Below, one piece after another: positions 1-64,000 of a stretch of 64,000 bases of DNA. The notes under the pieces were generated by a model. It did not search any database and was not told the origin of the DNA. It worked only from the letters and a program-made list of their open reading frames with translations. Numbering within the stretch: position 1 is the first letter of the stretch; each line of letters starts with the position of its first letter. This DNA comes from Lamellibrachia satsuma (Eukaryota; Annelida; Polychaeta; Sabellida; Siboglinidae): NCBI GenBank assembly GCA_033239005.1, contig BSQZ01000001.1:18773000-18836999 (forward strand). Reading direction: 5' to 3'. The translations under genes were made by a program, and so were the position numbers.

Positions 1-19
1 CATTACAGATGGTGGTACG

Positions 20-200
20 GGAAAGAATCATCGCTGAAACCAACTACAGTGCATCTGGGAATATAATAAAAAAAATATTATGTGCTGCTAGTAATGTTGG
101 GAGAGTAATGAGAGCAGATATGTGGTGGTCTGAACATGTTTAGTCCAGGAGAGTTTTGAGTCGATGGTTACACCAAGATAGGGATGCATACAAGTCAACT
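20..200 (-). mobile_element. LINE reverse-transcriptase C-terminal fragment
   Basis: Read on the minus strand, about 185 down to 115 gives YLGVTIDSKLSWTKHV. This matches the motif after the RT palm in jockey/CR1-type non-LTR retrotransposons. Stops and frame breaks follow within about 50 bases, so it is a dead fragment. The surrounding 200-640 may be more of the same element in poor frame, but I could not confirm this. Confidence 0.45.
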
Positions 201-1403
201 AAGAGACAGGCTGGTTTGAGGTGATGTCTTGTGAGTTAATACAAGGAATTTGTTTATAGGACCATTTGTGCCTTTGAGATGAAATACTACCGCAAGACAC
301 TGGATAGCGCACCATACCAATGTATCAGCACTGAGCAAACCACGTATATACCACAAAACTGGTTGTGCAATTTTGTCAAACTGAAATGTGTTGGCCACAT
401 AAAGAGACACACTGGATGAGCAAAGACAGTGCTGTAGGGAATGGTGGCAGGGAAAGAATCCGAGGTAAGCCATGACAAAGATGGGAGAAGGACATGACAG
501 ATGTCTTCGGAGTGGTGACAGCAGCTGGTAGGATAGCTGGGGAAAGACACCGGTTTCAAAAAAAGATTTGGGCAGTGACGTCCTGAAGAACAAATTGAAG
601 GAAGTAGTAGACATGTATCTGATGTCATTCCAAGGCCACTAGCTTAGAATCATGACAACCGAAACCACTCAAGCCCTGTTGCATTTTCCACTAGGGATGA
701 CTAACTGCATGAAGCAGTGGATGACCACAACATTCGTTGTAATCAATACGTAGATGGACAGTTTTACGCCACTGCAGTGAGCCCGTAATCTGATGAACAT
801 AGTTATTTAATTCTAGTGTGCTTTATGACATTATGGGGAGGCAGTCTTTGGTGGCATGTAGGTTGCATGTGTGGGCACAGAACTGCACAAGTCATGCAGT
901 TCAGTTATGCAGGCAGATCATCACATAAATTAAGTGCATATTTTGCTACAGGCACACTGCAGGCATATGCAGTAAATTTTGGTGATGCTACAAAATCAAC
1001 GGACAGCCTTGATAACCACAGCCGACATCGGTTTAATGGGAAGCTGAGGTAGAATCAATATGAAAATGAATGGTAGGCATTGCGATACAGAAGGAAATCA
1101 CATTCGTATCAAACATACTATGTATTTGTACAGCATATGTACACATTAATACCTGATTTCATGCTTTGCACTCGTTAATGGCCATAGGTGAAATTAAAGT
1201 TGACATACTGAAGTAATTTGTCAACTTGACTAAGACGTTGATAATCAGTTGTAATCAAATAAATAATTACAGACTGTAAAGCAAGCTATAATTTCTTATA
1301 CTGCAGTCAATCCAATGTTCAAAGATGTGGCAATACAGGTATCACTGTTATCATTCAAGAAATAAACCCTGGTATTTTGTACATCACATATGCAAAATGT
1401 ACA
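201..1403. other. no gene recognised
   Basis: Only short ORFs without family resemblance. The part up to about 640 may belong to the LINE remnant on the left. Nothing else recognised. Confidence 0.4.
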
Positions 1404-2174
1404 GATCTATGCAGGGTTGTTTGATTTAAATCATTGATTTATGATTTTTTTTTTACTTTCGTTTTTTTAATCGCTGATTTATATGAATTTAACACAAATA
1501 ATTGTTTACAAGCATCAAGATCAACAAAGTTTTGTATGTTTTTTAATACAAAACACAAAGTGCGCACACTTGTGTAGTTGTATTGTCACCAGATAGCCTG
1601 ATAGTCAAATATTTTATGACATTGTGTATGTTTGAGCTATTCCCTTTCTGAATGCAAACTTGTCTTCCAGAGGAAGTATTTTTCAACACATAAGCCCTGA
1701 GTTAAAGTCCACTTATAGCTTGTGCTAGTTGTTACCAATTCAGTATGTTGACTCAGTTGTTTAATTCTGTACCAGTTTGTATTCTGGTTAGAGACCCTTA
1801 GAGTACACAGAGCCCTGGACAGTGCTAATCCACCCTATAGGCAAACTATAATTACCACTGTTACAGCTACAGACACACAGCATGCTTTCCTTTCCAAGAC
1901 AGATTATGCAACTACAGGGGGTGAGGCCTTGTGGACATTGTCTAATGTCTTTATATAAGCAAAAATCATGTACAGGTGTACCCTCAGTTAAGACAAGAAC
2001 CCAAATCGATTTGAATAGAACATGTTTGAAAGAGTTTACAAATGTAAACATCTATATAAATATCTATATACCAGATTTCCAAAAAATAAAATAAATAAAA
2101 AATCTGATTTAAATTTTAAAAAATCCAATATTTTTTTTATAAAAATCATGATTTTTTTCAACCCTGGATCTATG
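1404..2174. mobile_element. non-autonomous hAT-like element with 8-bp target duplication
   Basis: The element runs from 1412 (CAGGGTTGTTTG) to 2166 (TTTCAACCCTG), 755 bp, with terminal inverted repeats beginning CAGGGTTG. It is flanked on both sides by the identical octamer GATCTATG (1404-1411 and 2167-2174). CAGGG ends and an 8-bp duplication are hAT hallmarks. The interior is AT-rich and encodes no transposase. Related copies lie at 13423-13764 and 13846-14141. Confidence 0.85.
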
Positions 2175-2780
2175 GTTAATTTACTAGAGGTAAAATTTTC
2201 AGAATTTATTATATATAAATTAATTTATTCATTTATGGATGTATACAAAAGTTAGTAAGACCAGCACCAGTCTACCCTTCTACCACAAATAAAGTGATAT
2301 TTTGTGTTAAGAAGGTAACTAGTTCCAGGGCACTGGACTTATCAAGAGTGCAATAATTGTCCACTTGTACATGCAACACATAATTATTGTTCATTCGGTT
2401 CGGCTTCAGTTTTGTTTGATTCCAACCAAACAAAACCAAAGCGACTTTAAATCACACCACCGGTTCACCCACTATGCATGGCAACTCGCTTTCACTGCCC
2501 TCCCGCAGTGGTGTTATGATGGCACGTTGGTAAGAAGAAGATTTTTTATTACATAAATCAGTTACATTACACTAATCAATGTAGGCCCTTTGAAGTCAGT
2601 GTTACTAATGCCATTGGGATTATTGAGAACAATACACTCTTACACAAAGAACACCTGCTCACCAAAGCAAGCAACAACTCTTATTTACCAAACAATGATG
2701 TTGTGATTGTCTACATAGAAGACATAATGGGTAGTGAGTGTGGCTCAACACCGCCCACTGCTCACTACAGGTGTGAACAG
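2175..2780. other. no gene recognised
   Basis: Non-coding intergenic or intronic sequence. Nothing recognised. Confidence 0.4.
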
Positions 2781-2990
2781 TGGGGCGCAATGGTCATGTG
2801 GTAGAAGAGCGTCGGACTTTTGGTCAAGGGGACCGGTGTTCAAAACCACCTGCTGTTGTTTCGAAACTTGGGCAATTTCATTCACCCCACTTTGCCCGTG
2901 TCTTTTTGAAAGAGACACTAAGAGCCGTTGGTCCTTTCTATCTGGTGTCTATGCCAGGGGAAGTAAAGAGCTCACACAACGAAATGGAAA
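2781..2990 (+). mobile_element. tRNA-derived SINE (plus strand copy)
   Basis: The head resembles a tRNA. GGGGCGCAATGGTCATGTGG leads into an A-box-like GGTAGAAGAGCG, and a B-box-like GGTGTTCAAAACC follows near 2837. The following body (TTTCGAAACTTGGGCAATTT, then CACCCCACTTTGCC) matches the body of the minus-strand copies near 8900 and 37320, so this is one SINE family. The 3' end is not clear. Confidence 0.6.
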
Positions 2991-4033
2991 AAACCTGTGG
3001 ACTCAGTGTGTCTCATAGAGCTGGTGATCTCGATCTCTAAGCTCACTATACTACCTCTGAGTTTAGCTGTGATCAGCTGCAATGAGAGTATCTCATCAAG
3101 CATCAAACAACTAATTGTCCTGTAAGCAAATAATTAATTGGCTGCTACAAAGGTTCGCTTAAGCTCCTAATGTTGCAGTAGCTTTTATGTGCCTGCTAGG
3201 TGGCAAGTGTATCAGAGAACTATTGGATAACCAGGGTGTGGTACAAGAGCAGATGTGGTTCGCAAGTGTACCATTACTTCAAATATTTAGATTATGGAAT
3301 CACCTGCACAAAGTTTTGTATGCTATGACATTTATGTTGTTCCTGGAAGTCAATGGTAATAATTTGTTTCAAGATGTTGTAATGGCAATGCCTAATAATG
3401 AAAACAATTAAAATCCAGTAACAGAAGTGTAAAAATAGAAATCTCCGTCGTGATAAATAAAATTAACACTGTGCATTAATACAGCAATACTGACGTACAG
3501 CATTCAGATGTTCAGGATGGCAAGAAATTCTGCCACATTCCGAGGTGTTAACTAATAAGCTGTCTCTACTAAGGATGGGGTAGATCATCAGAATGTGTCA
3601 TTGCATGACTGCAGTCAAGTGACTGAACAACCGCCCAAAGTAGCACAACAGACTCAGGCTGGTAATCAGCATCAGCTCGAAGTAAACAATCAGGCCAAAC
3701 TTGGATGCTCTGAACAACAAGTCATGATGGAAACATTTCAAGTACAGGCTGACAATGACCTGCGTAGTCTTCATTAGGATCAGCAGCTGACTTCATTTGA
3801 CTGATGGACTTGAGGGTATCATACTGAAGGATGACCATCAGGCTAGATTAGATTTAATGGCCCACTTAATGTGTGCACAGTTGTGAATTCAATTACTGAT
3901 GGTCAATATAATGATTTTCAACCAGGTTATTTGTAATAATAATAATACTACAAAGCCAAACCTGTCTTAAGCGACCGCTCAAAAGATAGTTGAAAAGTGG
4001 TTGTGTAATTAATACAGGTGGTCTCTTAACACA
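2991..4033. other. no gene recognised
   Basis: Non-coding. A Gln-rich short ORF at 3595-3777 has no supporting context and I do not call it a gene. Confidence 0.4.
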
Positions 4034-4036
4034 GGT

Positions 4037-4037
<1 letters not shown>

Positions 4038-4086
<49 letters not shown>
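4038..4086. repeat. TA dinucleotide microsatellite
   Basis: Uninterrupted alternating TA/AT tract of about 45 bases. Confidence 0.95.
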
Positions 4087-4088
<2 letters not shown>

Positions 4089-4379
4089 TTTTATATATTT
4101 ATTTATTTAACTTCAGGCTGACTCATATATTTCAGACATAAAATGCAGACACTGATCAATGCTGCCGATGACACTGCCTTGACAGCCATTGATCGAGGCC
4201 ATCAGCTGTTCTCAAGGGTGTAAATATCTGAGTCCCAGACCGTTCAGACGAGTCCTGGCATATAATAAGACCACAGAACCTGCCATCAGAACATTTGATG
4301 GAACAACATTTGGGACTGACTTTCAACACAATACACAGGAGGGCCAAGCGAGGGGAGATAGAGACATCGATATGGCTGC

Positions 4380-4585
4380 TGCGTGGTGGGCCTGGTGGGC
4401 CGGGCCTGGGCCAAACATTCACGGTCTGGGTCGGGCCTGGGCCGGGCCTGGGCCTAAATTCCAGTTTGCAGGCCTGGGCCAGGCCGGGCTTGAAAAATTA
4501 TTGCGGGCCTGGGCCGGGCCTGGACTTTAACTGCTAATTGCGGGCTGGGCTTGGGATCAAATTCTAGGCCCGCGCAGGGCACTAG
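4380..4585. repeat. GC-rich GGGCCTGGGCC low-complexity block
   Basis: About eight variants of GGGCCTGGGCCGGGCC lie within an otherwise AT-rich region. The block gives Gly/Pro-rich ORFs on both strands that I treat as artefacts. It could be the terminal region of a DNA transposon with CAGGGC-type ends, but no partner end was found. Confidence 0.6.
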
Positions 4586-4647
4586 TGGTGGCTGAGGCGG
4601 CTTACGCGACAATCAAAAGTCCATCCTCAGTTCGTTTTTTGGCTCAT

Positions 4648-5060
4648 CCCAGATTAATTTTGCAGAAATCAAACCTACCTAGTATCCAATATGGTAGGCT
4701 AGCTTGTTGGTGTAAATCTGTTATAATATTATTATAGTTTCTGTAAAATCATCAAACAAACTATTCAATTATTTCTGACTGACTCCATTTAAAATTCGGC
4801 AAAGAAAGGGCAAAAGTGGTTGAGCTCTATACAGCTGTATATACTATTTAAAACTGCTTCCTCAACTGATTTAGCCTATCGCAAATCTGTTCAATGGTGT
4901 CCAAATATGTAGTGTGTCAATAGTTCATGTAACATCCGCAGTCGATTTAATAAAAATATGCCTATTTTTGTTCAAATCATCGAAAGAATTTACCTTAGTC
5001 ATTAAACTAACCACACACAGTACTTAAGTTATTCACACATCATAAATTTGAACATCATTG
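4648..5060. repeat. dispersed repeat family A, copy 1
   Basis: Words such as CAAACCTACCTAGTATCC, an AGTTT-TGATGAAATCAT-like stretch, CTGATTTAGCC and CAGTCGATTTAATAA recur at about 15260, 21040, 36210, 39880-40930 and 42240-42610. Some copies are in the opposite orientation. No coding capacity, so probably an old DNA-transposon-derived MITE. Confidence 0.6.
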
Positions 5061-7684
5061 ATTATGAACCTGATTCACGAAAAGCTAAATCAACCGAGAC
5101 GGGAGTTTTAATTTCTTAATTTTTTCCATCATAAATATTGAACTAAACATCCATGACATAAATAATCAAGTGGCACTAATGTCGTATTTCATCAATCTAC
5201 CCTAAAAAATTATTTTACTCATCTCAGTGGAAATCTCAGTAAAACTAATTTACTGGTCTCAGTGGAAATCCCAGTAGGATTTTTGGAAACAGAAACAGAG
5301 TGTTTCCATAGTAACAATCACATTCTTCAAATCTCAGTGGACTTTCTGTCAGCGTAAATTCGTTTGTCATGAAGGAACATAAATATTATTGTCTGGTTAT
5401 TTCGTCATCAGTACTCTGCAGATTGATGCTTGCCTAAATGCATGATGCTGATTAAACTTGCCAATATTAACGCTGTTTGCTGTTCTGGGACGAATCCGTC
5501 AGATAATATGTTGCAATCAGCAGCTATTTGCAATGACTGGACTAGATTACCTTACTAAGTGAATCTTATTCCTGTTCCCACAGGAGTGAGATGAACTATG
5601 CTTGAAGACGGCATAAAGATTCTTATTTGGCAAAGGACAAATTCAGATGTGAGGAATATCGATGTGGGAATCTGGTAGAAAGAGAACATGCATTCGCCAC
5701 AGACTAGTAGAAAGGTCACCACCATGTAGTAACTGATATTAACAATATACATAATAAAGTAATCTATCGAGAAGCTGTAGGTCGCCATGATCCAAATCAA
5801 TAGTAAAACCTGTCATATATGGCCTACATAAAGAGGAGAGGTTTGTGTTGAACACATTTTGGCAGCCTTCAGCAAATTTCGCTTCACAGATGTTTGTCTA
5901 CGATAAAACTGGTCTCATAATAATACAATATCAAAATAATGAACTTAGTACGCATACTATGAATGACCCTTTGCCTAACTGACTAAATCTGTACCAATTC
6001 AGGAACCAAATGAAGCTGCTCTGTCAATAAAGCTGATGATTCTGTAGCTCGTTTTTAGTCATTTAGTCATTTAGAACACAGAGTTCACATTCCTGTGCAT
6101 GGAATTTAGACACAAGTCTATGCATAAAAGAAGCAAGTTGCTATTGCAAAAATATTTTGAATTGGTGCAGTAGTAACACTAGGCACTTTTAGTGTGGAAC
6201 AGATTATAACTTTTTCTTCTAAGAGAATTGATGTTATGATGGTCATACGTCTTTCTACACAGATGAAGCTGATCAAGATTCCAAATTAACAAACCGTCTC
6301 TGCACGTGATCTAATAGATCATAATTAAGTAAAAACCACACAAGACTTAAATGTGTCAATTAAATCAAATGCAGGTCAGTGGATTTGACGTATGCATTGC
6401 ATGCACACCAGAACTGCGCCCAAAACTCGTAAGTGTGCCATGAGAAAATTAGATCGGAAACAATTGATCACCATATTTCTGCTTTGCGTGCCACATAGTG
6501 TCTCTTAACGACCTGGGTTGCCATCATGCAATGATACAAAGACACTGTAGCGCCAGCTGCTGTCATTGTACTCGCAAGCCTCATCATAACACATGAACCA
6601 TAGTTTGTATTGTAATGTTTCTTTTAAAATATCATACATTAGGAAACCTCAGATTGCAAGAAAAGGCTTTCTAATAAAAAAATAGCTTTTCCACAATATG
6701 GGTGCTGGGATTCCAGGGAAACACTCATAAAAAATTACAATTCCTGAAATTGAATCAAAGCCTTAAACTGCATGACATCACTCGGTGCTCAATTCATATG
6801 CTAGCACCTCATGCTCTCTCCCCACAGATCAACAGTTACTGTTGATTCATCGATAATTCACATTTTGTGGGCACAGTGTTTAACGCTACTAGATTAAATG
6901 TCAGGCTTATGTGCCTTAACAATTGAGTTGATTGATCTCTATTAATCAACATATGCATCACACAGGTACACACACAACAGATGTTTAACTCTGACCTTCT
7001 ATTCTAACCAATATCTACCAATACCAAGCTCAAGCACAATAGCCTGGCTGTACTGAAACAAACGTATTTATCACGATATATGAGCAAGCATTTAATTGGC
7101 AAATAACTAAATGCACACCAACAATATTACTGAAATCTGTGAAATGTAATTAGTGTTTACTGTATTTGCACAAGTATGAATATTTGTCAGTTGGCTGATG
7201 CTGCTTGCAGTGCAGGTTTTAGTGATGCGTCAAGTGTGGTAGTGGGTAGCTTCTGGCTAGCTTCAGTAAAACGACAAGCACTATGTGGATAAGCTGTCTT
7301 CCAGTACAATAGCCTTTCCTAAAACAAGACTGTTATTGTCATTTCCTCAAGGTAACTAACGGATACTGGTCACCACGAGGTACCAGGCTAATCAGATGAG
7401 GGATCTTGGAGCAGCATAGTGCCCCAGAGGTGCAGTGCGCATGACCCACCCTAGTGTGGACATGCTCTGCCGCTGTCATTAACCCATGGAGACGGATTAC
7501 GTGACATGGCAACACGTGTTTAAGTTGTCGCATAGGTGGAAGAAATAGAGGTAAATTTCATGTAAAACTGAACTGAAATGTGAATAGACAATAGCACACA
7601 TGACACGTGAACATATATGGAACTGAACTTACTGAATTGGAGCAATGTTCTAATCCAAGAAACAATCTAAATTGACTGAGATTC
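5061..7684. other. no gene recognised
   Basis: 2.6 kb of AT-rich non-coding DNA with only short ORFs that have no recognisable domain. It may be intron of the GABA-B receptor gene, whose first coding exon lies to the right on the minus strand, but no further exon was found here. Confidence 0.4.
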
Positions 7685-7779
7685 GTGAAGTACGCCAGTG
7701 CCGAACTGCGGTATCTATTTATAACCGGAGGACCGGCTGTCGTAACTGGACGTCTGGCACCTAGTCGGTCAACATGGCC

Positions 7780-8510
7780 CCCTAACCAAAACAAAGTGCG
7801 AGCTCTGATTCTGTCACGTCAGGTAGTAACATCGATGATTCAGACATTAACCGATTCAAGCTCATCATTCAAGAACTGTTATGATAGAGTCGTTTTGAAA
7901 AAAATGACAGCAGTCCTCTACCCGAAAAGTCTAACGGACGGGATGGATTATTTAAAATCCAAAATCGATGATCTCTCTGAATCTTTATTAGCAAAAGATG
8001 TACGGATTGCAGATTTAGAAAACAAAGTTGAAAACCTGGAAAACTAGCTGTATGGGTACGAACAATATTCCTGCCGGTCAAATCTACGCTTTCTGGGAAT
8101 TGTCAGTGACGACCAACTAGAAGGCACAGTAAGTGACATTGTCAACAAGCAGATGTGTGTCTCTCCACCACTCCATGCTGGCGATATCGTTTGGAGTCAC
8201 AGAGTCAGAGTGAAGCTCCAGTCTACAGAGACAGACTGCCCTCGCCCCGTGCTCATGAAATTTCAAAGCGAATGTCGCCGAGACGAAGTCTTCCGACAGT
8301 GCAGCAAACTGAAGGTAAGTACCAACAAAGATAGTCTTCATGAATGAGGATTTGTTTGCCCAGCATGCTCGGCTCACCTACGATGCAAGAAATCTGCGAA
8401 AACTGGGTACTATCCTGGACACATGGACATATAATGGTAAAATCCTGGTCAAGGATCATAAGAACAAGATTTTCGTCGTATCAACAAAGTCTGACTTTCC
8501 ATCGAAGTAA
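7780..8510 (+). mobile_element. L1-type LINE ORF1 fragment, degraded
   Basis: Translation shows a heptad-like coiled coil (KSKIDDLSESLLAKDVRIA, then LENKVENLEN), then after a stop YEQYSCRSNLRFLGI. A region with the RRM-like pattern of L1 ORF1 proteins follows, and in another frame NEDLFAQHARLTYDARNLRK and WTYNGKILVKDHKNKIFVV. This order (coiled coil, RRM, C-terminal domain) is that of the L1 ORF1 RNA-binding protein. In-frame stops and at least one frameshift make it a dead copy. No ORF2 follows. Confidence 0.7.
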
Positions 8511-8696
8511 AAATGGTGTTTTGTCTAATCCAAATAATAATTACATATAAAAAATATTTCTATAAAATGTTAAAAAATTATAGGTATATTAAACAAATTA
8601 AAAAGCTTTCTGCCATTAAATATAAGTCACTTTGACTCATTAATGTTACCAAGTATAAATAATGGCCTAATGAGATGGGGTTTTAAAGGTAAAAGG

Positions 8697-9019
8697 TATG
8701 TTCTTATATAGCGCGGTATCCGGTCCATAGGACTGCTCAAAGCGCTTTACACTTCACCCCCTGGCAGACCTGTTCATTCCAAAGCCATCTCAACTTCTTT
8801 GGGAAGTATTCAGCCATGCTGCAACTGCTGCGCGAAGGCTATTCGTTCACATATCCACCACTGTCTGTATTGCCAGGTACTCATTTATACAGCTGAGTGA
8901 ACTGTGGCAACGTGGGGTGATCAAACTTGCCAAAGGTTCGAAGCGACCGCAGTGGGATTCGAAACCGGGTTCTCTCGATTGAGAGTCCGGCCTTCTAACC
9001 GGTATGCTACCGCGCCCCA
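8697..9019 (-). mobile_element. tRNA-derived SINE (minus strand copy)
   Basis: Reading the minus strand from 9019 gives GGGGCGCGGTAGCATACCGG, an A-box-like start, and a B-box-like GGTTTCGAATCCC about 40 bases later. A roughly 230-base body follows, ending in GCGCTATATAAGAAC-type sequence. The same body occurs at 37093-37413 and in part at 54357-54425, while 2781-2990 matches its 5' half. Confidence 0.75.
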
Positions 9020-9960
9020 CAATGTAACAGAATTATCAAACTACAGAAAAAACAATTAGAATAATATGTTAAAGTAAATAATATAATTCACATACTGAGT
9101 CAATGTTTAAGAAATAAAAAATTCTTAATATAACAGATATGATGCAATTACAGGAATAAAAATTTTATTATAAATATGTGCACATTAAATTACCAGTATA
9201 TTTACAATACTTACCATTTTTTCTAAATAGAACAACATTAATACACAAATACATGAAAATATCCATACAAATAGGGCAAAACATGATTTTGCCAAACGAT
9301 GCATTAGGTATGACATTCCATTACTAATAAACAATACTTCAAATCACATAAGGAAAAAAATTTCTGCTTTCTACAGAAAACTACAGAGAACAGGTGCTCC
9401 ATGCCAAATTGTTCCATTTGTGGACAAACTTAATAATTAAATTATAAAAATGTTCATACTTCATACTTTCATACTTAATTTACGTATAAACCGTACTGTA
9501 ATTAGTATGTCAGATGTAAATGTATATATTTGCCAATTGCCAGATTAAAAATTAAGTCAATTTATTTACCCTTTGAGATTTTGTCATCATATAATGATAA
9601 AATAACTGAATTATTTATCAAACCTATTTTGGAAGTTATGTACTTGTATTATTATTATTTTTCAAAAGTGCTTAAGCTAAATGAACTTTGTTGAAAATTA
9701 TAATACTGGGTGTGGCCACCACGAGAGCGACCAACAATGGTCTTAGTGGCAGTCTCCCTGACCCCTTTTAAGTTTATCTACAGTCAGTAAACTGATAGTC
9801 CATGTTTAGGCTATTGTAATGTCATTATACTTTTAACACATGTTACTTGAGCTGTAGATTTTCACTGTATTGACAACCGTACTGTTTAATCTGTGGGTCA
9901 AATAAGCACTTCCAATTCGGATCCCATGTCCCAGCCATGGGCAAATAGTAACGCTTGGAG
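9020..9960. other. no gene recognised
   Basis: AT-rich, no ORF of note, no clear repeat ends. Confidence 0.4.
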
Positions 9961-10129
9961 AGGAGATGGGCACAACTAAGCTGATCTTTTGTCCACAGAA
10001 ATCCCATGAACACACAACAACAGAACAATATACCGGATCGGTTGGGCCCAGATCAACAAAGTTTCAGGGTGGAGGTGATAAATGTACTACTGGGGTAAGA
10101 TCAAGATCAAGATCAAGAGCAGGCATCAG

Positions 10130-10283
10130 ACTACATGCACAGAAAACTATCATAGGGACATTGAATGTCCGCACCCTATATGCTTGTGGAAAAGTAAAAG
10201 AACTAACTCTTGAACTAACCAGATATCGGTGGAATATTCTAGGACTTGCTGAAGTCAGATGGACAGGTTTTGGAGATATCTAA
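10130..10283 (+). mobile_element. RTE/CR1-type LINE endonuclease N-terminal fragment
   Basis: Frame from about 10140 reads IGTLNVRTLYACGKVKELT, then ILGLAEVRWTGFGDI. This is the start of the apurinic endonuclease domain of non-LTR elements (GTLNVR, then the LAEVRW glutamate motif). It stops at 10283 and the rest of the domain is absent. Confidence 0.7.
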
Positions 10284-10349
10284 TATCTATATTATGTAAC
10301 TGTTAAGCGAAGCGGACTGGAACTGCCATCAAGCAGAGACTTACAAGCC

Positions 10350-10853
10350 ATGAATGTAGAAGTAAGTGATACTTCATCAGATCAGACTGGGGAATCTGAA
10401 ATCATGCAGCAACTAAAAGATGCATTCCATCCCTCAATAAAGAAGAGTCTGAAGACACAGATCCTCACCATCTTGCCAAATAGTTGGACAAGACAAAAGA
10501 TGATGGAAGAATTTGGTGCCACTGGTTACATGGTGAGGTGAGCAAAGGCATTGGCCAAAGAAAAGGGAATCCTAGCAACCCCATACCCAAAGCTATCAGG
10601 GAGAACTCTGACTCAAAGAGCAGTTGAACAAGTCAAAGAGTGGTACATATTGGATGAAGTTAGTCGCGTGATGCCAGGGATGAAAGATTTTGTGTCAGTG
10701 AAAATGGAGGAGAAGCGAATTCAAACACAGAAGCGCCTAATTCTCTGTAACCTCAGAGAGGCATATGAATCATTCAAAACCAAAGTTATGTCTAGATATG
10801 TGTTACAAGGTAATGCGAAATTGTTGCCATTTTTTATCATTAATATGCAATAA
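10350..10853 (+). mobile_element. fragment of an uncharacterised mobile-element-associated protein
   Basis: Two in-frame stretches (10350-10541 and 10551-10853) join across one stop. They read AKEKGILATPYPKLSG, later VSRVMPGMKDFVSVKMEEKR and RLILCNLREAYESFK. From memory this resembles a family of large repetitive proteins scattered through cnidarian, mollusc and fish genomes, whose function I do not know. It follows directly on the endonuclease fragment, so the two look fused by insertion. Confidence 0.4.
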
Positions 10854-11060
10854 CTCAAAAACTATTTCACTTAGTCTGAAATTTGGCTTAGGTAAATTTC
10901 ACAACAGGCCCAACCTGTGTGCCAAATTTCATTAAAATCGGAGGGGGTCAAGAACATTGCTGGCTGATTTCATGTGGAATGACCAATATTTGTGTAAAAT
11001 AATGCATAGATATATACACTACCATTAACATGCAGGATCAACTTATGTTGCAATCAACCT
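10854..11060. other. possible 3' part of the element on the left
   Basis: Contains GTGCCAAATTTCATTAAAAT, a phrase I associate with dispersed DNA elements. No gene. Confidence 0.25.
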
Positions 11061-11225
11061 GTTTCTGTTTCATGCTGCGCAATGAATAAGTATCACAGAA
11101 TAAATGTTATATATTATGTTCTTGTCCAGGACATAAACAACAGAACAACCATAACTAAGCATATAAAAAATACCATAAAAATTATTATCTTTGATAATAA
11201 AATAGCACAAATAATGTGCACTCAC

Positions 11226-11519
11226 CTGACTGTCATTGGCGACCATCTCCAACGAGTAACCCGGGAGAATATCTGCTCTCCTATTGACATCCTCAAGTGC
11301 CATGTCCATGGCAGGGCGACAACCCTTGCCTCCTGCCCAACCCCCTGTCATTGGGAATATCCCACCGATATACAGCTTGTTACTTTTGCCCAATGCAATC
11401 TTCTGCCTGTTATAACTTCGGTCTTGGTTCCACGAGTCGATTCCAACGACACAGATGGACAGAGCGACAAGCAATAGATAGGCATAATTAACAGAGACGC
11501 CAGCATATTTGTCGTCCAT
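11226..11519 (-). CDS. GABBR1: GABA-B receptor subunit 1, first coding exon
   Basis: Class C G-protein-coupled receptor for GABA at the plasma membrane. It pairs with subunit 2, and this subunit holds the ligand-binding domain. The exon encodes 98 residues. A hydrophobic signal peptide lies at about 11-27 (YAYLLLVALSICVVG), then a short linker. From residue 49 comes LYIGGIFPMTGGWAGGKGC with MALEDVNRRADILPGY, the first strand and helix of the periplasmic-binding-like domain, as in animal GABA-B1. The exon ends in CAG followed by the donor GTGAGT (11225-11220), phase 0. The ATG at 11519 is the only sensible start because it precedes the signal peptide. Later exons were not found down to base 1, so intron 1 exceeds 11 kb or later exons were missed. 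Confidence 0.85.
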
Positions 11520-12060
11520 GATGAACGAAGACCCGGTACTGTCACGACTTCACAGGTACTTATATAGGTCGAAGGTGTCAGCAACGCTATCGAGGAAGAC
11601 ACGCATACAGAAACCGCCCATCTCCGCAGCCAGGACGCAGCGCTCTGCCTCTGGAGTCTTGCTCTTCGCGACGCCAGCCGCAGCGCGTATCAATCATAAA
11701 AAATAAACTTCATCATACGCAGCCGACGTCGTTTCTAGCCGTGCGACGCATCGATAATGAATTACACATGTGTGTCCGGCGCGACGCGCATGAAACTTTT
11801 ATACACGATCACCTGTCCTACACACGTTATTAACGCTATTGATTACTTTTCTAGGAACGCCGTACCTCGAACTGATGATCGGCTGCTGCGTAAAACGTCA
11901 TCGACTTGTGTGTAGCGATGACGTATACAATTTTTGAGTAGTGTTTTGGCGAAGACGGTCGCCTGAATCTGCACGTGTATTGTCGGGTGTTTGGTTTTGT
12001 GCACGCATTTTGTGCGTGTATTCTTTTACCAGGTATTGTAACGTGTAATGATTGAGTGTT
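11520..12060 (-). promoter_or_regulatory. CpG-containing upstream region of the GABA-B receptor exon
   Basis: Many CG dinucleotides lie between about 11520 and 11960, in contrast to the CpG-poor surroundings. The stretch is directly upstream of the receptor's start codon. It probably covers the 5' UTR and promoter, but no TATA box or start site is evident. Confidence 0.35.
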
Positions 12061-12171
12061 TCGTAGAAAGAGCCGTTAAACTTCCATCACCTTAATAAGG
12101 TTTTTTACTTTGATTCTGAGAAGTGTTGTAAATTATGTATTTGTAGGGACTATCTGCCCAAATCTGGTACC

Positions 12172-12216
12172 ACCTAGCCCTAGCCTAGGCCTAGGGCTAG
12201 GCCTAGCCTAGGCAGT
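12172..12216. repeat. CCTAGG/CCTAGCC palindromic low-complexity cluster
   Basis: About 40 bases composed of overlapping CCTAGG, CCTAGCC and GGCTAGG words, including the 12-bp palindrome CCTAGGCCTAGG. Confidence 0.8.
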
Positions 12217-12486
12217 ATATTATATGATAACCCGCGCCTATCGTATCGACGGTCATTTCAGCTAGTGCTGTCAGGGTGATCGATACTAGGTCTAGTCGGC
12301 TCTGCCTCTACTGAACTTCCCGAGGCCGAGCCAGGTCATTACATAAAAGTGTAGTTTAGAAGAGAATGAAAGTCGCTGCCAAATAGTCTATTGACTTGTC
12401 ATTATCATTTGACTATGACACTGAGACTTGACAAGTCAATAGTGGGCAAATCAAGACTTAATTCTTATAGAGTTATGCATACTCAA

Positions 12487-13325
12487 TGAAATGGGTGTCA
12501 GATGTTTCGTCCCATAACAGGTTTGGTCCATGGGACGAACCAACTGTTTTCGCAACTAGTGAACCATGAAGTGTTCTCACTCGCATAGGCCAAATCAACT
12601 AGTGTCCGTGCCAGTGGGCTCCGTGGACCAAAATGACTATCGTATTCTAGTTGGGAAATGGGCTCTGTGGACCTTATTTAGTATTACTTTTTTATTTTTG
12701 CTAATTTTACCGACTTGACTATTTGCAACTTGCGTATTGTAACTGGGAAATGTGCTATGCTAAATTATTACCGTTTTCGAACAAATATTCTAATTATTAA
12801 TTCTCGCTAATCTTGAAAAACATACAAATGCGTTAAAAATTGCATTGTTTTTATTAAACATAAAATATATACAAATGATTCACTATGCCAAATATATATA
12901 TATATATATATATCTATATATATATATATATCCATACAGATGCCATGCATTAAGAATTAAATTGTTTTTATTAAACAATATATATATACATACAAACACA
13001 ACAAATGAAATTTTTCTTTCATAGACATTTCCGTTAGACATTAACTACTTCAGTTTGGATCATTATTTGATTATGTCAAGCACTTTCCGTTATTTGGTGG
13101 ATATTGCTCTATAATAATTATATATTATCATGTATCTGTGTGCAATCATAATTTCCTTTTTTATTGAATGAAGCCGTGGGACGAAATTGTTATTCTTAGA
13201 ATTTCACTGCTTAAAATTCAATAGCGACGTGGTTTTCAGTGACGTGGGTTGAACCATCTGTCTGCTTGGGCCAAAACAATTGGGCCGAACCATCTGTTGG
13301 TGTAGGCCGAACCATCCGGGACCCT
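12487..13325. repeat. dispersed repeat family B, copy 1
   Basis: Shares ordered words with 58163-58670: TTTCGTCCCATAAC / TTTCAGCCCATAAC, GTGAACCATGAAGT, CAGTGGGCTCCGTGG / CAGCTGGCTCCATGG, and GGGCC(G/A)AACCATCT near the right end. No coding capacity. Its centre has TA microsatellites at 12893-12931 and 12983-12990. Confidence 0.55.
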
Positions 13326-13414
13326 ACTTAATGCCCCAGTAGGGGGACCACCTTAAAGGGCGTACTATCATACATAGCAGCATAGGCAAGAATTGTTGCA
13401 CCGAGCAGTCATTA

Positions 13415-13772
13415 TACGTAATCAGGATTGTTTGATTTAAATCACTCAAAAAAATTTTTAAATCATTGATTTTTTTTACTTCCGGTTTTTTAATCGCTGA
13501 TTTATATGAATTTAACACAAATAATTGTTTACAAGCATCAAGGTCAACAAAGTTTTGTGTGTTTTTTTAATACAAAAGCACAAAGTGCGCACACTTGTGT
13601 AGTTGTATTGACACCAGATAGCCTGTTAGTAAAATATTTTATGACATTGTGTATACCAGATTTAAAATAAATAAAAAAAAATCAAATAAATAAAAAAAAT
13701 CAGATTAAAATTTTTTTAAATCTGATTTTTTCAATTAAAAAAATCATGATTTTTTTCAACTCTGTACGTAAT
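13415..13772. mobile_element. short hAT-like MITE with 8-bp target duplication
   Basis: The element runs from 13423 (CAGGATTGTTTG) to 13764 (TTTCAACTCTG), 342 bp. It is flanked by the identical octamer TACGTAAT (13415-13422 and 13765-13772). The sequence is an internally deleted version of the 755-bp element at 1412-2166. Confidence 0.85.
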
Positions 13773-13811
13773 ATAATATGCCATTTTCACTCAAATCAGA
13801 AGAAACTTGTA

Positions 13812-14952
13812 TACTGTAAGTTTCCGTGTATAATACTTACTTTTATTTATTTGATTTTTTTTTTAAATCTGGTATACACAATGTCATAAAATATTTTACT
13901 AACAGGCTATTTGGTGTCAATACAGCTACACAAGTGTGCGCATTTTGTGCTTTTGTATTAAAAAACACACAAAACTTTGTTGATCTCGATGCTTGTAAAC
14001 AATTATTTGTGTTAAATTCATATAAATCAGCAATTAAAAAAATGGAAGTCGAAAAAAAAATCATAAATCAATGATTTTTTTTATTTTCTTTGGAGCGATT
14101 TAAATCATGATTTAAATCAATGATTTAAATCAAACAACCCTGCGCCCCCATGTATAATACACACCCTGACTTTTGCTAAATTCTGATAGAATTCCTATAT
14201 TACCATATATAATACGCACCCCAACTTTTGACATTGACCCCTGATTTTCGGGCTTCTGATAGTTTGCTTGAAGCGACAAAGTTCGTTTGTGTGATGATCC
14301 TTGAATCCATCTCAGAATCGTAAACATGTCACGCAAGTTACGGCATTGCTGCCGGCTTGTCGCACTCAATGATATATCGCCTCATCAGTCGTGTAAGCCC
14401 TACGTAACTTGCATTTTAGCTTGACCATTGCGCAACTGATAAAATTTGTGCTTTAAGATTTTAGGCCCAGCGCTAGCGTAGGCTTATTAGAACTTACTTT
14501 GCGTCATTCTTCTCTCAATTTTAAATTAATACCAAGCTGTATTCTGATTGGTTACACGCACACTTTCAACTGCGAAACATACATATGGTACAATCATCTT
14601 TATTTGCATTCACAACTTTAAATATGGAGCCACACTGGCTGACCCGTGGGTGTGGCATTGACTAGTCAGGTCGTTCACGTGATTCAAGATCACCAATCAT
14701 GGTGCTTTGGCGCTCAGGGAGCAACACATAGAGCGTATTAATCCGACACCGTCCACACATTTCTGCTTTATTCCCGGTCGGCGACGCTCCCGTACACGTA
14801 CGCTTCCTGCTCATTGACGTCATAGTACTAGTGTTCCAGTAGCGTTATCCATATCTGGTTGGAGAATTTTTTTTAGCCCTATCACCATGTATAATACGCA
14901 CCCGTAAAAATTGAAGGGAAAAAATGCGTATTATACATGGAAATTTACGGTA
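13812..14952. mobile_element. TA-flanked DNA transposon, interrupted
   Basis: The left end is CTGTAAGTTTCCGTGTATAA at 13814. The right end, read in reverse, is CCGTAAATTTCCATGTATAA from 14950. The 23-base inverted repeats differ at three positions, and TA abuts both ends. TA duplication suggests the Tc1/mariner-pogo group. Subterminal CCATGTATAATACGCACCC-like words recur at 14149, 14202 and 14886. No transposase ORF remains. A truncated hAT copy lies inside near the left end. Confidence 0.65.
13846..14141 (-). mobile_element. truncated hAT-like MITE nested in the TA-flanked transposon
   Basis: Reverse-orientation copy of the element at 1412-2166. The end reads AAATCAAACAACCCTG at 14141. The other terminus (CAGGGTTGAAAA type) is missing, so this copy lost one end or its insertion was rearranged. 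Confidence 0.75.
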
Positions 14953-14956
14953 AGTG

Positions 14957-15240
14957 ATCCATATTCTAAATCTCTAACAGTTATTTCATTGTTGCAGTGC
15001 AGACAAATTGTTAAAAGGTTTTTTTAGTGAAAAACTTACAATTATCGCACAACACAAATTATATTACGTATAGCGACTGGTGCAGCGACCAGTATATATG
15101 TTGGGTGACTGTGTTGCAGTGTAGCTAAAATCATGAAAAATAATATGGAATTAACAAACCAACCCATTTCCATATTGTAAGCGCAATTTGGACTAACAAA
15201 TGATAAGAAATTAGAAAAACAATTTTTAATCATTTCACGA
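14957..15240. repeat. dispersed repeat family C, copy 1
   Basis: ATTCTAAATCTCTAACAGTT then TTTCATTG, TTGCAGTGCAGACAAATTGT and TAGTGAAAAACTTACAATTA. Similar ordered words occur at 58810-59010 and 60870-61000. No coding capacity. Confidence 0.5.
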
Positions 15241-15259
15241 AAAAAATCTTATCTCTTAT

Positions 15260-15370
15260 CCACTACAAGTCATGTCTAGCTCATTTATGCAAATGTGTGT
15301 TATTTAGTTTTGATGAAGTCGTTGGACAAAAGTTAAATTATTTTTGACTGAGTTAAAATTCAGCAAACCT
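15260..15370. repeat. dispersed repeat family A, partial copy
   Basis: TTTAGTTTTGATGAAGTCGT, GGACAAAAGTTAAATTATTT and TTGACTGAGTTAAAATTCAG match the copies at about 4740 and 21110. Confidence 0.5.
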
Positions 15371-15378
15371 GATTTGCG

Positions 15379-15540
15379 GGGGGGGAGAAAATGGGCACCG
15401 TGAGTTACGGACAGTGCGGGGGTAGAGAAAATGGGCGTGCAGTGAGTTACGGACAGTGCGGGGGTGGAGAAAATGGGCGTGCAGTGAGTTACGGACAGTG
15501 CGGGGGTGGAGAAAATGGGCACAGTGAGTTAGGGACAGTA
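15379..15540. repeat. 40-42 bp minisatellite, four copies
   Basis: Unit GAGAAAATGGGC...GTGAGTTACGGACAGTG...CGGGGGT repeated four times with small length changes. It lies just upstream of the first recognised ZNHIT6 exon. Confidence 0.9.
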
Positions 15541-15770
15541 TATATTGTAATTTCTTGGAAATTATTGCCTTTGATAAATTATTAAAATTATGTCTATTTG
15601 GCAGGTGAAAGCATTTAATTATTTATGCCAAATTCTCAAGAAGTTGTCTAGAAATAGGACTCACTGCAGGAGCTTCAACCAGTTAAATATGCACAGCTCT
15701 TATCAAACTCGGACAACAATTTTAATTTCGCATTTTTGTTCTGATTAGGGAATCAACACAGAGTCAGTCA

Positions 15771-15954
15771 ATGTCTCTCATGTGTGACGTCTGCAAGGAA
15801 GTGGCAGTCCGCTACAAATGTCCACGATGTTTGAAGAAGACATGTTGCCTGGCGTGCGTGAAGCAACACAAGACAGCAGACGGATGCAGTGGTGTACGTG
15901 ACAAGACAGCATACGTGGCCATGAAACAGTTCTCTGAGATGCATCTTCTCAATG
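15771..15954 (+). CDS. ZNHIT6: ZNHIT6 exon 1: HIT zinc finger
   Basis: Encodes residues 1-61 and part of 62. CDVC, CPRC, CLAC and KQHK supply the cross-brace zinc ligands, followed by KTAYVAMKQFSEMHLLN. The donor is AATG followed by GTACAT (phase 1). The acceptor-like CTGATTAG at 15740-15749 lies just before, so the exon may begin at 15750. Confidence 0.9.
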
Positions 15955-18900
15955 GTACATTCATAAGAATTTTTTCCTCAGGATTAATCTTTAACCTGAT
16001 AAGCCTTGAATTTCTGGGGGAGTTGATTTTGTTTCAACCCATGGGATTATGAAATGCACTGTAAGACGTAAAGTCTTCATCAAAACCCTTACAATATATA
16101 CATATTCTGAATCACAGAATATTTATCTTACCAATGGTAATAACACTATCAATGTTATGATTAACTGTGGCTAATTAGCATATAATTAGCATATGTAAAC
16201 AATCGCGAAGTGAAAAATTAAATACGAAATCTGGTTTGATTTCGTCACTCATGGACACAATAAAGCACAAAATGAGGCAAGTTTGGTACTGCAAGGTAGG
16301 CCTACATGTCCTCTGAGCAGCAAGAGAAATTATAATAATATCTGCATTTACCTGTGAAATATTACAATTAGCATGCAAGTACTATGATTTTGGTTGATCA
16401 CATATATACATATAAAGCACACAAAACTGTTCACAAAATGCATAATAATGAATGTTTCATAGGTACATGTAATCTATTGACATATATATATCAGAGCACA
16501 CCATGTATTGTAGTATAATAACTGATGGAAAAGAAAAGAAAAATTCAAGGAATATAAATGCAGTAATTCTGCAAATGTGAGTCAAATGTTACGTCAAAAG
16601 ACAATGAATACAGTAAAAACTCATCATTGACACATCGATGTTGTTGTCTTGGCCGCTACTAATGTCATTTACATCCGAATTATCGGGTGTAAAACCCAAC
16701 AGATGCAATGCCCGCTCATAGTCTTCATAACCATGAATCGTAAAACGTTGACGAAATATCGGTAACTTTCAAAAAATTCGCAAAAATACTAATAATCAAC
16801 GGATCGATTCGAGAAACGGCTCAAAACGTCCGCACATGTGTTGTTTCCATCCGGGCACCAACAGCATGACCAAAGCGAACGAGTGTGGCGCCACAGCGAT
16901 CAATATGAACACTACATCCCAACACCGAAATTTCGGTGTTCGGGGTGCATCAGGTTAAAATATTAAGCCCATAAAAAGAATATTTGTCAAAAAATGCCAG
17001 GCACGCCAAACTTTTATGATATGCTTTGCCTCAAAGATGACACTGACTTACTGGCATTCAATTGCTAATGTAATCTTTTTTTAAAGCATGTGACATTCTT
17101 TTCTGATGCTGTTTTGTTGAACAAGGGTCAACATCAGTGTAATGATATTTTTTGTTTTGATGACAGTGTTTGATACACTTGTTTTCATCCTGTTGAAATA
17201 TAATCACAAATAAATGCTATGACTGCCCACATAGCAGTGCTGTAACCTATTGGATTTCATTTGAGGCAACTATTTGTAGATTATTAATTTTGGTTCGTCG
17301 GGGTAAAATTAAAAATGACCTTACTGTTGGAGCATTTTGTGGAGGTCATTGATGAGATTGAGGTTACAGTGCACTAGCAAAACCAGTGTTATTATACAGA
17401 ATATTACGGATGTGAGACATGGAAAGTAAATAAAAGTGACAACTGGAAGCTGGACACCTTTCTATTCAAGTGTTTGTTTAAGGAGAAACAAAAGTTATGG
17501 TTTTGGGCCTATGCACCTATAAGAGTTACTAAAACATAACCATTTGCAATTACAATTAAGAATATAATTCCAGTGGTTTACTAGGAAAACCTTGTTGAAC
17601 ACACATCACCTTAATTTCATGGGCCATGCCATACTGTTAGATAACATTACTTCATGAGTGTCAAAGTCTAGCAAAATTCGCTCGCCAAATGAAAGTATAT
17701 GTGTAATCCTTTATTGTGTATACACCTATTGCTATATTTGCCAATACGATATGGCTATGCTGTTTGCATCCAAACTCAACTTATGTAACATATTTTGGTC
17801 GTTGTTTACCAAAAGTAGTCCTCTTTCTGGTAAAATAACATGTTTGTTTGAAACCCTCATTGGTTCTGTGTATGCTGGCCTCCCTTAATACATCACTTAA
17901 GTCTATGTTACCCTGATTTCTTAGAACTGTGCATGTGCTTATCGGTCGCGCTGGTTAACACGTCAGCCCTCAGTCAACCAGAGAAATGACTGGAATCTCC
18001 CACTTTTAGAACACATTCTGAGTAAATCAGTGGCATGATATTCTTGATTTTAGTTGCATATGATTAGTTTTTATTATTTCTTAGGTGCATCGCCCCAAAA
18101 TTATGACTTTTGCTTCGCTTTAACTAGGATACTAATAGTTTGATGGCCTTGCATATTGTCAAATGGAGATATCCTAATTAAAACAGAAGTGAAGAAGATC
18201 AGCACAGAAGTAAGAACAAGAAAATTGGTTTGGACACTTATTAAGAAAGAAAGAATACAGTCACTCCCGGACGGCTCTAGCACAAACACCTGAATGAAAG
18301 AAGACAGTCACTCCCGGACGGCTCTAACACAAACACCTGAATGAAAGAAGACAGTCACTCCCGGACGGCTCTAACACAAACACCTGAATGAAAGAAGACA
18401 GTCACTCCCGGACGGCTCTAACACAAACACGTGAAGGCAAACGGAAACTAGGTGGGTAAAACAAACTGTAGTAAAACAAGAACTTGGCTGGAAGTTGTGG
18501 AACGAAGCCAAGCACGTGGCCAAAGATACGAGAGAGTGCACTGCAGCGTCATCGGCCAGTCAGCGCAAAGAGGATATGTGAGGCAAGGAAAGGTAGGTTG
18601 TTGAGGGATCAGTTGTGTGGTATTTATGGTTTGTTAGATAATATATTCGTAAACAAAGGAGGGTGGTTGTTGAGGGAGGTCATTACTCAGGGGTTCTACA
18701 GTTCTGGTTTTTTCATTGTGGCTTCCAGATTACAGATTCTTGGAAGATGTCATCAGGAAAGCTGACACTGCTGCCCGCGATATTGCTCCTAGGAAGCGTG
18801 ACCGGTCCAAGTATGTAAGTAACCTATATGGCCTGGTCCTTCGGCAGTGCCAGGTGTATTTAGATTGTGATATTCCTCTTATTTTAGGTGTTCTCAACAC

Positions 18901-19335
18901 ATTTTTTTATTGCGGGCTCTTGTTTAGAATCGTAAGTCAATGTATATTTTTCCCAAGACATTGTTTATTTTCCTATCACAGTACAAGCGGGTGCTGACTA
19001 CGAGTGCATGATCATAGTTCAAGCAGGTGCTGACTACAAGTGCATGATCACAGATAGTTTTGTGTTATGATGGCTGAATATGAACAGTATATAATGGTTA
19101 TAGAATGAAGGACGAGGACATTTTCACGGGTATCTACTATCTAGCCATAGGTCTGTGTAATTTAGAACTTCATGTAGGTGGAGGGGTGTCTTAGTTTAAA
19201 TGACACCTGTTTTGTTTAGTATCAAAATAAAATCGGACATCAATGGCCCCTTTAACATTTCTGCTAATAAAATTATAATAATATTAATAATAAATAATAA
19301 TGAACATTATTTAAACACTGGTTTCCAAAGTACTA

Positions 19336-19410
<75 letters not shown>

Positions 19411-22400
19411 CACACATGAGACTTAGTGAAGTCAACCAAAAGTCAACCTGAGAGAACATTTAGGTATAGCGTCATTTAAAACAATATGGCTATAAGTCTT
19501 GTATAATAAAAAAGAGACTATTTATAATAAAAGTGAGACGATCAGAGAATAAAGTTGTAAACCGTAATAAAACTCGGTTAAAGTAGATTATACAATCTTA
19601 ATGAATACATGAGAAGGATGACCTTAAAACAACATATTAGACATTAAAAGCGAGTTTAAAATAATTAGTTTTGAGGCGTGCCTTGAAAGTGTCCATGGAG
19701 ATCAGTCACAGCTCCTTAGGCAGCGCATTCCACAGAAGTGGTCCTGCATGGGAGAATGATTGCCAGCCATATCGTACATGGTTATATCGCAGCACAGTTA
19801 GAAGGGCGCGGCCTGCTGATCGTAGTGACCAGGACAGTACATAGGGTGTGATCAGTGAAGCAAGGTACGCGGGTGTCTGGTTCTGAAGGTCGCCGAATAC
19901 AAGAATCGCTACTTTGTACTCGATGCACCACTTCACTGGCAGCCAGTATAGAAATTTAAGTCCTGCCACGATACTTTATCCGTAGGACAAGTCTGACCAC
20001 TGAGTGCTGAACCATCTCTAGATGATGCATCAGGCATTCAGTGATGCCATAGAACACCACACTGCCATAATCTAGGCGTGATGTCACAAGCGAGTGCACT
20101 AAGGTCTTACATGCCGAAGTCGTCAGGCTTGCATGTATTTTAGCGAATCGAAACAAATGGAAGTATGCACCACGGCAAGCATTCAACACGCCACTGATGA
20201 CAGACTGACAACACTGATGACAGAGCTGACAGTTGGTGACCATGCACTGGAGGACCAAAATGTTATCGCCTCAGTTTTATTCTTGTCAAGCATAAGTTTG
20301 TTTTTGGTTAACCACTGTCTCTCTTCGTCAATGTGTAGAAGTACATCTCTGTGTTGTGATGGTGGACACTCGGCGTAAAATTGAGTGTCGTCAGTGTACA
20401 TATGGTATTGGAGGTTGTGGCGTTTGAAGGTATCAGCGATTGGTAGACAGTATAGATTAAACAGCATGGGACCTAGAACCAACCCCTGCAGAACACCATG
20501 CTGTGTTGTTCTTCTTCGAGCAGATGTGCTTTGTCTTATCTTTAGGGCGTTCGTTTGACCCCCCCAAGGTATGAAGTAATGATCCTTCTATATGCCACAT
20601 AGAATAAAGAAAATGGACGTCCTTAGCACCTAAACCAGAATTCACTTTTGATTTGGTGACCACTGGCTTTATTATGAGAACACAGTAGAAGAACAAAGCA
20701 TGACCAACATATTTTTGTGGGTAAATAGCATTTGATTTGTTACTGTTAGTTATATTGTTCTTGCAGAAAGGAAGAGTATGTTTGAGTATTTCCTGGCATG
20801 TATAGCCTGTGAAAAATGTTTTCCTTCAAGCAAAATATGATGATTCGGGAGGCGCGGAGAAGGGACGTTAAATTGAGGATCATGCCCCAGACTTTCAGCA
20901 AGAGGAAGCTGAATCGGACGTGGTATCACAGCAGGTGAGGGAACATCATAGCAGGCAGCAGCAAATGTGACCATTTTTATTAAGGCTAACCGTTTGAAAT
21001 GTGACCATCAATAAAAAAATGTTCTTCTTTTGTTTTATACTTATTTCAGAAAAATCAAACCTACCTAGTATTCACTACAACATGCTAGCTTGTTTGTAAA
21101 AAATATGTTTAGTTTTGATGAAATCATTGGACAAACTATTGAATTATTTTTTACTGGATACATTTAAAATTCCAGCAAAGGTGGTCTGGTCTATTCACAT
21201 TCTATATATTTGAACATCATCAAACCGAACTCGTGATGGGTTAAATTAATAATATGGTTAACACAAATTTCTTGTTTCTTTTTTTTGAGTTATGATTCGT
21301 ATCACTAGTCAGTGTAACTGGAGAAATCTGTTGAGATTTTCTGATCCACATCGCTGGGTCAGAGCATGCAGACTGAACAAAACACAACTTTGACTCTAGA
21401 TTCTTCTACTGATCCCTGCTGGCCATTATAGCATGCAATAATCCACAGGTGGCAGTACTGCACCAGTGACATTCAGAGTAGGTGATTAATTGTCACAACA
21501 GTCGCTCCCAACATCAGTCGAATGCACTCTGTCTGTCACATCTTGGTCAGAATTACATAACACTGACCAACCAACATGGCAACCGCCTGTAAGTGATGGC
21601 AGCTCTGGTCGTCATGGTGACAAATGTAGGAAACTAATATTGATAATGACAAAGCCATCTGCCCGTGTTGTAGTCACCTTCTTTTTCTTTTCATGATATG
21701 TAATTATCGTTCTATTTGTCCTTGTAAAGTGATAATAATATAGTTATCATGATTAGTGTTATTGATATTACATTTAGGGATGTGATAAGTGGGACTTGTG
21801 ATTCACAATTCTTCACAATTTGTGAAGAATCAATTCTCTTATATATAATTCACCGTATTGACTTAAGTAACATTCTACAGAAGTATAAATCACTGGGTAA
21901 TAGTGACACTGATGTACACAGATGGGTAATGGCTGCAGATCGCATTACGTGGAAACAAAAGTCACTAGAGTTACTAAAACATAACCATTTGCAACTACAA
22001 TTAAGAATATCATGCCGGTGGTTTACCAGGAAACCTTATTGAACACTGCATCTTAATTTCATGGGCCACACCATTTTATTAGATAACCGTATGTCACAAG
22101 TTTCATTGTCTGGCAATATTCACTCGCCCAATTTAAATATATTTGTATACACATATTCCTGTACTTGCCTATAGAATATGGCCATGCTGTTTGCATCCAA
22201 ACTCAACTTATGTAACATATTTTGGCCTTTGTTTACTAAACGAGTCCTCTTTCTGACAAAATGGAACATTTGTTTGAGACTGCGCTGGTTCTGTGTATGC
22301 TAACCTCACTTAATACGTCATGTAGTCTAGGTTACCCCAATTTCATAGAACTGCACATGCTCTTATCAGTCGTGCTGGTTAACATGTCGGCCCTCCTTAT

Positions 22401-25400
22401 CAGTGAACCGGAGAAATGACCAGAATCTCCAACTTTTAGAACACATTCTGAGTAAACCACTGATGTGATATTCTTGGTTTTAGTTGCACATGGTTAGTTT
22501 TTATTATCTCTTAGGTGCATAGCCCCAAAACCATGACTTTTGTTTCACATTAAAACAATTCTCATTCTGCTTACATTATAGTCGGATGAAATGTGTGTAC
22601 ATATGTAAAACATTTAGGTTGAAACTTTAAACTGACTCTTCTATTCACTGACAATGCACTGATTGGTTAGTAAAACTCAGCCCATTTTGGCATCGAACAC
22701 TTTCTTGTACACATTTTTGGATGTGTAAACTGAGCACTGTCACTGTCTTTTCACCGGACGCAGACCTTCCAAGTCTTCCGCTTTATCGGAAGATCTTCCG
22801 CTTTTTCCGGTTTTTGAAAACATCTTCCGCTTTTCCGCTACGTTTTGAAAACCTTCCGCTTTTTCGGACTTGGCCGGTGATCGCAGAAAATTAAGAGGTT
22901 CTATTGAAAATTAAGAAGTTCTGTTGAAATATTCAGATCGAATACCAAGTTTCTTAAGAGGTAATCATGTTTAATAGTTCTATTAAATGGTTTGAAACTC
23001 CGCCATTTGGTGGCGCATTGTTTTTCAACGAATGATATTGCAGTAAAACATTTTCTCCGTATATTTTTCACCCCGCCATTTTTAAAGTGTCTGAACTTTT
23101 TTGTTTATAGTTTTAAGGTTTTGTTCATTGTTAAAGATAGTGTTGTTAGTTGTGAATAGTTGTTTCCTTGCGCCACGAAGTAAGATGGGTAAAATGACAG
23201 GAGAGAACGGAGGTAATCCACCGACGAAAAAGAAACTACGCCGCAAAGTTTTGAGACGAATACGCCTCTGAAGACTGTGGCCTGTGCCGCTGCTCAACCC
23301 AGCGAACAGACGTAAGGGCTGCTATTGGTAAATGATTGGTCTAATGATTTAAAAGCAGCTGTTATGCTTATTTTAAGGATTCTAAATTCTAATACACTTT
23401 CTGACTACTGCTAGTTTAATGTGTTTTCACTTAAAAATCTATTTGCACTTACGTACCATGTCGTGTGTGCTGTCCATATCTTTATCTAAAAATAATTTCA
23501 GATAAACAGAAGACAATAATAATTTTTTTTCAAAATGTGGAAGAGACTGCATAATTTATGTTTTATGCTGTACAGCAGTCATTCATCTTCATGAACCATG
23601 TGCTTTTCTAACCTTTTCATAAAGAAAATGTTTAAGATTTTATAAACATGGTTCAACATTTTGTTTTCAGTGCTTCTCTAGTTGAGAAGTTTGTCCCTGG
23701 CACTTCAGATGATGACCTGGATAGCACCGTTCAGGAATTGATGGACTTCCAGGCAGCCACAGATTTGCCCGAGTTCATCGAGGTGGACGAGCGGTGTTAC
23801 AGTTGAAGGGCTGGGGTGGCCAGGTCAGGTTCGATCACCTGGCTACACTCATGAAAACTTTAGTCATCCTTCCCTATGACCAGGCAAAGAATGACAAGAA
23901 GTTCCGAGCATCACTAAGTGCAGAGACGCTGTGTAGCCTGCTGTACTGCAAGAACAACGTGGACTGCGAGTACCACCAGTTGTACAATGAGGACCACAGA
24001 CCGGTCATCTGAGACCTGAATGTGTGGCTAGGAAACACCTATGATAATGGGTATAATGTAGTCTGCACTGGCAATCAGCTGTCTGAGATGGCAAATAAAC
24101 TGTATATAATGTTTGTTATGTTCTTCACGTCGTTATTTAGTATAATCAAATTTGATTGTTTTTTCGAGAAAAAGTCTTCTGTCTTTTTTTTACAGGACGA
24201 GGAAGATCTTCTGCTTTTTATTGGTAAAATGTTGGAAGGTCTGCGGACGTACACACCCAAGAATGTGTACATCAGGTGATAACTGTCTTACAGTTTTACG
24301 AACAGTGCTCAGTTTACAGAGAAATAATAAGAAGTAACAATGTTGAAGTAAACGTGTCACGTTTTCTTTTCAGATCTAAGAAGATGTTGTGGCACATTGA
24401 GTTTTATTTCCCACACGCCGCAGCAAAATACACAGACAGGTACATTCATGTTTATATCATAAACTTCCAAATTTTTTTGTAAAATGAGATGCAAATATTG
24501 AATTATTGCTTGTAAGATAAAAAATATGGCATGCACGCACACACATGAAATAGACACAAGTTGAAATTGAATATGAATACACTTATAATGTAAGTATTAT
24601 GGTATGGCTTAATTTAGTATGGTTTGGACACACCAGAGGGCAACTCATGTTTATTCCTCACAAGCCCACAAGAGGGCAGTATATTTAAATCGACATTCAG
24701 TTAGTCAGGTGATGTGAGTTTCCATCTTGGCATATAAAGGGAAATCTTTTGTCCGTTAGGTGTTTATGCCAAGAAATTGTAGTCAGTTTAATTGTAATCT
24801 AATCGCCCATCCTGTCAGCCATTCCTTGTTTGGAATTCAAATAGGCAGTGGTAGAACACAGTGTGTTGATTTGACTGAGTGAGATGGATGACGGTAGCTT
24901 AACATTTTCTAGTTTTTTAAATAAAGGTGGAAAATAGAGTCCAGCTGTGGTCTGTGTGTACAGAGTCGATGAAGGTCAGTGTCTGGACGACGTGCTCAAG
25001 AAGTTCCTTCACCCGACCGAGTCTGACCCCGTCATCCAGCAGCACCTGAAGATGTACTCGAGGGCAGGGGGCAACGGTGTGAGGGTGTTTATGAGGCAAG
25101 AGGGGCTGCCTGCCAACTGCATCAGGTAAGTGGGTGGGGTATGAATCTTAAGTGTGGTCAGAGGTGACCTCTGGTAGTTCATCCCTGCACTAAAGACGTA
25201 GCATTGAGCAGACCTTACAAGTTGGCACAAGCAAATAATGGGATCTTGCAGCAGAATTTGTCTTCAAGGAGGTTTAATGATTTTTTTCGTTTGTAGCACA
25301 GGTTATCGATTGTCTTTTACCTGAATTACGCAAGAACTGAATATTTCAAAGTTAAGCGATTTTCAGGTTTTTGACCTTATTTTAAGTTTATTAATCACTG

Positions 25401-28400
25401 GTATAACCTATTGTGGACATGCAATGATGCTCATGTTGGGAAATGTGCAAAATTATACTGAAAAAATATTCATAAAGTGACAACATGTTCAGGTGACCTG
25501 AATGTCTGCAAGACTGGTGGAGATTTCAATGCAGAAGTTAGACTGAACAACAGTGTTAGATAGTCTGATAATTGTTATCAAAATCATGTTATGTAGTATA
25601 AATTATATGTATTCTAACATCTAAACCACCCTAATGGGTTTTTCTAAACAACCATTTTTTTATATTTATTTGACTGTTGTATGTTTAATATTATGCTTCA
25701 TAATATGGAGTAATGTGATGAGCTGGATCTTACATGACATAGAACAATGTGTTTGACAGTCACCAGGTGTGATGAGCTGGATCTTACATGACATAGAACA
25801 ATGTGTTTGACAGTCACCAGGTATGATGAGCTGGATCTTACATGACATAGAACAATGTGTTTGACAGTCACCAGGTATGATGAGCTGGATCTTACATAAC
25901 ATAGAACAATGTGTTTGACAATCACCAGGTGTGATGAGCTGGATCTTACATGACATAGAACAATGTGTTTGACAGTCACCAGGTGTGATGAGCTGGATCT
26001 TACATGACATAGAACAATGTGTTTGACAGTCACCAGGTGTGATGAGCTGGATCTTACATGACATAGAACAATGTGTTTGACAGTCACCAGGTGTGATGAG
26101 CTGGATCTTACATGACATAGAACAATGTGTTTGACAGTCACCAGGTGTGATGAGCTGGATCTTACATGACATAGAACAATGTGTTTGACAGTCACCAGGT
26201 ATGATGAGCTGGATCTTACATGACATAGAACAATGTGTTTGACAGTCACCAGGTGTGATGAGCTGGATCTTACATGACATAGAACAATGTGTTTGACAGT
26301 CACCAGGTATGATGAGCTGGATCTTACATGACATAGAACAATGTGTTTGACAGTCACCAGGTGTGATGAGCTGGATCTTACATGACATAGAACAATGTGT
26401 TTGACAGTCACCAGGTGTGATGAGCTGGATCTTACATGACATAGAACAATGTGTTTGACAGTCACCAGGTATAATGAGCTGGATCTTACATGACATAGAA
26501 CAATGTGTTTGACAGTCACCAGGTATAATGAGCTGGATCTTACATGACATAGAACAATGTGTTTGACAGTCACCAGGTATAATGAGCTGGATCTTACATG
26601 ACATAGAACAATGTGTTTGACAATCACCAGGTGTGATGAGCTGGATCTTACATGACATAGAACAATGTGTTTGACAGTCACCAGGTATAATGAGCTGGAT
26701 CTTACATGACATAGAACAATGTGTTTGACAGTCACCAGGTGTGATGAGCTGGATCTTACATGACATAGAACAATGTGTTTGACAATCACCAGGTATGATG
26801 AGCTGGATCTTACATGACATAGAACAATGTGTTTGACAGTCACCAGGTGTGATGAGCTGGATCTTACATGACATAGAACAATGTGTTTGACAGTCACCAG
26901 GTGTGATGAGCTGGATCTTACATGACATAGAACAATGTGTTTGACAGTCACCAGGTGTGATGAGCTGGGTCTTACATGACATAGAACAATGTGTTTGACA
27001 GTCACCAGGTGTGATGAGCTGGATCTTACATGACATAGAACAATGTGTTTGACAGTCACCAGGTGTGATGAGCTGGATCTTACATGACATAGAACAATGT
27101 GTTTGACAGTCACCAGGTGTGATGAGCTGGATCTTACATGACATAGAACAATGTGTTTGACAGTCACCAGGTGTGATGAGCTGGATCTTACATGACATAG
27201 AACAATGTGTTTGACAGTCACCAGGTGTGATGAGCTGGATCTTACATGACATAGAACAATGTGTTTGACAGTCACCAGGTATGATGAGCTGGATCTTACA
27301 TGACATAGAACAATGTGTTTGACAGTCACCAGGTATGATGAGCTGGATCTTACATGACATAGAACAATGTGTTTGACAGTCACCAGGTATGATGAGCTGG
27401 ATCTTACATGACATAGAACAATGTGTTTGACAGTCACCAGGTGTGATGAGCTGGATCTTACATGACATAGAACAATGTGTTTGACAGTCACCAGGTGTGA
27501 TGAGCTGGATCTTACATGACATAGAACAATGTGTTTGACAATCACCAGGTGTGATGAGCTGGATCTTACATAACATAGAACAATGCGTTTGACAGTCACC
27601 AGGTATGATGAGCTGGATCTTACATGACATAGAACAATGCGTTTGACAGTCGCCAGGTATGATGAGCTGGATCTTACATGACATAGAACAATGCGTTTGA
27701 CAGTCGCCAGGTATGATGAGCTGGATCTTACATAACATAAAACAGTGCGTTTGACAATCGCCAGGTATGATGAGCTGGATCTTACATAACATAGAACAGT
27801 GCGTTTGACAATCGCCAGGTATGATGAGCTGGATCTTACATAACATAGAACAGTGCGTTTGACAATCGCCAGGTATGATGAGCTGGATCTTACATAACAT
27901 AGAACAGTGCGTTTGACAATCGCCAGGTATGATGAGCTGGATCTTACATAACATAGAACAGTGCGTTTGACAATCGCCAGGTATGATGAGCTGGATCTTA
28001 CATAACATAGAACAATGCGTTTGACAATCACCAGGTATGATGAGTTGGACGTGATGAAGACAATCCAAGAGAATCTGGCAGGAAAAACGGTATTCGAGTA
28101 TCCAACCTTCCACATTGTTCTGAAGGACAGGGCAGAAAACTACACAGACAAATTGGGTGAGTGCAACAAACAAAATGTTTATTGTCTTCTTTGTAGTTCT
28201 TTGAGTGTTCGGCCATGCAGCAGGCGTATCTAATAGACTGTTTATACAGTTAATTATATATATATATATGTAATTATCTGTATAAACAATATATATATAT
28301 ATATATATATATGCACAGTGAGTGCATATATGTGACCCACCGTAACAAAACGAGTCGGATGTCGGTAAACACGAAACTTCACAGATGCCGTTTTTATAAA

Positions 28401-31085
28401 AAAAACTGGCTAATCGAACGATTTTGAGATTGTCTCTGAGAATTCCATAGTATTCATTTTAACGATGAGCTCAGTTTCTACTGTATATTTAGTTATGTTT
28501 AATTTATTTTAGTGTTATCTTTGAAGAGCTGTTCGATGTGTTCCGCTTGACTTTCATAAAACAAAGCAGAAAATGACGATAATTAATCGCTTTCTTCGTC
28601 CGTAATTTTTGGATGGTCCTCCACAAATGTGGCATCGTTGCAAAGCTTTGCATCTCATCTTTCCATATATGGTCAACGAATTAACCTATATTACCGATGT
28701 GTCGAATAGGAGGGCGTGAGGGGTAGGCACTGTTTGTCCAGCTGTGTAAACAAACCCCGGCTTGTTACTATCACGTGATCCAGGAAAATTATTTTATTGC
28801 CGCAGCAACGAAGTTCCAGAGATGATGAAAAAAGTAGTTTATTTAATACATTTGTGGGTAATTTCCGGAAAAAATATTTTTGCCTTTGTTAGCATTATTA
28901 CTTCCTCTAGAGATGTGAGGCGTTTTTGAGAAAACAGGATTATTTCTTGGAACATGCATGCTTTACCCACAAATAAAAGTGATTTAGAGGTATGTAATTG
29001 CAAATGAAATTAACGGTATGAAAGCAATGCTTTCAAAATAGGGTGGACACATTTTGAATAATAAAATAATTTTTTTTTTATCCACTTGCCGAGTCTCCCC
29101 TTAGACTAATATTATTATTATTATTATTTAAATCACTAAAATCAAGTATGTTCTTATTGCCTCAACTTTGCTTTACAAAAGAAGGTCACTAGTAACCATT
29201 ATCTCAACTAAAATGTGTCACATTATGACACTGGTGTCATAGTGCTGCTAGTTTTGACATTCCTTAACAATGGCGGTAATTACAAGGCAATTAATTGTAT
29301 TTTTTTCTGACAAAGATCTTGTTATTATATTAGTAGAATGTCATGACTCATTTTGTTACGGTGGGTCACACACATATATATATATATGGCCTTGATATTA
29401 GGCTTTTGAATCCAGTGGCCCAAATGGCCAGTACATTTTTTAAGTTACTGGCCTCCCAAAAAAGTTAATGGCCCAAAATGTTATTTGAATAGAAATTCAT
29501 TTAAAAAACAGTTTTTTTAAACATACAATTTGTGCAATCCATCACATTATGAGTTCAAATGTCACTGAACATTTATTGTCATACTGTTCAAAGCACTACA
29601 GTGTCATCTTCAGTGTCATCATCACTTTCCTTGCTGGTCCAGTCCCCCAGCCTGTCACTACACATCTCCAGCCTGTCACTACGTATCTCCAGCCTGTCAC
29701 TACACATCTCCAACCTGTCACTATGTATCTCCAGCCTGTCACTACACATATCCAACCTGTCACTATGCATCTCCAGCCTGTCACTACACATCTCCAGCCT
29801 GTCACTACACATCTTCAACCTGACACTACACATCTCCAGCCTGTCACTACACATCTCCAGCCTGTCATCTCCAGCGTATTCTCCACTCTACTTTCCTGCC
29901 CACTACTGCGTGCCTCTGTTGTCTACCTCCTGCTTTCATTGAGTGTTGGTGGTTTAATCATGTCAATTCATTTAACCATTAAAATTGCCACCTAAAATGT
30001 TCTTCATTTGCTATGATAAATCTATGCTTTAATATGGAGGCGTCCGTATGCATGAGTTTCACAAGAAGTCGCCACGGCATCCCTAGTAGCGACACCATGC
30101 GGCTTTTTGTGAAGCCGATTTGTTTTCTCAAATCAACATGACGACTGCAGGAAGTGAAAACATGAAGTTGGATGAAGTTTGCTTAATTGTGGCGCCAGGG
30201 GTTAAGGACAAGTGATAGAAATGATTTGAAACCTTGGTGGTCAGTCAGATAAAAAAATTACCAGGCCAGTATAATATGAAAACTTGTGATCCGAACTGGC
30301 CCGACAGCCCCAAAAAAGCCAGTGTGGTATTTGAGCCAAATTATTTTGTGTGTCAGGCAGTAGTGTATATGCATGATCAACATATTTCTTGTGTTTCGTT
30401 CACATAAGTACTTTTCAATTTCCTACAATATTAGAAATATTTTTTTTTATGAAAGTTTTGCAACATCTTTAATTCAAATGTAATATTTCTTTCAGATGTT
30501 GGCATGACCTACAAACCATCAGTGTCCATTAATACGACCCCACCATCGAATGGGTCACCAGAAGATGTTGACAAAGATCAGTTGTTTATTGTGTCACCAG
30601 AACTTGTTGACAAAGAGCAGTCTTCTATTGTGTCACCAGAACATGTTGACAAAGAGCAGTCTTCTATTGTGTCACCAGAACATGTTGACAAAGAGCAGTC
30701 TTCTATTGTATCATCAGAACTTGTTGACAAAGAGCAGTCATCTATTGTATCACCAGAACTTGTTGACAAAGAGCAGTCTTCTGTTGTGTCACCAGAACAT
30801 GTTGACAAAGAGCAGTCTTCTATTGTATCACCAGAACTTGTTAACAAAGAGCAGTCTTCTATTGTGTCACCAGAACTTGTTGACAAAGAGCAGTCTTCTA
30901 TTGTGTCACCAGAACATGTTGACAAAGAGCAGTCTTCTGTTGTATCACCAGAACTTGTTGACAAAGAGCAGTCTTCTGTTGTGTCACTAGAACATGTTGA
31001 CAAAGAGCATTCATCTATTGTGTCACCAGAACATGTTGCCAAAGAGCAGTTATCTGTTGTGTCAACAGAATATGTTGTCAAGTGA
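15771..31085 (+). CDS. ZNHIT6: box C/D snoRNA protein 1 (BCD1), HIT zinc-finger protein; seven-exon model
   Basis: BCD1 is a nuclear assembly factor for box C/D snoRNPs, working with the NOP58/15.5K/R2TP machinery. Model: 15771-15954, 18729-18814, 24196-24275, 24374-24439, 24964-25125, 28035-28156, 30496-31085. All junctions are GT/AG with matching phases (1, 0, 2, 2, 2, 1), giving 429 codons. Residues 5-39 form the HIT zinc finger with all eight ligands (C5, C8, C17, C20, C25, C29, H33, C39). DYRFLEDVIRKAD, KKMLWHIEFYFPHA, ESDPVIQQHLKMY and VFEYPTFHIVLKD are the BCD1 core. Residues 256-429 are a 13-residue repeat tail. The frame is open for seven codons upstream of the ATG to an AG, so an upstream exon is possible; human BCD1 has a longer N-terminus. 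Exon 3 is odd: its first 16 codons lie inside a hAT element. Confidence 0.85.
16921..16940. repeat. 20-bp perfect palindrome
   Basis: AACACCGAAATTTCGGTGTT is its own reverse complement. It sits in intron 1 in a small CpG-bearing patch, perhaps the centre of an old inverted-repeat element. Confidence 0.8.
17378..17470 (+). mobile_element. LINE reverse-transcriptase C-terminal fragment
   Basis: With one frameshift it reads VLLY then YGCETWKVNKSDNWKLDTFL and FKC. This is the VLLYGCETW motif at the end of the RT domain in RTE/CR1-like elements. Only about 30 codons remain. Confidence 0.6.
17485..18116. mobile_element. non-autonomous TIR transposon, copy 1
   Basis: The left end GAAACAAAAGTTATGGTTTT and the reversed right end GAAGCAAAAGTCATAATTTT form imperfect terminal inverted repeats, extending to GGGCCTATGCACCTA / GGGGCGATGCACCTA. 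About 630 bp with no coding capacity. A diverged direct copy lies at 21952-22556. Confidence 0.65.
18258..18437. repeat. 47-bp minisatellite, four copies
   Basis: Unit containing AGTCACTCCCGGACGGCTCT, AACACAAACACCTGAATGAA and AGAAGAC, nearly identical between copies (one A/G change in the first). Confidence 0.95.
18729..18814 (+). CDS. ZNHIT6: ZNHIT6 exon 2: start of BCD1 core
   Basis: Acceptor GGCTTCCAG, donor GTAAGT. Encodes DYRFLEDVIRKADTAARDIA followed by PRKRDRSKY, the conserved segment after the zinc finger in BCD1. Ends in phase 0. Confidence 0.88.
19339..19404. repeat. TA dinucleotide microsatellite
   Basis: About 65 bases of TATATA ending in GTATATACACACATG. Confidence 0.95.
19650..20515 (-). 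mobile_element. L2/CR1-type LINE, 3' part of the reverse transcriptase
   Basis: From 20515 downward on the minus strand: GVLQGLVLGPMLFNLY (RT motif B), YHMYTDDTQFYAE (catalytic YxDD-type motif, here TDD), then after a frameshift LVTSRLDYGSVVFYGI. After another, FLYWLPVKWCIEYKVAILVF, PAYLASLITPY, LLWNALPKEL and MDTFKARLKTNYF. This is the order of an L2-like C-terminus. It is 5' truncated, frameshifted and inactive. Confidence 0.85.
21040..21270. repeat. dispersed repeat family A, copy 2
   Basis: Begins GAAAAATCAAACCTACCTAG. Continues AACATGCTAGCTTGTTTGTA and TTAGTTTTGATGAAATCATT, matching the copy at 4660. Confidence 0.6.
21952..22556. mobile_element. non-autonomous TIR transposon, copy 2
   Basis: Direct copy of 17485-18116 with 80-90% similar words throughout (GAGTTACTAAAACATAACCA, TTTCATGGGCCA, AACACATTCTGAGTAAA, CTTAGGTGCATAGCCCCAAA). 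Part of the left terminal repeat is deleted. Confidence 0.65.
22755..24249 (+). mobile_element. hAT-type transposon with 6-bp target duplication, degraded transposase
   Basis: The left end CAGACCTTCCAAGTCTTCCG starts at 22761. The right end ...TTGGAAGGTCTG stops at 24243. CGGACG flanks both sides (22755-22760, 24244-24249). Subterminal TCTTCCGCTTTTTCC-like words occur at both ends. The interior (about 23670-24010, two frames) reads DLPEFIEVDERC, then FDHLATLMKTLVILPYDQAK, NDKKFRASLSAETLCSLLYC and KNNVDCEYHQLY. This is the C-terminal dimerisation region of hAT transposases. A basic N-terminal-like piece (GGNPPTKKKLRRKVLRRIR) lies at 23210. The transposase is broken by frameshifts and missing its middle. 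Confidence 0.75.
24196..24275 (+). CDS. ZNHIT6: ZNHIT6 exon 3: partly transposon-derived
   Basis: Acceptor TTTTTTTACAG, donor GTGATA, phases 0 and 2 fitting both neighbours. The first 48 bases (DEEDLLLFIGKMLEGL) and the acceptor itself lie inside the hAT element ending at 24243. The remaining 32 bases (RTYTPKNVYI plus two bases) begin with the target-site duplication and look native. BCD1 proteins have about 20 conserved residues here. The transposon-derived segment is of similar length but does not clearly match. Confidence 0.55.
24374..24439 (+). CDS. ZNHIT6: ZNHIT6 exon 4: LWHIEF segment
   Basis: Acceptor TTTTCTTTTCAG, donor GTACAT, phase 2 at both ends. Encodes SKKMLWHIEFYFPHAAAKYT followed by D. 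It corresponds to the W-H-V/I-E/K-hydrophobic strand that is a hallmark of the BCD1 family. Confidence 0.9.
24964..25125 (+). CDS. ZNHIT6: ZNHIT6 exon 5: SDPVI segment
   Basis: Acceptor TGTGTACAG, donor GTAAGT, phase 2 at both ends. Encodes VDEGQCLDDVLKKFLHPTES followed by DPVIQQHLKMYSRAGGNGVR and VFMRQEGLPANCI. This matches the BCD1 region with a conserved E-S-D-P-V-I-(R/Q)-Q and a Y-x-R-x(n)-G motif. Confidence 0.9.
25126..28034 (+). other. ZNHIT6 intron 5
   Basis: 2.9 kb, of which about 2.3 kb is the 54-bp array ending exactly at exon 6. The first 590 bases hold nothing recognised. Confidence 0.8.
25711..28049 (+). repeat. 54-bp minisatellite (about 43 copies) made of the intron 5/exon 6 splice-acceptor junction
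   Basis: Each unit reads GT(A/G)T(G/A)ATGAGCTGGATC, TTACAT(G/A)ACATAGAACA, (A/G)TG(T/C)GTTTGACA(A/G)TC, (A/G)CCAG. The last CCAG is the real acceptor of exon 6 (28033-28034) and the following GTATGATGAGTTGGA is the start of exon 6. The unit therefore spans intron end plus about 15 exon bases. The block at about 27540-28030 shares TGCG and TCGCC variants. The rest is more uniform with TGTG and TCACC, suggesting spread by unequal exchange from the exon outward. Long antisense ORFs arise only because 54 is a multiple of three. Confidence 0.95.
28035..28156 (+). CDS. ZNHIT6: ZNHIT6 exon 6: EYPT-H-V segment
   Basis: Acceptor CAATCACCAG at the very end of the 54-bp array, donor GTGAGT, phases 2 and 1. 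Encodes YDELDVMKTIQENLAGKTVF followed by EYPTFHIVLKDRAENYTDKL, the last conserved BCD1 block. Its first roughly 15 bases are what the array units repeat. Confidence 0.9.
28254..28313. repeat. TA microsatellites in inverted arrangement
   Basis: Two TA tracts separated by ATGTAATTATCTGTATAAAC. A related TAATTATATATATA copy precedes it, so the stretch can fold on itself. Confidence 0.8.
28331..29370. mobile_element. non-autonomous DNA transposon with 20-bp inverted repeats
   Basis: The left end is TGTGACCCACCGTAACAAAA. The right end read in reverse is identical for these 20 bases, and both continue to (C/T)GAGTC. The 1.04 kb interior is non-coding. The flanks are TA-rich microsatellite, so the target duplication cannot be read. 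Confidence 0.85.
29640..29872. repeat. 21-bp minisatellite, about 11 copies
   Basis: Unit CCAGCCTGTCACTACACATCT with few changes. Its length keeps ORFs open on both strands; none is a gene. Lies in intron 6. Confidence 0.95.
30496..31085 (+). CDS. ZNHIT6: ZNHIT6 exon 7: repeat-containing C-terminal tail
   Basis: Acceptor TTTCTTTCAG, phase 1. Encodes DVGMTYKPSVSINTTPPSNG followed by thirteen full copies and one partial copy of E(L/H)VDKEQSS(I/V)VSP. It ends at TGA 31083-31085. The unit is 39 bp, so the frame is kept. The tail is acidic/polar and low in complexity, probably disordered. Human BCD1 has only a short tail here. Confidence 0.8.
30561..31082 (+). repeat. 39-bp coding minisatellite in ZNHIT6 exon 7
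   Basis: Thirteen full units and one partial. The codon-level unit is E(L/H)VDKEQSS(I/V)VSP. Changes are mostly single bases (CTT/CAT giving L/H, ATT/GTT giving I/V) and no unit carries a frameshift or stop, consistent with translation. Confidence 0.95.
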
Positions 31086-33290
31086 TGCAAGTCAGGTTAT
31101 TTGTATTGTGTCAGGTCTGACGTAATTGGGACATTTGGCACCAGTTGTGACACTGTGACATTCTGTGGTTACACAGATGTGTTTCAAAGATGGCTACAGT
31201 AAAATCACTTTTCCTATGTTTGTTTCTACTGAAATAACTTTTTGTGTGAATTCTTGGAGTAAGTTTGAATCCTAAATATGTGACTACATTGTTACTGAGT
31301 AATTGTTTTTGATAAACTTAACCACCATAAACTGATTGAAATTGAAGGATTTTGATTTCAGTGTTTTCAAGAATTGTTTTGTATATACATATACCCAGTA
31401 TATATTATTTACACGGTTTATAGTGAACACAATAGGTAGAACAATCGCTCATCAGAACATAACTACTCCAGCTGCCATGTGTGAAATGTTGGTTGTGCAC
31501 ACCTACAGTTGCAGCTGCTCATACAAAGGTGAAGGCTTGCTCAGAGGAAACAGTCTGGCTACCTAGTCAGTGGCAGCAGCACCTCCTTTAGACTCGCCAC
31601 CTAGTCAGTGGCAGCAGCACCTCCTCTAGACTCGCCACCTAGTCAGTGGCAGCAGCACCTCCTCTAGACTCGCCACCTAGTCAGTGGCAGCAGCACCTCC
31701 TCTAGACTCGCCACCTAGTCAGTGGCAGCAGCACCTCCCCTAGACTCGCCACCTAGTCAGTGGCAGCAGCACCTCCCCTAGACTCCCCACCTAGTCAGTG
31801 GCAGCAGCACCTCCCCTAGACTCCCCACCTAGTCAGTGGCAGCAGCACCTCCCCTAGACTCCCCACCTAGTCAGTGGCAGCAGCACCTCCCCTAGACTCG
31901 CCACCTAGTCAGTGGCAGCAGCACCTCCCCTAGACTCGCCACCTAGTCAGTGGCAGCAGCACCTCCCCTAGACTCGCCACCTAGTCAGTGGCAGCAGCAC
32001 CTCCCCTAGACTCGCCACCTAGTCAGTGGCAGCAGCACCTCCCCTAGACTCGCCACCTAGTCAGTGGCAGCAGCACCTCCCCTAGACTCGCCACCTAGTC
32101 AGTGGCAGCAGCACCTCCCCAGACTCGCCACCTAGTCAGTGGCAGCAGCACCTCCCCTAGACTCGCCACCTAGTCAGTGGCAGCAGCACCTCCCTAGACT
32201 CGCCACCCAGTCAGTGGCAGCAGCACCTCCCCTAGACTCGCCACCCAGTCAGTGGCAGCAGCACCTCCCTAGACTCGCCACCTAGTCAGTGGCAGCAGCA
32301 CCTCCCTAGACTCGCCACCTAGTCAGTGGCAGCAGCACCTCCCTAGACTCGCCACCTAGTCAGTGGCAGCAGCACCTCCCTAGACTCGCCACCAGTCAGT
32401 GGCAGCAGCACCTCCCTAGACTCGCCACCAGTCAGTGGCAGCAGCACCTCCCTAGACTCGCCACCAGTCAGTGGCAGCAGCACCTCCCTAGACTCGCCAC
32501 CTAGTCAGTGGCAGCAGCACCTCCCTAGACTCGCCACCTAGTCAGTGGCAGCAGCACCTCCCTAGACTCCCCACCAGTCAGTGGCAGCAGCACCTCCCTA
32601 GACTCCCCACCTAGTCAGTGGCAGCAGCACCTCCCCTAGACTCCCCACCTAGTCAGTGGCAGCAGCACCTCCTCTAGACTCGCCACCCAGTCAGTGGCAG
32701 CAGCACCTCCCTAGACTCGCCACCCAGTCAGTGGCAGCAGCACCTCCCCTAGACTCCCCACCTAGTCAGTGGCAGCAGCACCTCCCTAGACTCGCCACCT
32801 AGTCAGTGGCAGCAGCACCTCCTCTAGACTCGCCACCTAGTCAGTGGCAGCAGCACCTCCTCTAGACTCGCCACCTAGTCAGTGGCAGCAGCACCTCCTC
32901 TAGACTCGCCACCTAGTCAGTGGCAGCAGCACCTCCTCTAGACTCGCCACCTAGTCAGTGGCAGCAGCACCTCCTCTAGACTCGCCACCTAGTCAGTGGC
33001 AGCAGCACCTCCTCTAGACTCGCCACCTAGTCAGTGGCAGCAGCACCTCCTCTAGACTCGCCACCTAGTCAGTGGCAGCAGCACCTCCTCTAGACTCGCC
33101 ACCTAGTCAGTGGCAGCAGCACCTCCTCTAGACTCGCCACCTAGTCAGTGGTAGCTGCACCTCCTCTAGACTCACCACCTAGTCAGTGGCAGCAGCACTT
33201 CCTCTAGACTCACCACCTAGTCAGTGGCAGCAACGCCTCCTCTATGATTATTAGATGCCTCATGAGAATATAGGTAAGCAATAAACATAT
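31086..33290 (+). other. probable ZNHIT6 3' UTR or downstream region
   Basis: From the stop codon to AATAAA at 33280-33285. No AATAAA was noticed between the stop and the 38-bp array, so the transcript could run through the whole array. This is inferred, not shown. Confidence 0.4.
31560..33243. repeat. 38-bp minisatellite, about 44 copies
   Basis: Unit CCTAGTCAGTGGCAGCAGCA followed by CCTCC(T/C)CTAGACTCGCCA, with 36-, 37- and 38-bp length variants. Blocks of like variants (CCTCCTC, CCTCCCC, CCTCCC, CTCC-CAC) run in series, as expected from local duplication. The TAG in each unit blocks long ORFs. Confidence 0.97.
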
Positions 33291-33920
33291 TACCAACTTT
33301 CCAAGATGTTTTTTGACTGGTTTAACTTTTGGGTATTACACTGCCCTGTACTACAAATTGTGTTTTAGCACGTTGACTTTAACTGAATAAATGTTCATAA
33401 ATATTGTAATACAGTAGAACTCATAGCGGCCACCCCTTGAAAATGGCCTTTGTGTCAGAGTTTGTTTTTCCTATATCTGTTCATTAGACCAGCTTCTGTA
33501 ACTTGGCCACCCCTTTAATCAGACCACTTTACCTCAGTCAGTTGGATACTTTAGAGGGGTTCTACTATAGGCTGATTTAGTTTTCTTGGAGAAACTGCTT
33601 GGTGAATTAGGAATACTAGCATAAATACCCAACTTGGTAGTTCATAATGACTGTCATGGTAACAATATTAAAAAATTTCAGGTTACACTAATATCACAGA
33701 AATATCCACCTATGCCTTGGTACTTGGTGCTGCCAGTCAATATCTTGATGGCTTTTTGGAATCCTCGAAACTACGATATAATACTGGCAGTTTAAATTAT
33801 AGTAGCATCTAGCGACAATTTATGTAACTTATATAACTTTGAACAATCGTTGAAAAGACGCTTGACATTGCAAACAATTTCTGGGGTCAAAGATCAAACC
33901 ATGAAAGTTGGGCACCCAAG
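33291..33920. other. no gene recognised
   Basis: Non-coding sequence between the two convergent genes. A second AATAAA lies near 33386. Confidence 0.4.
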
Positions 33921-33930
33921 ATACAAAGCG

Positions 33931-34160
33931 TCTAGGAGGAGTATAACATGCATACTCTAGCTAGGAGGAGTATAATATGCATACTCTAGCTAGGAGTATA
34001 ACATGCATACTCTAGCTAGGAGGAGTATAACATGCATACTCTAGCTAGGAGGAGTATAACATGCATACTCTAGCTAGGAGTATAACATGCATACTCTAGC
34101 TAGGAGGAGTATAACATGCATACTCTAGCTAGGAGGAGTATAACATGCATACTCTAGCTG
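33931..34160. repeat. 29/26-bp minisatellite, about eight copies
   Basis: Unit CTAGGAGGAGTATAACATGC followed by ATACTCTAG. Two copies lack three bases (GAG). Confidence 0.95.
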
Positions 34161-35400
34161 GATTATAGTAAGATGTAATTTGCTGCTTTCACAATTCATC
34201 CTTAAAAACTTGTTCGTTTCTAAATTATTCGAACCTGGATAAACTTGCCAAATAAGAACAAGCTGGTTTTCTAGATATTCATTTAATATATAAACTAGAT
34301 TTGAGTAAGCACAATTCACGAACTCATACATGCCCAAGAATAAAAGGTTCCTATCTGTGGGAGACATCAAAATTTATCTAACTTGGCACATTTCATATAG
34401 GAAGTAATATCACATATCACGAATAACAATGAATACTAGATACTATAAGTAATAATAACCTTAATCATAGATTTAAATTCTTCTACACTGCATGACACAT
34501 TTACATTCACATAACATATAAATAAATTTAGATGCAAAGAAACAGCAGATCAACTTGTTATAAATAGATACATTCAGTAACAATAGGTTATGCATAAACA
34601 TGTACAAACAAACCTTACACATATACAAACAAACATTGTACATGTATAAAACATTGTATATATGTACATTAACTGTATCCATGTGCAAACCTTATACATA
34701 TACAAACAGTGCATGTAACAAATATACAAACAAACCTTATATATGCACAAAGCCCTTGAGGTATAACAACCAAAATCAAACACAGGTTACGATTCATTCA
34801 GTAGTATATGATAGTTAAAAGGAAACTTGCATAAGCTGAATAAAACACAACTTAAAAATCAACAACAGTAGGCAAAAGTCATATACATATGCAGTTCATG
34901 TTTTTACATATATTACTGGGTTACTGGATGTAAAATTTAGCTGAAATTATGACACTGGTAATTTACGCAAAAACGGGCACAACATCAGAAGAAAAGATAT
35001 TTTTTTCTCCAAAACTATTAGGAGTGGGATGCTAACATTTCAGAGTTTCTCATTTGGATATTTGGGGAATTTCTTGTAAAAAAAGGTCTAGTGGGTGGAC
35101 CAACCAGTGATTTGACGTGGATTAACCCTATAACCATAAGCAGGAAACGTCAGTGATTGAGGTACCTCTAATTTTTTTCAAACCGACTAATTTGGCAAGA
35201 GGGTTTTTTACCATTGGCACCAAATGAGAGCAAGACATGAACATTAAAATAAGGTTTTGGTGGACCCACCCTTAATTACTGCAGACCATGTTTCCATCTG
35301 GTGGTCACAAATAAAAACATGAAAAGGAAGCCTAAGTCCAAACAAATTTCTTGGCTGTGTGGAACGGAACTCATCATAAATAAAAGATGTGCTGATATTA

Positions 35401-35436
<36 letters not shown>

Positions 35437-35732
35437 CAATAATGCGTGCAAGGCGTTTATCCGCAAAATGCATTATATCAAATTTGTGTGGTTTTAGTTA
35501 AATCGTGTTTTCTGTTGCACGTTGTTAAGGGATAGATAGGAAAACTCATTTTATCAGTCAATAGCTTGGCAATAATGCGTTTTGTAACAAAAACTTACCT
35601 CCACTAGACGACAGCACAAAACCACTCAACTCAATTTGTGCGATTTGGGTGTTTAACGCATTCTGCAGATGAACACCTCATATAGACCATCATCCCCTCT
35701 GTGTACACTCTATATGTAGATATCAGAATTCA
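34161..35732. other. no gene recognised; end region of WDR38
   Basis: Low-complexity TACAAACA/CATGTACA words at 34580-34750 and a TA microsatellite at 35406-35431. The last part is probably the WDR38 3' UTR. No clear minus-strand polyadenylation signal was picked out. Confidence 0.4.
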
Positions 35733-35843
35733 TTAAACATTTGTTTTCTTGGTCAATCGTGCCAAGGTTGCATGTGCCTGTCCTGCCACTAGGATTGCCC
35801 TGTGCGATCCAAATCCACACTGTGTCACGGTTTCTGTTTTACC
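35733..35843 (-). CDS. WDR38: WDR38 exon 8: C-terminus
   Basis: Acceptor CTTTTCAG, phase 0. Encodes GKTETVTQCGFGSHRAILVA followed by GQAHATLARLTKKTNV and TAA. The C-x-F-x(4)-ILVAG pattern fits the closing half-blade at the end of WDR38, so the gene appears complete. Confidence 0.7.
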   Translation of the reverse strand, partial: GKTETVTQCGFGSHRAILVAGQAHATLARLTKKTNV

Positions 35844-38800
35844 CTGAAAAGTGTACAATTATAAGATGACATTGATAATTCATAAATTGTAATTGCCCTT
35901 TTTATAATGAGGCACAAATCAAACAGAATTCAGTACTACTGTAATTTATAATATGAACAAGTAAAGAAATGAAACGAGCAAATTACTAAATGAAATTGAT
36001 ATACCGGTACTAAAAGATGAGTAATTTTGTTGGTCTTCTGAAAGAGATATTAAATATGTTATGCTGTATAAATAAACTAAAATAAAGCATCCATTGATTT
36101 CTAATTCTGGGCAATTTATGTATAAACAAGGACAACATCAAAATGTATCTATTGTTCTGTAGGATATATTCAAGAAAGGTGGTTGAGAGTTCCTCCTCAA
36201 TTCAATTATTTTGCTTGTCTCATTCATTTCATGAAAAATGTAACCTATCTAGTATCGACTTGAACACACTAGCTCGTTTGTACAAATTTATTATTTAGTT
36301 TTGGTGAAATTATCTGACAAATAATTAAATTATTTTGACCAAGACCAGTCAAAATATGGCGAAAAAATTATAAAGTGGTCCTGCGCTACATACTAGAACA
36401 TAAGACTATTCACAATTTTACAAATTACCCTATCTGTCCCTATCTAGTGTCTACCTATCTAATGATCAAAATAAATTGTTTTGATGATTTTAAGTATGCA
36501 CACTTATTAAACCAACTTTCCATATTACTTAAACTATTCACGTGCTACAAATATGAATGAATGTGATTCACCATGGGCTAAATCATCTGGGGGAGTTTCT
36601 AAGTTTTTCAGATATTTGTTTGTGAATATAAAAATACCTCAAGCACTTGAACACATTTTCCGAGCACACAGTCCCATACGCGCACGGTGTCATCCTCGCA
36701 GGCACTCACGAGGAAGAGACTGTCCTGGGAGAAAGCAACGGACTGGATCCAACCCTTGTGTCCCGTCAGGACGAACAGACAGAGGGCCGTTCGGGGATTC
36801 CACAGGCGAATGGTCTTATCCCAGGAACCAGACGCCTGCAAGAAGACAACGGTTTATTTATAAACTAGCCTACTTGCCTGGCATTGCACTTGAGAAAAGG
36901 CAACCACTGCTTATGACTCTGCACTACCCAGTCAAGTTTTGGTAGGCAATGGCAATGACATCTTATGTCCCCCAATCATGTACAACTGGCAGTTTCACGA
37001 GACGTTAATACCAAACATAAGAACTTATGTGAATGTTTGACGTAGATCATGTTTCTTGGAACAATTTTAGAAACATGCGTAGCATTGCTAATAGTTCTTG
37101 TATAGCGTGGTATCCAGACCTTAAGACCGTTCAGAGCGATTTAATATACTTTACCAACCAACCTGTTCATTCCAATGCCAACTCGACTTCTCTAGGAAGA
37201 ACTCAGAAAACACCACAATTGCTGCGTGAAGATTATTTATTTATATATATATATATATATCCACCACGGTCTATAGCCAAGCACTCATTTGTACAGTTGA
37301 GTGAACAGAGGCAATGTGGAGTGAACAAAATTGTCCAAGCTTTGAAACAGCAGTAAGAGGATTCGAATCCTAGTGCTCTTGTCTGAGTCTGACGTCCTAA
37401 CCACTGTGGTAGTAACACGTACACAGTTAAAATATGGCAGATTCATATACATGTATGCCACTGCCAACCCTGCAATGTGCACACCCGCAAACAAACCCAT
37501 ATGATTATCTACATCTACTGTTTGCTGGACATACTCAAAAGGAGCTTGCAGTACAAACTGGGATATAATGTCTGGATGTTGTGAGACTTTGGCGCACTCA
37601 CTGTGCACAGCTGAAACACGAGAGATGTCTCTTCACTCAACCAAATCCGACCCAGTCATCAAACAGCAAGGGTAGGAAGCAACAGTGTGAGGGGATTTTG
37701 AAGGAGGATGGGGTTGTTTGGCTGCTTTTGTTTCTCAATTGCTAAGAATACTACCTCTACTTTCCATATTGTTATTTGTCATTTTTTATTTTCCTATTCT
37801 CTTACCTGTTGAAATACCAACAATCAAAATGCAAATGTATGCAATTACTGTAAATGTGTATTATGTGAGGGCATTAGGTTGATAAATAATAACTTATTCT
37901 AGTGAACCAGCCTCAAACCCTCTCTGTACTTACACCATTTGTATTTTGGTGAATAAATTATGACTATTTTTAATAAATTCCAGCCATTATTCTTAAATGT
38001 AGAATGTATTTCCACTCACCAGCATGTTTTCCTTAGAGAAAGCCATAGCATGGATGTTTCCCTTGTGTCCCACCAACACGTGTACATCTTCTCCTCCTTC
38101 CTCTGAGTTTCCCTCTGTGCCAGCCGTCAAGTTTACATCCGAGTCTTCATCTGAATCTTTCAGGGTCCACAAACGAATTGTGTAATCCCATGATCCAGTT
38201 GCCTGGAAACGTTGAATAATCACAATTCATACAGCCAAGTAGTTAAAATATATGAAGACATTATCAGAAAATTAAACTGGATAAAGAAGATTCACATGTG
38301 ATGAGATGCAAGCCAATAGGAATTTTTGTAAAATTTCTGTATAATAAAATTTGACTTGCTTCTCTGAAATTGGGAAATGTTTTACTATTCACAGACACAC
38401 ACTACAGATCTGATAATCAACGAACCTGATTTGCAATTAACTAAATAAAAAAGTAAAGCTAATTATTTTGATACATAATTTTTTATATTGATGAATTTGC
38501 TTTCTATTGATGAATTTGTTTGTACATCTGACATGTCCAAATTGTCCATATGTCTGCATGAAATCACTTACCAGCCATTTGTTGGAGAAGGAAAATGCGA
38601 CTGATTGCACTAAGTTGACGTGGCCTTCAAACACCCTCAGTTTATTCCCCGTCTGGCAAACAGACAAGTGAATGGAAACTCTCAACCGCTTGTGCCAAAA
38701 TAACAATCATAGTCATTATTATTTATTTACCCAAATAAAAAATACTTATACATATGGTATCAGTGCAAAAAGAAATATCAGCATACATTCAAATAAGTGA

Positions 38801-41800
38801 CGGCATCCTAACTAGCCAGGCGTGGTAGCAGTACTACAGTACCCCTGGCAAATCGACTTGTTAATGCTCGTCATTAGCCATCTAATCAGAGATGACGGAT
38901 CCACTACTAATTAAAGTTAAGTTCCACATGCGAGCCCTTCACATCTAAGTGAGCAATATTATTGTTTAACACAGCAACTGAAAGTTCCACATTTCAACAG
39001 GTCGATCTGCCAGGAGTACTGATGTAGTCAGAAACCCTTGGTGGCGAGGGTAGGTCTGCCAGAGGTACTGATGTAGTCAGAAGCCCCTGGTAGTGAGGGT
39101 AGATCTGCCAGGGGTATTGATGTAGTCAGAAGCCCCTGGTGGTGAGGGTAGATCTGCCAGGTGTACTGATGTAGTCAGAAGCCCCTGGTGGTGAGGGTAG
39201 ATCTGCCAAGGTACTGATGTAGTCAGAAGCCCCTGGTGGTGAGGATGAGTAAGGGCTGTGGCAGGGATTTTAACCTCCTATCTCCCACCTTTTTTTGGGA
39301 CCAACCTCCCATCACACACCTGTTTGTGGGACCAATCTTCCACCTCCCACCATTTTTGAGAGCCCATGGTAGCTCCCACCAATCCCACCTAATTTTGAGG
39401 TTAACTTCCCACTTCCAGCCACACTTCCCTCATAAGTCTAGCTTCGTAGTGATCCATCCACCCAACAGGTACAAATTTACAATCTACCTTACAGAGATCG
39501 TGTGGTCATGGCAGTTTTACGGAGGACACCTCAGAATGTAATACATAATATCAAAGTATGTTGACCAAAGTTTTGGGGAATGTGCTAGCTTTTCCTTGTG
39601 AATGTTCCAGCCGATTTAATTGACAGGTATACATTAGCGGCATTTTGAAAGTGATTATAATTTCTTACCTCAACCTCCCAGACAATAGCCGTCCGATCCC
39701 ATGAACCGGAGCAGAGCAGCTCCGAGTTGGAGGAAAATGTCAGACACTCTACACTTTTCTTATGACCTATCAACATGCAAAATAGTGATATTCACAAAAA
39801 TCACACAAAGATAGAATCTTCTAAAAGCAAAGTGAAATGCTTTGTGTTTTTCGCCTTTCAGGGTACTTGTGTTGGGTACTTCCCCTTGACTGATTTAGCC
39901 CCAATCAGGTTTGTTGATGTTCAAATTTGTAGTGTAGTAGAGTAGTACCACTAGTAGTGTAGTACCGGTAGTAGTGTAGTACCGGTAGTAGTGTAGTACC
40001 GGTAGTAGTGTAGTACCGGTAGTAGTGTAGTACCGGTAGTAGTGTTGTACCGGTAGTAGTGTAGTACCGGTAGTAGTGTTGTACCGGTAGTAGTGTAGTA
40101 CTGGTAGTAGTGTAGTACCGATAGTAGTGTAGTACCGGTAGTAGTGTAGTACCGATAGTAGTGTAGTACCGCTAGTAGTGTAGTATTGGTAGTAGTAGTA
40201 GTAGTAGTGGTAGTAGTGTAGTACCGGTAGTAGTATAGTATTGGTAGTAGTAGTAGTAGTGGTAGTAGTGTAGTACCGATAGTAGTGTAGTACCGGTAGT
40301 AGTGTAGTACCGATAGTAGTGTAGTACCGATAGTAGTGTAGTACCGATAGTAGTGTAGTACCGATAGTAGTGTAGTATTGGTAGTAGTAGTAGTAGTGGT
40401 AGTAGTGTAGTACCGGTAGTAGTGTAGTATTAGTAGTAGTAGTAGTAGTAGTAGTAGTGTACCTGGTAGTAGTGTAGTATTGGTAGTAGTGTAGTATTGG
40501 TAGTAGTGTAGTATTGGTAGTAGTGTAGTACTGGTAGTAGTAGTAGTAGCAGTAGTAGTTATGTAATATGCGCAGTCGGTTTAATAAGAGTGCCTACTTT
40601 TGTTTAAATTATAGAAAGAATTGACTTTGTGTTACATCGGGTGACTTGTGAAAGTGTGAATATCCACATGTTATACCTAGTACATAGTACATAGAGTTCT
40701 TTTGTCCTTTTTCACAGAATTTTTATTGGATCCAGTCAAAAAGATTTGATAGTTTGTCCAATGTTTTCATACTCTAAACTAACTAAATAACACATTTCCA
40801 CAAACGAGCTAAATAGTGGATACTAGAGCTAGCACGTCATAGTGGATACTATAGCTAGCACATCACAGCTACTAGAGCTAGCATGTTGTCGTGGATACGA
40901 GACAGGTCAGATTTTTTTGGTGAAATGATTCTATAACAAGACAAGTGAAAACATTTAATTGATAAAAGACTTTTATGTGCGTATCTGATTATTTTCTCCT
41001 ACTTAAATCCTTCTCTCTGTCATTCTTACCTTCTAATATAAATAGACACGTCCCATCTCTGGTCCGCCAGAAGTGAATTTTCTTGCAGAAGTCTCCACTT
41101 GCAAAGTATTTGCTATTTGGAGTGATGGCAACTGATCGAACTGGCCCTTAAAAATAAAATAGATAAAAATGCCAACATAAAATTAATAGCAGAAAAAAAA
41201 ATTGTAACTTGTATCAGATTATAATGACAGCAGTATTTATATTTTACATATATGAATTAATTAATACATGAAGTTAAAAAATATGCTTAAAATAAGTTTA
41301 AAGATCAGCTAAAAAACAGTTTAAAATATGTTAAATAAGTTAAATAAATAAATTAATAAAAACATCACCATGTCATTAAAAAGTTATTACTGCTGTCTAC
41401 AGTAATGTTCTAAAGGCTGCACTGAAAGGTGTGCCTTTAATACTGCCTTGAAATTACATTTGGTCAGCGTCATGCCCCCTTAAATCAAAGAATTAGTCCG
41501 TTTGTGCGACTTTCATAATTAATTAGATAAATATTCCACTGCAGAGTAAAGTGGCTACCGACTGAGTGCGTTTCTATTTTGCAGCAGTCAAAGTGCTTAA
41601 GTGACCATTAAGTGTTCTTGGTGAAGCTTTCATGCTACAGTGACCAAACAAAGTGCAACTACCTTTGTGTCCAGACAGACTAACCACAAAGCGGCCACTG
41701 GCTGCATTGAACACGCGCACCTTCTTGTCTTCTGAGCCGGTCACTAACAGCTCAAAGTCAGGGGAGAATGTGGCGCAATTCACCTAAGATAAGGCAGAAT

Positions 41801-44441
41801 CCATATTGTTAATTGATAATGATATAAATCATCAATATGTATGATATCTCCATGCCGACAGGATATGAAATCATTATATTGAATTTATCAAAATGTGCAC
41901 AGAAACAAGGACAGCTTTTGGCTTTACAAATTGTTTTATAACTGTTTTTTAATTATCAAGACAAATACAGTATTATTGGCATTTCTGCATTTCTTTTGCA
42001 TTTATGGTGCTTCTTGTGTTTTTTGTTTCAATATATTATTTATATTTTATATTTGAATATTTGAATAAACTGATGAATAAATATTCAAACCTCTTGTTAT
42101 GGTTTATATTCACGGTTTCATATGGATAGGATGCCGGTGGCTGTTGGCTGTGCTTTCTGATTGGCAATATGTGCGTAATGTCATGTCCCACACCACGTAT
42201 TGAGAGGCTGATGGTGGTCTGAACAAATGCTAGAGACTTAGAGAACTTATAAACTCCTTAAACTCCCTCCTCAATTCATTTAGCCCATCATGAATCAGGT
42301 TAACTTATGTTCAAATCTTTAGTGTTTTTTAAAACCAATATGCGCAGTCATTTTAATAACTTTTGTCTCTAATGAATTGACTTTGATTATTAGATAATCA
42401 TAGAGTAAATTGCAAAAATTTGAAGAGCTATGCTACGCTATAATATATAGAGCCACTTTTGCAACTTCTGTAATTTTTGTCGAATTTTTACCAGATCCAG
42501 TAAAAATTATTTAATAGTTGGCCAAATAATTTCACCAAACCAAAATATCACATTTGTACAAACAAACTAGTGGATACTAAATAAATTTTTTGGCAAAATA
42601 TGTCTGAAACGAAACAAAGGAAAATATCAAATCCAGGAGGGACTTTTATATAAGATAACTATTGAAAGAACCTAGAGCTAGCATGTGGATGCTAGAGCTA
42701 GCATGTCGTAGTGGATAGTAGAGCTAGCATGTCATAGTGGATACTACAGCTAGCATGTCATAGTAAGATAACTATTGAAAGAACCTTTGTTAGCGCAGTA
42801 TTTAGACCCCAACATGCTAGTGCATGGGACTACCCACAAGTAATCATTAGTAAAATATTTCATGCCTGGAATAAATATGTAACCTGTTTCAAAAGGTTTG
42901 TACTCACAGAGCTATTGAAGGGGCTCTGTAAACGGACTAATGTGTGCCTGTGTATCTGAATAGAGTCTATAAGGTGGCTAAGGCTACAAACAACATCAGA
43001 CTAACTACACTGTCACATATGCACCTATGCAGTCCTTTGTAATGGTGTTAATTCAAGATAGTGCTCTATGGAGAGAATATGACAAAAGAACCCACAATGT
43101 CTGCTTACACAGTACAGTAGGGCCAATATTATTGACAAATGCATTGTGTTAATACAAGTGCACTTCCACAATGCTGGGCAGCAGAATGAACACAAGTGCA
43201 TTAACAACTACCGATGGGGGTAGAATTGCAGAAATTAGTTTCCTTGAAGAGTCAGGACTTGGTTTCAACCAGCAATGAGATTAAAATTATAACTTTTTTT
43301 CGCTGTATATCATCCTAACTTTGCTAAAAAAAAAATTTTTTAGTTTTGATAAAGCACTATATTCATTCTGTTGCCCACTATTGTAAAAGTGCACGTGTAT
43401 ACTAAAGTGCATGTTGTTCTAATGTTAACCAACCCTGTCTAAAAGCACAGTGAGTATAGTACATAGACTCCATCACAGAGCTGGTGTACTGGACTGGAAC
43501 CAAGTGTGCAATTTATTGATTGCATGAATGTGTCAATATCCAGTAGAATACATTGCAGTAAGAGCAATTGACAAGTTGCATTTAGCAATAATGTGCATTG
43601 TACAGGTGTATGTATATAATTAATAACTAGCATGCTAAATTTTGCAATATTAACTAATATAACTCTAACCTGTTGTGGCACTAACTTAAACTCTGGGGTA
43701 AACTATTAAAGCTGACCATAAACTTATAAGATAAGATCAAAGCTAAATTAATAAAATAGTAATAATAATTACCATATTATACTGTACATATATGTACATA
43801 TGATGGTGTGAAAGTATCAGCAGCTAATAATTGTGTTCTTTATGGCAAATAAAGCTTACACAAATAGAACACTCAACAATAACATATGTAAACATAAAAT
43901 AATAGCAAGTTTACTATTAGTTAAATGTGTATGCATGTGTCATAAAAACTATTGTCATTGGTCTTCAAATCATCCAGTAATTGTTGTAGCAATGCTAATG
44001 CCAACAATGGTTAACATTTTAATAATAAATGAATAATAGTCAGTATTGTCTATTGACAATACTATGACCCGTCTGTGTCAATATATAGTCATTATTTGAT
44101 TTACTTTATGCTCGAGTACGTCAAATTATTATTGTTAATTTATAGTTATATTGGAATTAAGTTATAATTATGTTGTAAATTAAATAAAACATTCACATAA
44201 ATGTAGGCTAGAATACGTGTATCAATTAGTGTGACAGGATCAACTTTAACAAGTATAGTATGTAATATTAACTCTAATTGTCCTGATGGCTGATAATAAC
44301 ACGATATCTTGAAAGGACATGCACCGCCAGTACCTCGTCCGTGTGCCCAAAGAAATTCTTCAAGTCAATGTTGGTGAATTCTTCCGTTGTCCGGATGGAC
44401 GTAAACGGTCTCTTGAGCGAAGATTTTGACAATTCTGTCAT
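35733..44441 (-). CDS. WDR38: WD40-repeat protein, WDR38-like; eight-exon complete model
   Basis: Minus-strand exons: 44441-44334, 41783-41663, 41146-41030, 39766-39669, 38652-38572, 38202-38020, 36835-36638, 35843-35733. All borders are GT/AG and phases agree (0, 1, 1, 0, 0, 0, 0). The product is 338 residues, close to human WDR38 (about 314). Blade hallmarks run in order: VTGSEDKKVRVFNAASGRFV, FASGDFCKKIHFWRTRDGTC, CSGSWDRTAIVWEVETGNKL, TGSWDYTIRLW, SGSWDKTIRLWNPRTALCLF, VSACEDDTVRVWDCVLGKCV, with GH dipeptides between blades. WD40 propellers are protein-binding scaffolds; WDR38 has no established role that I can state. An acidic loop of about 30 residues (176-236 region) enlarges one blade. 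Confidence 0.85.
36210..36370. repeat. dispersed repeat family A, copy 3
   Basis: TGTAACCTATCTAGTATCGA, ACACTAGCTCGTTTGTACAA and TTTAGTTTTGGTGAAATTAT match copies at 4660 and 21050. In WDR38 intron 7. Confidence 0.55.
36638..36835 (-). CDS. WDR38: WDR38 exon 7: two WD blades
   Basis: Acceptor TTCTTGCAG, donor GTATTT, phase 0. Encodes ASGSWDKTIRLWNPRTALCL, FVLTGHKGWIQSVAFSQDSL and FLVSACEDDTVRVWDCVLGK, then CVQVLE. Very close to the corresponding part of WDR38 (SGSWDKTI; VKVWDCNTGKC-type motif). Confidence 0.92.
37093..37413 (-). mobile_element. tRNA-derived SINE with internal TA microsatellite
   Basis: Reading the minus strand from 37413, CTACCACAGTGGTTAGGACG and the B-box-like GGATTCGAATCC form the tRNA-like head. 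The body matches 8697-9019 base for base over long stretches. A TATTTATTTATATATATA insertion at about 37234-37260 replaces ACAT of the other copy. In WDR38 intron 6. Confidence 0.8.
38020..38202 (-). CDS. WDR38: WDR38 exon 6: blade with acidic insert
   Basis: Acceptor CGTTTCCAG, donor GTGAGT, phase 0. Encodes ATGSWDYTIRLWTLKDSDED, an Asp/Glu/Ser-rich stretch (SDVNLTAGTEGNSEEGGEDV), then HVLVGHKGNIHAMAFSKENM. The insert sits between strand D of one blade and strand A of the next, where the propeller tolerates loops. Confidence 0.88.
38572..38652 (-). CDS. WDR38: WDR38 exon 5
   Basis: Acceptor TTTGCCAG, donor GTAAGT, phase 0. Encodes TGNKLRVFEGHVNLVQSVAF followed by SFSNKWL, bridging two blades. 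Confidence 0.85.
39001..39245. repeat. 49-bp minisatellite, five copies
   Basis: Unit GATCTGCCAGGGGTATTGAT, GTAGTCAGAAGCCCCTGGTG and GTGAGGGTA, in WDR38 intron 4. Followed at 39280-39420 by CTCCCACC-rich low-complexity sequence. Confidence 0.92.
39669..39766 (-). CDS. WDR38: WDR38 exon 4
   Basis: Acceptor GTTGATAG, donor GTAAGA, phase 1 to 0. Encodes GHKKSVECLTFSSNSELLCS followed by GSWDRTAIVWEVE. Confidence 0.88.
39880..40930. repeat. dispersed repeat family A, copy 4, split by a 17-bp array
   Basis: The left part has CTTGACTGATTTAGCCCCAA. The right part (40562 on) has AATATGCGCAGTCGGTTTAA, GGATCCAGTCAAAAAG and TAGAGCTAGCA words. Between them lies the GTA-rich array. The order equals that of the uninterrupted copy at 42240-42610. 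Confidence 0.6.
39930..40560. repeat. 17-bp GTA-rich minisatellite
   Basis: Unit GTAGTACCGGTAGTAGT, about 35 units with (GTA)n runs between. ACCGGT decays to ACTGGT, ATTGGT and ACCGAT in many units. WDR38 intron 3. Confidence 0.95.
41030..41146 (-). CDS. WDR38: WDR38 exon 3
   Basis: Acceptor TTTTTAAG, donor GTAAGA, phase 1 to 1. Encodes GPVRSVAITPNSKYFASGDF followed by CKKIHFWRTRDGTCLFILE, a WD blade. Confidence 0.85.
41663..41783 (-). CDS. WDR38: WDR38 exon 2
   Basis: Acceptor TTATCTTAG, donor GTAGTT, phase 0 to 1. Encodes VNCATFSPDFELLVTGSEDK followed by KVRVFNAASGRFVVSLSGHK, a full WD blade. Confidence 0.9.
42240..42770. repeat. dispersed repeat family A, copy 5, with GCTAGC tandem tail
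   Basis: CTCCCTCCTCAATTCATTTA, AATATGCGCAGTCATTTTAA and CCAGATCCAGTAAAAATTAT match copy 4. Then about four copies of a 22-25 bp unit with AGAGCTAGCATGTC(G/A)TAGTGGATA (42672-42765). WDR38 intron 1. Confidence 0.6.
42771..44333. other. WDR38 intron 1, remainder
   Basis: AT-rich, only short ORFs without family resemblance. Nothing recognised. Confidence 0.5.
44334..44441 (-). CDS. WDR38: WDR38 exon 1: N-terminus
   Basis: Encodes MTELSKSSLKRPFTSIRTTE followed by EFTNIDLKNFFGHTDE (36 codons). The final GHTDE is the start of the first WD blade. Donor GTACTG, phase 0. The ATG is the first in frame. Confidence 0.8.
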
Positions 44442-46130
44442 TATGTTATTTTTGCGTAACTGTGTTCAAAATATCTACATTCTGACGCGCCCGACTCGCT
44501 GTCAAGCAGCGATATGACGAACTCCCATGGCAATTGTGTACACACAGTAGGGTGCTTGCAGTCTCGGCCACCAAGGCGAACACGTTACAGAATAGATACC
44601 AGTGTCGCCATATGTCGGATTGTTTGTATTTCACTTTTAGACAGTGCTTGACACAAGAGAGCGCTACTTATAAGTAATGTCGCCGAACGCCCAACTAAGT
44701 GATTTTGGTCCAGACCACTGTTCAAGGATATTTTGTTCGCTGAAAAATTAGTTTGCACACTGACTTTAAACAAGTCCAAGTCAATGGCTGGGCAACATAC
44801 ATGAACATGTCAATGATGGTTGGATCACATAATATATGTACATTCAGGCATTGTCATCTGGCTGTTTGCGATGACAAACATTTCGACAAACTTCAACCTG
44901 TGCCAGCTTAAACAAATATTATGCACAATCTTGCACACAGCTTCCGATGAGAAAACACGTGTTTATAAACGGCCGGAAATGATATCTGGGTCACTAGCTA
45001 GACAACTATTAACTTTTCCAGTGACCCATCCTAAATATATGTGTGCATTGATATAATTTGTGAATATTCGTAGTTGTGTAAATAAAATAGTATTGGCATG
45101 GTGTGGCTAAACATCTGGCAAGCGTTAACAGTCGCACGTTAACCGCTCTGTCGCCAGTGGAGTAGTGATATTTGCAATAGTGATATGGATGTACAACTTA
45201 ATAATTAAATATGATTTTAAAATAGAGAAATATTTGCTAGTTTTATCACAAAATTTATCTAGACCTTTGAGTAAAGTTCATGCTTGTAATTATTGGTTGC
45301 CGATTCATGATTGCATCGGTAGCGAATGCATAGTCCCTAAAATATGCCATTTAGCCGATTTCGGTGATTTCATTGCATAGAGGATAGTAGTAAATGTATT
45401 CAGCCAGCAAGTTGGGAACGTTTGAAATGTCGGATTGACCTTCGGCAGTGAGATGTTGCAGTATGAAGCGGATTTGAAGACGCGTAGGTATTTTGGTGTT
45501 GACATTCCCGAAATACTACGGTAGGTGGCGTATTAATATTTTGCGAAAACTGCCAGTTTGGAGGGTAAGTGCGTTTGCTGGAGGTATGTGATTTTGATTA
45601 AACTTAATTATTGTTCAGCACATTGAAAAGAATTCTTGATGTTCACGTTTTGTACTAATCGTGCAAAACGTGGCCACCAAGGGAAGGTGAAAGGGAAAGG
45701 CAATGGGAACATCTGCGGTAGTTATGTTGCCATAGTGTAATAGTAGAGAAAACTGCTGGCATCGACCTTTTGAGAATGTGCCAGATGTTTAATTACCCCG
45801 GCGGCAAATAAAGTGTCAAATGGTTTTGGCTGAAGTGCGTAGTCTTTTAGCTATGCGTCGTATGGTTCCTGTGCTGTGCTGCGTGGCGAGACCGGCTTTT
45901 AAAAGGGCATTGGCGGTAAAGAACGCTCTTGGCTCTCCTGGCGGACAGTTCAGGAAAACCGCAATATATCCGATAGGTGGCGCGCGCGGGCGGTTAGAGG
46001 GAGACGCGTAAATGTGTCGTTCAATTTGTTTATTGTTTCTGCGAAATTCGTAGGTTATTATTTGGTATGTTGGTTTCTTTCAACACATGGACGGTTACAA
46101 AACAAAATAAAGTTGCTGACATGGCTTATG
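44442..46130. other. upstream of WDR38; no gene recognised
   Basis: The first few hundred bases are presumably the WDR38 promoter; no core element stands out. A CpG-bearing stretch at 45880-46010 has a 63-residue plus-strand ORF (45820-46011) with no recognisable domain, which I leave uncalled. Confidence 0.4.
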
Positions 46131-46143
46131 CCAAGTTATGACA

Positions 46144-47503
46144 GGGCCACCGGAGGTGATTCGGGAATTACTATTACTATCTATTACTATTACGTGCTGA
46201 AGGCAATGTAATATATTTAATATTACTATTACATTTCGAGCTATTACTATTACGTTTTCCATTGAAACTATTACACATTTTACATGCCTTAATCATTTAC
46301 AAAGATTCAAATTAACTGATGCGATGGGTGTATAATTAATTAAATTACAATTAACTCATAAATTTCCCAATTAAATTAACCTCACACAATTCCAGTGGGA
46401 TATAGAAGTTTCATATATTCATTGGTACGAAAAAAAAGCAATGTCATTGTTATATAACACAGTCTGATTATCCCATAGTAGACCCATACTGCTTGGGGGA
46501 CAGTTAATTATTGGCTTAAGGATAGGATGTTTTTCACACTTTGTCAGGAGTGTGCAAGCTAGCTGCCAAATGAGAAAAACTCTGAAATGCTGGTATAAGC
46601 CCCTGGATTTTGTTCAAACATTACCCAGCATGGCAGGCTGGCAGCTAGGGTTGGGAGATGACAATGACTGATTGAATGATTCAGATGTTCAAGACAGTAT
46701 GTTTGGTGCTGGAAGCCTGGAACCCTTATCCTGCTTCAGTGAATGAATGAATAGGCTTGTGTGAAAAGGAGAGATGGCTCGTGGACCTGGCTTCAAATGA
46801 CCAATTACATGGAGGAACCGAGCGTATTTTTTTATCGCTGGGTGGGGCTGCACCCACTCTGGTTATACTAATTACCCGTAGTCCTTAGCGCTTCATTGGA
46901 GAAGAAGGTGCGCTGTGTGCTTATTAACTTTAGTTGCCAATAAAATACCGGGTACTGGCTGCTGTGTCCCGCAGTGTAATGGTAAAAGGGGTCATCAGTT
47001 TCCGAAGGATCCTACTCTAAGAAAAAAGTGGATAATCGCCATACGGAGGGACAAATGGCAGCTATCAAACACAAGCTTGGTTTGCCGATGCCATTTTGTG
47101 GAATCCTATTACAAGCAAGTGACTAGTCATGGTAACATACAAAAGTCACAGTGTCTCCTGCTAATAGTGCTGAAGTTCATTGACTGTCATGATTCAGATA
47201 CTAAGCCATTTTATCACCACTGTTGTAAAATAAATATATAAAACTGCATGTGAACGACTGAACATGATGCTTGTCCAAGTCCCATTATGTCAAAATACAG
47301 AATTTTTTGGTCTGATTATTTCCATTGAAATTGAATTTTGGTCTGATTGAAATGTTCAATTGTAATAGCAAAGTAATACCTCGATTACTATTACTTTACT
47401 TTCTATTACTATTACATTGCATTCTGTTCCATCTATTACTATTACTGTTACTATTGCTTGAACAATTGTAATCATTGCTATTACATATTACCCCAGGCCT
47501 GTT
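46144..47503 (+). mobile_element. candidate transposon carrying a THAP domain
   Basis: Clusters of ATTACTATTAC words lie at 46168-46275 and, in the same orientation, at 47375-47480, bracketing a THAP-domain reading frame. The possible ends CAGGGCC (46144) and GGCCTG (47503) are short and imperfect, and the flanks are only similar. P-element relatives and some hAT elements carry THAP domains. The boundaries are tentative. Confidence 0.35.
46955..47120 (+). CDS. THAP zinc-finger domain fragment
   Basis: The frame reads GCCVPQCNGKRGHQFPKDPT, LRKKWIIAIRRDKWQLSNTS and LVCRCHFVESYYK. The C-x4-C ... C-x2-H (CCVPQC ... CRCH) arrangement with FP, KW and HF motifs is the C2CH THAP DNA-binding domain. 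No ATG immediately precedes it (TTTAG at 46930 could be an acceptor) and no continuation was recognised. It is either one exon of a THAP gene or a transposon remnant. Confidence 0.6.
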
Positions 47504-48060
47504 ACGTCATAGGATAGTTAGTACATCACACTGCCACTGGCGCCCGCTATCTGAAAGTAAGTGACAGGTTGGTATGCACGCGTTATTTTCCCGCTCCCAT
47601 ATCAATGACAATGATCAATTATAGGTTGACTGTTTTGCTTCGGCAACATTTTATATGACTGTGACCTGTGTGTCAGTTTCTGCTTATCTAGTAAGATGTC
47701 CCTACCCTAACCAACCGGCCAGGGCACTGCCGCTGAAGCTGCCAAACCTGTACCATAGTATAGATGGATGAAATTTTTCCGGTTTTTCCCTGATTTCTGT
47801 TTGTCATGCTGTGATGATTCTGTTTCAGACACACCTTTTCACACTTACACTGCATGCACAAATATACTCGTGGTGGGAGAAGCGCTTGTCACCTTCTCGT
47901 GGTTCCTACTGTGGATCACAACAGCAAACTTTCCTGTTGTGTGAACTGAGAACAGCGCGCACTGACACTATCTTGTAAACCATGTTTGTTTGTTTTATAC
48001 TTAGGGGCGTGGTGCCAGGCGAAGTCATATCGATAGCCGGCTTGAGATGATAGATCACAG
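47504..48060. other. no gene recognised
   Basis: Non-coding. Nothing recognised. Confidence 0.4.
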
Positions 48061-48089
48061 TTTTGTTACCTTAACATGTCTAAAAGGAA

Positions 48090-48520
48090 ATGGTGGTTGG
48101 TACCAACTAAATATTTGACGTTTAAAATGATGGTGACATGAAGCGTACTTGTCATGAAGGAAACACATTTGGCTCTGTTTCATAACTTGCATTGTTGACA
48201 ATTGCAGTCCAACTCGTGTTTGCTGTTCTAATCGACTACGTGCATCATCATGTCTTCTGGATGGTCTAGAACTGAGCCTCTTCTGCTGTTTCTGGTATTT
48301 TGAGAGGTATCTCTTTGACAGCCTACCCATGGTTGATTAGTACAACAAGGTAATGAACATAATGGGTTACATGCTTCCTGATATGCTCTCATTATAATCT
48401 TAGGGTTTTTTCCAGTGGGATGGTAGTTTCGTATATCAGCAAGCTGAATCAGAACCCCAGGAATGTGGAATACCATATTGTATAACATAATAGCTGTCAT
48501 ACCATCATGGGACCACTATT
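48090..48520 (-). pseudogene. possible piggyBac-like transposase remnant
   Basis: Minus-strand reading across one frameshift: MTAIMLYNMVFHIPGVLIQL, ADIRNYHPTGKNPKIIMRAY, QEACNPL, then MGRLSKRYLSKYQKQQKRLS. The hydrophobic block after a W-S-H start and the following basic region recall the end of the piggyBac transposase core. No DDE residues are visible, so the call is weak. Confidence 0.25.
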
Positions 48521-49060
48521 TGAATAAGTGAATTGACATGGCCAGTACGCTCTCTCACATTTTTAATTGCACGTGTACAAATTTTTTACTTTCCATGTTT
48601 AACATTGTCTATGATTGATTACATTGGATGGTTTGGTCTAGTGAATTCCATAAGTGTATACCTTGTACAGATATACATTGGACTTTTAGGGTCATTCTTG
48701 CAAATGCAAAATGTCTTAAATGTTTACTTTGTCATGTTTCACGTGTTGTGTCATAAACTGTTGAATTAGCAGTAGATTATTTGGTAATAACTTTTTGTTT
48801 GCTTCATGTATTATAATGGCTCTTTTTAGTTTTACAAAATAACATAGAGCTTTTAATATATGCAATTCACAAAACAAGCCATTTGTATGATGGGAACAGT
48901 GTACATTGCTGACAATCCTTGCTAATTGCTTTGGTGGGAAATAAATACAGTTGGTGTTTGTTTTGTAGGTATTTCCCCTCACCACACAACGCAACAATAT
49001 GACACACAAGGCAGGTACTCTGAATAGTGCAATATTAAGCAAGCATTTTGTCTAGTAAAT
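48521..49060. other. no gene recognised
   Basis: AT-rich non-coding DNA. Confidence 0.4.
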
Positions 49061-49077
49061 ATTTTGCTCTATGCATA

Positions 49078-49383
49078 GTTGTGATACTCTTCAACAGCTC
49101 AGATGTTATCGTCCTGGCCCAGGACATAATTGTGATACTTTTCAACAGCTCAGATATTATCGTCCTGACCCAGGACATAATTGTGATACTTTTTAACAGC
49201 TCAGATGTTATCATCCTGGCCCAGGGCATAATTGTGATACTTTTCAACAGCTCAGATATTATCGTCCTGACCCAGGACATAATTGTGATACTTTTTAACA
49301 GCTCAGATATTATCGTCCTGGCCCAGGACATAATTGTGATACTTTTCAACAGCTCAGATATTATTGTCCTCACCCAGGACATT
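49078..49383. repeat. 51-bp minisatellite, six copies
   Basis: Unit TTGTGATACTTTTCAACAGC, TCAGATATTATCGTCCTGAC and CCAGGACATAA. The 306 bases are exactly six units. The unit length is a multiple of three, so both strands show ORFs (AQDIIVILFNSSDIIVL type) that I do not regard as genes. Confidence 0.95.
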
Positions 49384-49404
49384 TCCTGAGCAAACAATGG
49401 GGTC

Positions 49405-49553
49405 ATCATGGCTCAGTGGGGTCCACATGGCTCAGTGGGGTCCACATGGCACAGTGGGGTCCACATGGCTTAGTGGGGTCCACATGGCTCAGTGGGGTCC
49501 ACATGGCTCACTAGGGGCCACATGGCTCGGTGGGGTCCACATGGCTCAATGAT
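49405..49553. repeat. 19-bp minisatellite, about eight copies
   Basis: Unit CATGGCTCAGTGGGGTCCA, directly following the 51-bp array after 20 bases. Confidence 0.95.
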
Positions 49554-49739
49554 GTGACATACAATCTCTCCTGGTGGAGCCTGTTGTACCTGACTCTTGT
49601 GACAAGGGGACAGACACAATAAAAGGGCTAAGCCAAGGACTACCTTGACAGAAAACCCCACTGACTGGGCCAATCACCCATCCAGATGTAAAGCTGATTA
49701 CAGAAACCGAAACGATAAACTATTCAACTAACTCAACAA

Positions 49740-51312
49740 CCCAAGATGATGTCTCCTTGGAGTGCAACATGACGCGACCTGATGAAAGCCGTTGGGAAGT
49801 CAGACCACTGACAGTTCATCTGCTTAGTGCCAAAAGAAACACCAGAATAGGCACCTGGAATGTCTGGACCAAGTACCAGACTGGGAAGGCAACTCAAGTG
49901 GCACATGAAATGAAGAAATGCAACATCAAGGGGCTGGGGTTCAGCGAGACCAGATGGATCAGAGCCAGACAAACTAAGCCTGCTACAGGAGAACATAATA
50001 TACTGAGAACATGAAGGTGAAGACCACGCACACAAACACGAAGTGGCAATAATGGCAACACAAACTGCCATGAAAGCCTGCATGGAGTGGCACCCTGTGT
50101 CACCAAGAATCATTACAGCAAGATTCAAGTCAACTGGAATGAATGTTAGTGTGATCCAGTGTCCCAACAAACAGTGACAACGAAGAAGCAAAAGAAGAAT
50201 TCTACAAAAGACTACAAAATGTGCTAGATGAAACACCAAGGCGATGCATAAATCCTAATGGGAGACAAAAAATGCAAAGGTGGGTTCAGACAAGACAGGC
50301 AGGGAAGAAATAATGGGAAAGCATGGACTTGGAACCATGAACGAAAATGGAGAACTGTTTGCAGACTTTTGTACATTTAATGACTTAGTTATTGGTGGCA
50401 GTGTCTTCCCACACAAAATGATGCTCAAAGCCACATGGACCTCTCACCAGATGGGAAAACAGAGAACCAGATCGACCACATAACCATAGGCAGGAAATGG
50501 AGAAGTCTCCTGGACGTACGAGTAAAGACAGAAGCAGATGTGGCATCAGACCACCATCTCCTGCTAGGAATTCTGAGAATAAAGCTGAAGAAATACACAG
50601 ACACAACAAATAGGCCACAACAACAGTAAGATGTTCAAAAGCTAAAGTCAAGAAAAATAAAACTCAAATTCAACTGTGCTGTGAGAAACAGGTTTGAAGC
50701 CCTAGAGGATATGATGAAGGACTCCACAGACATTGTCTGGGCCACACTACAAGAAACCTGGAAAGAATCATGCAAAGAAGTCCTAGGCAAAAGGGAGAGA
50801 AAACTCAAAGTGTGGCTATCAACAGCAACATGGACGCTGATCAAAGAAAGGAAACAAATGAAACAAATGGTCAATCACTGCAAGACAGTAGAAGAGAAAC
50901 AAGAACACCAAGCAAAATACTGGCAACTAAACAAAGCAGTCAAGAAGAGCACAAGAAAAGACAAGCAAAACTTCATCAATGACCCAGCAACACAAGCTGA
51001 AATGGCAGCGCAAGAACACTAGCGAGGAAAGAAGAAATCCTTCAAAACCAATGAAAGACAAGCAAGTAAGAACCATAATCAAGGAAGCGAGCAAACATCA
51101 AGATGGGAAGAACACTTCAAAGAAATCAGACGGCATACCACCAGAGGCTCTGAAAGCAGACCTGATAACAACAACAGACGTGTTGCACCATCTATTCTTG
51201 AAGATATGGGAACAAGAGAAAGTCCCAACAGAATGGAAAAATGGATACCTTGTAAAACTGCCAAAGAAAGGTGACATGGGAATGTGCAAGAACTGGAGAG
51301 GAATCACACTCC
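49740..51312 (+). mobile_element. RTE-type LINE: endonuclease and start of reverse transcriptase, degraded
   Basis: In several frames: RIGTWNVWTKYQTGKATQVA and LGFSETRWIRARQ (endonuclease start), NGELFADFCTFNDLVIGGSV, then ENQIDHITIGRKW and ASDHHLLLGILRIKLKK (catalytic SDH). The finger region of the RT follows: SDGIPPEALKADL, WEQEKVPTEWKNGYLVKLPK and MCKNWRGITLL. The sequence leaves the family at about 51312, before the RT palm. Multiple stops and shifts show it is inactive. Confidence 0.8.
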
Positions 51313-52250
51313 TATACTATCAGAAAAGCTTTCCATCCAGATCCAGAATACATGGCAGAGACCTGAGTTGGTTTCGCGAATTAATTGAAGTTCACAGGAA
51401 ATTATAGCTTGGTGAAAAGAAACTTTTTAGGGGGTGCCATCATAGATTTTCCTTAATAAAGGACAACCTTAATATATAGTTTGACCTGTTTTACTTTAAG
51501 AGTGATCTATATGATATAATGGATGTGTGGACATTTTGGGCTATTATTTTAAATCCAATACATTTAATTTATGGGTTAACTGATGCAGAAACATATTGTG
51601 TTAGTTCAATAGACAACAGTGAATTTACATCAGTACTATCTGCGTGGAGCACTTTCTAAAACCTAAGTAAAAAATGTTTTTAGTTCCCCCCAAAAGTGTT
51701 TTCAGAATACACTATTTGAAATACTTTTTGGAGGTATTTTTCTATTTTAAATACTTTTTCAAAGTATTTTACCCATCCCTGGATGCCTCACATACATGGG
51801 CATTCCCAAATACTTATGCGATTTCTAAGTGTCTTTTTTCGTTTTTGTAGCTGATGGATTTACGCCTGAGTCAATATTGTCAGTTGTTCTGGTGCCAATA
51901 ACTAAGGATAAAGCTGGATAGGATTGAAATGTACATGGAACCTAATCCTAACATGAAACTGACTAGATTCTACACTAGTATCGGGTATGTATGTATGTAT
52001 GCATGCATGTATGTAGGAAATGTAGGAAATCATGGTTTCATCTGCTTTAGCATCACTGACTTCTTTATCTGCATGTTGTGTAGTTTCCTTTGCGCTTCTC
52101 TCATTGTTGTATTGTAGGAACTCATTGACTTGTATGGATCATTAAATATAATGTATTTGTATTTTCCAGTAAGGTATTTCACAGAGTGAACCATGGAACA
52201 TTATGGTTCTCCAGGATATATCTGAAATAAAGATATTCATTCAACTTTTT
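51313..52250. other. unassigned sequence inside or beside the RTE element
   Basis: AT-rich, no gene. It lies between the RT finger region and a separate RTE-like 3' fragment, so it may be a later insertion or a replaced middle. Confidence 0.4.
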
Positions 52251-52261
52251 TGAATTTTGAC

Positions 52262-52415
52262 TTGAATACATGTTTGAGGAGAGGAAGACCATTGAAGAGG
52301 TGGAGTGACCAGATCAGGAATGACACTGGGCTGCCACTATTGACAGCAGAGCGGCATGCCATGCATAGAACAGAATGGAGGGGTGCAACTTCCCGGAGGA
52401 CAGCGAGGGGGTACT
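52262..52415 (+). mobile_element. LINE 3' terminal coding fragment
   Basis: LRRGRPLKRWSDQIRNDTGL, then HAMHRTEWRGATSR is the G-R-P-x(2)-R-W ... D-R-x(2)-W-R motif at the very end of RTE-like ORFs. Possibly the end of the element starting at 49740. Confidence 0.6.
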
Positions 52416-52870
52416 ATGGCTTATGCTTTAAGTCAAGTAAGTAAAATCAAGAATACGTGTTAAATATTTATGTGTTATATTCCGAAAAGGGCCCCAACAG
52501 AGACACAGTCATGTTGGGTATTTGACTCAGTTTGAATTAGTTGCTGTAAAGGGGTATCCATAAAGTACATCCCGCTATTTTTGGACGTTTTGAGACCCCT
52601 TTATAACACTTTGTAACACTTTGTAACATTGACCTGTGCACCCCCTAAAACTACATCCGTTATTGATAAAGATCCCCCACATATTGTGCATGAATATATT
52701 GTATATTCATTGCATGTCTGTATTGATTCGTTGTTCACACATACAATAGAAGGTATGTTTAATTAACAATACCATCACATGTCCATGGTTATGTATGTTT
52801 AGTATGTAGTAAAGCCATTGGAAGTTCTTCTCTGTATTGATACACCATGACACTAAAAGACGACACTTCT
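52416..52870. other. no gene recognised
   Basis: Non-coding. Nothing recognised. Confidence 0.4.
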
Positions 52871-54297
52871 GCTTGTGTGCCTACCCACACACTACACATC
52901 CTGCCAAGGATCCATAGTGCTGTCCAATGATTACTTGTGTGCCTACCCACACACTACACATCCTGCCAAGGATCCATAGTGCTGTCCAATGATTACTTGT
53001 GTGCCTACCCACACACTACACATCCTGCCAAGGATCCATAGTGCTGCCCAATGATTACTTGTGTGCCTACCCACACACTACACATCCTACAAAAGATCCA
53101 TAGTGCTGTCCAATGATTACTTGTGTGCCTACCCACACACTACACATCCTGCCAAGGATCCATAGTGCTGTCCAATGATTACTTGTGTGCCTACCCACAC
53201 ACTACACATCCTACAAAAGATCCATAGTGCTGTCCAATGATTACTTGTGTGCCTACCCACACACTACACATCCTGCCAAGGATCCATAGTCCTGTCCAAT
53301 GATTACTTGTGTACCTACCCACACACTACACATCCTGCCAAGGATCCATAGTGTTGTCCAATGATTACTTGTGTGCCTACCCACACACTACACATCCTGC
53401 CAAGGATCCATAGTGCTGCCCAATGATTACTTGTGTGCCTACCCACACACTACACATCCTACAAAAGATCCATAGTGCTGTCCAATGATTACTTGTGTGC
53501 CTACCCACACACTACACATCCTGCCAATGATCCATAGTGCTGTCCAATGATTACTTGTGTGCCTACCCACACACTACACATCCTGCCAAGGATCCATAGT
53601 GCTGCCCAATGATTACTTGTGTGCCTACCCACACACTACACATCCTACAAAAGATCCATAGTGCTGTCCAATGATTACTTGTGTGCCTACCCACACACTA
53701 CACATCCTGCCAAGGATCCATAGTGCTGTCCAATGATTACTTGTGTGCCTACCCACACACTACACATCCTGCCAAGGATCCATAGTGCTGTCCAATGATT
53801 AATTGTGTGCCTACCCACACACTACACATCCAACAAAGGATCCATAGTGCTGTCCAATGATTACTTGTGTGCCTACCAACACATTACACATCCTACAAAG
53901 GATCCATAGTGCTGTCCAATGATTACTTGTGTGCCTACCAACACACTACACATCCTACAAAGGATCCATAGTCCTGTCCAATTATTACTTGTGTGCCTAC
54001 CAACACACTACACATACTGCTAAGGATCCATAGTGCTGTCCAATGATTACTTGTGTGCCTACCCACACACTACACATCCAACAAAGGATCCATAGTGCTG
54101 TCCAATGATTACTTGTGTGCCTACCAACACATTACACATCCTACAAAGGATCCATAGTGCTGTCCAATGATTACTTGTGTGCCTACCAACACACTACACA
54201 TCCTACAAAGGATCCATAGTACTGTCCAATTATTACTTGTGTGCCTACCAACACACTACACATACTGCTAAGGATCCATAGTACTGTCCAATGAGAT
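52871..54297. repeat. 62-bp minisatellite, about 23 copies
   Basis: Unit CTTGTGTGCCTACCCACACA, CTACACATCCTGCCAAGGAT and CCATAGTGCTGTCCAATGAT, then TA. Variant cores TGCCAAGG, TACAAAAG, TACAAAGG and AACAAAGG are distributed in patterns. A four-unit block appears duplicated (53815-54060 and 54060-54300). Confidence 0.97.
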
Positions 54298-54356
54298 TAC
54301 TGGTGTCCCGCAAACTAGTGCTGTTTCTGAAATGGGGAAGTGCTATGGATGTCCAC

Positions 54357-54425
54357 TTCCACATATCCACCACTGTCTATAGCCAGATACTCATTTATAC
54401 AGTGAACTGAAACAATGACGAGTGA
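54357..54425 (-). mobile_element. SINE fragment
   Basis: CACATATCCACCACTGTCTA and ACTCATTTATACAG match the body of the SINE at 8697-9019. The remainder is missing, cut off by the GCGT microsatellite. Confidence 0.6.
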
Positions 54426-54430
54426 CTGAA

Positions 54431-54431
54431 A

Positions 54432-54491
<60 letters not shown>
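54431..54491. repeat. GCGT tetranucleotide microsatellite
   Basis: About 15 uninterrupted GCGT units. Strict purine/pyrimidine alternation with many CpG. Confidence 0.97.
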
Positions 54492-54934
54492 TACATTGAT
54501 TCATGTATACACACATTATAACACTAATATAAATCATGCATATAAAAAGTTAGAATATAATTTGTTGATTACAATCATACAAGTGTAAAAATATGTGTGT
54601 TCACTCCTATTACATTGATTTACTTTAAATTATATGCAATGTATTATTTCTCCATTCGTTTTTTACATTACAATTTTTTGCGTCATACTGCTAAACATAA
54701 TTACCGGTAATGCATAAGTGTACTGGCCGACCAAAGTTTGAGAGCATGCTACAGCCCTGTAATGTTAACTTATACTACACAAATATAGTATAAATATATT
54801 AATCAGTTAATTATACATGACATGTATAGTAAAAAGCAGAAACACAATGCGATGTAAATAAAAAAGAAAATCAGTTGGGCACCCAGACACTGCCAGTGCT
54901 GCAGTGCTTCTCAGACCATTAATGGCCTTATTCC
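54492..54934. other. no gene recognised
   Basis: AT-rich non-coding DNA. Confidence 0.4.
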
Positions 54935-55200
54935 ATGGTAAACACCTTGGTGTTTTGAAACAGGTAAACCATGGTAAAATACCATGATATACCATGAAAA
55001 CCATGTTGTTTTGAAACAGGTAAACCATGGTAAAATACCATGATATACCATGAAAACCATGTTGTTTTGAAACAAGGAAACCATGGTAAAATACCATGGT
55101 GTTTTGAAACAGGTAAATCATGGTATACCATACAATTACCTTACACAATATATAAAAAAGCATGGTCTATCACAGTTTACCATGTAATGTAATTCCATGG
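54935..55200. repeat. 56-bp array rich in CCATGG/ATACCATG palindromes
   Basis: Three to four units of GTTTTGAAACAGGTAAACCA, TGGTAAAATACCATGATATA and CCATGAAAACCAT. Each holds inverted repeats of CCATGGTA / TACCATGG type. Degenerate copies extend to 55200. Confidence 0.85.
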
Positions 55201-55492
55201 TATATTTTCATAAGGGTGGCCGCACGGTTTCAGTTGGCCAAAGTTTTAGACGACATTGCATTTGGCACATATGTGTAAATTTTAAGTAAATTACTTACGT
55301 GTGATGAATCCCTTAACAGCAAATTATTTAAAAGTCATGTTATGACATTTCACATTTTTTCACAAAATGTTTAATGATCGACGTGTAGCAATGGCCTATG
55401 CACGAAGACACAAGATTATTGCATATGAACACGCCATCATCCCAACGCGTGCAATGCAATGACGAAGCTTATCTTGTTTAAGTGTACATAAG

Positions 55493-56400
55493 CTTTAACA
55501 AGATTGCCATCTAAGGCAAAAGCCCAGATGGCAAGTGGACAAGGAAGCTATTGGCATATCAAGAGTCAAAATTTTTTTCATCAGTGTGTAACCCGCACAC
55601 CTGAGATATGTGCCAACCTTGACTTTAAACATATTCACGCGTAGCTAGCAGTTACACAATATAGATAATTTGTTCCATTCATTTATTGTCCTCTGTGAGA
55701 ACAAGTACTTCCTGATATCCAATCTACACTGATCATATATTAATGTTACCTTATGTCCTCTAGTTGTACTATCTTTCTTGAGTGAGAAAAAAATATTTCT
55801 TACAATATGTTCATACCCATTCAATATCTTAAAACTTTAATCTCCTCTTAACCTCCTTGTCTCTACGATTGTAGAACCACATTCTTTTAGGCGTTCTTCA
55901 TAATTAGGGTGTCTCAGTTCTAGAATAATAATTATGTTTGTTGTTTTCCTGTGTATTTGTTTAAATGTAAATTTATCCTTCTTATGATATGGTCTCCAAG
56001 CTCATATACAGTATTCTAAATGAGGCCTAGCTATTGCTTTATACAGAGGTATAATTAGCTTTTTTCCTTGTATGTTATATTTCTCCTAATCAACCCAAGA
56101 ATTGTATTACCCTTGGACACTGCAATGCCACACTGCTCTCATATCAGCACTTATCGTAACTCCTAAGTCCTTTTCTTTTACGGTAGTACCTAGAACAGTA
56201 TCTCCCATTTTATAGTTTACATCCAAGTTCCAGTGTCCTGTGTGTAGGCATTTACATTTCCCTAAATTTAATAGCATCTGCCATTTTTCAGACCATTTAA
56301 CTAATTTGTCTAGATCGTTTTGTAAATGTTTTTTATCACCATCATTGTTAACCTTTCTAAAAAATGTTGTGTCATCTGTAAATTTCAGTACATTGCTTGT

Positions 56401-56464
<64 letters not shown>

Positions 56465-56484
56465 TATACACACACATAATATAT

Positions 56485-56545
<61 letters not shown>

Positions 56546-56869
56546 GAATAAAGGTCCTAGTACTGATCCTTGTGGTACCCCACTCAAACTGATTTCCACT
56601 TTAAAACCTCCCCATCCACTAAAACGCACTGTCTTCTGTCAGTCAACCATTTTTCTATCCAGTCAATTATGCCATCCCCGATACCATGGGCTTTTAATTT
56701 AAGTCGTAATCTTTGATGTGGCACTTTGTTGAAAGCTTTCTGAAAATCTAAGTAGATAATATCTACTGATGATCCCTTGTCTATCCAGTTAAACTCACTG
56801 GTCTGTAATTTTCTTATTTATTTCTCAAACCCTTTTTAAATAATGGTATGATGTTTGCGTCCTTCCATT
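55493..56869 (-). mobile_element. CR1-type LINE, copy 1, 5' truncated with internal deletion
   Basis: Read on the minus strand, GTCTGTAATT-type sequence at 56790 downward corresponds to the RT region of the copy at 62032-64000. SLSGVPQGSVLGPLFLIYI (motif B) runs into a TA tract. After it come LKFTDDTTFFRKV (catalytic DD kept) and NDLDKLVKWSEKWQMLLNLG. The 3' end (GATTTTT...GATGGCAATCTTG) is shared with the other copy. About 170 bases between the LVYLDFQKAF region and the ENYRPVSL region are deleted. Confidence 0.85.
56400..56542. repeat. compound TA microsatellite inside the LINE
   Basis: Several TA tracts with short interruptions (TTTTTATACACACACATAAT). They sit exactly where the other LINE copy has the Ile-Tyr-Ile codons TTTATATATATT. 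Confidence 0.95.
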
Positions 56870-58160
56870 CCAAAGCAACCACTCCCTATGCACAGACACA
56901 CCAAAATTATATGTATGCACCCAGAATCTAGGTGCATACTGCATACATAATTTCCGTCATAATCAAAAGCACACTGCGCATCCAGGCGAAGATGTGTTCG
57001 ACAAACGGTGGCGCCACAGCGCGGAGCCTGGATAATCGAGGCTAAAGTACAACCGACTCTAAAATAGAGGGTCGGAAAGAATTAGGTTCAGTAAAGAATA
57101 CAGCGTGCCAACAATAACGCTTACTGATATTAAACTGAAATCGCAACATTAACATCGGAACACCAACAAATCAGCTGATCTGACGTTTGAATAAGTTCGA
57201 ACGCGACTGGGCATATATGTCTTGGCATAGATATATAGCCTATACGCAATTGTTTCATCGCACAATACAATATTCGCGCGAATTACGTCCCGTATTTCCG
57301 TTGAAAATTTCAAATATGATTTCATTTTTATGTTAGTGTTATATTATGCATCAGAAGCGCCACCAGTTATTCCGGGTAACATATATTCGATCGAGTGAAC
57401 TTAAAATTTTGCCTATATTGAAACAGCTGTCAAACTGAAAAGTTAAATCGTTCAAAGCAATGTTATAGTGTGTAATCTCGATAATGATGATGAGGCAAGA
57501 CTCATATCGGCGAGTTCACGAAGGCGAGTGAGAATCGGATAAGCGAGACTGAAGCTGGGATGGAAATGTATTCATATGTTTGGCGTCCCATAAAATTACC
57601 TCCTGTGTTAATCGCAAGAGGGCGTGGGACACCGTAGTCCCGGGACACCGTTGAAATTGCGGGAATTTTGATTGATACTGAGTCTGAGAGATTGTGATTG
57701 CTGCGACGACTTAGAATTTGCACTGATATTCGTCCTTTGTGTTAACTGTATAACGTTGAATTAAGCGAGGTATGAAATACCAATATTTTCTTGCAAAGTT
57801 GACAAATTTGTCCTTGAAATAAAAGACGGTGAGTTCACAATTTGTATGACAGCAGCGCATGAGCGATAACAGGCCAATCTTATTGATTTAAGACTAAGTT
57901 AAAGCTATACCTATGACTATGTTATAGTATGTAATCAAATATAGCACACTTTAGAGATAGGCACGTTGAAAGGAAAGGTGCAAGCGAGTTTGGAGGACAA
58001 GAGCTACGATCTTTTGATAGGTAACGTGGTGGAGTCGAAGACGACGAACGAAGTGACTAGAAAGGTTGCAAAGCCAAAGAGACACCAGCCCAAGCCAAGG
58101 CAAGGGCGGGCAAGACAATGGTGACTGGATTGAGTCTGAAACTGCCATGGCAAGATAGGG
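56870..58160. other. no gene recognised
   Basis: Somewhat CpG-rich, non-coding, with short ORFs of no recognisable family. GGTGGCGCCACAGCG at 57008 resembles GTGTGGCGCCACAGCG at 16883, hinting at a shared repeat. Confidence 0.4.
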
Positions 58161-58162
58161 TG

Positions 58163-58670
58163 TCAGGTGTTTCAGCCCATAACGGAACCAACCAACCCCG
58201 CGACCGGTGAACCATGAAGTATTTTCGCTTCGCAACCAGTGCCAGCTGGCTCCATGGGCCGAAACGACTAACGAATTCTAACTGTGAAGTCCTGTTGGAT
58301 AGCGTGGTCTGCTCTTGTGTCAGAACGCGTTCACCGATCTACCTAAGTTTACGGCAGGTCGGGACATGCTGTGCAACAACACTACACCAGATAGATTGAA
58401 AACTGACAGAATTTCTTTCTGACATTTATGAACAACTACCAATACATAATTTGTCAACACTACTACAAAAAAAATCACAACACACGTACATTACATGGGA
58501 CAATATATTAAGTTCATATGTACATATATTGCAATACAAATCATTACTTTTATTCATGGAAATTTCCTTTAGACTTTAATTATATATTAGCATGCGGGTG
58601 TGTGCATATGTTTCTGTGCACAATAGCAATGCGGTTTACAGTGAAGTGGGCCAAACCATCTATTTTAATT
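58163..58670. repeat. dispersed repeat family B, copy 2
   Basis: See matching words in copy 1 at 12487-13325: GTGAACCATGAAGTATTTTC, CCAGCTGGCTCCATGGGCCG and AGTGGGCCAAACCATCT. Confidence 0.55.
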
Positions 58671-60330
58671 ACACTGAATACTCACACAGTGCAATGACAG
58701 GGATTTTTAATTATAACCACGTCTTCAATTACTGAACATAGTCAGGGAATAAAAATACGTCGACCACTGGCACTGCAGTAAGCTACCATAATGTCATGTT
58801 TTGCAGCAGATTTATATATTTGAAATCACTAACAATTATTTCATTGATTGAGTGCAAACAAATTGTTACAAAGTTGTTTATGAGTGAAATAGTTACAATT
58901 ATCAAACAGTGAAAACATGTTTTGAGAAAAGATGCCATCACACAAAATTAGCTTGATGGCTACGCTTAGTTGAATGACTTCATAAAATGACGCCACTGCA
59001 CAACATTACTAACACTTTCGGAAGTCAGAATGTGACACATTTAATTTATTAACACCACAGACCATTTTTATATTTCTTGCGTGATTACTACTTTATTAAA
59101 ATTATTTAATTTGACATATTTTGATGTCTTGGAAAACAATTTCATTGAATAATAGGCCTATTCTGTGAATCATTGGTCAGAAGCACCTCACAGGCAGAGT
59201 TGTTTTGTTTACATAATTTTCAACGACTTAAATCACTCCAAGCTTTTTAATCATTAATTTTGGTTTTTTATGTCTGATATATACATATATAACACCAAGA
59301 AAAGGTATATTCCTACAAGTATCTCAGCATTAGTTATACATTTTCTAGCACTAAATCGTAAAATCATTTGAGTTTAACAAAATGTCCTGTGTCATTTTGA
59401 ATGTGATGTTTGCTGTTAAACTCAAATGATTTCTATAATTTATTTGTTACTTGAATTTACAACCGATAAAACAAATGATTTGATGTCGGTTTGTTATTTA
59501 TGCATAATTTGAACTACTCATTGGCTTACAGACTAAGAAAACAGTTGTTTTATTGCATTTACTTGATTCAGAACAAAACAAATGTACACATAGTTACCTG
59601 TAAGAAACTATAAACACCACACCTTCAAACAACCAAGCTTTTGTATTAAGATGCAATCACACCAGCAAGGTGCAAGACAATATATAATTATACATAATAT
59701 AACTACTAATCAGTTTGTATACATTTATTAATATTTAAGCATCATATCAGTCATAGTCCTGCTCTTATTTGTAGTAACTATAAGCATATATCCTAGATTG
59801 GACTTTTTCTTCGAAGATATCACGACTGATACTGTTGCTAAAATTAATATGTTTGGCAAGCTGGCTTGTTTTTTCAATCGACAACATGAACCCATCATGA
59901 TCAGCTCTTATAATAATAATTTTGGTTCATTTGTAATTATAGCACATATTCCTGTACTTGACAGATCAATGCATTTCACGATAAATATAATACTTGAGTA
60001 AAAATGCACATAATTATGCTTATCAAAATACTTAAAATATACCGCATTCGACCCATTAAGCCTACATGCCCTAATTAGCATACACCCCTTTTTTAATCAG
60101 CAGGATCCATAATTATTGTAATTTGACTAGTGTGGAACAACTGAGAATTATTGCCATCTTGTGTTAAACAGTTGGCACCACTTTTCAGTTATATATTAGT
60201 CACCAAATGACACCACTAGTGTTAAACAGTTTCCTTATTGTCTAGAGAAACAAATTTTGGTGTACGCTTATTCCTTGACATTTTTCATGGCCCAATTTTT
60301 TAAGCGTACTGTATGCTTATTAGGTCGAAT
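58671..60330. other. no gene recognised; repeat family C copy near 58810
   Basis: 58810-59010 matches repeat family C (AACAATTATTTCATTGATTG, GTGCAAACAAATTGTTACAA). The rest is AT-rich. An inverted pair ATCATTTGAGTTTAACA (59356) / TGTTAAACTCAAATGAT (59412) forms a short hairpin. Confidence 0.45.
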
Positions 60331-60439
60331 ACATTACAATATATATATTATTGAATAAAAAATCTAGTGTAAAAAATATATAAAGTAAATAAATTTAAAT
60401 ACAGTATACACTGTGCTTGATGACACAAATTAAAATAAT

Positions 60440-60615
60440 ATAATAACATTGTTCAAATTAAGAAAAAGTGTTAAAATGAGAAATTGTAAGATTATCGTAG
60501 CAACATATTACAGTGTCACTGGTCACAAAAAAGTTTGAACAGGTGGGTTTTTAGCATTTGTTTAAACGTCTGTAGGTCCTTAGAGGCGCGCACAGTAACA
60601 TGCAGCCTATTTCTT
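60440..60615 (-). mobile_element. L2-type LINE 3' end fragment
   Basis: Minus-strand reading from 60590: KDLQTFKQMLKTHLFKLFCD, the closing motif (x-F-K-x(2)-L-K-T-H-L-F) of L2/Nimb-like elements. It is also seen as MDTFKARLKTNYF at the end of the LINE at 19650. Confidence 0.6.
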
Positions 60616-62030
60616 CTGAAAATATAATTATGTCTAGTATATACCTAATGTGGACCTAATCATAGATCACACAATACTTTCATAGTAAAGTTAATGGAAA
60701 AAAAAATACTGAATAAAAATATAACAATTATCAAAATTGAGACAAACCCTTGGCTTTAGCCTGTACTATTAGCATTACCAGTCAGTAAACTGGTTGTGGC
60801 AATTTTTGCTGTACATGTATTTTTATTTAAAAAAATTTATTTGTAAGAAATCTTTGCGCAAAGGATTGATATTCTAAATCATTAACAATTATTTCATCGA
60901 TTGAGTGCAAATAAATTGTCAGAAAAGTTGTTTTTTGGTGAAGTATTAATTGAACGATGAAATGACTTTACGAAAAGACACCACAGCATTGGCACTGCTG
61001 CCTCAACGTTTTTTTTACATCCTCAAATTATATGCTAAATTTCGGCATTGTCGGTGTAAAAAATTAGTATACTTTCATGGTCACTAGTGAAAATACAAAA
61101 CATGCAGATGCTTGAAATTATATTTTCATGTTTTTCTCAATGCCAAGGTAATGGCTCACTGTTATTTATGATCCAACAACATGCCCGTGATTGCATGTCT
61201 AAAGTTGAAACTAACTATCAGTATGATTATATGGTGTCATGCAGACAATTTCTCAAGTATGCATCATTGGTCAGCCACCTAAAGAACCTGCATGTGTATC
61301 ACAGGCATTAGTGGTTGCATCCTGCATTGAAAAACTTCTCACTGTTGAATTTTTAATGATGATATCACATGTGTCCCCTACTGTCAGAATTGATAAAAAA
61401 ATCACATTTTGCTCATTTGGGTTCGTTGTTTTATCAGATGTTTCAAAATTATGTATAATTTGAACATTATTGTGTAAGTTTCACAATTTAATTATCCATT
61501 ATGTTAATCACAATCACATTTTTCCTGCAGCCAGCATGTCAAAATCTTATCATTTTATTGTTGAAATAATCACGATTAAAATTTTTCAATAAATGCTGAC
61601 ATTCTCGGGCACACAGATCAAAAACTTATTTTCGACCAGAGAATCATTCTCTTCACTGCCACTTTCACCTTTGCAAATGTTTGTTCAATGTCAAAAACAT
61701 CTTTAAAAACATCACTGAACTAAAAAAAGTCTTCTATTTTGAATACTTTCTGCATATTTCTCTCCGTGCGGCAGAATTACCTTTCTCCCATAGTTTCTGC
61801 TATTATGGCAGAAACTCCCAAAATAGTCATATTTAAACGTAGCCAGAACAGTTGCACCATATTGTGGGTGAGAAACCACAAAAATGCAGGAGTAGCACAC
61901 AGCAGAAGGGCACATCCTGAATTATTCTAGTTTGAAGGCATGTAATACCACAAGTAAGTGCTTCTTTCAAAGGCATTCTAGTTTATTCTGTTAGGGGCCT
62001 ATATGGACTCCCAATGTAAGAACAAGAGAT
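60616..62030. other. no gene recognised; repeat family C copy at 60870
   Basis: 60870-61000 matches family C (CTAAATCATTAACAATTATT, ATTGAGTGCAAATAAATTGT). Otherwise AT-rich with short unsupported ORFs. Confidence 0.45.
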
Positions 62031-62031
62031 T

Positions 62032-64000
62032 TTAACAAGATTGCCATCCCAAACAACAAGTTCCAGATGGCAAATGGACAAGGAAGCCATTGGCTTATCG
62101 AGAGTCCAAAAATTTTCTCATCTATGTGTTGCCCGCCCTTATCAGATATCTGTCAATTCTATTTTTAAACATATTCACACTACTAGCATTAACACAATCA
62201 TTTGGCAGTTTGTTCCATTCATTTATCACCCTCTGTGAGAAAGAGTACTTTCTCATGTCCAACCTACACTGCTCCTTAACTAATGCTGCTTTATGTCCTC
62301 TGGTTCTACTGCCTTCTGTTTGAAGAACATATTCCTATCAACATCCTCATAGCCGTTCACTATTTTAAACACTTCTATTTGGTCTCCTGGTCTCTAGTGT
62401 TGTCAAACCACATTGTAATAAGCGGCTTTTGTAACTAAGGTGTCTCAATTCTGGAATCATTTTAGCTGCTCTTCATTGTATTCTTTCTAGCTTGTCTATG
62501 TCCTTTTTATGATACGGCCTCCATGCTTGAATATAATATTCAAAATGTGGTCTAACTATTGCTTTGTACAGGGGTACAATTAGCTGTTTCTCCTTATACG
62601 TGATTAGCCCTAGAATTGGATTTCCTTTCGAAGTAGCAATCCCACATTGCTCTGAAACTGTCATGTCAGCACTAAATGTTACTCCTAAGTCTTTTTCTTG
62701 TGTGGTTCTACCTAATACAGCATCCCCAATTTTATATTTTTCATCTATGTTTTATGTCCTATGTGTATGCATTTACATTACCAAAATTTAATAACATTTG
62801 CCATTTTTCTGACCTTTTAACTAATTTATCTAGATCATCCTGTAAAGTTTGGTTATCTGTAACATTAGTAACCTTTCTGAATACTTTTTGTGCCATCTCC
62901 AAATTTGAGTACTTTGCTAGATATGTTAACTTCCAAATCATTTATATATATTAAAAACAGTATAGGGCCTAATACTGATACTTGTGGTACCCCACTCAAA
63001 ACAGATTTCCAGTTTGAAATCTCACCATCTATTATTACTCTCTGTCTTCTGTGTGTAAGCCACTTTTCTATCCAGTTGATGACATCATTACCTATACCAT
63101 AGGCTTTTAGTTTAAGTAACAATCTTTGATGTAGCACTTTATCGAAAGCTTTCTGAAAATCTAAGTAGACAACATCCACTGGTGACCCGTCATCTACCCA
63201 CTTTGTAATTTCTTCCAAAAAACATAAGAGATTGGTTAGACGTGACCTTGCTTTTTAGGAACCCATGTTGAGATGTATTTATTTGTTTATGTTTTACAAG
63301 GAATTCCACCATGTGGTCTCTAATTAATGTTTCGAGTAATTTACATATAACTGATGTTAAACTCACTGGTCTGTAATTTTCTGGCGTGTTCCTCAATCCC
63401 TTCTTAAATAGCGGCGTAATGTTTGCTTCTTTCGATTCTGAAAGAAATATTCCTTCTTCTAGTGATAAGTTAAACAATTTTGCAAGTGGTATACTAATTT
63501 GCCCAACAATTTCCTTAAGCAGTTTTGGTGGTATCCCATCAACTCCAGATGATTTATTATCTTTCGTCTTCTTAATTTTCTTTGCTATCATTTCAGGAGT
63601 TACAAATAACTGCCCTAAAGGTTCAGATTTTTTACCCTCAAATTTAGTAAATGGAACTGGAAGTGAGCTGATATCTTCTGTGGTAAAAACTGAGCTGAAA
63701 TACTCATTCAGGACCTCTGCCATTTGAAACCCGTCTGAAATTATGTTTCCACTGTTGTTTTCCAGTGGTCCGACCTTATCTCGAACTTAGTGTTTACTCC
63801 TTACATAAACATAGAACTCTTGCTCTCATTTTTTATATTGCCTGCCAATTTTTTTTTAAAGGTTCTTTTATATTTTCCAATTTCATTTGTAGCTAGGTTA
63901 AGTGCCTCTTTGTAATTTGCATAGTCTTCATCCTTTCTAGTACGCCTATAAACCCTCCACATAGTTTGTTTTAACACTATTTTTCTAATACCTTCTTTTG
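62032..64000 (-). mobile_element. CR1-type LINE, copy 2, running off the right edge
   Basis: From the right edge downward on the minus strand. MAEVLNEYFSSVFTTED (63723) and KKTKDNKSSGVDGIPPKLLK lead into ANITPLFKKGLRNTPENYRP and VSLTSVICKLLE. After a frameshift near 63220 come VDVVYLDFQKAFDKVLHQRL, SVLSGVPQVSVLGPILFLIY and LKFGDGTKSI. Then, after another break, LYKAIVRPHFEYYIQAWRPY and KKDIDKLERIQ. The motif order is the CR1 RT. The active-site doublet DD is DG here (FGDG), and there are at least two frameshifts, so the copy is dead. Its 3' end matches copy 1 at 55493. Confidence 0.9.

Follow-up and report, generated by a model that had tools for sequence, protein, structure and literature searches.

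The ZNHIT6 locus

The window, by which we mean the whole 64-kb stretch of DNA that was analysed, carries on its plus strand a gene identified as ZNHIT6/BCD1 by a Pfam BCD1 domain (E 2e-41) together with a HIT zinc finger. Our model of this gene comprises seven coding exons that encode a 437-aa protein. Searches by tblastn with four homologs recovered exons 1, 2, 5 and 6 with each of them and exon 4 with three of the four. The coding exons are as follows.

15771..15954, plus strand: coding part of ZNHIT6 exon 1, with the HIT zinc finger (tblastn, Pfam)
18729..18814, plus strand: ZNHIT6 exon 2 (tblastn)
20831..20934, plus strand: ZNHIT6 exon 3 (placed by motif and frame, with no separate tblastn match)
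24374..24439, plus strand: ZNHIT6 exon 4 (tblastn)
24964..25125, plus strand: ZNHIT6 exon 5, donor CAG|GTAAGT (tblastn)
28035..28156, plus strand: ZNHIT6 exon 6, 122 nt, donor TGG|GTGAGT (tblastn)
30496..31085, plus strand: last coding exon of ZNHIT6, with an in-frame 39-bp coding minisatellite inside

The coding minisatellite of the last exon (30554-31081) consists of 13.5 copies of a 39-bp unit, that is 13 aa, and reaches almost to the stop codon. On inspection by eye, the 13-aa repeat is absent from six homologs, of which only the start of the exon was aligned. Among the 22 matches listed for the ZNHIT6 protein, queried without exon 3, the closest of the species-labelled relatives was Ostrea edulis (46% identity), followed by the fish Gouania (45%), Crassostrea (44%), Lingula (43%), sharks and Mytilus (42% each), Capitella (38%) and Physella (36%); no Branchiostoma protein was found among these 22.

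The window also holds a gene that encodes WD repeats, between the exons of which lie several minisatellites.

36623-41783, minus strand: WD-repeat gene similar to WDR38

When a query made of pieces of this gene was used, the 120 matches listed out of 288 were headed, by E-value among species-labelled animals, by Physella and Octopus (43% identity), and included Elysia (53% over 82%), a coral (45%), Branchiostoma floridae (43% over 93%) and Acanthaster (39%). Proteins labelled 'ena' matched the ZNHIT6 and WD-gene queries at 82-89% identity over 17-29% of their length, covering neither exon 6 nor the array described below, and by these identities they look like proteins from a close relative. 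Amphioxus is an unlikely host, since a second Branchiostoma would be expected to match far better than 43%, and a mollusc host is no more than a guess. Two further minus-strand features were observed in the window: at 11073-11549, what may be the beginning of a receptor's ligand-binding region (ANF_receptor, under the Pfam cut-off), and open frames at 62868-63786 that resemble, by eye, a LINE reverse transcriptase.

Anatomy of the array at the intron 5/exon 6 border

The border between intron 5 and exon 6 of ZNHIT6, as placed by homology, lies within a long tandem array, the features of which are listed here.

25713..28049, plus strand: 54-bp border minisatellite, 43.3 copies, each unit with 39 nt of intron 5 and 15 nt of exon 6
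27549..28034, plus strand: 3′ block of nine units, more varied internally, four of the nine mutually identical
27997..28001, plus strand: candidate branch point CTTAC, its adenine (28000) 34 nt away from the AG (consensus match only)
28009..28010, plus strand: alternative in-frame AG (CATAG), which would add eight codons to exon 6
28033..28034, plus strand: likely authentic AG of intron 5, CACCAG|GTATGA, placed by frame and homology

TRF placed the array at 25714-28049, with a period of 54, 43.3 copies, 98% matches, 0% indels and a score of 4203, and a unit-by-unit reading found 43 CCAGGT sites spaced by exactly 54 bp, the first at 25763 and the last at 28031. Both counts agree with an earlier note on this DNA, which had reported about 43 tandem 54-bp units over this border. 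The same note had the array stopping exactly at the acceptor, which has to be amended, as the array enters exon 6 by 15 nt, to 28049. These 15 nt form the exon side of the unit and correspond to the first bases of exon 6, GTATGATGAGTTGGA, with one mismatch in the units that read GTATGA and at least two in the other units. The same 14-nt stretch is found at both ends of the array, because any array of 43 units and a part of another must have such ends, and this is consistent with growth of the array from a short direct repeat.

Comparison of the units revealed 13 types among the 43, with 18 units being identical. Among units 1-34, which are almost uniform, pairwise differences average 1.07, versus 2.28 among the last nine. 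Similarity to the authentic unit rises toward exon 6 (Spearman -0.52, with the authentic unit included and the units not independent) and forms no clean gradient, the unit at 25875, fourth from the far end, differing from the authentic one at a single position. The CTTAC candidate branch point is invariant in 43/43 units and, by consensus, every unit would constitute a complete 3′ splice site. In the rest of the 64-kb window, only matches of 10-11 bases to the array sequence were present, and a search of viral contigs with one 30-base pattern gave none.

To place the acceptor within the last unit we relied on the coding junction. The end of exon 5, ATC AG (25125), joined to the exon 6 start, G TAT GAT, produced a gap-free alignment across the junction with six homologs, which makes 28035 the most likely first base of exon 6. 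Because the AG of CATAG at 28010 also reads in frame, it is the homologs, and not frame alone, that favour 28034. In 42 of the 43 units there is a CATAG whose last base lies 24 nt before that of the CCAG; 41 of these copies lead to the same stop as the CCAG sites, and the copy in the authentic unit (28010) stays in frame. A further AG, ending 7 nt before the CCAG does, is found in 33 of the 43 units, and the authentic copy and nine others have AA at this position. The lack of this second AG in the authentic copy fits, without proving it, selection against an out-of-frame AG where it counts.

Reading frames, splice signals and chance placement

The earlier note had proposed a ladder of acceptors in which the upstream ones give a premature stop, and the reading frames bore this out. 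Reading on from any of the 42 upstream CCAG sites reaches a stop at codon 9, and none of them (0/42) keeps the frame open. The peptides preceding the stop are RCDELDLT (21 sites), RYDELDLT (16), RYNELDLT (4) and RCDELGLT (1), and reading from the 33 second AGs gives SHQV (31) or SRQV (2) and then a stop. In the gene model, the decoy stops are located upstream of the exon 6/7 junction. The 42 decoy CCAG sites would bring a premature stop, as the alternative sites of poison exons do, and the AG at 28010 in the authentic unit would not. Since the unit measures 3 x 18 bases and has one place for a stop in this frame, the 42 stops go back to a single event that was multiplied and do not count as 42 separate pointers to design. 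The same unit length, 18 codons, helps to keep long frames open through the array on the minus strand (25666-28458, 930 aa; 25698-28139, 813 aa). A search with 540 aa of the 930-aa frame against 6253 candidates returned none at E <= 0.001, and coding on the minus strand was rejected.

Splice-site strength was scored with crude matrices of approximate vertebrate values. On this crude scale, 34 of the 42 decoy acceptors outscored the authentic one by a little (-0.24 or 0.00 vs -0.62), the unit acceptors spanned -1.10 to 0.00 and the other ZNHIT6 acceptors -1.86 (exon 3) to 5.92, and the authentic AG ranked 39th of the 199 AGs between 25150 and 28034. Because most decoys score slightly higher, the choice of the last acceptor is unexplained by sequence strength alone. 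The two most acceptor-like AGs of intron 5 by the same crude matrix (25296 and 25301, region 25290-25301) are located outside the array, 171-176 nt past exon 5. Shielding of the decoys by RNA structure was considered and rejected, given that a three-unit fold was no better than its shuffles (z +1.48; 191/200 shuffles folded at least as well).

Because GT comes directly after it, each CCAG is also donor-like. The AG|GT arrangement of recursive sites is present in 43/43 units (CCAG|GT), and 38 of the 42 decoys read CAG|GTRTGA, with donor scores of 4.06-4.19 that exceed those of three of the six real ZNHIT6 donors on the crude matrix; the remaining four have a weaker GTATAA. Canonical recursive splice sites combine a strong pyrimidine tract with GTRAGT. 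The array shares with these ratchet points the AG|GT and differs from them in reading GTRTGA, not GTRAGT, and in lacking the strong tract expected of a recursive site, with 9/17 pyrimidines in the authentic copy; the ZNHIT6 exon 5 acceptor also has 9/17.

The window is loaded with minisatellites, 35 arrays with a period of at least 10 covering 14.9% of its 64 kb, and none of the 35 lies over an exon end of the WD gene as inferred by BLAST. Two more of them are of kilobase scale (31561-33244, 38 bp x 44.8; 52872-54294, 62 bp x 23). With arrays allowed to overlap, the border array counted in the density and splice sites taken as inferred, a ZNHIT6 splice site (12 considered) lay under at least one array in 72% of 20,000 random placements (mean 1.18, observed 1), and in 43% a splice site was 54 nt or less from where an array ends (observed 1). 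When 12 approximate WD-gene exon ends, which are BLAST ends, were added, the proportion was 91% (mean 2.13, observed 1), and for the three arrays longer than 1 kb against the ZNHIT6 splice sites alone it was 47%. Chance would therefore be expected to put an array over a splice site, and the position of this one needs no special cause or purpose, which leaves selective placement of the array an unneeded explanation.

Interpretation and comparison with known systems

All in all, the array is probably a tolerated minisatellite of the intron/exon border, of the kind described as 'mirages' in amphioxus. We infer the following course for its origin and tolerance. In a genome rich in minisatellites, 54 bp spanning the border of intron 5 and exon 6 would have been multiplied, probably through unequal exchange or slippage, and the 3′ splice site along with them. 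The array would be tolerated because the spliceosome mostly joins exon 5 to the last unit, and this unit may be chosen because it alone precedes the remainder of exon 6 with the exon's donor. In terms of exon definition, only the last unit would be followed by the full 122-nt exon 6 and a donor, each decoy offering 15 nt of exon before repeat of intronic character sets in. Exon 6 holds five GAA/GAG triplets in the 60 nt that follow the common 15 nt, vs two in the one decoy examined, a single small case that lends thin support to exon definition of the last unit. The tolerance reading gains further support because mirages of the same anatomy are reported without disturbance of splicing; the border-spanning unit, the placement expected by chance and the closed frames behind all 42 upstream CCAG sites also fit it.

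Alternatively, the decoys might act as poison acceptors that are used at a real rate and yield NMD-sensitive transcripts, the length of the array tuning ZNHIT6 output. The stop that follows all 42 decoy CCAG sites, the stops behind the 33 second AGs, the position of the decoy stops ahead of the modelled exon 6/7 junction and the 34 decoys that equal or exceed the authentic site on the crude matrix would all suit such a function. Nevertheless, one stop repeated by tandem copying is no evidence of design, the position of the array is that expected by chance, and splicing is reported to be undisturbed by amphioxus mirages; we regard regulation of this type as unlikely. A different possibility is that choosing a decoy is not fatal, since the recreated CAG|GTRTGA donor could be respliced to later units until the last acceptor is reached. 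Because exon 5 ends in CAG, its joining to a decoy would recreate this donor exactly, and the donors of the 38 CAG|GTRTGA decoys compare well with the real ones on the crude matrix. Speaking against such a recursive ladder are the poor pyrimidine tract, although the exon 5 acceptor is no richer, and the authentic junction itself, which would recreate the same donor and put exon 6 at risk of skipping. Recursive use of the units thus appears quite improbable. To the same small degree we would credit its extension, in which intron 5 is removed stepwise by whole units, half-way transcripts carry the stop and undergo NMD, and the array length sets the frequency of this; if it were true, a long run of decoys would correct itself. 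Finally, the copy number might be an assembly artefact, the array having been over-expanded or collapsed, as the 18 identical units could suggest. This is very unlikely in view of the 13 unit types and of other long arrays in the same 64-kb window, and it would alter the copy number, not the border anatomy.

The reading of the array as a further border minisatellite of the mirage kind remains the best one. Publications on neighbouring topics are said to deal with intron gain by tandem duplication (PMC4974935), intronic repeats of ABCA7 and TERT, and Conus gene structure. In the open-licence literature, no report was found that ties a minisatellite to an acceptor, a VNTR border or NMD. The earlier note had not seen described an intron/exon-border minisatellite of this size acting as poison acceptors; that such arrays are undescribed does not survive two earlier descriptions: those of amphioxus mirages, including BflGb6 with the same anatomy, and that of human IFI6/6-16, whose minisatellite reportedly supplies multiple splice donors used in alternative transcripts (Turri 1995). 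IFI6/6-16 resembles the present case in that a minisatellite provides repeated splice sites, which are reported to be donors there, versus putative acceptors here. Variable minisatellites at human exon-intron boundaries have units of 30 bp on average in four copies and are tied to alternative or new introns (Genome Biol 2009 10:R137, PMC2812944). Compared with those short arrays, ZNHIT6 has a single long one where a conserved exon begins.

Mirages are tandem repeats over intron/exon borders, described for amphioxus Adh3 and for the globins BflGb6 and BflGb9 (PMC3087553). BflGb6 carries three or six units of 150-160 bp that cover an intron's 3′ end together with the 5′ portion of exon 2 and are 81-100% identical, and Adh3 units measure 10-72 bp (PMC3087553). 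According to the same source, many units retain AG/GT signals, the border unit escapes homogenisation, and the Adh3 and globin data are said to suggest that regular splicing is undisturbed, with use of cryptic sites thought possible by the authors of the globin paper (PMC3087553). PGBD5, with 3 x 108 bp, and TnC are further amphioxus cases (PMC3902484). The ZNHIT6 array shares with mirages a unit that lies over an intron/exon border (here inferred from homology), a minisatellite-size unit of high identity (54 bp, 98% matches) and the conserved AG/GT, here CCAG|GT in 43/43 units. At the level of blocks, its variation resembles what is reported for BflGb6 borders, the first 34 units being nearly uniform and the nine on the exon side more varied, yet four of these nine are identical and the unit at 25875 is only one difference away from the authentic one. 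If the host is not a cephalochordate, border minisatellites would not be confined to cephalochordates. The locus would also represent a natural experiment in which the spliceosome picks one of 43 near-identical acceptors that differ only in position and downstream exon. In contrast to BflGb6 (3 or 6 x 150-160 bp) and PGBD5 (3 x 108 bp), the array comprises 43 units of 54 bp, a unit length within the 10-72 bp range given for Adh3, and it lies in ZNHIT6 of a host that is probably not amphioxus; it is longer than the BflGb6 and PGBD5 mirages.
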